NCBI RefSeq assembly: GCF_004010105.1
Contig: NZ_RRYE01000008.1
Span: forward strand, 1-35,348
Length of the DNA stretch: 35,348 bases
Origin: Microbacterium sp. CPCC 204701
GTDB lineage: Bacteria; Actinomycetota; Actinomycetes; Actinomycetales; Microbacteriaceae
Direction of reading: 5' to 3'
The position numbers were made by a program, and so were the translations under genes. The stretch's first letter is position 1; each line of letters starts with the position of its first letter. Shown piece by piece: positions 1 through 35,348 of this stretch. The notes beneath the pieces are model-generated. The model did no database searches. It saw nothing but the letters and a program-made list of their open reading frames with translations, and was not told where the DNA came from.

Positions 1-97
1 CCGTTACGGTGCCAAGGGGCAGCCCGCTGGGGCGGCTGCCAGTCGGCCCGTGCCCGGCGGGTACGGGTCTGGCACGTGGACCTGGGGTCACACGCCT

Positions 98-134
98 GCG
101 CCGGCGGCGGCCGGCTCTCGGCCGCCGCCGGCGC
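98..134 (-). terminator. Terminator-like hairpin after the M1 peptidase gene
   Basis: A perfect 16-bp GC stem (98-113 pairs with 119-134) closes a 5-nt loop, 27 bp beyond the stop codon of the minus-strand peptidase gene. No T-tract follows on either strand, which is common for actinobacterial terminators. The remaining bases 1-97 hold no convincing gene. Confidence 0.7.
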
Positions 135-160
135 GGAGGTCCGGCGTCAGCCGGCTTGCG

Positions 161-1684
161 TCACAGCGTCCAGGTGGCGGGCGGCTTGACCTGATCCCAC
201 AGCCAGATCTGGAAGAAGGCGTCGAGGTCCTCGCCCGACACCTCTTCGTAGACGGACTGGAAGTCGGCGCTCGTCGCGGCGCCGTCGTTGAAGCGCTCGA
301 CCCACAGCCGCGCCCCCTCGAAGAACGCCTCGTCGCCCACCTCGACCCGCAGCGCGTGGAGCGTCGCGGCACCGCGGTTGTACACCTGCGTCGCGAACAG
401 CCCCAGGTCGCCGGGGTCGCCGATCTGGAACGACCAGTACGCGGCCGTGCGGGCGGGTGCGTACCAGCTGTTGTAGGCCTGCTGCGCAGTGGTTCCGCCG
501 CGGTCATCCGTCCAGAGCCAGGCCGCATACGTGGCCCAGCCCTCGTTCAGCCAGATGTCCTGCCACCGCAGTGGGCTGACGGCGTTGCCGAACCACTGAT
601 GGGCGAGCTCGTGGGCGACGGTGCCCTGTCCTGCCGAGCCCGAATACACCGGGCGCGTCTGCGTTTCGAGGGCGTAGCCCACACTGTCGTCGTCGACGAT
701 CGCGCCGTAGGAGTTGAACGGGTACGGCCCGAATCTCGACTCGAAGAAATCGATCATCGCGGGCTGCAGTGCGAGGCTCGCGTTCGTGGTGTTGAGCTGA
801 TTCGCCGTGAGGTTCGCATCGACCGCGTCGACGATCGGGATGCCGCTCGTCGAGGTGTACGTCGGGCGCAGCTCGAAGTCCCCGACGGATGCCGTCGTCA
901 GATAGCTGGCCTGCTGATCCGGGGCGTCCCAGAACCAGGTCGTCCAGCCGTCGGACGTCTCGGCGGGCTTGTGCGGCAGTCCGTTCGCGACGGCCACCTT
1001 TCCCGCCGGCACCGTGATCGCGAAACGGTACGTCGCCTTGTCTGTCGGATGGTCGCTCACCGGATACCACGTCATCGATCCCTCGGGCTCGCTGACGACG
1101 ATGGCACCGTCGCGGGTCGTGACCCAGCCGTAGAGGGCTCCTTCCACGTCGAGCGGCCGCACCGTGGTGCCGCGGTACTCGACGACGACGCGGACGCTCT
1201 TACCCGACTTCACCTTGGGGCGAGGCTGCACGGTGAGCTCCCACCGGCGGGCCGCGTCATCCTGCACCTGCCAGTACGCGGCGCCGTCGACCTCGTCGCC
1301 GGGCGCGGGTGCCTCGACCTCGGCGGCGGGCTTGCCGCCGACCGTCACACGCGTGACGTCCATGCCACGCAGGTCGAGGTTGAACCGGTCGAGGTCCTGT
1401 GTCGCGACGAGGTCGATCGTCGCCACGCCCGTGAGGGAGCCCTGCAGCGGTGCGGGCGCCATGGCCGGAGGCGTGTAGGTCAATGCGAGGTCGTAGTGCT
1501 GGACGTCGTAGCCGCCGTTGCCCGAGTACGGGAAGTACGGGTCACCCGCGCCGTCCGATCCCGCGGTGTACCGCGGTCCGGCGGTACCGGGGGGAGCGGC
1601 GACCGCTCCCGTGGCGCCGAAGCCGGCCATCACCACGACCGCGACGGCCAGGCCGCCCGCCATCCTCATCTTCACCGTGCGCAT
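161..1684 (-). CDS. Secreted M1-family zinc metallopeptidase (aminopeptidase N-like)
   Basis: The predicted 507-residue protein is an exported zinc aminopeptidase of the M1 (gluzincin) family, which removes N-terminal residues from peptides outside the cell. Residues 1-30 form a signal peptide (basic start, hydrophobic core, AxA-like end). The substrate-anchoring motif GYALE is at 336-340, the zinc motif HELAH at 358-362, the third zinc ligand E381 lies in NEGWA 18 residues later, and Y435 fits the family's transition-state tyrosine. It is shorter than full-length PepN (about 850 aa) and ends after the catalytic domain, as many actinobacterial secreted M1 enzymes do. The ATG at 1684 is preferred over longer in-frame starts because GGGGAGC lies just upstream and the signal peptide begins there. 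It is divergent from dnaK and has its own hairpin terminator. Confidence 0.9.
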   Translation of the reverse strand: MRTVKMRMAGGLAVAVVVMAGFGATGAVAAPPGTAGPRYTAGSDGAGDPYFPYSGNGGYDVQHYDLALTYTPPAMAPAPLQGSLTGVATIDLVATQDLDRFNLDLRGMDVTRVTVGGKPAAEVEAPAPGDEVDGAAYWQVQDDAARRWELTVQPRPKVKSGKSVRVVVEYRGTTVRPLDVEGALYGWVTTRDGAIVVSEPEGSMTWYPVSDHPTDKATYRFAITVPAGKVAVANGLPHKPAETSDGWTTWFWDAPDQQASYLTTASVGDFELRPTYTSTSGIPIVDAVDANLTANQLNTTNASLALQPAMIDFFESRFGPYPFNSYGAIVDDDSVGYALETQTRPVYSGSAGQGTVAHELAHQWFGNAVSPLRWQDIWLNEGWATYAAWLWTDDRGGTTAQQAYNSWYAPARTAAYWSFQIGDPGDLGLFATQVYNRGAATLHALRVEVGDEAFFEGARLWVERFNDGAATSADFQSVYEEVSGEDLDAFFQIWLWDQVKPPATWTL

Positions 1685-1718
1685 GACCGCTCCCCAGGTT
1701 CGCTCGTCCTTGAGGCTG

Positions 1719-1724
1719 ACTCTA
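1719..1724 (-). promoter_or_regulatory. Candidate -10 box for the M1 peptidase
   Basis: TAGAGT on the minus strand would give a 5' leader of about 28 nt that contains the GGGGAGC ribosome site. No good -35 is seen. The HAIR sites of dnaK lie about 90-165 bp upstream, so heat-shock control of this gene is possible but not shown. Confidence 0.4.
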
Positions 1725-1813
1725 GGCCTCGAGCGGGTCGCGCAGAAGCCCAGCCGAGCGTCACGCGTTCCACGCGCGGCGGGCGGTCCCGCAGCGATGC
1801 TTGGCGTCCACAA

Positions 1814-1834
1814 CTTGAGTCGACTCGTATCAAG
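1814..1834. promoter_or_regulatory. HAIR operator 1 (HspR binding site)
   Basis: CTTGAGT, 7 bp, then TATCAAG matches the HspR-associated inverted repeat CTTGAGT-N7-ACTCAAG at 12 of 14 positions. It lies directly upstream of the candidate -35 of dnaK, in the place expected for HspR repression. The hspR gene itself closes this operon at 5583-6059. Confidence 0.8.
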
Positions 1835-1840
1835 TTCGAA

Positions 1841-3836
<1,996 letters not shown>

Positions 3837-3838
3837 CC

Positions 3839-4462
3839 ATGGCCGACAAGGACTTCGAGAACGAGGTCCCCGGCGGCGAGGACCCGGAGGCGCAGGCTTC
3901 CGGGTCCGACCCGCAGGAGGGCCGCAACGCCACGGGTGACCCGGAGGGCGTGGGTGCCGAGGGCGGCGAAGAGCTGACCGTCGACGACATCCTCGGCGCC
4001 GAGCAGAGCGCTGAGGCCGCCGCCGAGGACGCGGTCCTCGCCGACCTCGAGTCGCAGCTGCTGAACGACCTCAAGCGTCTGCAGGCCGAATACGCAAACT
4101 ACCGCCGGCGCACCGAGGAGCAGCGCGAGATCGAGATCGAGCGCGCCAAGGGCGCTGTCGCCAAGGGCCTGCTGCCCGTGCTCGACGACCTCGACCGTGC
4201 CGAGAAGCACGACGATCTCGAGGAGGGTACCCCCTTCGCCGCGATCGCCGAGAAGCTGCGGGGCCTTGCCGAGCGCATGGGCATCGTCACGTACGGCGCC
4301 GCGGGCGAGGTCTTCGACCCGCAGCAGCACGAGGCGATCTTCCAGGCGCCGACCCCCGGCACGACTGAGCCGACGATCCTCGAGGTCGTCGAGGTCGGCT
4401 ACCGCCTGGGCTCGGTCGAGCTACGTCCGGCAAAGGTCGTCGTCGCTGTGCCGGTCGAATAA
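3839..4462 (+). CDS. grpE: Nucleotide exchange factor GrpE
   Basis: The 207-residue protein is the DnaK co-chaperone that releases ADP and so resets the folding cycle. Residues 1-55 are acidic and low in complexity, which is typical of actinobacterial GrpE. The long dimerising helix follows (LNDLKRLQAEYANYRRRTEEQ), then the conserved region LLPVLDDLDRAEKH and the beta domain with FDPQQHEAIF. The start lies only 2 bp after the dnaK stop, so translation is probably coupled. Family length is about 180-220 residues, so the protein is complete. Confidence 0.97.
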   Translation: MADKDFENEVPGGEDPEAQASGSDPQEGRNATGDPEGVGAEGGEELTVDDILGAEQSAEAAAEDAVLADLESQLLNDLKRLQAEYANYRRRTEEQREIEIERAKGAVAKGLLPVLDDLDRAEKHDDLEEGTPFAAIAEKLRGLAERMGIVTYGAAGEVFDPQQHEAIFQAPTPGTTEPTILEVVEVGYRLGSVELRPAKVVVAVPVE

Positions 4463-4480
4463 CACCGAGAAGGAGGACCC

Positions 4481-5473
4481 ATGGCCAGCCAGGACTGGTT
4501 CGACAAGGACTTCTACTCGATGCTGGGCGTCGCCAAGGACGTCAGCGACGCGGACTTGAAGAAGACCTACCGTAAGCTCGCGCGCAGGTATCACCCGGAC
4601 TCGAATCAGGGCGACGCGGCTGCGGAGGCCAAGTTCAAGGAGATCAGCGAGGCGTACTCGGTGCTGTCCGATCCCGAGCAGCGCAAGGAGTACGACCAGA
4701 TCCGCGCGATGGGCTCGGGCGCCCGCTTCACGGCAGGCGGCCAGGGCGCGGGCGGCTTCGAGGACGTCTTCAGCATGTTCGGGCAGGGGCGCGGCGCGCG
4801 GTACCAGAGCGCCGAAGACGTCGACGACATCTTCGCGATGTTCAACCAGCAGCAGGGCGGTCGCTTCGGCAGCGGGCGCTTCGGGCAGCCGTCGGGCGGA
4901 TACCGGGGCTTCGGGGGTCCGACGCGCGGCGCCGACGTCACAGCCCGCACGACGATCGACTTCATCACCGCGACCAAAGGTGAGACGATCACGCTGCAAG
5001 GCGAGGACGGCAAGCCGTTCAAGGTCAAGATCCCCGCCGGCGTCTCCGACGGGCAGAAGATCCGGCTGCGCGGGCGCGGCCGCCCATCGCCCGACGGCGG
5101 CGAGCCCGGCGACATCGTCGTGCAGGTGGCCGTGCGGCCGCACCCGGTCTTCACGCGCGACGGCCTGAACCTCCGCGTCACGGTGCCCGTGACGTTCACC
5201 GAGGCGACGCTCGGCGCGACGATCGAGGTGCCGACCCTCGGCGGCGACCCCGTCAAGCTGCGGGTTGCGCCAGGCACGCCGTCAGGCCGTGTGCTCCGAG
5301 TCAGGGGCCGCGGCGTGCAGACCCAGAAGGGCACCGGCGACCTGCTCGCCGAGGTGCAGGTGGCCGTGCCGTCGCACCTCGACGACGCCGCGCGCGAGGC
5401 GCTCCAGCGCTTCCACGACCTCGAGCCGAAAGAGAACCCGCGCGCCGACCTCATGGCGAAGGCGAGAGGCTGA
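4481..5473 (+). CDS. dnaJ: DnaJ-family co-chaperone without zinc finger (type II, CbpA-like)
   Basis: The 330-residue protein delivers substrates to DnaK and stimulates its ATPase. The J domain occupies about residues 8-75 with the HPD motif (YHPDSN) between helices II and III. A Gly/Phe-rich stretch with GGF, GRF and GYRGFGG follows at about 80-145, then the two C-terminal beta domains with the PAGV and RGRG motifs. The CXXCXGXG zinc repeats of classical DnaJ are absent, and the whole protein has no cysteine at all, so it is a type II J-protein although it sits in the classical operon position. A strong GAAGGAGG precedes the ATG. A second, zinc-finger DnaJ is expected elsewhere in the genome, linked to hrcA; that is inference from other actinobacteria. 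Confidence 0.95.
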   Translation: MASQDWFDKDFYSMLGVAKDVSDADLKKTYRKLARRYHPDSNQGDAAAEAKFKEISEAYSVLSDPEQRKEYDQIRAMGSGARFTAGGQGAGGFEDVFSMFGQGRGARYQSAEDVDDIFAMFNQQQGGRFGSGRFGQPSGGYRGFGGPTRGADVTARTTIDFITATKGETITLQGEDGKPFKVKIPAGVSDGQKIRLRGRGRPSPDGGEPGDIVVQVAVRPHPVFTRDGLNLRVTVPVTFTEATLGATIEVPTLGGDPVKLRVAPGTPSGRVLRVRGRGVQTQKGTGDLLAEVQVAVPSHLDDAAREALQRFHDLEPKENPRADLMAKARG

Positions 5474-5489
5474 GACCATGTGCCGAGAA

Positions 5490-5552
5490 CAGGTGATCTG
5501 GCGTACACAGGACGATTCGGCGCGAAGCGTCCTGCCTCCGCCAGATCACCTG
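5490..5552. repeat. Nested palindrome between dnaJ and hspR
   Basis: Outer arms CAGGTGATCTGGCG (5490-5503) and its exact complement (5539-5552) are 14 bp long. Inner arms CAGGACG (5508-5514) and CGTCCTG (5528-5534) nest inside, leaving a 13-nt loop. In RNA this would be a long two-tier hairpin in the middle of the heat-shock operon. It could reduce read-through into hspR, protect the upstream message from 3' exonucleases, or be a mobile REP/MITE-like palindrome. No second copy was noticed in the window. Confidence 0.75.
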
Positions 5553-5582
5553 ATCTCGTGAGGTGCGAGGGAGGTGAGACGC

Positions 5583-6059
5583 ATGGGTGAGCAACACGAC
5601 ATCGACGAGGATGCCCCGATCTTCGCGATCGCGGTGGCTGCCGAGCTGTCGGGAATGCACCCGCAGACCCTCCGTCAGTACGACCGGCTCGGACTCGTCG
5701 TGCCCGCCCGCACACAGGGCGGCTCGCGTCGCTACTCGCTGCGTCACGTCGCTCAGCTGCGCGAGGTGGCGCGGATGTCGGCCGATGGGATCGGATTGCC
5801 CGCAATCGCCCGCATCCTCGAGCTCGAGGACCGCGTGCGCGAGCTGCACAGCCGCGTCCGCGACCTCGAGGAGCGCGTGCGCGAAGAGCTCGAGAAGCGC
5901 CCGGGCGCGCGTGTCTTCGCGGCAGGATCGACCGGCTCGGTCGTGACGCTGCGCCACGGCACGCGAGTGCGCCGCGCGACTGAGCTCGTGGTCTGGCGTC
6001 CGCGGACACCGCTTCCCCCGGCCTCGGCTCACGAAGCAACCGAGCACACAGACGACTGA
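5583..6059 (+). CDS. hspR: Heat-shock repressor HspR (MerR family)
   Basis: The 158-residue MerR-type repressor binds HAIR sites and, in characterised actinobacteria, uses DnaK as co-repressor, so free DnaK feeds back on its own operon. The winged helix-turn-helix spans about residues 13-80 (AAELSGMHPQTLRQYDRLGL, then the wing GGSRRYS). A leucine/arginine heptad coiled coil follows at about 85-115 for dimerisation. The C-terminal 40 residues are basic and proline-rich and vary in the family. The ATG at 5583 has GGGAGGTGAG just upstream and is preferred over the GTG at 5574. It is the last gene of the operon. Its predicted targets, two HAIR sites, lie upstream of dnaK. Confidence 0.95.
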   Translation: MGEQHDIDEDAPIFAIAVAAELSGMHPQTLRQYDRLGLVVPARTQGGSRRYSLRHVAQLREVARMSADGIGLPAIARILELEDRVRELHSRVRDLEERVREELEKRPGARVFAAGSTGSVVTLRHGTRVRRATELVVWRPRTPLPPASAHEATEHTDD

Positions 6060-6072
6060 GACTCCGCGATCG

Positions 6073-6095
6073 ATGCGAACGCGACTCGTTCGCAT
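6073..6095 (+). terminator. Terminator-like hairpin of the dnaK operon
   Basis: ATGCGAACG (6073-6081) pairs perfectly with CGTTCGCAT (6087-6095) around a 5-nt loop, 14 bp after the hspR stop. No T-run follows. It separates the heat-shock operon from the surface-protein locus. Confidence 0.65.
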
Positions 6096-6128
6096 ACGTG
6101 GCCGTGCGTGCGTGCGCAGGCGCATCCG

Positions 6129-6180
6129 GGGTGAGAGCCGGGTGAATTTTCGCGTGCGCGTGCTCGACCATCGGTACAAC
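6129..6180 (+). promoter_or_regulatory. Candidate LAL-box promoter P1 (two GGGTGA boxes plus -10)
   Basis: GGGTGA at 6129 and GGGTGAA at 6140 are direct repeats with an 11-bp period. TACAAC, a 4/6 match to the -10 consensus, begins 35 bp after the start of the second box, and no -35 element is present. The same design recurs at 6415, 16234 and 19393, which supports a shared activator-dependent promoter. Transcription would run into a short unit ending at the hairpin 6358-6390. Binding by the regulator at 16718-19249 is inferred. Confidence 0.5.
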
Positions 6181-6265
6181 CATTACTGACCGAGGACCGC
6201 TCGGATCTCAGATCGGCTCCCGCTCCCACGCGCGGGCGCGCCCGTGCTCTCGCGGGAGCGATCCG

Positions 6266-6343
6266 ATGGTGTTGAACGACGCAAGCGCATGGCCAGACCC
6301 CGACGTGGCGGCTTCCCCTGCCGCCACCCACCGAAGTGAGTGA
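6266..6343 (+). CDS. Possible 25-residue peptide in the P1 short transcript
   Basis: An ATG preceded by CGGGAGCG opens a 25-codon frame (MVLNDASAWPD... to SE) that ends just before the hairpin at 6358. It is the only small frame with a clear ribosome site between promoter P1 and that hairpin. The peptide has no recognised family, signal or membrane segment. The unit could equally be a non-coding RNA of about 200 nt. Confidence is low because the frame is so short. Confidence 0.25.
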   Translation: MVLNDASAWPDPDVAASPAATHRSE

Positions 6344-6357
6344 GGGTTCCTTCGGTG

Positions 6358-6390
6358 CGAGCCCCGCCGTCCCCCAGCCGGCGGGGCTCG
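6358..6390 (+). terminator. Strong GC hairpin between promoters P1 and P2
   Basis: CGAGCCCCGCCG (6358-6369) pairs perfectly with CGGCGGGGCTCG (6379-6390) around a 9-nt loop. It resembles the hairpin at 16552-16586 in stem and loop (CCCCGCC, a C-rich loop, GGCGGGG). Because it lies between P1 and P2, it should end the P1 transcript before the giant gene. Confidence 0.6.
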
Positions 6391-6414
6391 ACTCCTCGGG
6401 TGGCTCGCCGAAGC

Positions 6415-6467
6415 GGGTGACCCGGCGGGTGAATTCCGGAGAGCACGGCTCACTCGCGCGATATCTT
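6415..6467 (+). promoter_or_regulatory. Candidate LAL-box promoter P2 for the giant surface-protein gene
   Basis: GGGTGA at 6415 and GGGTGAA at 6427 are direct repeats with a 12-bp period. TATCTT (6462-6467) begins exactly 35 bp after the start of the second box. No -35 hexamer is visible at the normal distance, as expected for an activator-dependent promoter. The predicted start point near 6474 gives a leader of about 85 nt to the gene at 6560. Confidence 0.55.
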
Positions 6468-6559
6468 TCACGCCGGGGGCCTCGATCGATAGCGCGTGCG
6501 CTCGGGGGACTCCATGAGCAGGAGAGCCCTCAACGCTCTCGTGGACACCGGGGGGCGTC

Positions 6560-9500
6560 ATGGCGGGTCATCATCGAGCTTCGACAGGCGAAGGCAGGGG
6601 ACGGGGCGTCCGTCGACTCGGGAAGGCCACACTGGCAAGCGTGGCGGCCCTGCTCATGGTCGTATCGGGGGCGACCGCGGTCGCTCACGCGGCCATCGTC
6701 GCCGAGCACGAGATCACGGCGAACTGGGCCGCCCCGGCACCGACGAGCGTGCTCTACGGCAACCCGGTGATCGCCGAATGGCACATCAACACCAACGACG
6801 CCGAGCAGCCGGAGTCGAACGAGGACGTGACCAACGTCACCGTGACGCTGACCGCGAGCAACGGCAGGTTCGCGAGCCTCCCCTCCGTGTGCAAGACGAC
6901 CGGGGTGACGCCCGCGTCATCGATCTCGGCCAACGGTGTGACTCTCGTGTGCAACGTCGGCACGGTCAAGGCGGGTACGGCAACGGTTCTTCAGACGCCG
7001 ATCCGTGCGACGAGCACGAACGGGCAGCCGCTGTCGGCGTCCGGCTCGGTGGACTCCGACCAGGCCGCGGCGCCGTCGGTCGCCGCCACACAGACGCCTG
7101 TGCCGGTCACCTACAACTACGGCATGGACCTCGTGATCTCGACGCCCTCCAGCAACCCGGCCGAGGGCGGCCAGCGGGCGCGCTACTTCGAGGGTGCCGC
7201 CGAGCGACAGTACATGGTCGTCGACTGGGCCATCGCCGCCAACGTCGGCAGCCGCCCAGGCCCGGCGAACTATTCGTTCGTGCTCAACGTGTCGAGCGCG
7301 ACCGTGGGAGCGAATACGAATCTCATCACCCCCGAGGAGTGCCGGCCGGTCAACGGCGAGGTCGCCGCGGGCATCCCCTTCTCGGCGGCCAACCGGCCGG
7401 ATCGCGCGGCCTTCCCCGGCGGCTGCACCATCACGAAGCTCAACGCCACGCAGTATCGCGTCACGCTGACCAACATCGACTACAGCCTCACCCGTGTTCC
7501 GGTGAAGGACTCCAAGGGACAGAACCTCCCCGCAGGCAGGAACTACATCGCGTCGGGCGCTCTGATCCTGTCGCACCCGTCGCCGGCGACGCTCACTCAG
7601 ACATTCAACTTCAGCGCGAATGCGCCGGCGTGGACGTACCCGGGCACGACGCAGCGCACGAACGACCCCACGGCGAACAACACCGACGCGATCACCCTCT
7701 ATGTGCCCGGCGACTTCAGCAACGCCTGGCACGGAACCCCGGCATCGTCGCGTTCCACCTGGGACGACCAGCTGTTCGTCGCGCCCGGCACCGGCTCCGC
7801 GTGGACGCCCGGCGCAGGCGGCGCCACCCTTCCCCTGTACTCGCAGGCAACCAGCTACGCGTGGAACGACTACCGGGGGCCAAACGCCGGCAACGTCGCG
7901 GGTGTCTGCACCATGAACCAGAGCGCGACGAGCTTTCCCGCGCCGGAGAGCAACAATCTCGTCTACCGCTACATGGACGGCGGCGGGTGGGATCCCGCAC
8001 GAGGCGGCTACCTCCAGATGCCCACCCTTCGCTACTGGTACACCACCGCCAACATCGACACCCACACCTTCACGTGCGGCTCGACCGCCGTCACGTGGGT
8101 GCCCGCGACACCGGCCGGAGGCGTGACAGCGGGTGATCCGCGAACCCCGGGCACCAGCGTCGTGCAGCTGCCGGCGAACGTCTCCGCCGTCAGGGTGACG
8201 TGGAACCCCGCCGTCGACAAGCCGTACGGAGTATTCGTGCGCGGCTTCGGCTATATCAAGGCGAACGCGACGCCGTGGGTCGCAGGCGCGCCGAACAACA
8301 TCCTCGAAGAGGGCTGGACCGTCGGCTCCTACAACCGGCCGAACGCCGTGACGGCGGCGGCCAACACCTGGTACAACAGCAGCAATATCGCCGGCGTGAA
8401 CACCGCCACGCCCTGGAGCCCGTACACCGGCGCGGCCGGCGGCACGAACGGATGGCGCGATGTCTACCGCATCGTCGGCAACACCGGCTCGATCTCGAAG
8501 TCCGCGAGCCCGCAGACCGCAGGTCCCGGCCAACCCGTCACTTACACGGTGCGCGCCGCGACGAACAGCACGACCACGCCGCCGACCAACAGCAACCTGA
8601 CCGTCGTCGACCTGCTGCCCGCGGGGATGCAATACATCGCAGGCTCGGCGCGGATCGACGGCACCGCGGTCACTCCGGCGTCCGCGACCGTCAGCGGTCG
8701 CCGGCAGCTGACCTTCGCGATGACGAACTCGCCCGCGAACACGCAGCGCGTGATCACCTATCAGGCGATGCTTCCGGCGAACTCGTCGGTCGCTCCCGGC
8801 ACGACCCTGACGAACACGGCCGAGGTCCGCGTGCCCGGCGACATCCGCGAGCTCGCGCTGCGCCAGGCCTCGGCATCCGTCGTCGTCCCGAACAACGGCA
8901 CGACGTCGTTCGGCAAGAGCGCGGGCGCGACGTACGTGCCATACGCCGGGGGAAGCTCGTTCTGGCGCATGACCCTGAACTCGCTCGACCCGTCATCGAA
9001 CGCCTATACCGACACGATCGACATCCTCCCGTACACGGGGGACGAGAACGGCACGAACCTCGACGGCGGCTACGAGGTCACGCGCGTCAGCGTGCCGGCG
9101 GGCACGTGGCGGGTCTTCTACACCACTGCCGACCCCGGCACGCTCAGCGACGACCCGCGCACGAAGTCCAACGGCACCAACCCCGGTGCGATCGCCGGCA
9201 ACACCGTCGGCTGGAGGGCGATCACCCTGAGCGGCACGAACGCGGCCATTCCCGCGGACGCGACCGCCATCCGGGTGATCGGCCCCGCGCTCGCGCCGGG
9301 AGCCCAGCAGTCGTTCGACGTCCACTTCACCACGGCCGCGCCGACGAGCACCGAGTGCGCGGCGCCCGCCGCAGGCGACAACAAGCCCGGCCAGGTCATC
9401 GTCAACGCCGCCACGAGCATCGCGGCCCACACCGGCCTGCCGATGAAGTCGTCCGCGACCACCACGATCGCCGACTGCAACCAGATCGAGGTCAAGAAGT

Positions 9501-12500
9501 ACGTTCTCGAGAAGGGCGGCGACCGCACCGACGATGCCGCCTGGCACGACGCCCAGGATGCGAGCGACTTCCCGCAGTATGCGCGCGACGACACGGTGCC
9601 GTACCGCATCAGCGTGACCAACAGGGGCACGGGCACGCTCACGAACGTCTCGGTGACCGACCCGATGTTCCCACAGTGCGCCTACACCGTCGCCTCGCTC
9701 GCGGCCGGCGCGACCGAGTTCCGCGACTGCACCGCCGGCCCCGCCGCGCTCGGCACGACGATCAACGAGGCATTCGTGAATGTCACGCCGCCGGTGGGCG
9801 AACCGCTCACCGGAAGCGACCCGGCGGGAATCGTGGTGCCGCTGCCGCCGACGGTCTCGAAGACCTCGAACCCGGCGTCGGGGACGCCGGTGCTCGCGGG
9901 CGAGAGCATCACCTACACCGTGACGATCACCGAGCCCGAAGACAGTCCGGCACCATTCCTGTCGCCGAGCTTCACGGACGACCTCACCGGCGTGCTCGAC
10001 GACGCCGTCATCGACGAGGACAGCATCACGGTCGCCACGTCCGCCGAGGACGGCGCTCCGGGCACCGCGGTGCTCGACGGCAACGCGCTGCGGTGGTCGG
10101 CCGACCGCATCTTCCCCGGCGAGATCATCACCATCACCTACACCGTCACGGTCAAGGACTACGACGAAGTCGGCGACTTCCGTCTGCGCAACGCGGTCAC
10201 CCCGGGCACCGACATCGAGTGCGGCACCTGCACGACGGAGCACCCGGTTCCCGGTGTCCACTTCGCGAAGTCCGCGACCCCGACGACGGTGACGCCGGGC
10301 GGCACCGTCACCTACACGATCGACGTCCGCAACACCGGCCAGGTGGCGTACGGCGAGAACGGCTTCGCGGCGGCGACGGTGACCGACCCTCTGACGGACG
10401 TGCTGAAGGATGCCGTCTGGGTCGGCTCCTCATCGCCCGGGGTGGTGTTCGACCCCGCCACGGGCGTCACGTGGAGCGGTCCGCTCGCGGTCGGCGCGAC
10501 CACTTCGTTCAGCTTCGATGTGCAGGTGAAGCCCGCCGGCGTCGACGAGGACACGCGCGACGACCGGCTCGAGAACACGATCGTGTCGGAGACTCCCGGA
10601 AGCAACTGCACGGACGACTCGACCGACCCCGACTGCGACGCCGTCGTGCGCGTGCAGTCGTACACCGTGGAGAAGTCGACGGCCGAGGCGCCCGTGGTGC
10701 GCGGTGAGGTCGTGACGTACTCGCTCACCGTGCGCAACACCGGTGAGGTCGCGTACACGGCCGAGGACCCGGCGTCGTTCGACGACGACCTCGCCGACAT
10801 CCTCGATGACGCGGACTTCGTGGCGGGCAGCGCCACTGGCGGCGCCGCCTTCGCAGACGGCCACCTGACATGGGCCGGCCCCCTCGCCGTCGGCCAGATG
10901 CGCACGTTCACCTACTCCGTGGCGGTGAAGCAGACGCCGAACCCTGACAGCATGACGCTGAACAACACGGTCGCCCCGACAGGCACCGGCGGCAGCTGCG
11001 CCGGCGACGGACTGTGCGACACGTCGACGCCGATCGCCCAGTTCCACGTCGCGAAGTCGTCCGACCCGGCCTACGTGAACCCGGGTGGAACCGTGCACTA
11101 CCGCATCGTGGTGACGAACACGGGCGGCGTGGCGTTCACGGATGAGTTCCCGGCATCGTTCCGCGACTCGTTCGCGGGAATCGTCGACGACGGCGAGCTC
11201 GACGCGACGATCGACGACGACGGCCAGATCGTCGACGGCAGCGTGACGTGGACGGCAGGGGAGCTGACCTATCGCGGTTCGGTCCTCGACTGGACCGGGC
11301 CGCTCGAGGTCGACGGCACGGTGACGATCGAATACGACGTGCTCGTCGACAACCCCGATCGCGGCGATCACCTGCTCGCGAACCGCGTGACGACACCGAC
11401 CGGGCTCGCCAACTGCGACACCGCCTCGACCGACCCGGTGTGCGAGACCGAAACGCCGGTGCAGTCCTACGAGGTCGTGAAGGTCGCGAACCGCGACGTC
11501 GTCGAGCAGGGCGACGAGATCACCTACTCGATCACAGTGCGCAATACCGGCAACGTGCCGTATCCGGCCGGCCCGGGCGAGCCGCAGGCGGCGATCTCGG
11601 ACCCGATCGGCGACGTGCTGCAGAACGCGACGTTCGACGGTGTCGTCACCGCATCGGCCGGAACGGCGACGTGGGTCGAGGCATCCCAGACCATCCGCTG
11701 GGTGGGCGATCTGCCGCTCGGTGGTGAGCCGGTCACGATCACCTACACCGTGGTCATCACGGCTGCGACAACCCCTCCCGACCGGCTCATGAACCGGGCC
11801 AGCACCGACAGCCCCGGCGGCAACTGCGATCCTGCGACCGAGTTCTCCCTCGCCGATCCCCGGTGCTGGGTCGAGGTGCCGACCCGTGCTTATCGGGTGG
11901 TGAAGGCCGTGAGCGACACCGTCGTCGAGCCGGGTCAGCAAAACCTGACCTACACGATCGCCGTCACCAACACCGGCTCGGAGGCCTACGAAGGTACGAC
12001 GATCGGCGACGAGAACGCCGCCGAGATCCGTGACGACCTCACCGACACGCTCGGCGACTCGGGCAGTCCGGTGCTCGTGTCGCAGCCGGCCGGCTGGCAG
12101 GTGACGTTCGAGAACGGCGTGCTCGTGGGCGCCGGCCCGCTCGGCGTGGACGAGACGGTGACGTTCGTGTACACCGTCGATGTCGACGACCCGGACGCCG
12201 GCGATCACCGCATGGACAACCGCGTCGAGACTCCTCCCGGCCGCGGCGGCAACTGCACGCCCATGTCGACCGACGGCGACTGCGACGTGACCGTGCTCGT
12301 GCGCGAGTTCACGGTCGAGAAGACCGTCGCCCCGCAGGTCGTCGAGGTGGGCGGATCCGTGGTGTACACCGTGACGGTGCGCAACACCGGCGCGGTGGCC
12401 TACTCCGCCGCCGACCCGGCCGGGTTCCGCGACGACCTCACCGACGTGCTTCGCGACGCCGACTGGGGCGGCGTGCTCCAGGGCAGTGCGGTCTTCGACG

Positions 12501-15500
12501 GGCTCGCGACGCTCACCTGGTCCGGCGAGCTGCCGATCGGCGGCGAGGCCGTCGTGCGCTACACGGTGATCGCGAACGGCGAGACGGATGACGACATCCT
12601 CGTCAACGATGTCGACCCGGTCGGCCCGGGTGGGTCGTGCGTGGACGCAGACAGCTGCACCACCGAGGTGCCGATCCGGTCGTTCGAGTACGACAAGGCG
12701 GTCGACGCGGCCTCGCTCACCGAGGGCGACGACGTCACCTACACAGTGACGGTGCGCAACACCGGCGCGGTGGCGTACACCGACGCCCAGCCCGCCGACA
12801 TCGTCGACGACCTGTCAGGTGTGCTCGACGACTCCGGTGACCTGCGGGCCATCACGATCGATCCCGATCAGGGCGAGGCGACCGTGAACGGAAGCGCACT
12901 GAGGTGGGAGGGGCCGCTGGCCGTCGATCAGACGCTGACCATCCGCTACACGCTCACGGTGGACGACCCCGACACCGGGGACCACCACCTCGTGAACACG
13001 GTCACCAGCTCCACCGGCGAATGCGCCGAGGACGGCACGTGCACCACCGACACCCCGGTGCGCGGCTACCTCGTCGAGAAGTCGTCGGCCCCGGCGATCG
13101 TGACCCCGGGCGACGACGTGGCGTACACCTTGACGGTCACGAACACCGGCGCCGTGGCCTACACGGACGACGACCCCGCTTCGTTCTCCGACGACCTGTC
13201 GGACGTGCTCGACGTCGCGAGCGCGCCGTTCGACCTCACGGTCGAGGGCGACAGCGACGATGCGCCATCGTGGCATGCAGACGAGTCGGAGCTCCGATGG
13301 GCGGGTGAGCTGCCCGTCGGCGGCGTGGTGACCGTCCGCTACACGGTGACGGTCGACGTGCCTGTGGCCGGCGACGCGGACTTCCTGCTCGAGAACGTCG
13401 TGACGCCGACCGGCCCCGGTGGCGAGTGCGGCGTCTGCGACACGGTGACGCCGATTCGGGCATACGACACGGTCAAGACCGCGAGCCATCGGCAGGCCGA
13501 GCCCGGTGACGAGGTGACGTACACCGTGCGAATCGAGAACATCGGCCAGGTGGCGTATAGCGCTCCCACCCAGGCGACGTTCGCCGACGACCTGGCTGGC
13601 GTCCTCGACGATGCAAGCGGCCCGACCGGTCTGACGGGCGGCGCGACGTTCGCGGACGGGATTCTGTCGTGGGCGGGCGACCTGCCGATCGGAGGCGTGG
13701 CCGTCGTGACCTACGCGGTCACCGTGCTCGACCCGCAGCAGACGCCGACGCCCCCGGCGGACGGCATCCTGCGCAACGCGGTCGTGACTCCGCCCGAGGG
13801 CGGGTGCGCCGACTCCACGGCGGCGGACTGCACCACCGAGACGCCCGTGCGTGCGCTGCACTTCGAGAAGACCGTCGACCAGGAGGTCGCTTTCGCCGGC
13901 GACGCGATCGAGTACACGATCACGGTCGAGAACACCGGCGCGGTCGACTTCACCAGCGACGTGCCTGCGAAGTTCGAGGACAGCCTGGCCCGCGTGCTGG
14001 ACGACGTGACGACGGTCACAGCGGACACGCTGAACCTCGATGCCAGCGCAGGCACGGCGACGTTCGTCGCATCGACCAGTCGCATCCACTGGGAGGGTCC
14101 GCTCGCGGCCGGCGCCACGGCGACCATCACGTATCAGGTGACGATCGCGAACCCGAACCGCGGCGATCACGCACTCCAGAACCGGATCGTGACGCCGCCC
14201 GACATCCCGTCCAACTGCGGTCCGGACTCCGAGGACCCGCTGTGCGAGACGACGACCCTCGTGAAGGCACACCACCTCGCGAAGGCGGCCGACCGCACCG
14301 AGTTCTTCCCGGGCGATGTCGTGACGTACGCGATCACGCTCCGCAACACCGGCCAGGTCGCCTACACGGCCGATGAGCCCGTGGTGTGGGACGACCCGCT
14401 CACAGAGGTGCTCGACGACGCCGCATACAACCTCGACGCGGCCGCGACCTCCTCGGTGGACGGCACGGCAGTCAACGCCGTCACTTGGGATGCGGATGCC
14501 GGCGCGCTGCGTTGGAGCGGCAAGCTCGACGTCGGTGAGGTCATCACGTTCACGTACAGCGTGGTCGTGAGCAATCCGACGCCCGACGGCGCGGACAAGA
14601 TCCTGTTCAACAGGGTCACGTCCCCCACGCCTGGCGGCAACTGCTCGCCCACGAGCGAGGACCCCGTCTGCGAGGTCGACCTCGGCGGCCCGTCCGTGCA
14701 CGTGGAGAAGACCTCGACGAAGGAGACGGCGTTCCCCGGTGAGGTCGTCGAGTATGCGATCACGGTGACGAACGACGGCGGCATCGACTGGACCGCCGAC
14801 CGCCCGGCTGAGATCGACGACTCGCTCGTCGACGTCCTCGACGACGCGACCTACAACGGCGACGCGACGCACGGTGCACAGCTCGTTGGCTCGCGCGTGA
14901 AGTGGCAGGGCGCGCTCGCGGTGGGCGAGTCCGTCACGATCGAGTACTCGGTCACGATCAACGCGCCGCGCACCGGCGACGGCATCATCGACAACGTCGT
15001 GACGACCCCGGAAGAAGTGCCCAGCAACTGCGTCGCGATCGCGTCGCAGAACCCCGACGACACGCCGGGCGCAACGTTCGACCCGGCCGCGTCGACCGAC
15101 GAGGCGTGCGCAACCCGCACGCTCGTGCAGTCGTACCAGACTGTCAAGACGTCGGACGCCGGTGACAAGGTCGAGCCGGGTGACACCGTGACCTACACGA
15201 TCACAGTCCGCAACACGGGCCAGGTCGGCTACACCGAGCAGGAGCCGGCGACGTTCGTCGACGACTTCGGCGGGGTGCTCGACGACGCCCGCTACACCGG
15301 CGACGCGACGGATGGGGCCGCCTACGACGCGCCGCGCCTGTCGTGGGCCGGAGCCCTCGATATCGGGGAGGTGACCACGGTGTCGTACAGCTTCGTGGTC
15401 GCCGAACAGGGCGGGGACAACGTCATGCGCAACGTGCTGTTCAGCCACGGCGAGATCGGCGGCAACTGCGTCGACCCGAGTGTTGCGGACTGCCAGGTCG

Positions 15501-15640
15501 ACACCCTGGTGGAGCGTCCGCTCGCTGTGACCGGCGGAGGCATCGCGCTCTGGCTGGTCGGGGTGCTGGTCGGCCTGTTGGCCGCCGGCGGGCTGCTGCT
15601 GTGGCTGAGCCTGCGCCGACGTTCTCGGCGGGCGTCGTGA
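6560..15640 (+). CDS. Giant sortase-anchored surface protein with tandem Ig-like (DUF11/DUF7927-like) repeats
   Basis: This 3026-residue protein is predicted to be exported and fixed to the cell wall as a long rod, probably an adhesin or stalk. Residues 1-45 form a signal peptide with a long basic start, ending AVAHA. Residues about 46-640 are a unique region, the best candidate for a ligand-binding tip. A DUF11-like domain (about 644-770), another unique domain (about 782-970) and a second DUF11-like domain (about 977-1095) follow. About 14 tandem repeats then fill 1098-2985, each with a YTVTVRNTG-like strand and a DDL..VLDDA motif. The C-terminus has LAVTG (2988-2992), a hydrophobic helix and RRRSRRAS, which fits the LAXTG signal of class E sortases. 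The domain name is from memory. The start has only GGGGGG as ribosome site. The next gene overlaps its stop by 4 bp. Confidence 0.9.
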   Translation: MAGHHRASTGEGRGRGVRRLGKATLASVAALLMVVSGATAVAHAAIVAEHEITANWAAPAPTSVLYGNPVIAEWHINTNDAEQPESNEDVTNVTVTLTASNGRFASLPSVCKTTGVTPASSISANGVTLVCNVGTVKAGTATVLQTPIRATSTNGQPLSASGSVDSDQAAAPSVAATQTPVPVTYNYGMDLVISTPSSNPAEGGQRARYFEGAAERQYMVVDWAIAANVGSRPGPANYSFVLNVSSATVGANTNLITPEECRPVNGEVAAGIPFSAANRPDRAAFPGGCTITKLNATQYRVTLTNIDYSLTRVPVKDSKGQNLPAGRNYIASGALILSHPSPATLTQTFNFSANAPAWTYPGTTQRTNDPTANNTDAITLYVPGDFSNAWHGTPASSRSTWDDQLFVAPGTGSAWTPGAGGATLPLYSQATSYAWNDYRGPNAGNVAGVCTMNQSATSFPAPESNNLVYRYMDGGGWDPARGGYLQMPTLRYWYTTANIDTHTFTCGSTAVTWVPATPAGGVTAGDPRTPGTSVVQLPANVSAVRVTWNPAVDKPYGVFVRGFGYIKANATPWVAGAPNNILEEGWTVGSYNRPNAVTAAANTWYNSSNIAGVNTATPWSPYTGAAGGTNGWRDVYRIVGNTGSISKSASPQTAGPGQPVTYTVRAATNSTTTPPTNSNLTVVDLLPAGMQYIAGSARIDGTAVTPASATVSGRRQLTFAMTNSPANTQRVITYQAMLPANSSVAPGTTLTNTAEVRVPGDIRELALRQASASVVVPNNGTTSFGKSAGATYVPYAGGSSFWRMTLNSLDPSSNAYTDTIDILPYTGDENGTNLDGGYEVTRVSVPAGTWRVFYTTADPGTLSDDPRTKSNGTNPGAIAGNTVGWRAITLSGTNAAIPADATAIRVIGPALAPGAQQSFDVHFTTAAPTSTECAAPAAGDNKPGQVIVNAATSIAAHTGLPMKSSATTTIADCNQIEVKKYVLEKGGDRTDDAAWHDAQDASDFPQYARDDTVPYRISVTNRGTGTLTNVSVTDPMFPQCAYTVASLAAGATEFRDCTAGPAALGTTINEAFVNVTPPVGEPLTGSDPAGIVVPLPPTVSKTSNPASGTPVLAGESITYTVTITEPEDSPAPFLSPSFTDDLTGVLDDAVIDEDSITVATSAEDGAPGTAVLDGNALRWSADRIFPGEIITITYTVTVKDYDEVGDFRLRNAVTPGTDIECGTCTTEHPVPGVHFAKSATPTTVTPGGTVTYTIDVRNTGQVAYGENGFAAATVTDPLTDVLKDAVWVGSSSPGVVFDPATGVTWSGPLAVGATTSFSFDVQVKPAGVDEDTRDDRLENTIVSETPGSNCTDDSTDPDCDAVVRVQSYTVEKSTAEAPVVRGEVVTYSLTVRNTGEVAYTAEDPASFDDDLADILDDADFVAGSATGGAAFADGHLTWAGPLAVGQMRTFTYSVAVKQTPNPDSMTLNNTVAPTGTGGSCAGDGLCDTSTPIAQFHVAKSSDPAYVNPGGTVHYRIVVTNTGGVAFTDEFPASFRDSFAGIVDDGELDATIDDDGQIVDGSVTWTAGELTYRGSVLDWTGPLEVDGTVTIEYDVLVDNPDRGDHLLANRVTTPTGLANCDTASTDPVCETETPVQSYEVVKVANRDVVEQGDEITYSITVRNTGNVPYPAGPGEPQAAISDPIGDVLQNATFDGVVTASAGTATWVEASQTIRWVGDLPLGGEPVTITYTVVITAATTPPDRLMNRASTDSPGGNCDPATEFSLADPRCWVEVPTRAYRVVKAVSDTVVEPGQQNLTYTIAVTNTGSEAYEGTTIGDENAAEIRDDLTDTLGDSGSPVLVSQPAGWQVTFENGVLVGAGPLGVDETVTFVYTVDVDDPDAGDHRMDNRVETPPGRGGNCTPMSTDGDCDVTVLVREFTVEKTVAPQVVEVGGSVVYTVTVRNTGAVAYSAADPAGFRDDLTDVLRDADWGGVLQGSAVFDGLATLTWSGELPIGGEAVVRYTVIANGETDDDILVNDVDPVGPGGSCVDADSCTTEVPIRSFEYDKAVDAASLTEGDDVTYTVTVRNTGAVAYTDAQPADIVDDLSGVLDDSGDLRAITIDPDQGEATVNGSALRWEGPLAVDQTLTIRYTLTVDDPDTGDHHLVNTVTSSTGECAEDGTCTTDTPVRGYLVEKSSAPAIVTPGDDVAYTLTVTNTGAVAYTDDDPASFSDDLSDVLDVASAPFDLTVEGDSDDAPSWHADESELRWAGELPVGGVVTVRYTVTVDVPVAGDADFLLENVVTPTGPGGECGVCDTVTPIRAYDTVKTASHRQAEPGDEVTYTVRIENIGQVAYSAPTQATFADDLAGVLDDASGPTGLTGGATFADGILSWAGDLPIGGVAVVTYAVTVLDPQQTPTPPADGILRNAVVTPPEGGCADSTAADCTTETPVRALHFEKTVDQEVAFAGDAIEYTITVENTGAVDFTSDVPAKFEDSLARVLDDVTTVTADTLNLDASAGTATFVASTSRIHWEGPLAAGATATITYQVTIANPNRGDHALQNRIVTPPDIPSNCGPDSEDPLCETTTLVKAHHLAKAADRTEFFPGDVVTYAITLRNTGQVAYTADEPVVWDDPLTEVLDDAAYNLDAAATSSVDGTAVNAVTWDADAGALRWSGKLDVGEVITFTYSVVVSNPTPDGADKILFNRVTSPTPGGNCSPTSEDPVCEVDLGGPSVHVEKTSTKETAFPGEVVEYAITVTNDGGIDWTADRPAEIDDSLVDVLDDATYNGDATHGAQLVGSRVKWQGALAVGESVTIEYSVTINAPRTGDGIIDNVVTTPEEVPSNCVAIASQNPDDTPGATFDPAASTDEACATRTLVQSYQTVKTSDAGDKVEPGDTVTYTITVRNTGQVGYTEQEPATFVDDFGGVLDDARYTGDATDGAAYDAPRLSWAGALDIGEVTTVSYSFVVAEQGGDNVMRNVLFSHGEIGGNCVDPSVADCQVDTLVERPLAVTGGGIALWLVGVLVGLLAAGGLLLWLSLRRRSRRAS
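9853..15515 (+). repeat. Array of about 14 tandem Ig-like repeats inside the giant gene
   Basis: Repeat units start near 9853, 10252, 10657, 11038, 11460, 11884, 12304, 12677, 13064, 13459, 13850, 14267, 14690 and 15127, giving a period of about 370-440 bp (about 125-145 residues). Each unit begins with a lysine-containing strand such as YTVEKS, carries a (V/I)TYT(V/I)TVRNTG strand and a DDLxxVLDDA turn, and ends with two cysteines a few residues apart. The units are diverged in sequence, so they are old duplications rather than a recent slippage array. Confidence 0.9.
15521..15637 (+). other. Cell-wall sorting signal (LAVTG, membrane helix, basic tail)
   Basis: The encoded C-terminus reads LAVTG, then about 22 hydrophobic residues, then an arginine-rich tail. 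LAXTG rather than LPXTG is the motif known for class E sortases of high-GC actinobacteria. No sortase gene lies in this window, so the enzyme must be encoded elsewhere. Confidence 0.8.
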
Positions 15641-16239
15641 GGCGACTCCTCATCCTGCTGCTCGCGCTGCCGGCGCTGCTTCTCGCAGTGCCGGCCGCGC
15701 CGGCCGCTGCTGCCGGCGCGGCTGACGACGTGGCGGCGGTGACGGTCTCGGTTTCGGACGGGCGCGACGACGCCGCGCCCGGTGACCACCTCGACTACAC
15801 CGTGGAGGTGGACAACGCCGGTGCCGAGGCGTTCACAGGTTCGGTGACGCTGCGAGTCCCCGACTTCGCCGAGGTCGAGGCATCCGGAGCCACCATCGAG
15901 GGAGGCGTCGCGACCTGGAGCGTCGAGATCCCTGCGGGCGGGTCAGCGCAGTGGACGGCGACCGTGATCATCGGAGACGAGTCCGGCGAGGCGTACCAAG
16001 TCGTCGTCCTGGCGGAGGTCGTCGACGGAGGAGGCGCAGTCGTCGTGCGCGATGCCGATGCCGATGCCATTCCCGGCTCCATCGCGCCGCCCGCGGTCGC
16101 GGGCATGGGCGGCGAACCGCAAGGCCTTCCCGAATGGGTCATGCCGGCAGCGATCCTGGCGGCAGTGGTCCTGGCGGGATCGTCACTCGCGCTGTTCGGT
16201 GCCGTGCTCGCGCGTCGCGGACGCCCCCGGAGGGGGTGA
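15637..16239 (+). CDS. Small membrane-anchored Ig-like protein coupled to the giant surface protein
   Basis: The 200-residue product has a signal peptide (VRRLLILLLALPALLLAVP...), one Ig-like/DUF11-type domain at about 30-115 (DHLDYTVEVDNAG, then a sandwich of beta strands), a linker, and a C-terminal membrane helix at about 168-190 followed by ARRGRPRRG. No LPXTG or LAXTG motif precedes the helix, so it should stay in the membrane with its domain outside. The GTG start overlaps the stop of the giant gene in the sequence GTGA, which indicates translational coupling and a shared function, for example as a membrane partner or assembly factor. That role is inferred. Its own TGA stop lies inside the first GGGTGAA box of promoter P3. 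Confidence 0.85.
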   Translation: MRRLLILLLALPALLLAVPAAPAAAAGAADDVAAVTVSVSDGRDDAAPGDHLDYTVEVDNAGAEAFTGSVTLRVPDFAEVEASGATIEGGVATWSVEIPAGGSAQWTATVIIGDESGEAYQVVVLAEVVDGGGAVVVRDADADAIPGSIAPPAVAGMGGEPQGLPEWVMPAAILAAVVLAGSSLALFGAVLARRGRPRRG

Positions 16240-16285
16240 AGGAGCGGGTGAAATTCCTGAGACGCGGTCCGAATCCCGATAGGAA
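16234..16285 (+). promoter_or_regulatory. Candidate LAL-box promoter P3
   Basis: GGGTGAA at 16234-16240 and 16246-16252 are identical boxes 12 bp apart. The weak -10 TAGGAA (16280-16285) begins 34 bp after the start of the second box. The stop codon of the preceding gene is part of the first box. The promoter would drive a unit of about 300 nt ending at the hairpin 16552-16586, just upstream of the regulator gene. Confidence 0.5.
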
Positions 16286-16345
16286 CGATCTCAGGGTCAC
16301 GCTGCGCCTCGGCGGGCGGCCCCGTGACATTCCAGGGGGGAATTG

Positions 16346-16534
16346 TTGAGTCATCCTGTCGTGCCGAAAATCTCGGCAGATGCACCATCCGCGAGACCGC
16401 TCGCAGACCGTCGCGCTCGACTGTTCGCGGTCACACAGTCGGGCCTCGGGCGGGTCGCGGGCCGTCTCTCCGACGACGCCCTCATGATCCACCGCCGGCG
16501 CTTCCCCAGAGCGCCAGGTGGGCCGGTGAGCTGA
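16346..16534 (+). CDS. Possible small protein (62 aa) in the P3 transcript
   Basis: A TTG start 5 nt after GGGGGG opens a 62-codon frame; an adjacent in-frame TTG lies at 16343. The second half (from about residue 27, FAVTQSGLGRVAG) has the strong third-position G/C bias of real genes here, while the first half has less. It has no signal peptide, membrane helix or recognised domain and is rich in arginine and proline at the end (HRRRFPRAP). It lies entirely between promoter P3 and a strong hairpin. It could be a small DNA- or protein-binding product, or the transcript may act as RNA. Confidence 0.35.
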   Translation: MSHPVVPKISADAPSARPLADRRARLFAVTQSGLGRVAGRLSDDALMIHRRRFPRAPGGPVS

Positions 16535-16551
16535 TTTCTTCGGCCCGGCGC

Positions 16552-16586
16552 GCTGTGCCCCGCCTTCCCCAGGGGCGGGGCACAGC
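16552..16586 (+). terminator. Strong GC hairpin between the P3 unit and the regulator gene
   Basis: GCTGTGCCCCGCC (16552-16564) pairs perfectly with GGCGGGGCACAGC (16574-16586) around a 9-nt loop. It should end the P3 transcript before the LuxR-type regulator. Confidence 0.7.
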
Positions 16587-16620
16587 ATCATCATCGTCCG
16601 GCCATCAGCTGGCGGGGAAC

Positions 16621-16659
16621 TAGAGTGCAAGCGGGGGTCCGTGCGGGGGTGCGCGGACC
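16621..16659 (+). promoter_or_regulatory. Candidate promoter and leader hairpin of the LAL regulator
   Basis: TAGAGT (16621-16626) is a good -10 box about 90 nt upstream of the regulator start; no clear -35 is seen. The leader then carries GCGGGGGT twice with a 12-bp period (16631 and 16643). The second copy lies in the loop of a hairpin formed by GGTCCG (16636-16641) and CGGACC (16654-16659). The 12-bp spacing equals that of the GGGTGAA boxes, so an autoregulatory role is conceivable. Confidence 0.4.
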
Positions 16660-16717
16660 TGGCCTGGGGCCGACGTGACGGACAGATTCTGGGGATGGAC
16701 GAAGGAATCGAATCGAA

Positions 16718-19249
16718 GTGTGGTCATTGGAGCGGCTGGAAACCGGCGCCCCGCGCGTCCCAGGTGACGTCATCTCGCGGCCCAGGCTGCTCGCATATCT
16801 GGAACTCGGCACCCCGCTGACCCTGGTGCGAGGAGCCTGCGGCGCCGGAAAGACGGTGGTCCTGCGCGAATGGGTGCAGCGCACCGAGGAGCGTGCTCTG
16901 TGGGTCACCGCCGACCAGGGCATTGCCGACAGCGTCGGCCTCGCGCGCCTGATCCTGCGGCGGCTGCCGCGGGAGTGGGATGCCGCGGACCCGGGTGATG
17001 CGGCCGGTGTATGGCGGGTCGTGCGCGATCGCCTCGCCGATCTCGATGAGCCGGTGACCGTCTTCCTCGACGACGCGGCGACCCTCGAAGCGGAAGCTCT
17101 CGTGGACCTGTGCGATACCGTCGCGGCGGTGCCCGCCGTGCGCGTCATCGCCGCAGCGAACCGGCGCACCGTCCTCGACAGCGACGGCGTCGGAATGATC
17201 GTCGACAGGTCGGTGGTCGGACCCGCCGAGCTCATGTTCGACGACGAGGAGATCCGTCGTGTCCTTGGCATCGGCGAAGATCTGGCACGGAAGGTGCGTG
17301 CCGCGACGAGCGGATTCCCCGCCGTCATCCATGCGATGGCCCGTCGTGGAATCCCGGCCGACGGCGATTCGCTGGTGCAGGCGGCGGTCGAGGCGGTGGA
17401 GGAGTACATGCGCCTCCGGGTCGCGCGGTCCGGCTACGACCCGGCGCTCATCTCCGCTCTGGTGCGGATCAGTCTCGCCGAGGCCGTCGACGACGCCCTC
17501 GCTCGTGACCTCAGCGGCGACCCGCGCGCCGTCCGCTACCTGGACGATGCCGAAAGCTACGGCTTCGGCTCGTGGTCGACCGGCGGGAGCGGACGCACGT
17601 TCCGGTTCGCGCCGTTCGCCCGCGTCCTTCTGCGACGCGAGCTCGAGCGCCGGCACCCGGGCGACGTCCCGGCGCTGCGACGCATGGTCGTCGCGGGCGC
17701 GCAGCGCGCCGGCAAGCCTGCCGAGGCACTGCGGGCGGCGGTCGACGGTGGCGATCTGGAGCTGGCGCGGCGCGTGGTCACGTCGTCGTGGTATCAGCTG
17801 CTGAATCACGGCGCCACCGTGCGAGAGGTCCTGGGATCGATTCCGCTGTCGCAGCTGAAAGACGAACCGATCCTCGTGATGCTCCTTGCGGTCTGCTACA
17901 ACGCCGTGCGCGTGCGGCGACTGCGCGGGCTCCAGCTCTTCCGCATCGCCGTGTCGGCGGCCAACTCTCAGCGCGCCGACATCGATGACTTGGACCGCCT
18001 GTTCGTCTGGGTCGCCGAGAGTGTCGCCCTGCGCGTGCTCGGTCTGCACGAGCGCGCCGCGAACGTCGCGGTTCGCGCGCTCAGACTGTTGGCCGACACC
18101 CCGGAGGACGAGGAGGTGTACGCCGCGCAGCTGCCGCTCCTGTCTGCGCAGCTGGGCATCTCGCTGTACTACGGCGGCAGTCAGCGGCAGGCGATCGAGT
18201 GCTTCGCGTACGGCGCCGCGGTGGCGGCGGTGGATGACTCCGAGCACGGGATCTCGAACCTGTCGATGCTCGCCGGCATCCATGCCCTCAACGGCGACAT
18301 GCCCGAGGCTCGACACTACGTCCAGCTTATTCGCGAGGGGGAGTGGCGGGGCCGGCACCTCGACGGATATCAGGGCACCTTCTACCGCGTGGCCGAGGCC
18401 CTCCTCGCGTTGGAGCAGGGCGATGTCGACAAGGCTTCGGAGCACGTCGCGGTCTTCGAACCGCATCGCGCGACGAGCGAGCATTGGACAGTCATGGCCG
18501 CCGTCGAGGCGCTCGTGTCGCTGCGCCGCGGGCGGGCGGCCTTGGGTGCCGCGCAGCTGGACTCACTCGTGGAGCTGCGAGGACGCGAGGGCCACACGGC
18601 GGCCGCACGTCGATCTCTGAGCGGCACGCGGACCCTGCTGCTGCTCGCGCAGGGAAAGAGTCAGGCTGCGAAGGCCGTCCTCCTCAACGACGGCCCGGAA
18701 GAGCGGTTCGAAACGGTCGTGGAGCGCGCTCGCATCGCGCTGATCGACGGCAGACCGCGCGACACGCTCCGCATCCTGAGTCAGGCGCGCGTCAAGCCGA
18801 GCAGCGTGCGACAGAGCGCCGGGGCGGCGTCGCTGCGCACGGCAGCGCTGGTTCGCACGGGCGGGGTCGCCGCCGCGCGCCACGATGCGCAGAGTCTCGC
18901 CGCCCTGCTGTGCGACCGGGGCCTGCGCCTGCCGCTCGCTCTGCTCCCCCCGGCCGACACCCGAGTCGTGCAGGAACTCCTGCGGGAGACGGATTCGTGC
19001 ACGATCGACCCTGTCGAATCCGCCCTGCCCGATTCGATCAGCGCTCCTGCTCTCACCGAGCGCGAGCACATCGTGCTGCGGGCGCTCGGCTCGGGCCGGC
19101 CGCTGACCGCCATCGCTACCGACCTCGGGGTCTCGCCGAACACCATCAAGACGCAGGTGAAGAGTGTCTACCGCAAGCTCGGCGTCGCTGGCCGCGAGGA
19201 GGCGGTCGCCGCCGCAGACGCCCGGCACCTGCTGTCGGACTTCGGCTGA
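16718..19249 (+). CDS. LuxR-family LAL-type (MalT-like) ATP-binding transcriptional regulator
   Basis: The 843-residue protein has the layout of large ATP-binding LuxR regulators (LAL), signal-transducing activators related to MalT. The Walker A motif GACGAGKT is at 39-46 and a Walker B-like VFLDD at 115-119. A winged-helix and long helical-repeat sensor region follows (about 250-760), then a C-terminal LuxR/GerE helix-turn-helix at 779-843 (LTEREHIVLRALGSG, then SPNTIKTQVKSVYRKLGV). The GTG at 16718 is preceded by GAAGGA about 11 nt upstream. No alternative in-frame start fits the N-terminal domain better. MalT-type proteins bind short direct repeats and activate promoters with poor -35 elements. 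The GGGTGAA repeats around this gene fit that pattern, so it is the likely activator of the giant surface-protein locus. The ligand is unknown. Confidence 0.92.
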   Translation: MWSLERLETGAPRVPGDVISRPRLLAYLELGTPLTLVRGACGAGKTVVLREWVQRTEERALWVTADQGIADSVGLARLILRRLPREWDAADPGDAAGVWRVVRDRLADLDEPVTVFLDDAATLEAEALVDLCDTVAAVPAVRVIAAANRRTVLDSDGVGMIVDRSVVGPAELMFDDEEIRRVLGIGEDLARKVRAATSGFPAVIHAMARRGIPADGDSLVQAAVEAVEEYMRLRVARSGYDPALISALVRISLAEAVDDALARDLSGDPRAVRYLDDAESYGFGSWSTGGSGRTFRFAPFARVLLRRELERRHPGDVPALRRMVVAGAQRAGKPAEALRAAVDGGDLELARRVVTSSWYQLLNHGATVREVLGSIPLSQLKDEPILVMLLAVCYNAVRVRRLRGLQLFRIAVSAANSQRADIDDLDRLFVWVAESVALRVLGLHERAANVAVRALRLLADTPEDEEVYAAQLPLLSAQLGISLYYGGSQRQAIECFAYGAAVAAVDDSEHGISNLSMLAGIHALNGDMPEARHYVQLIREGEWRGRHLDGYQGTFYRVAEALLALEQGDVDKASEHVAVFEPHRATSEHWTVMAAVEALVSLRRGRAALGAAQLDSLVELRGREGHTAAARRSLSGTRTLLLLAQGKSQAAKAVLLNDGPEERFETVVERARIALIDGRPRDTLRILSQARVKPSSVRQSAGAASLRTAALVRTGGVAAARHDAQSLAALLCDRGLRLPLALLPPADTRVVQELLRETDSCTIDPVESALPDSISAPALTEREHIVLRALGSGRPLTAIATDLGVSPNTIKTQVKSVYRKLGVAGREEAVAAADARHLLSDFG

Positions 19250-19392
19250 GCGCAGGCTGCGGCTGCCGGCGCGAGCGCTCCTGGAGCCGGCGGCGTTCGC
19301 GGCGCTGCAGACGCTGCGTTCGTCGCCGCGCTCGCGTTCACCGCGATGCTGTCGCGCGCCGAACCCGTCCGTCAGGATGCACCCGGCTCCTG

Positions 19393-19457
19393 GGGTGAAG
19401 GAAGGGGTGAAGTGAGGGGTGAAGTTTCGCAGGTCTCGCAGACACAAGAGCTAGAAA
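19393..19457 (+). promoter_or_regulatory. Candidate LAL-box promoter P4 (three GGGTGAA boxes plus -10)
   Basis: GGGTGAA occurs three times at 19393, 19405 and 19417 with an exact 12-bp period. TAGAAA (19452-19457), 4/6 to consensus, begins exactly 35 bp after the start of the third box. This is the cleanest of the four sites and lies about 145 bp after the regulator stop. The unit it would drive ends at the hairpin 19896-19930. Confidence 0.6.
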
Positions 19458-19459
19458 GG

Positions 19460-19793
19460 AGACGGCGTCGCGACCGTGGCGCCGATGCGCGGGGAACCGC
19501 GCGGGAGGCGTCATCCGGCTTCGCGGGCTTCGGCATGTGCGGTCGTGGTGCTCCACGACGGTCACTGGGTCGAGAGGAACCCAGCGGCAGGTCCACGGAC
19601 ATCTGACGCAGCCTGCGGTTCGCCCGTGCAGGCCCGACCCGAGAACGCGAGATCGTCCTCGCCAGGTCGCGGAGCCCCCGAAGCCCCGCGGTACCCGACT
19701 GGCTGGCGCGTGCGCGTGCACGCCTCGAATCGAGCCTCCGGTCGATGGCTCGTCACGGGACGGGTCATGCTCCACCCGATCCAAAGGCCCCGC
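19460..19793 (+). ncRNA. Stretch between P4 and a short ORF; no convincing gene
   Basis: This is the leader of the predicted P4 transcript (about 470 nt in all). A frame is open from a GTG at 19476 to 19892, but its first 100 codons are rich in Arg, Pro, Ala and Ser, show no family, and have a poor codon bias, so I do not call it. The stretch could be an untranslated leader or a regulatory RNA; the RNA call is inferred only from a promoter-like start and a strong hairpin end. Confidence 0.25.
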
Positions 19794-19892
19794 ATGTCCA
19801 GCGCTTCCGTTCTTCGCCGCATCGAGGACGACGGCAGAGCCCTCCGCCGACGCGGCATGGCCCTCGCGGTCGCCGCCGGCAGCGCGTACTGA
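19794..19892 (+). CDS. Possible 32-residue peptide at the end of the P4 transcript
   Basis: The last 32 codons before the hairpin, from an ATG at 19794, have the strong third-position G/C bias of real genes here. The peptide has an amphipathic basic part (LRRIEDDGRALRRRG) and a short hydrophobic end (MALAVAAGSAY). The ribosome site is weak (AAAGG). The terminator begins 3 bp after the stop, a compact arrangement that suggests a real small gene. No family is recognised. Confidence 0.35.
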   Translation: MSSASVLRRIEDDGRALRRRGMALAVAAGSAY

Positions 19893-19895
19893 GCC

Positions 19896-19930
19896 GGTGG
19901 TGAGGCGGCTCTGGGGGCCGCCTCACCACC
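19896..19930 (+). terminator. Strong hairpin ending the P4 transcript
   Basis: GGTGGTGAGGCGGC (19896-19909) pairs perfectly over 14 bp with GCCGCCTCACCACC (19917-19930) around a 7-nt loop; TTC follows. It isolates the surface-protein locus from the GH16-like gene that begins at 19979. Confidence 0.8.
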
Positions 19931-19978
19931 TTCGCTCGGCCGTCCCCCCGCGGCTGAGCACCATGAGACCATGGGCTC

Positions 19979-20758
19979 ATGGGCCCGCCCGAGAAGCTCC
20001 CCCCATCGCCGGACCGGGCTCCGGAGCTGGACGAGGACTTCTCGGGCGGGCTGACCCACCGCTGGTGGGTGGCGGCCTATCTGCCGCACTGGACCACGCC
20101 CGACCGCGCCGCGGCCCGATACGGGCACGTGGCCGGGGGCCTCGAGCTGCGGATCGACGAAGACCAGCCGGACTGGCGGCCCGAGGACGCTCCGCTGCGG
20201 GTCTCGAACCTGCAGACGGGCGCCTACGCCGGGCCGCTCGGGTCGGCCCGAGGTACCCATCGTCACCGCGACGACGGCCTGGTCGTCCGCACCGAGACCC
20301 CGCTTCAGCTTTGCTTCGCGCCGTCGAGCGGCCGCGCCGAGATCACCGTGTCGGCCACCCGCGACGCGGGTGCCATGCTCGCTGCGTGGCTCGTCGGCAC
20401 CGAGCACCTGTCCGAGGCGGACTCCGGCGAGATCTGCGTGTTCGAGATCGACGCCGACGCGATCGGTGCGACAACCCGCGCGCGTACGGGCGTGAAGGCC
20501 CACCACGATCGCCGGCTGACCACGGACATGGCCGAGGTGACGATCCCGCTCGACGCTTCGCGGCCGCACACGTGGACCGTCATCTGGGGTGGGGGTGAGA
20601 CCGTCATCGGGTGCGACGGTGTGGTCGTTCGGCGCATCCCGCAGGCGCCGGACTATCCGCTGTTCCTCATGATCGACCTGTTCGAGGTCGGCCCGCCGAG
20701 CGGAACCTACCCGAAGTCCGCCCTCGTCCATCGCGTCCGGGGATGGATCGCGTCCTGA
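19979..20758 (+). CDS. Glycoside hydrolase family 16-like protein
   Basis: The 259-residue protein resembles an actinobacterial GH16-like (concanavalin-type jelly roll) family: DEDFSGGLTHRWW near the start, RVSNLQTG at about 74-81, and PLFLMIDLFEVG near the end. The catalytic-type strand reads SGEICVFEID, so the two glutamates of the GH16 signature E-x-D-x-x-E are at 151 and 156, but the middle aspartate is a cysteine (153). From memory this E-I-C pattern is shared by homologues, so it is a family trait rather than a lesion, and the substrate is uncertain. There is no signal peptide, so it is probably cytoplasmic. No ribosome site precedes the ATG, and the start may be leaderless. Confidence 0.7.
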   Translation: MGPPEKLPPSPDRAPELDEDFSGGLTHRWWVAAYLPHWTTPDRAAARYGHVAGGLELRIDEDQPDWRPEDAPLRVSNLQTGAYAGPLGSARGTHRHRDDGLVVRTETPLQLCFAPSSGRAEITVSATRDAGAMLAAWLVGTEHLSEADSGEICVFEIDADAIGATTRARTGVKAHHDRRLTTDMAEVTIPLDASRPHTWTVIWGGGETVIGCDGVVVRRIPQAPDYPLFLMIDLFEVGPPSGTYPKSALVHRVRGWIAS

Positions 20759-20894
20759 TCCGAGACGCGGCCGCGCGACCGGCTCACGCGCCCGGGGATG
20801 CCTCGGCACGCAGTCGTCACCCCGCATGTGGTGCTCCACTTGATTCCTCCGTCCGCAGCCATTGTCGTGCGAGCTCGGCGGTTCGACGGATGTC

Positions 20895-20900
20895 TATGCT
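20895..20900 (+). promoter_or_regulatory. Candidate -10 box, leaderless start of the serine hydrolase gene
   Basis: TATGCT ends 7 bp before the ATG at 20908, the spacing expected when transcription begins at the start codon. No ribosome site is present, which favours this start over ATG 20890 and 20896. Confidence 0.45.
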
Positions 20901-20907
20901 CGCATGC

Positions 20908-21927
20908 ATGCACTCGTCCCTCGAGCCCATTCATGCGGCGGCGACCTCCAGCGACTTTCACGGCGTGGCCGTGGCAGAAACCTGGGAGGCGAATCGACTC
21001 CTCGACGTTGCGAACGGGCTCGCCTCCCGCAGATGGCGGGTTCCGATGGCGTCCGACACGCGATTCGACACCGCGTCGATCACGAAGCTGTTCACGAGCG
21101 CTGCGACGTTCGTGCTGGTAGACCGGGGGAAGCTGTCGCTCGATGACTCCATCCACGATCACGTCGATCTTGCGGGGACGACCATCTCGCGCGACGTGAC
21201 CCTGCGCCACCTCCTGACCCACACCAGCGGCATCGCCGACGACGCCGACGAGGAGGCGGGTGAGCACTATGAGGATCTGTTCGTCGACGCGCCCAACTAT
21301 GCCATCACCGAGACGCGGCACTTCCTCAAGAACTTCGCCCACAAGCAACCGCTGGCCGCGCCCGGCCGGCAGTGCCGCTACTGCAATGTCGGATACGTGC
21401 TCGTAGGGCTGGCGATCGAGTCGGTCTCCGGCCGTTCCTATCGTGAGTTCGTCGGCGAGGAGGTCTTTGCGCCGCTCGGAATGACCGATTCCGGCTTCTT
21501 CGATCGACGCGATGCGGAGCCGCGAGTAGCCGAGGGGGGAGAGATGGTCGGCGGGCGGTGGCAGCAGAACATCTACTCCTACCCGCCCATCGGCTCACCT
21601 GACGGCGGAGCTCACTCGACGGCGGCGGACCTGCTGCGCTTTCTCCGCGGAATGCGCGGCGGTGGACTGCTTTCGGCCCGGTCCACCGCGGCATGGTTCA
21701 CGCCCCAGGTCCGCCACGACGATCGGGTGCAGTATGGATTCGGCTTGGAGTTCGGGCCGGGCTCGCTCTGGAAGGAAGGCGTCAATTTCGGAGCGAGCGG
21801 AATAGTAGTCTCCTACCCCGAAGCACGAGTCGACGCCGTCGTGCTGAGCACGAGCCAGTCGGGCGCCTGGCCCGTTGTCCGCGCCCTGAACGCGGTGTTC
21901 CGCGCTGACCCGATGCCCTCATCCTGA
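20908..21927 (+). CDS. Serine hydrolase of the beta-lactamase (class C / PBP4*) family
   Basis: The 339-residue protein has the penicillin-binding/beta-lactamase fold, used by esterases, D-aminopeptidases and class C beta-lactamases. The nucleophile motif SITK is at 57-60, the YxN motif appears as RYCN at about 170, and the third motif is probably HxG-like GASG in the strand VNFGASG near 298. LLTHTSGI, typical of the family, is at about 97-104. There is no signal peptide, so a cytoplasmic esterase or peptidase is more likely than an antibiotic-resistance enzyme. The stretch 20759-20907 upstream holds no other gene. Confidence 0.85.
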   Translation: MHSSLEPIHAAATSSDFHGVAVAETWEANRLLDVANGLASRRWRVPMASDTRFDTASITKLFTSAATFVLVDRGKLSLDDSIHDHVDLAGTTISRDVTLRHLLTHTSGIADDADEEAGEHYEDLFVDAPNYAITETRHFLKNFAHKQPLAAPGRQCRYCNVGYVLVGLAIESVSGRSYREFVGEEVFAPLGMTDSGFFDRRDAEPRVAEGGEMVGGRWQQNIYSYPPIGSPDGGAHSTAADLLRFLRGMRGGGLLSARSTAAWFTPQVRHDDRVQYGFGLEFGPGSLWKEGVNFGASGIVVSYPEARVDAVVLSTSQSGAWPVVRALNAVFRADPMPSS

Positions 21928-21976
21928 GATCGCCGCCAATCGGTCCCGGTTCGCGGTTCTCTACCGCGTTGCTGTC

Positions 21977-21982
21977 TAGGCT
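21977..21982 (+). promoter_or_regulatory. Candidate -10 box for the LLM oxidoreductase
   Basis: TAGGCT is a typical actinobacterial -10 and would give a leader of about 85 nt that includes the GAGAGGAG ribosome site. No clear -35 is seen. Confidence 0.4.
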
Positions 21983-22072
21983 CGGGCGCAGGGAGTCACG
22001 CTGCGCCCCCTGCCTGCCGTTCTCCCGCGTCGTGGAACGGTGCAGCAGCCGTTGCTCGCTGAGAGGAGTGCC

Positions 22073-22963
22073 GTGCAGATTGATGCGGTCATGTGGCCGG
22101 ATCGCCGATGGCGAGATGTCGCCGGCGAGTGGAGGGCTGCCGAGCAGATCGGCATTGTCCGGGGGTGGGTCTACGACCATCTCAACCTGCACCCCCGGCA
22201 CGAGCGGTGGCATGAGGCGACGACCTTCCTCGCCGCGGTCGCAGCCTCCACCTCGACCGTCGGCATCGGGACGATGGTGACCACGCCGAACTTTCGGCAC
22301 CCCGCGCTGACAGCCAAGGCGATGCTGACGGTGCAGGATGTCGCCCAAGGGCGTCTCGTCGTGGGCGTCGGAGCGGGCGGATCCGGCGCTGACTCTGACG
22401 CACTCGGCGGCACCCCGATCGGCCGCGCGGACCGCATGGCCCGATTCGAGGAATGGACGGGGCAGTTGCGCGAGCTGCTGCGGCGTGAACGATCGAACGT
22501 GTCGGGGCGCTGGACGACGGTGGTCGACACCCGACTCGGGGGTTCGCCGGCGCACGCGCCGGCGATCGCTGTGGCGGCTACGGGAACCAAGGGAATGCGG
22601 GTCGCCGCCCAGTTCGCCGACCTGTGGATCACCCAGGATGTGGCCCAGGATCCCCGGGTCGCGGCCGCCACGGCGCACGCCGAGATCGCCAGGCAGTCGC
22701 TGCTGCTCGACCGGGTGTGCGAGGGCATCGGTCGTGACCCCTCGAGCCTGCCGCGGCTGGCTGTGCTCGGCTACGGGTCTGAGCGACCGCTGGCCTCCCG
22801 GACTGCGTTCGAGGACGCGATCGACAGGTACGCAGCTCTCGGCATCTCGACGATCGCCGTGCTGTGGCCGCGGGGTGAGGATGCTGACAGGCAGCTCACG
22901 CTCCTCGCAGACGTGCTGCAGGACGCGAACGCGACATCCGGCGCTCCGGGTGACCTGCCCTGA
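22073..22963 (+). CDS. LLM-class flavin-dependent oxidoreductase
   Basis: The 296-residue protein belongs to the luciferase-like monooxygenase superfamily, TIM-barrel enzymes that use FMN or coenzyme F420. Visible family features are VYDHL near the N-terminus, VGIGTMVTTPNFRHPALTAK at about 75-95, and the GRLVVGVGAGG loop. The GTG at 22073 follows GAGAGGAG by 4 nt and is preferred over the GTG/ATG-type starts upstream. The substrate cannot be told from sequence. It converges with the MDR oxidoreductase gene, with 43 bp between the stops. Confidence 0.85.
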   Translation: MQIDAVMWPDRRWRDVAGEWRAAEQIGIVRGWVYDHLNLHPRHERWHEATTFLAAVAASTSTVGIGTMVTTPNFRHPALTAKAMLTVQDVAQGRLVVGVGAGGSGADSDALGGTPIGRADRMARFEEWTGQLRELLRRERSNVSGRWTTVVDTRLGGSPAHAPAIAVAATGTKGMRVAAQFADLWITQDVAQDPRVAAATAHAEIARQSLLLDRVCEGIGRDPSSLPRLAVLGYGSERPLASRTAFEDAIDRYAALGISTIAVLWPRGEDADRQLTLLADVLQDANATSGAPGDLP

Positions 22964-23006
22964 AGCGTTGAGGATCGATCGAGTCATGCGCAGGTCGTCG
23001 ACTCAT

Positions 23007-24041
23007 TCAGGCAGGTCCGGCTCCGTCCGATGATGAAGCGAGCGCGACGGTGACCTTTCCGAAGTGACTGCCTGACTTGAGGTGAGCGAGCGCTTCTGGG
23101 ACGTCGTTCCAGCTGTAGGTGGAGTCGATCACGGGCTCGAGACCCTGCTCGTCGACGAAGGAGACCAGTTCCTCGAGCATCGCGCGCGAGCCGGTCTCGA
23201 TGCCGTGAATCGTGGCGTTCTTGGTGACCAGCAGGTAAGTGCTGATTTCGGCCTTCACACCCGCGATCAGACCGATGAACGCGATCCGCCCCCCGATCCG
23301 GAGTGCCTCCAGCGAGACGTCGAGATTCGAGCCGCCGATCGTCTCGACGACCACGTCGGCACCGGCCCCGTCGGTGAGCTGCCGCACCCGCGCGGCGACG
23401 TCATCGGTCCGGTAGTTGATCGTCGCGGACACGCCGAGATCGCGCACGCGCTGCAGCTTGACGTCGCTGCTCGAGGTGACGATCACCCGAGCGCCGAGAG
23501 CGACGGCGATCTGGGCGGCGTAGAGCGCGACTCCACCCGTCCCGTGGACAAGCACCGTCTCACCCGTTCGAGGAGCAGTGCGACTGAGCGCGTGCCAGGC
23601 TGTCACGCCGGCGACCGGCAGCGTCGCCGCCCTGACGTCGTCAAGACGGACAGGCGCGTGCACGGCCTCTTCCTCGTCCACCACGACGTATTCGGCGAGC
23701 ATCCCGCGGTTCACCGGCCCGCCCACCGGCATCGTGTAGACCTCTGCTGTCAGCTGTCCGTCTCGCCAGCGTGGGAGGAACGCCGCCAACACGCGGTCGC
23801 CGACGGCGAACCGGGATACACGATCACCGGTCGCGACGACCTCTCCGACCGCGTCCGAGATCGGGATGACGGGGGCCGACGGCCGCCATCCCGAAACGCC
23901 TTCGATGACCAAGAGGTCCCGAAAGTTCAGAGACAGCGCACGGACTCTCACCAGCACCTCGGCGGGGCCCGGTGTGGGAAGTTCCACGGTGACCGCACGA
24001 AGTGCCGCGATGCCATCGCCGAACGTCGTCCATGCTTGCAT
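23007..24041 (-). CDS. Zinc-independent MDR alcohol dehydrogenase / quinone oxidoreductase
   Basis: The 344-residue protein is a medium-chain dehydrogenase/reductase: a GroES-like N-terminal domain (SLNFRDLLVIEG) and a Rossmann domain with VLVHGTGGVALYAAQIA at about 170-186. The catalytic zinc cysteine and the four structural-zinc cysteines are missing, so it fits NAD(P)H:quinone oxidoreductase or acryloyl/crotonyl-type reductases better than true alcohol dehydrogenases. The ATG at 24041 has GAGGAGAAGAG directly upstream. A 5' extension of the frame to 24161 exists, and a TACCGT box 7 nt before an ATG within it could mark a leaderless longer form, but the family N-terminus (MQAWTTFG) supports 24041. 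Confidence 0.87.
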   Translation of the reverse strand: MQAWTTFGDGIAALRAVTVELPTPGPAEVLVRVRALSLNFRDLLVIEGVSGWRPSAPVIPISDAVGEVVATGDRVSRFAVGDRVLAAFLPRWRDGQLTAEVYTMPVGGPVNRGMLAEYVVVDEEEAVHAPVRLDDVRAATLPVAGVTAWHALSRTAPRTGETVLVHGTGGVALYAAQIAVALGARVIVTSSSDVKLQRVRDLGVSATINYRTDDVAARVRQLTDGAGADVVVETIGGSNLDVSLEALRIGGRIAFIGLIAGVKAEISTYLLVTKNATIHGIETGSRAMLEELVSFVDEQGLEPVIDSTYSWNDVPEALAHLKSGSHFGKVTVALASSSDGAGPA

Positions 24042-24352
24042 CTCTTCTCCTCGGTCGCGTGTCGAGGCAGGACCTGCCGCTGCCGGGAACCCGTCGGCCG
24101 TGGCGTCGCCCGGGTCGGTGGCGCTGTCGGAAGCCCGCGAGGATTCACACATCGCCACCACGGTAGTGCCAGTGCCCCTGCGACGGGTGCCACGACGGAC
24201 AACCAGCCGGCATCGGCAGCTCGAGCGCCGAGTCAGTCCTGCGGTGGCGCGGCGGCGTGGAGCGCCACCCGCTCCGCCGGCCGAGCGCCTGGATGTCGAG
24301 CGGCTGGCTCTGATCCCTCGTCCGCGGACCCGTTCCGGCGCATGATGGGTCC

Positions 24353-24772
24353 GTGGCGACGACTCTCGACGACGTGCGCGCGATCGCGCTGGGCTTTCCG
24401 GGCGTGATCGAGCGCCCCGACGGGCATCGCGGTGGCGCGTCCTGGCGGATGCCGTCGGGAGCGTTCGTGTGGCAGCGCGGTCCGAGCGGCCGCGACCTTC
24501 AGCAGCTGGCCGCCCTCGGCCGCGAGTGGCCGGCCGGTGAGGTGATCGGCGTGCGCACGAACGGGGTTCAGACGAAGGAGGCCCTCATCGAGACCCACCC
24601 CGACGTCTTCTTCACCATCCCGCACTTCGACGGCTACCCGGCCGTGCTGGGGCGCCTCGACGCGATCGAGGTGGACCACCTGCGCGAGGTGATCACGGAC
24701 GCGTGGCTGCGCAAGGCGCCCAAGCGCGCGGCTGACGAGTGGCTCGCGCTCCACCCGCCCCCGCGCGAATAG
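24353..24772 (+). CDS. MmcQ/YjbR-family protein
   Basis: The 139-residue protein has the CyaY-like alpha/beta fold of the MmcQ/YjbR family: TLDDVRAIALGFPGV at the N-terminus, GVQTKEALIETHPDVFFTIPH in the middle, and LREVITDAWLRKAPKR at the C-terminus. Members are often annotated as DNA-binding because of the fold, but their physiological role is poorly known. The start is a GTG with no ribosome site; CATGAT ends 6 bp upstream, which suggests a leaderless transcript. Confidence 0.85.
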   Translation: MATTLDDVRAIALGFPGVIERPDGHRGGASWRMPSGAFVWQRGPSGRDLQQLAALGREWPAGEVIGVRTNGVQTKEALIETHPDVFFTIPHFDGYPAVLGRLDAIEVDHLREVITDAWLRKAPKRAADEWLALHPPPRE

Positions 24773-24937
24773 TTCGTCTCGGCAGCACAGCTGCCTCCGG
24801 ACTGGCGTCCGTGGCGAGACCTGGCCTCCGCGGCAGGACCTCGCACCGGCGGGAACTCCTCCGCCTTCGGATGATCGGGGTGCTCGGGCTCTCTCCGGCA
24901 CTGAGGTGGTACAGGTTGCCGAAGACTCGTCGAAGCC

Positions 24938-25162
24938 GTGCGCGGTCGGGAGGGACTCGTCGCGGTCGCCGAGGTGGTTCCTGCCGAACTTGCATACAAA
25001 CGGCACTGCGTCGAGGAGTACGAGGCATCCGTCGCCGCCTTCTCCCGGCAGGAGCGCCACGTGTCCCTGGTCGCAGGTCCTCCCGGCCGAGGGCTGACAG
25101 GAGGGGATGCCCAGCGCGCCCTCGTCGCCGCGCTCGCCGCGACCCCTACCCTGAACTCGTGA
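24938..25162 (+). CDS. Unrecognised short ORF (74 aa) abutting the permease gene
   Basis: Between the MmcQ-like gene and the permease (24773-25158, 386 bp) there is no well-supported gene. The best candidate is this 74-codon frame from a GTG. It has moderate G/C bias at third positions, a helical segment (ELAYKRHCVEEYEASVAAFSRQE), and a stop overlapping the permease start in the sequence GTGA. No ribosome site precedes it and no family is recognised. It may be a real coupled gene, the 3' remnant of an older gene, or chance. Confidence 0.25.
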   Translation: MRGREGLVAVAEVVPAELAYKRHCVEEYEASVAAFSRQERHVSLVAGPPGRGLTGGDAQRALVAALAATPTLNS

Positions 25163-26241
25163 AGCGCGCCGACCCGACCCCCGCGCCCCCCATGCTGTCG
25201 CCGAGCCTGCGCGTGCTCCTGGGGCTCGCTGCCGGGGTGGTCGTGCTGGCCGGGATCTTCTTCGCCCGCGACATCTTCGGTCCGCTGGCGCTCGCGATCG
25301 TCCTCGTGGTCATCTGCGAGCCGGTGCGCCGGCCGCTCGAGCGGCGCGGGTGGCCGCGCTGGGCGGGCACGACCGCGGTCATCGTCGTCGGCTACCTCGT
25401 GCTGGTCGTCATGGGCGTTCTGCTGTGGGTCGCCGGCACGCAATTCGCGCAGCTCGTCGGGCAGTTCGCCGACGAGCTCCGCGGGAGCGTCGACGATCTG
25501 ATCGCGTGGCTGCAGTCCGTCGGCCTCGACGAGGAGGCGTCGGATGCCGCGGCCGCCGTCCTCGACCCGCAGACGCTCCTCGAACTGGCGTCGAGTCTCG
25601 GCGGCACCGCGATCGGCGTCGCGACGGCGCTCTTCTTCGTGTTCGCGTACATCATCTTCCTGGCCGCCGACGCGGCGCGCTACCGCGATGCCGGACGCGT
25701 GTTCGGCGACGGGCACCGTCCGGTGCTGGCGCGCATTGGTCGCCTGAACAGCGGCATCCGTCGGTACTACATCGTCAACGCCTCGTTCGGTGCCGTCGTG
25801 GCGATCATCGACGGGCTCGCGCTGTGGGCCCTCGGCGTTCCCGCGCCCGTGGTGTGGGCGGTCCTCGCGTTCGTGACGAACTTCGTGCCCAACATCGGGT
25901 TCGTGCTGGGTCTCGTACCGCCGGCGGTGCTCGGCTTCGTCGTCGGCGGCTGGCCGATGCTGCTTGCCGTGATCGCGATCTACTCGGTCGTGAACGTGGT
26001 GCTGCAGGTGCTCGTGCAGCCCAAGTTCGTCAGCGACGCGGTTGATCTCAGCCTCACGCTGAGCTTCTTCGCCGTCATCTTCTGGACCTTCGTCATCGGC
26101 CCGCTGGGCGCCATCCTCTCGATCCCGCTCACCCTGTCGGTGCGCGCCCTGGTGCTCGAGGGCGATCCGCACGCGCTGTGGGTGCGATGGCTGTCGGGTG
26201 ACCGCTCAGCGACCCCGCGCGCGAAGGCGCCCCCCTGGTGA
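25159..26241 (+). CDS. AI-2E family transporter (YdiK/TqsA-like permease)
   Basis: The 360-residue integral membrane protein belongs to the AI-2E/PerM family. Two hydrophobic helices open the protein (about 18-35 and 40-55), another follows at about 73-93, then a soluble helical region (about 94-150), and then several helices that include the family motif FVPNIGFVLGLVPP and the C-terminal IGPLGAILSIPL. Family members export autoinducer-2 or act in sodium/proton exchange, and the substrate here is unknown. TACCCT ends 6 bp before the GTG at 25159, which fits a leaderless start. The potassium-channel gene follows 49 bp later. Confidence 0.88.
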   Translation: MKRADPTPAPPMLSPSLRVLLGLAAGVVVLAGIFFARDIFGPLALAIVLVVICEPVRRPLERRGWPRWAGTTAVIVVGYLVLVVMGVLLWVAGTQFAQLVGQFADELRGSVDDLIAWLQSVGLDEEASDAAAAVLDPQTLLELASSLGGTAIGVATALFFVFAYIIFLAADAARYRDAGRVFGDGHRPVLARIGRLNSGIRRYYIVNASFGAVVAIIDGLALWALGVPAPVVWAVLAFVTNFVPNIGFVLGLVPPAVLGFVVGGWPMLLAVIAIYSVVNVVLQVLVQPKFVSDAVDLSLTLSFFAVIFWTFVIGPLGAILSIPLTLSVRALVLEGDPHALWVRWLSGDRSATPRAKAPPW

Positions 26242-26290
26242 ACCGGCGCGGCTCGACGGTGCGCTCCCTCGGGTGCGGGAGGATGCGCGT

Positions 26291-27106
26291 GTGAACGAGG
26301 CGACGTGGCGCAGGCGCACCGAGATCCCGCTCATGATCGCGAGTCTCGTGTATCTCATCGTGTACTCGTGGCGGGTGATCGCCGATCCCGCCGGCCCTGC
26401 GCATGCCGTCGCATCGATCGTCGTGCTCGTCACGTGGGCCATGTTCATCGTCGACTACTTCGTGCGACTGCTCATGGCCGAGCACAGGATGGTGTGGTTC
26501 CGCACGCACCTGCAGGATCTCGCCTTCGCACTGATGCCGGTGCTCCGCCTCGTGCGCCTCCTCGGCTTCCTGACCATGCTGCCGGGGGTGCGATCCACCG
26601 CAGGCGATCGGCTGCGCGTACGGATCATGGTGTACAGCATCGGCGCGGCGGTGATCCTGATCTACATCGCCTCGCTCGCCGAGCTCGAGGTCGAGCGCCA
26701 TGCGCCCGGCGCCGGCATCACGTCGTTCGGAATCGCGCTGTGGTGGGCGTGCGTGACCGTCACGACGACGGGCTACGGCGACTACGTGCCCGTGACGGAT
26801 GCCGGACGAGCGGTCGCGGCCGCGCTGATGTTCGGCGGCGTCGCACTCGCCGGCATCATCACGGCGTCACTGGCGTCGTGGGTTCTCGAGCGCGCCGCCG
26901 GCGGCAGTGAGGCGCACGAGCCGGCCACCCGGGCGCAGATGCGGACGTTGATGACCAAGATCGACGCGCTCGCCGCGGCACCGGCCTCGCCCGACACCGG
27001 CGGATCCCGTGGAGTGGGCGGCGGCACAGGCGAGCCCCGCCACGAGGCCGACGTCGAGGGATGGGAAGACCTCGGCAACGGCGGCGACGACCGTCCCGGA
27101 GGCTGA
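26291..27106 (+). CDS. Voltage-gated-type potassium channel
   Basis: The 271-residue protein has six predicted membrane helices. The fourth (VLRLVRLLGFL) carries spaced arginines like a voltage sensor. The pore loop between helices five and six holds the selectivity filter TTTGYGDYVPV, diagnostic of K+ channels. A soluble C-terminal tail of about 70 residues is rich in Gly, Asp and Glu. The start is a GTG without a ribosome site; GAGGAT ends 6 bp upstream, so leaderless initiation is likely. A longer frame from 26198 would overlap the permease gene and is not preferred. Confidence 0.88.
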   Translation: MNEATWRRRTEIPLMIASLVYLIVYSWRVIADPAGPAHAVASIVVLVTWAMFIVDYFVRLLMAEHRMVWFRTHLQDLAFALMPVLRLVRLLGFLTMLPGVRSTAGDRLRVRIMVYSIGAAVILIYIASLAELEVERHAPGAGITSFGIALWWACVTVTTTGYGDYVPVTDAGRAVAAALMFGGVALAGIITASLASWVLERAAGGSEAHEPATRAQMRTLMTKIDALAAAPASPDTGGSRGVGGGTGEPRHEADVEGWEDLGNGGDDRPGG

Positions 27107-27113
27107 CCCGGAA

Positions 27114-27141
27114 GGCCGCACGACGTCCCGATGGTGCGGCC
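27114..27141. terminator. Bidirectional hairpin between convergent genes
   Basis: GGCCGCAC (27114-27121) pairs with GTGCGGCC (27134-27141) around a 12-nt loop, between the stop of the potassium-channel gene and the stop of the convergent SHOCT gene. It can serve both directions. Confidence 0.6.
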
Positions 27142-27159
27142 CTCTCGGCGTCGGAGTCG

Positions 27160-27507
27160 TCAGGCGAGCAGCTTGGCCTTCGCGGCGGCGAACTCGTCGT
27201 CGGAGAGTATGCCCTGTGCGTGCAGCTGTCCGAGCTGGCTGAGCTGCGCCATGAGCTCATCGCCCGGGCCTGAGGCGGGCGCCGAGGGCGCCTGCTGAGG
27301 CATCTGCGCCGCGACCGCCTGGGCGGCGGCCGCCTCCATGGCCGCCTGCTGCTGCTGGGCCTCGGCGGCCTGCACCTCCTGCTGCTGGTAGGCCTTCTGC
27401 TGCTGATGACGCGCGACGCCGCCTGAGACGGCGGTCGCCGTCCCGGCGACGACGGCCGTGCGCGCCGCCATTCCGATGAGGCCGGGTCGTCCTAGTCTGC
27501 GGAGCAT
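27160..27507 (-). CDS. SHOCT-domain protein
   Basis: The 115-residue protein starts with a short hydrophobic segment (about 10-30, GLIGMAARTAVVAGTATAV), continues with a long Gln/Ala-rich helix (QQQKAYQQQEVQAAEAQQQQ), and ends with a SHOCT domain (ELMAQLSQLGQLHAQGILSDDEFAAAKAKLL). SHOCT is a short C-terminal oligomerisation motif found in many membrane-linked bacterial proteins. AAGGAGG precedes the ATG at 27507. It is the last gene of a three-gene minus-strand cluster. The function is unknown. Confidence 0.8.
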   Translation of the reverse strand: MLRRLGRPGLIGMAARTAVVAGTATAVSGGVARHQQQKAYQQQEVQAAEAQQQQAAMEAAAAQAVAAQMPQQAPSAPASGPGDELMAQLSQLGQLHAQGILSDDEFAAAKAKLLA

Positions 27508-27518
27508 GTCTGCCTCCT

Positions 27519-27938
27519 TCAGCCGGCGTTCTCTGTGAGAAACGCGTTCACGATCGGTGCGGGGATGCCGTGGCGGGCGATGACCGTCCCGCCGGCGTCG
27601 TAGAGCGCGGCCGCGAACGACTTCGCCCACAGCAGCTCGACCACGAGGATCGCCGCGGACGAACCCGGCTCGAGGCCTTCCGCGAGGACCTCGATGTCTT
27701 CCTCGCCGGCGAGGCCGGCGAGGTCGAGTGCCGGAGCGCCGCCGTCGTCGATCGTGTCGGAGAGCTCGAGAATCTCGAGCTCTCCCTCGGGCGAACGCCG
27801 CGCGAAAACCAGGTCCAGCAGGTTCACCGTGCCCGACGCCACGAGGTCGTCCACCGCCGCGAGCACATCGGGTCCGGGCCGGTCGCCGTCGAAGCCGATC
27901 GCATAGAACTCGATCGGACCGTAGTCGAAGGTCGTCAT
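27519..27938 (-). CDS. DUF6325-family protein
   Basis: The 139-residue acidic protein begins MTTFDYGPIEFYAIGF and matches my recollection of the DUF6325 family. It has a duplicated ferredoxin-like pattern: GTVNLLDLVFARRSPEGEL in the first half and SSAAILVVELLWAKSFAAAL in the second. A GAGAGGAGAAG ribosome site precedes the ATG. It lies between two SHOCT genes, with gaps of 11 and 22 bp, which suggests one operon. Members often neighbour SHOCT proteins in actinobacteria, perhaps as a membrane-stress module; that is inference. Confidence 0.75.
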   Translation of the reverse strand: MTTFDYGPIEFYAIGFDGDRPGPDVLAAVDDLVASGTVNLLDLVFARRSPEGELEILELSDTIDDGGAPALDLAGLAGEEDIEVLAEGLEPGSSAAILVVELLWAKSFAAALYDAGGTVIARHGIPAPIVNAFLTENAG

Positions 27939-27960
27939 GTCTTCTCCTCTCGGGCGCCGG

Positions 27961-28344
27961 CTAGGCCGACAGCGCCTTGGCCTTGAGTGCGTCGAATTCG
28001 GCCTGCGTGACCGTGCCGGCGTCCAGGAGCGACTTGGCCCGCGCGATATCGTCGGCGGGACTCGGCGCGGAGCCGGCCGCCTGTCGGATGTACTCGGCTT
28101 GGGCCGACTGGATCGCCTGTGCCTGGGCGAGCGATCGCCGCTGCATGCCGGAGCCTCGGGCGATGAGGTAGATGAGCGCGGTCAGGAACGGTACGAAAAT
28201 CAGGAACAGGATCCAGACGGCCTTGAGCCAGCCGTTCAGCGCGCGGTCGCGGAAGATGTCGGCGATGATCGAGAACACGACCATCAGGTACGCGACGAAG
28301 ACGAAAACCCAGAAGATCCAGAGGAGGAAATCCCAAAAGCCCAT
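27961..28344 (-). CDS. Membrane protein with phospholipase-D-nuclease-N-like and SHOCT domains
   Basis: The 127-residue protein has two membrane helices (about 4-27 and 40-62) with the pattern LKAVWILFLIFVPFLTALIYLIARG, typical of the PLDNc-like membrane segment. A charged linker follows, and then a C-terminal SHOCT domain (DIARAKSLLDAGTVTQAEFDALKAKAL). It is the first gene of the minus-strand SHOCT-DUF6325-SHOCT cluster. The ATG at 28344 lacks a strong ribosome site, and a TTG at 28359 is an alternative start. Confidence 0.8.
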   Translation of the reverse strand: MGFWDFLLWIFWVFVFVAYLMVVFSIIADIFRDRALNGWLKAVWILFLIFVPFLTALIYLIARGSGMQRRSLAQAQAIQSAQAEYIRQAAGSAPSPADDIARAKSLLDAGTVTQAEFDALKAKALSA

Positions 28345-28394
28345 GGTGCGTGGCGCCAATCGTTGGGACGGGCCCAGCGCCCGCCGCTGGTATG

Positions 28395-28400
28395 AACCTA
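28395..28400 (-). promoter_or_regulatory. Candidate -10 box of the SHOCT-DUF6325 cluster
   Basis: TAGGTT on the minus strand would place the start point about 45 nt upstream of the ATG at 28344. No -35 match was seen. Confidence 0.35.
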
Positions 28401-28511
28401 GCCCTCACCTCGGCGCGGGGCATCCCCCGATCCGCGTGAAATGGGGTGAAGAATGCCGACGGGCGTCCCACCTCGGCGTGGCGTGGTGCCGGATGCCGCG
28501 ATCATGAGGGA

Positions 28512-28700
28512 ATGGCGCCCACCGATGCCCCCCCGCGTTCGGGCCGCCTCGCCGGCGTGCTGGCCGGTTCGGCCACCCTTTCGCTGATCCGCGACAAATC
28601 AGAAGGTTTGACTGCGGACCGCCCGGAGCCGGCGCGACCGGCAGCCACGGACCGCGAGGACGGCTGGGTCGACCTTCCGAGAGCGACCGATCTCAGTTGA
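28512..28700 (+). CDS. Possible small protein (62 aa)
   Basis: The 348-bp stretch between the SHOCT cluster and the cardiolipin synthase gene holds this plus-strand frame. The ATG follows GATCAT by 6 bp, the leaderless pattern seen elsewhere in the window. Codons at both ends show strong third-position G/C bias, with a poorer patch in the middle (RDKSEGLTADRP). The product is Pro/Arg/Asp-rich (ATDREDGWVDLPRATDLS at the end) with no recognised family. Its last 8 bp overlap the convergent cardiolipin synthase gene. Confidence 0.35.
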   Translation: MAPTDAPPRSGRLAGVLAGSATLSLIRDKSEGLTADRPEPARPAATDREDGWVDLPRATDLS

Positions 28701-30168
28701 GCGCCGAGGTGAGCCGCATCACGCCGTCGAGGAACGTGGCCTTCTTGGGCTCGCGGCGCCATTCCTCCAGGGTGAGCTCGCGGCCCGCATCGCGGTAGCC
28801 CTGCTCGACCTCGCGCATCGCGGAGACGAAGGACTCCCCGCGTACCAGCAGCGAGACCTCGCTGTTGAGGCTGAACGAGCGGATGTCCATGTTGCTCGAT
28901 CCGATCACGGCGATGTCGTCGTCGATCGAGAAGTGCTTCGAATGCAGGATGAACGGCGCCGGGTAGAGGAAGATGCGCACTCCGGCCTCGAGCAGCACGC
29001 CGTAGTACGACCGCTGCGCGTGCCACACCATGAACTGGTCGCCGATCTCGGACACGAACAGCTGCACCTCGACGCCGCGCTGGCACGCGCTCGTGATGGC
29101 ATACACCATCGCCTCGTCGGGCACGAAGTACGGGCTCGTCAGGATGACCTTCTCGGTCGCACCGTAGATGAGCGAGAGGAACAGCCGTAGGTTGTTCTCG
29201 GTCTCGTAGCCCGGGCCGCTCGGCACCACCTGGGACATCAGGGCATCCGCTGCGGTCGACTGCGCGATCTCGGTCGCGGGCAGGTGCTCGGTCGGCGACA
29301 GGTCTTCGCCGGTCTCGATGAGCCAGTCCGACAGGAAGACGGTGTTGACCTCGGCGACGACCGGGCCGGTCAGCCGCGTCATGAGCTCCTGCCACTTGAG
29401 ACCGCGCTTGATTGTCTTCGGGGAGTCGTAGCTGCGGTCGATGAGGTTCTGCGAGCCCATGAACCCGACGCGGCCGTCGGCCACGACGATCTTGCGGTGG
29501 TTGCGCAGGTCGGGGCGCTGGTACTTGCCCTGGAACGGCATGACCGGGAGCATCCACGCCCACGTCACGCCGATGCGGTCGAGCTCGGCCAGGGTCTGCG
29601 TGGCGTTGGGGAGGCGTTTCGTCGAGAAGTGGTCGGCGAGCAGGCGCACGGTGACGCCCCGGGCGACGGCCCGCTCCATCGCGGCGAAGAAGCCGCGGGT
29701 CGTGTCATCCCACGCGACGATGAAGAACTCCACGTGCACGAAACGCTGCGCGGTCTCGATCTCGGCCGCCATCGCGTCGATCGACGCCTGGTAGTCGTCG
29801 TACAGCTCCGCCTCGTTGCCCCACGATGCCGGCAGCGCGGTGAGCGTCTCGTTCTGCTGCACCACCCGCTCGAACCACCGCGGCCAGTCCGCGTCGCTCT
29901 TCCCGAGCTGCTTGTCGGCGACGTTGCGGCGGATCATCGCGTCGATCCGGGCCTGTTCGCCCCGTCGCCGCGGCGGCAGGCGGAAGTTCCCGATGACGAG
30001 GTAGAGGATGATGCCGATCCCCGGGAGGATCGCGATCAGCAGCAGCCACGCCATCGCCGCCGTCGGCTTGCGGCCGCGAGGGAGGTAGATGAGCGCCACG
30101 ACGACGATGACGAGGTGCACGAGCACGGCGACGCCCCAGGACAGGTTGGCGCTGAGAAGCAGGTCCAC
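28693..30168 (-). CDS. cls: Cardiolipin synthase (phospholipase D family)
   Basis: The 491-residue membrane enzyme joins two phosphatidylglycerol molecules (or CDP-diacylglycerol and PG) to make cardiolipin. Two N-terminal helices anchor it (about 8-30 and 37-58, with the PLDNc motif LPGIGIILYLVIG). Two HKD catalytic motifs follow: HRKIVVAD followed by GRVGFMGSQN, and HSKHFSID followed by IAVIGSSNMD. Length is normal for the family. The GTG at 30168 is preferred because CAGACT ends 6 bp upstream, which suggests a leaderless transcript; a GTG at 30201 would add 11 residues. The gene is 61 bp downstream of the formylglycine-enzyme homologue on the same strand. Confidence 0.93.
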   Translation of the reverse strand: MDLLLSANLSWGVAVLVHLVIVVVALIYLPRGRKPTAAMAWLLLIAILPGIGIILYLVIGNFRLPPRRRGEQARIDAMIRRNVADKQLGKSDADWPRWFERVVQQNETLTALPASWGNEAELYDDYQASIDAMAAEIETAQRFVHVEFFIVAWDDTTRGFFAAMERAVARGVTVRLLADHFSTKRLPNATQTLAELDRIGVTWAWMLPVMPFQGKYQRPDLRNHRKIVVADGRVGFMGSQNLIDRSYDSPKTIKRGLKWQELMTRLTGPVVAEVNTVFLSDWLIETGEDLSPTEHLPATEIAQSTAADALMSQVVPSGPGYETENNLRLFLSLIYGATEKVILTSPYFVPDEAMVYAITSACQRGVEVQLFVSEIGDQFMVWHAQRSYYGVLLEAGVRIFLYPAPFILHSKHFSIDDDIAVIGSSNMDIRSFSLNSEVSLLVRGESFVSAMREVEQGYRDAGRELTLEEWRREPKKATFLDGVMRLTSALN

Positions 30169-30229
30169 GGGGTCAGTCTGCCGCGCCCCCGACTCCCGCA
30201 CATAGCGCAGTGCGCGTGAAACCGGGGGG

Positions 30230-31156
30230 TCAGACGTCGCGCACGCAGCGGAAACCGATATGCGACATCCCGGTGTCTTCGGCCTGCGGCGAGCGCGCGG
30301 CCGGACGGAACCGCAGGCAGTAGTCCGGCGAGCACAGGTGCGACCCGCCCTTCAGCACGCGGCGCGGGATGGCGGGGAATCCCTCCTGGGCGCTCGCGGC
30401 GGCGAGAAGGTTCTCGCGCTTGCCCGCATCGACCGGCTTGTCGGAGAGGCGCAGGTGTCGCGGGGTGTAATAGTCGGTGGTCCACTCCCACACGTTGCCG
30501 GTCATGTCGTACAGCCCGAAGCCGTTGGCGGCGTACGAGGCCACCGGCGCGGCATCTCCGACCCCCTGGTTGTCGTAGGGAAAGCGCCCGAGCCACGAGT
30601 TCGCCTGCGGGACGCCGTCGGGGTAGGGCTCGTCGCCCCAGGCGAACGGCTTGCCGTCGAGACCGCCGCGCGCCGCGTACTCGTGCTCGGCCTCGGTCGG
30701 AAGACGCAGGCCTGCCCAGTCGGCGTAGGCGACGGCATCCTCGAACGCGATGTGGACGACCGGATGCCGCATCCGCTCGTCGATCGACGAGTCGGGGCCG
30801 AACGGCCGGCGCCAGTACGCGCCCGGCTGCCAGCGCCACCAGTTGCGCCAGTCCTGCAGATCGGTCGGGCCGGCGGTCGGAGTGAAGACCATCGCCCCCG
30901 GCACCAGATCGGCGGGATCGGCACCGGGGAACGCGGCCGGATCGAGCGCGCGCTCGGCGACCGTCACGTACCGGGTGTCGTCGACGAACGCGGCGTACTG
31001 CTCGTTCGTGACCTCGCAGCGGTCGATCCAGAACGCACCCACTTCGCGCTCGTGCACGGGGCGCTCGTCGGGGTAGAAGTCCTCGGACCCCATGCGGAAC
31101 ACTCCGCCCGGAAGCAACACCATGTCGTGCTCGGGTCGGCGTGCAGCGGAGGTCAC
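30230..31156 (-). CDS. Formylglycine-generating enzyme (SUMF1/FGE) family protein
   Basis: The 308-residue protein has the FGE-sulfatase fold: MVLLPGGVFRMGS at the N-terminus, NEQYAAFV, LPTEAEHEYAARGG at about 175, GNVWEWTTDYY at about 222, and the C-terminal VLKGGSHLC...GFRC. Both copper-binding active-site cysteines are present in LCSPDYC (about 275 and 280), at the same spacing as in human and Streptomyces FGE. It therefore looks like a true oxidase that converts a sulfatase cysteine into formylglycine, not a degenerate FGE-like protein. No sulfatase lies in the window. TACGGT ends 7 bp before the GTG at 31156, which favours this start over the GTG at 31165. Confidence 0.88.
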   Translation of the reverse strand: MTSAARRPEHDMVLLPGGVFRMGSEDFYPDERPVHEREVGAFWIDRCEVTNEQYAAFVDDTRYVTVAERALDPAAFPGADPADLVPGAMVFTPTAGPTDLQDWRNWWRWQPGAYWRRPFGPDSSIDERMRHPVVHIAFEDAVAYADWAGLRLPTEAEHEYAARGGLDGKPFAWGDEPYPDGVPQANSWLGRFPYDNQGVGDAAPVASYAANGFGLYDMTGNVWEWTTDYYTPRHLRLSDKPVDAGKRENLLAAASAQEGFPAIPRRVLKGGSHLCSPDYCLRFRPAARSPQAEDTGMSHIGFRCVRDV

Positions 31157-31184
31157 ACGTTCCACCGTAGTCGGGCGCTGCAGG

Positions 31185-31856
31185 TCAGAAGGCGCCGATC
31201 CCCCTGCCGATGAGGTTCACGCCGATGACGAGCAGCAGCACGGCCATGATGACGGCGTTCTCCTTCGCGAGCCAGCCTCGCAGCGAGGCGAGCGGCGCTT
31301 TCAGCCTCTCGGCGGCGACGAGGTAGCCGACGACCGGAATGAGGATCGTGGACGCCGCAATCAGCGTGAACACCGCGATCGCGAGCACGACCGAGCCGGT
31401 GTCGAGCCCGGCCGATCCGATGTCGGTGCCGGCGGCGGCCGCGAGCAGCAGGTTCTTGGGATTGACCGCCGACAGAAGGAGTCCGAGGCCGAGCGCCTTG
31501 GCGAAGGTGACCTGGTCGATCGCCTGCATCCACTTCGGCAGCGCCGGCTCTTCGCCCGCCTTCGGCCGGCCGCGCCACTGCCGCAGCGCGAGCAGCAGGA
31601 GCAGCAGGCCGAGCGCGAGCCGGATGACGCCCTTGACCGGGTTCGAGTCATCCGCGTCGCCGCCCGGCAGCACCGACGACAGCAGCGTGAACACCGTGAC
31701 GGCGACCACGATGCCGACGATCCAGCCCAGCAGGAAGCCGACGCTCGTGACGCGCGCCTTCGGCGAGAGCAGCATCAGGATCGCGGCGATGATCGGGATC
31801 GGGCTGATCGCCACGCCGAGGGCGAGGGGAAGGATGTCTCCAATGACGGTGCCCAT
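31185..31856 (-). CDS. GAP-family (Sap/SfLAP) membrane transporter
   Basis: The 223-residue protein has six predicted helices with a charged middle loop (WRGRPKAGEEPALPKW). It shows the family motifs LPLALGVAISPIPIIAAILML near the start and NPKNLLLAAAAG after the loop. The family includes mycobacterial Sap/GAP proteins linked to sulfolipid or glycopeptidolipid surface transport. The fold resembles LysE-type exporters, and the cargo here is unknown. GGGAGG precedes the ATG. The formylglycine enzyme gene starts 28 bp downstream on the same strand. Confidence 0.87.
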   Translation of the reverse strand: MGTVIGDILPLALGVAISPIPIIAAILMLLSPKARVTSVGFLLGWIVGIVVAVTVFTLLSSVLPGGDADDSNPVKGVIRLALGLLLLLLALRQWRGRPKAGEEPALPKWMQAIDQVTFAKALGLGLLLSAVNPKNLLLAAAAGTDIGSAGLDTGSVVLAIAVFTLIAASTILIPVVGYLVAAERLKAPLASLRGWLAKENAVIMAVLLLVIGVNLIGRGIGAF

Positions 31857-31919
31857 GCGAGGCCTCCCTGACGGCGGTGCGGTGGTGGCTGTTCGGCCCC
31901 ACCGTAGCGCCGATCGGCA

Positions 31920-32756
31920 TCACCCGCCGTTGATGCGGTCTCGCCACTCCAGCAAGGGCTTCAGCGGCGCGAGGTCGTAGTCCGGGCCGTCGATCGCCGG
32001 CACGATCAGCCGGAAGCCGAGCTCGTAGAGGCGGTCGGGCGCGCCTGCCTCGAGGAGCGGACCGAACCCGCGCACGGTGAAACCGGTCGACAGCTCGATG
32101 TCGGCAGGGTCGCGGCCCTCGCGGTCGCACCACTCGTGCAGGACGCCGATCTTGCCGGGCAGGTCGTCGAGCGGTGTGAAGGTGTGCCAGATGTCGGCGT
32201 GCTGCGCCACCAGCTGCAGCGTCTTGCGCTCGCCCTGCCCGCCGATGAGCACCGGGATGCGGCGGGTAGGCGCCGGGTTCAGGCGGTCCCAGCGCGCACG
32301 GATCCGGGGCAGGTCTGCGGCGAGCGTGTCGAGCCGCGAGCCCACCGTGCCGAACCCGAAGCCGTACTCGTCGAAGTCGCGCTGCGCCCAGCCCGAGCCA
32401 GTGCCGAAGATGAACCGGCCGGAGCCGGTCGCACCGGCGCTGATGTGGTCGATCGTGCGAGCCATGTCGGCCTGCAGGTCGGCGTTGCGATAGGGGCTGC
32501 AGTTGACGAGCGGTCCGAACTCCACCCGCTCGGTCTGCTCGGCCATCGCAGCGAGCACGGTCCACGCCTCGTGGTGCTCGGCCTCGAGGGGTTCGGTGAT
32601 CGGGAAGAAGTGATCCCAGTTGAAGATCGCGTCGACGCCGAGGTCCTCCGCGCGCAGCACCGCGTCGCGGAAGGCCGGATAGGGTGCGTGCTGCGGCGCG
32701 AGCTGCACGCCGATCCGCAGGTGACGGTGGTCGGCCGGATGCCTCGACGCGGTCAT
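31920..32756 (-). CDS. LLM-class F420-dependent-type oxidoreductase
   Basis: The 278-residue protein is a luciferase-like TIM-barrel oxidoreductase. Family features are LRIGVQLAPQHAPYPAFRD, FNWDHFFP at about 46-53, VEFGPLVNCSPYRNADLQADMARTID, and the RFIFGTGSGW loop before the cofactor site. This subgroup in actinobacteria normally uses coenzyme F420. The substrate cannot be told. The ATG at 32756 lies 11 bp after the stop of the upstream minus-strand gene, so the two probably form one transcript. The long open frame that continues upstream to 34700 is a shadow of other genes. Confidence 0.87.
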   Translation of the reverse strand: MTASRHPADHRHLRIGVQLAPQHAPYPAFRDAVLRAEDLGVDAIFNWDHFFPITEPLEAEHHEAWTVLAAMAEQTERVEFGPLVNCSPYRNADLQADMARTIDHISAGATGSGRFIFGTGSGWAQRDFDEYGFGFGTVGSRLDTLAADLPRIRARWDRLNPAPTRRIPVLIGGQGERKTLQLVAQHADIWHTFTPLDDLPGKIGVLHEWCDREGRDPADIELSTGFTVRGFGPLLEAGAPDRLYELGFRLIVPAIDGPDYDLAPLKPLLEWRDRINGG

Positions 32757-32767
32757 GCGGTGCTGCC

Positions 32768-33427
32768 TCAGTTGCGAGGCTCGATGCGCAGCACGTCGGG
32801 CGACTCGCCGACAGCCAGGTCGTCGACGACCCGCAGCGTCCGCGCGAGGTCGTCGACGGCGCCGATCACGGTGCCGAAGCGCTCGCGGTCGGAGCAGACC
32901 GCGGTCACCGTCACGAAGTGGGTGCCGGTGTCCCATGTGTACGTGGCGAACGGGGGAGTGCGCGGGTCGGGCGGAAGCGCCATCTCGAGCTTCTCGCCCA
33001 CCCCGAGGTGCGGGTTGCGGAACGACTCGGTGTCGTCGTACTCCATCGGCATCATCGCGCGGGCCGCACGGAGGTCGTTCGTCGCCTGCTGGATCTGCGC
33101 CATCACCACGACGAGCTCGGGATCGGACTTGAACACCCACACCAGCACGCGGCCCGCGGCCTTGCGCATCAGAAACGGCGCCGCCTGGCTCATCGCCCAC
33201 GCCGCGACTCCGCCGCCGCGCCTTCCGGACGCTGAGCCGGCCCCGGTCGCTGAGCCTGTCGACGCGCCCCGGCCGATCGCCGAGGCATTCGGGTCGCCGA
33301 GCGCGGCCCCGGCCTGTGACAGCAGCATCCGGATCGCCGCCTTGCGATGTCGGCGTCCTCGGAAGCCGAGTGACTCCGTCACCGGCACCCAGAGGTTCGG
33401 ATCCGCGTCGGCCTGGAGTCGGGGCAT
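32768..33427 (-). CDS. Unrecognised protein (219 aa)
   Basis: I do not recognise this protein. It begins MPRLQADADPNLWVPVTESLG, has a low-complexity Ala/Gly/Arg/Ser linker at about 50-75 (GASTGSATGAGSASGRRGGG), and then an alpha/beta region with FLMRKAAGRVLVWVFKSDPEL, YDDTESFRNPHLG and FATYTWDTGTHFVTVTAVCSD. There is no signal peptide, and no helix is clearly membrane-spanning. It shares a transcript with the LLM oxidoreductase 11 bp downstream. The ATG at 33427 has GGAGG only 1-2 nt away, while TACTCT ends 7 bp upstream, so a leaderless start is more likely. Confidence 0.75.
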   Translation of the reverse strand: MPRLQADADPNLWVPVTESLGFRGRRHRKAAIRMLLSQAGAALGDPNASAIGRGASTGSATGAGSASGRRGGGVAAWAMSQAAPFLMRKAAGRVLVWVFKSDPELVVVMAQIQQATNDLRAARAMMPMEYDDTESFRNPHLGVGEKLEMALPPDPRTPPFATYTWDTGTHFVTVTAVCSDRERFGTVIGAVDDLARTLRVVDDLAVGESPDVLRIEPRN

Positions 33428-33434
33428 GCCTCCA

Positions 33435-33440
33435 AGAGTA
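33435..33440 (-). promoter_or_regulatory. Candidate -10 box for the 219-aa gene and LLM oxidoreductase
   Basis: TACTCT on the minus strand with a 7-nt spacer before the ATG at 33427 matches the leaderless layout seen for several genes in the window. Confidence 0.5.
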
Positions 33441-33486
33441 CGTGCCGCACCCGTGTGCGTTCCCCGGGCCGGGGAACCCCCTCGGG

Positions 33487-33492
33487 TACAGT
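33487..33492 (+). promoter_or_regulatory. Candidate -10 box for the glycosyltransferase pair
   Basis: TACAGT would start transcription about 50 nt before the GTG at 33552. It lies back to back with the minus-strand -10 at 33435-33440, so this is a compact divergent promoter region. Confidence 0.4.
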
Positions 33493-33551
33493 GGATTCGC
33501 GTCATCCACCCCGACCGACGCTCGCCCGCCGCACAGACAGGCCCCCATCCC

Positions 33552-34763
33552 GTGACCGATCCTGCGACGCCCGACGACACCGACGCCGCGAACCCGCGTC
33601 CGCTCACGATTCTCATCGGTGCCGACACCTTCCTCCCCCACGTCAACGGCGCCGCGCGCTTCGCCGAGCGTCTTGCCGCCGGCCTCGTCGCGCGCGGCCA
33701 CGACATCCACGTCATGGCCCCGAGCGCCGGCCACCGCAACCACGGCACCTTCGCCGAGACGATCGAGGGCCAGCCGATGACGATGCACCGACTGCCGTCG
33801 TGGCGCTGGTACCCGCACGACTGGCTCACCTTCGTTCTGCCGTGGATGTCGAAGCATTACGCGCGCCGCGTGCTCGACGAGGTGAAGCCCGACGTCGTCC
33901 ACATCCAGTCCCACATCGTGATCGGGCGGGGCCTGGCTCGTGAGGCGCGCAAGCGCGGCATCCCGATCGTCGCGACCAACCACGTGATGGCCGAGAACAT
34001 CCTCGACTTCACCACGCTGCCCGACTCGCTCAACAAGGTGGCGGTGAAGATCGCGTGGGCCGACGCGAAGCGCACGTTCGACCTGACCCGGGCGGTCACC
34101 ACCCCGACGCGTCGGGCCGCCGACTTCCTGGAGTCGACGATCGACATCGCGGGCGTCATCCCGATCAGCTGCGGCATCGACGCGGGCAACTACACCGCAG
34201 ACCTCACGCCGCGCGACGCGCATCGCCTGGTCTTCGTCGGCCGGCTGACGACCGAGAAGCAGATCGACGTGATCATGCGCGCCATAGCCCAGCTCGACCC
34301 GGCGCTCGACGTGCGCTTCGACGTCGTCGGCAACGGCGACCAGCGCCGCAATCTCGAGCAGCTGACCGCGGAGCTGGGACTCTCGGACCGCGTGTTCTTC
34401 CACGGCCATACCACCGACGAAGAGCTTCGCGGCTATCTCACGCACGCGAGCCTGTTCGTGATCGCCTCGATCGCAGAGCTGCAGTCGATCGCCACGATGG
34501 AGGCGATGGCCTCGGGACTGCCGATCGTGGCCGCCGACGCCGTGGCGCTGCCGCACCTCGTGCACGACGGTGAGAACGGCTACCTGTTCCGGCCAGGCGA
34601 CGTCGACGACCTCACGGCGAAGCTCACCACCGTGCTGACCCAGTCGCCCGAAGAGCGCCTGCGTATGCAGAGGGCGTCGCTGGAGGGCGTGAAGGTCCAC
34701 GATATGCGCCGCACGCTCGACACCTTCGAGGCGCTGTACCGCGACGAGCCGCTGCCCGAGTAG
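33552..34763 (+). CDS. GT4-family glycosyltransferase
   Basis: The 403-residue protein is a retaining GT-B fold glycosyltransferase of family GT4. The N-terminal acceptor domain shows DTFLPHVNGAARFAERLAAGL and DVVHIQSHIVIG. The C-terminal donor domain shows LVFVGRLTTEKQID and the nucleotide-sugar motif E-x7-E in AELQSIATMEAMASGLP at about 313-330. It resembles mannosyl- or glucosyltransferases that build membrane glycolipids or lipoglycans, but the sugar and acceptor are not determined. The start is a GTG with a weak ribosome site. The second GT4 gene begins 5 bp after the stop, so they form an operon. Confidence 0.88.
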   Translation: MTDPATPDDTDAANPRPLTILIGADTFLPHVNGAARFAERLAAGLVARGHDIHVMAPSAGHRNHGTFAETIEGQPMTMHRLPSWRWYPHDWLTFVLPWMSKHYARRVLDEVKPDVVHIQSHIVIGRGLAREARKRGIPIVATNHVMAENILDFTTLPDSLNKVAVKIAWADAKRTFDLTRAVTTPTRRAADFLESTIDIAGVIPISCGIDAGNYTADLTPRDAHRLVFVGRLTTEKQIDVIMRAIAQLDPALDVRFDVVGNGDQRRNLEQLTAELGLSDRVFFHGHTTDEELRGYLTHASLFVIASIAELQSIATMEAMASGLPIVAADAVALPHLVHDGENGYLFRPGDVDDLTAKLTTVLTQSPEERLRMQRASLEGVKVHDMRRTLDTFEALYRDEPLPE

Positions 34764-34768
34764 CGCCG

Positions 34769-35348
34769 ATGCACGTCGTGATGTTCGGCGACCAGCACGC
34801 CGAGACGCTCGGCGGGGCGCAGGTCTCGATGCGACTGCAGCGACGGCTCCTCGAGAGGGCCGGCCACACCGTGACCATGGTGGCTCCGGCCGTGCACGGG
34901 TTCCGCGGCCGGTCGATCGCTGCCGACGACGCGTATGCCGACATCCCGTCGATCCCGATCACTCCCGATCGCGAGTACTCGATGTCGTGGCCGGGCCGGC
35001 GCACCGACCGGTGGGTGGATGCCGCGCTGAGCGCACGTCCGCCGGTCGACGTCGTGCACGTGCAGGCCGACTTCTGGGGCGCCTTCATCGGCCACCGCTT
35101 CGCGGCGCGCCACGGGCTGCCGGTCGTGCACACCATGCACAACCGCGTCGATGTGGGCATCGAGGCGACGGCGCCGTTCCCGAAGCTCGTGCTCCGTGCG
35201 CTGAACGCCTGGCAGCGGCGCGCGCTCGGGGCCTCGGCGGCGGGTTCGGACGGCTGGGCGTACCTGCGCGGACTCGCGGCCGGGGCATCCGCCGTCACCG
35301 CGCCGTCTGCGCACTTCGCTCGGCGCCTCGAGCAGCACGGCGTGGTCG
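34769..35348 (+). CDS. GT4-family glycosyltransferase, N-terminal part (cut by window end)
   Basis: An ATG 5 bp after the stop of the first glycosyltransferase opens a frame that runs off the window. The first 193 residues show the GT-B acceptor domain: TLGGAQVSMRLQRRLLERAGH (a Gly-rich loop after strand 1), VDVVHVQADFWGAFIGHRFA, and LPVVHTMHNRVD, in the places typical of GT4 enzymes. It is not similar enough to its neighbour to be a recent duplicate. The donor domain lies outside the window. Confidence 0.82.
   Translation, partial: MHVVMFGDQHAETLGGAQVSMRLQRRLLERAGHTVTMVAPAVHGFRGRSIAADDAYADIPSIPITPDREYSMSWPGRRTDRWVDAALSARPPVDVVHVQADFWGAFIGHRFAARHGLPVVHTMHNRVDVGIEATAPFPKLVLRALNAWQRRALGASAAGSDGWAYLRGLAAGASAVTAPSAHFARRLEQHGVV

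Follow-up and report, generated by a model that had tools for sequence, protein, structure and literature searches.

GGGTGAA direct repeats in the genus Microbacterium are, in our judgment, quite likely operators of an adjacent LAL (MalT-like) LuxR-family regulator, which would control a genus-wide regulon of giant surface proteins and whose lineage would set the repeat period. Comparison across the genus ties the motif both to genes of giant proteins and to homologues of the LAL regulator, shows that its period follows the regulator clade, and reveals two giant gene deletions in the strain from which the motif was first described. The window, i.e., the whole stretch of DNA analyzed, covers positions 1–35,348 (35,348 nucleotides, forward strand) of contig NZ_RRYE01000008.1 of Microbacterium sp. 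CPCC 204701 (GCF_004010105.1).

Repeat sites and genes in the window

The following features of the window are referred to below.

6129..6146, + strand: site 1, candidate operator; GGGTGA pair at 6129/6140, period 11; TACAAC at 6175-6180
6266..6343, + strand: 25-codon ORF after site 1 and, by eye, a GC-rich hairpin behind it at ~6365-6390
6415..6433, + strand: site 2, candidate operator; GGGTGA pair at 6415/6427, period 12; TATCTT at 6462-6467; giant A promoter
6560..15640, + strand: giant A, a 3026-aa secreted surface protein with DUF7927/DUF11/DUF7507 repeats and a putative C-terminal LAVTG sorting signal
15601..16239 (start approximate), + strand: small secreted protein that, by eye, has a single repeat-like domain and is anchored in the membrane at its C-terminus
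16234..16252, + strand: site 3, candidate operator; GGGTGAA pair at 16234/16246, period 12; TAGGAA at 16280-16285; promoter of deleted giant B
16346..16534, + strand: giant B remnant; TTG start, ~30 N-terminal codons and the last ~17 codons (...IHRRRFPRAPGGPVS)
16718..19249, + strand: LAL (MalT-like) LuxR-family regulator, 843 aa, with P-loop and C-terminal GerE HTH
19393..19423, + strand: site 4, candidate operator; three GGGTGAA boxes at 19393/19405/19417, period 12; TAGAAA at 19452-19457; promoter of deleted giant C
19794..19892, + strand: giant C remnant; first ~27 codons (MSSASVLRRIEDDGRALRRRGMALAVA...), then a stop; hairpin at ~19896-19930 (by eye)

The boxes of all four direct-repeat sites were found where a preceding sequence-only reading had placed them and with the periods that it had given, and the hexamers TACAAC, TATCTT, TAGGAA and TAGAAA start 35, 35, 34 and 35 bp, respectively, after the start of the last box, as it had claimed. 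Its view that four such sites are hard to explain by chance also held, with five matches of GGGTGAN{4,7}GGGTGA in the window (four sites, one of them a triple) vs 0.02 expected and none of 100 shuffled windows reaching five. By eye, a −35 element was not evident at the four sites.

LAL regulators are proteins of about 700–1000 aa with an N-terminal P-loop NTPase and a C-terminal GerE/LuxR HTH. With 843 aa, the window protein lies within this size range, matches PF00196 (GerE) at its C-terminus with 41.9 bits (cut-off 23.5), and carries the P-loop GACGAGKT near its N-terminus. The AAA_22 model scored 21.7 bits, below its cut-off of 27, in this protein and 29.9 bits, above the cut-off, in an 82% orthologue (L047). 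The window LAL is not MalT proper, as it reached 102.4 bits (E 1.8e-29) with the NCBIfam MalT equivalog NF003420, whose cut-off is 537; the MalT structure 8bob was matched with an E value of 6.8e-8. Most of the compared regulators have similar HTH recognition helices (NT[VIL]K[ST][QH]...YRKL).

The four sites had been described as surrounding a giant gene and the LAL gene. Site 2 is the candidate promoter of giant A, and site 1 leads into the 25-codon ORF. Sites 3 and 4 (16234 and 19393), judged from alignments and as the 641-contig assembly reads, are promoters left behind by giants that this strain has lost and a relative still has. Between the same flanks as the giant B remnant, this relative (L047) has an open gene of 2006 codons, and site 3 aligned to the giant B promoters of L047, L049 and L048 with 77%, 74% and 76%, respectively. 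Positions 19325-19878 gave an 84% alignment with L047, where a long secreted gene comes next and runs past the end of the stretch; in L005, a matching triple box is followed by a 1380-aa giant. Site 1, the sole 11-bp pair of the window, has no giant directly behind it. No convincing relative of this site or of the 25-codon ORF was found among the comparison loci, and the ORF is possibly, at a guess, the remnant of a third deletion. Giant A itself scored 19.8 bits in one search and 25.9 in another with the LAVTG model NF058582, both below the cut-off of 27, and in the relative L134 a 12-bp site lies between the upstream gene and a 3001-aa giant homologous to giant A. The small secreted protein had no NCBIfam match.

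Association of the motif with giant genes and LAL loci

In the strain's own assembly, GGGTGAN{5,6}GGGTGA has 10 matches vs one for the reversed pattern. Five of the 10 lie in the window, and three of the other five are at the upstream end of giant LAVTG-type frames on contigs C24, C446 and C636, for which the NF058582 scores were 42.0 (C24, minus strand) and 44.4 (C636), above the cut-off of 27, and 22.8 (C446), below it. Among the nine LAVTG matches of this genome, five lack an exact pair, three of these with frames >1200 aa. Further LAVTG giants of the genome lie on C24 (plus strand), C357 and C224. The genus-wide search that had been suggested as a check against chance came out in favor of the motif, with 84 matches in 66 of 198 genomes vs three for the reversed pattern, at least 18 of the 84 lying inside one conserved coding sequence. 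The candidate operator is genus-wide and not peculiar to the window locus, and many giants are without an exact pair.

The link to giants was quantified in 21 loci (window included) that had been chosen for their LAL regulator and not for the motif. An exact 11- or 12-bp pair lies ≤600 nt upstream of 15 of the 18 giants vs 8 of the 232 other genes; of these eight, three encode LuxR-type regulators and two come after the deletion remnants in the window. None of 263 genes had an upstream pair in 18 loci taken for the coding match. A pair occurs within ~12 kb of the regulator in 46 of 51 LAL loci and its period follows the regulator clade. The motif is thus retained next to homologues of the regulator, and this second check, like that against chance, supports the earlier proposal of the LAL protein as candidate activator. 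No nearby pair was found in the distant LAL loci G079, G141 and G236, in G001, or in G023, whose contig spans only 5.2 kb. The ~1100-aa gene convergent with the LAL gene in L051-L068 had been considered as PutA; this was rejected, as its translation is part of a giant repeat protein ended by the stretch end, and the loci were therefore withdrawn as a negative control.

When loci were instead selected by the motif, a gene of ≥700 aa began within 600 nt downstream of only 23 of 52 intergenic sites for the genus and of 8 of 20 for the family. The bare motif therefore has other uses, probably including PHO boxes. At the family level, matches were present in 93 of 299 genomes; 85 first-per-genome matches lay outside the genus and lacked the GTCGC spacer, and of the 40 loci chosen from these, 20 were obtained; in seven of them, a site has a ≥700-aa gene no more than 600 nt away. 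At the order level, 69 of 248 genomes had matches, all counted unsorted by context.

Repeat period, promoter geometry and regulator clade

The repeat period varies with the LAL clade and with the absence of the NTPase part. In clade A, to which the window belongs, all eight pairs near the regulator have period 12 (9/10 under a clean 12-kb rule, which adds the 11-bp site 1 and the 12-bp site 2 of the window), as do all 16 pairs of the distant full-length LALs of clade C (17/17 when the same rule adds one 12-bp G035 pair) and the single pair of G222. Sister clade B, whose loci are near copies of each other, has period 13 in 18 of 19 pairs, the remaining pair being inside a gene. The short regulators have period 11 in 14 of 16 pairs; both others belong to G264, a locus with an additional full-length LAL, and were counted for both its regulators. 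Throughout this tally, overlapping pairs in triples were counted twice, the rows for G035, G245, G232 and G092 were taken from the sequence stretches of these loci, and the own-genome rows come from a search without period 13, another search counting one more own-genome pair. Period and clade agree in 45 of 46 loci, with clade labels and expected periods picked after the data were seen, and site 1 of the window (11 bp) is a further exception. The N6-N7 pattern, intended as a spacing control, revealed the 13-bp operators, with 18 matches in 18 of 198 genomes, eight of them ~5 kb from a clade B regulator.

In the other clades, pair positions with respect to the regulator vary widely, and descent from a single promoter therefore does not explain all of the agreement between period and clade. 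MalT-type regulators may read box spacing as a code specific to their lineage, an interpretation to which we assign roughly even chances. As regulators diverged or lost the NTPase, the period would have changed from 12 to 13 and 11 and the giant promoters of the regulon would have changed in step. Giant genes could thus be gained, lost or moved as cassettes, each bringing its own promoter matched to the regulator.

The −10 geometry was tallied at 46 sites, either located in the window or preceding a gene of ≥700 aa. TA follows the start of the last box by 35 bp at 10 sites, by 34 at three and by 36 at two, with zero to four sites at any other listed offset. The constant geometry proposed earlier is thus firm in the window's clade but a mere tendency elsewhere, and is present in a minority of these giant-linked sites. 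Here and in the last-box counts below, "giant-linked" denotes sites of the window and sites preceding any gene predicted to encode ≥700 aa, a definition that also takes in a few sites before regulator genes; gene distances are upper estimates, as the home-made gene finder tends to start genes late.

These features bear on the question of who reads the boxes and to what effect. It is unlikely that the LAL protein binds them as a repressor or autoregulator and not as an activator of giants. Some pairs do lie before, or divergent from, a regulator gene (L071, L076, L082, L131, L174 and L180), but the fixed distance between last box and TA hexamer in the window's clade, with no evident −35, resembles an activated promoter. 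Reading of the boxes by another DNA-binding protein of these loci, such as a sigma factor or a small NarL-type regulator to which the LAL gene is linked indirectly, appears improbable: LuxR-type proteins of ~216 aa are present on stretches L047, L049 and L134, but GerE proteins <400 aa occur on only 10 stretches, whereas the common DNA-binding gene among the GerE-type proteins compared is the LAL homologue, whose clade and NTPase loss the period tracks.

A PHO-box identity of the repeats, with the phosphate response regulator PhoP as their reader, is very improbable. In its favor, GTTCACCC is complementary to GGGTGAAC, sites of PhoP consist of directly repeated 7-bp units with an 11-bp period, and the core matches the complement of the directly repeated Streptomyces PHO unit GTTCACC with its 11-bp unit (PMC4415409). 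Moreover, some 11-bp GGGTGAAC pairs in the family precede phosphate permease-like genes (L221, L222 and L232; by eye). However, PHO boxes combine 11-bp units with GGGTGAAC, whereas giant-linked sites mostly show 12 or 13 bp with GGGTGAA[AT]T; in the window, sites 2–4 have period 12 and site 1 alone has 11. An 11-bp tandem dimer predicts neither 12 nor 13, the periods of giant-linked sites in most clades, and would leave the association with LAL clades unexplained. The last box is GGGTGAAC in one of 41 giant-linked 12-bp sites vs 10 of 23 other 11-bp sites, and on these counts the PHO-box reading of giant-linked sites was rejected. Chance or codon bias of G+C-rich DNA has virtually no probability, since the window, genus (84 vs 3 reversed), own-genome, giant-gene and clade-period counts all speak against it, and the conserved coding sequence that yields GGGTGAAGTC[GAC]CGGGTGAA in 18 of the genus loci (presumably the aconitase gene) is recognizable by its GTC[GAC]C spacer and was set apart from the other sites.

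Predicted mechanism and comparison with known systems

We thus favor the LAL protein as an activator of giant genes, and the following mechanism would account for the data. With ATP and some inducer, the regulator would oligomerize in the fashion of MalT, and its C-terminal HTH domains would bind two or three GGGTGAA boxes head-to-tail, spaced by 11, 12 or 13 bp according to regulator lineage. If transcription starts 6–8 nt past the hexamer, the last box would be at about −47 to −41, just upstream of the absent −35, and RNA polymerase would be recruited there. Targets would be a subset of the giant secreted repeat-protein genes with an LAxTG signal, beside the regulator or elsewhere in the genome; in this strain, as the assembly reads, two giants adjoining the regulator have been deleted while their promoters remain. 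The starts expected in the window are at about 6474, 16292 and 19464. Binding by the LAL protein, its dependence on ATP and inducer, activation over repression and the transcription starts are predictions of this model.

Giant sortase-type repeat proteins recur across Microbacterium, and no account of their regulation was found among the literature matches listed. Known operators are, to our knowledge, rare among LAL regulators. With an operator that can be read, part of the genes controlled by dozens of LAL proteins in Microbacterium would be predictable from sequence, and the natural 11/12/13-bp series would offer direct tests of how MalT-type oligomers space their HTH domains.

MalT is activated by maltotriose and ATP, the activator of cspB is RamA, and in SARP-LAL regulators the SARP domain is responsible for DNA binding. 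RamA is a small regulator whose 280-position NCBIfam model is matched by the window LAL over the HTH only, and the operator and target family in the RamA/cspB system are unlike those found here. The S-layer gene cspB of Corynebacterium glutamicum is nevertheless a parallel, as it is activated by a LuxR-type regulator (a title cited in PMC12337289); here, too, an actinobacterial gene for a major surface protein is predicted to be under LuxR-type control. Streptomyces SARP-LAL regulators of the PimR type bind heptameric direct repeats (PMC5930380); they carry a SARP domain, which is absent from the Pfam matches of the window LAL. The operator reported for a MalT-like regulator of Actinoplanes is the inverted repeat TCATCC-5-GGATGA, in contrast to the direct repeats with a lineage-specific period of 11, 12 or 13 observed here. 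MalT and the window LAL are both LuxR-family proteins with an N-terminal P-loop and a C-terminal HTH. MalT operators, known from E. coli and Klebsiella, contain GGA(T/G)GA repeats near −35 (PMC7567727), and both systems use a short G-rich core in direct repeat, GGGTGA being one base from the T form of the MalT core. They differ in the core itself, in the distance of the last box from the start (~47 bp before the expected start here vs ~35 reported for MalT) and in their targets, which are giant surface proteins here and maltose genes for MalT. The closest known system is MalT with its GGA(T/G)GA direct repeats, and what is new here is the regulon and the lineage-set spacing.

Direct GGGTGA pairs in the window

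GGGTGA occurs 41 times in the window against 20.6 expected, and the exceptional part of this excess is the close direct pairs, of which there are five matches (four sites, one being a triple) versus 0.02 expected. Both the box coordinates proposed in the sequence-only reading and its TA hexamer 34–35 bp away were reproduced at all four sites. Judged by the regulator, Microbacterium timonense and M. salsuginis are the closest named relatives, and the genus was therefore taken as Microbacterium. “Giant” denotes a gene for a very large secreted repeat protein, and LAL the MalT-like LuxR-family regulator.

Upstream of the motif region: dnaK-grpE-dnaJ
6129 (+): site 1, preceding a 25-codon ORF and a hairpin
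6415 (+): site 2
6560–15640 (+): giant A, behind site 2; 3026 aa, DUF7927, DUF11 and DUF7507 repeats, LAVTG-type sorting signal at the end
16234 (+): site 3
16346–16534: putative remnant of giant B; start codon, ~30 codons, then the last ~17 codons kept
16718–19249 (+): LAL regulator, 843 aa; GerE HTH and P-loop, matching MalT in the P-loop region, middle and HTH
19393 (+): site 4, the triple
19794–19892: putative remnant of giant C; first codons only, the rest of the long secreted gene missing from the window

A further upstream gene near dnaK-grpE-dnaJ is, by its position, presumably hspR. A beta-lactamase-family protein (20611–21927) and a luciferase-like monooxygenase (22040–22963) are encoded downstream, with no visible tie to the operator finding.

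In L047, a locus of a relative, a 2006-codon giant aligned with the window at both ends: its promoter and start with positions 16207–16370, and its end, together with the start of the regulator, with positions 16477–16800. The 84% match of positions 19325–19878 to L047 extends into the opening codons of a second long secreted gene; at the position corresponding to giant C, M. timonense carries a giant of 1380 aa. Based on these alignments, sites 3 and 4 are, as the assembly reads, the predicted surviving promoters of deleted giants. The assembly comprises 641 contigs (3.62 Mb), and a collapse or error in it could also account for the remnants at 16346–16534 and 19794–19892. Site 1 had no convincing relative among the loci compared.

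Association of the pairs with giant genes

For a test without motif bias, 21 loci outside clade B (the sister clade of the window's regulator and its close orthologues, clade A) were chosen by their regulator: the window, the M. timonense locus and 19 others. An exact pair with a box-to-box period of 11 or 12 bp was located ≤600 nt upstream of 15 of the 18 giants, several of which are mutually orthologous and thus not independent, and of 8 of 232 other genes. Two of these eight are behind the window's deletion remnants, and three encode LuxR-type regulators. In 18 loci fetched for a coding hit, none of 263 genes had such an upstream pair. The counts for loci L050–L070 (0/9 long proteins and 1/287 others) are not informative, as most of these stretches do not extend to the convergent giant's promoter.

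The window's own genome contains ten exact pairs of period 11 or 12, those outside the window being on contigs C24, C446, C636, C20 and C614. The pairs on C24, C636 and C446 are ≤300 nt from the upstream ends of giant open frames of 1405, 1996 and 2608 aa, respectively, the first two recognized by the LAVTG model and the third scoring below its cut-off. Such a pair was absent at five other LAVTG matches in this genome, three of them with frames >1200 aa. On this reading, the candidate regulon would comprise a subset of giants on which the regulator acts in trans. The pairs at C20:3857 and C614:254 had no recognized target. In another genome, an LAVTG-like match (G028:C6:49130; 21.6 bits, below the cut-off) belongs to an open frame of 10964 aa.

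Repeat period and regulator clade

A LAL homologue (E 1e-60 or better) was found in 49 of 295 genus genomes; genomes with a homologue were searched for periods 11–13, and pairs near the regulator were tabulated.

Period of pairs near the regulator, by regulator group
Clade A (orthologues of ≥68%): 12 bp, 8/8
G222 regulator: 12 bp, 1/1
Clade B (44–51%): 13 bp, 18/19; the remaining one inside a gene
Distant full-length regulators (30–34%): 12 bp, 16/16
Short regulators without the NTPase part: 11 bp, 14/16; both exceptions in G264, which also encodes a full-length LAL

A nearby pair was present at 46 of 51 LAL loci, and 45 of these 46 had the clade's own period (maximum of 29 in 20000 label shuffles of period by clade); the table is without three pairs near regulators, including the window's site 1, an exception to its clade's period. 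Tabulated pairs far from any LAL numbered 136, 43 and 35 for periods 12, 11 and 13, respectively. Seventeen of the 18 clade B pairs with 13-bp period are 4.5–5.5 kb past the regulator on the opposite strand, at the expected start of a convergent giant, and probably represent one inherited promoter and a single event in counting. In the other clades, pairs occur at many distances on both sides of the regulator.

In the regulator tree, several long branches of which are uncertain, the short 11-bp regulators of L078, L079, L080, L086 and L161 group together next to clades A and B, with the short 12-bp regulator of L071 as neighbour. Period labels were clustered on the tree (0/500 shuffles as low), near copies adding to the clustering. 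L139, L169 and L174 (near 9968) encode a separate clade of 520–539-aa LuxR proteins, with NTMKTHARGLYQRLG in the HTH, beside 11-bp pairs that have no giant gene behind them. Genome G001 has a LAL without an adjacent giant on the stretch examined; far from the regulator it carries a pair of 13-bp period like those of the sister clade (C5:132992), and its giant has perhaps been relocated.

Motif distribution and likeness to MalT

Of 198 genus genomes, 66 contained the pattern GGGTGAAN{4,5}GGGTGAA, with 84 matches in total versus 3 for the reversed pattern; at least 18 of the 84 are inside one conserved coding sequence. The stretch GGGTGAAGTC[GAC]CGGGTGAA, which this coding sequence carries in 18 loci (e.g. 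L120 and L121), inflates naive motif counts. A survey of 70 genus loci fetched for the motif, using a looser GGGTGA pair, gave 79 distinct sites, 27 within predicted genes and 52 intergenic. Among the latter, 23 (in 18 loci) were ≤600 nt from a gene of ≥700 aa; the long gene had an LxxT[GS] end in 19 of these cases, and a LuxR-type protein >400 aa was encoded on the same stretch in 18. The other 29 intergenic sites have different neighbours; some are probably PHO boxes (PhoP sites with 11-bp units), and most are without explanation. Across the family (20 loci), 8 of 20 intergenic sites were within 600 nt of a gene ≥700 aa. Before phosphate-permease-like genes (identified by eye), L221, L222 and L232 (near 9951) carry 11-bp GGGTGAAC pairs, which are probably genuine PHO boxes of this family.

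Giant-linked 12-bp sites follow GGGTGAA-N5-GGGTGAA[AT]T, and among the 41 last boxes base 7 is A in 37, base 8 is A in 24 and base 9 is T in 28; 41 of the 295 genus genomes contain the pattern GGGTGANNNNNNGGGTGAAWT. Most of the LAL regulators compared have similar HTH recognition helices, which fits a box common to these regulators. The motif observation holds, and the comparative evidence supports LAL as the putative reader of the boxes.

Among the matches listed from the literature searched, with subscription papers mostly outside it, there was no account of this operator or of LAL control of giants. The window's box is one base away from the MalT core in its T form, as given in PMC7567727. 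As a putative LAL operator, the element is new in its regulon and spacing and familiar in kind.
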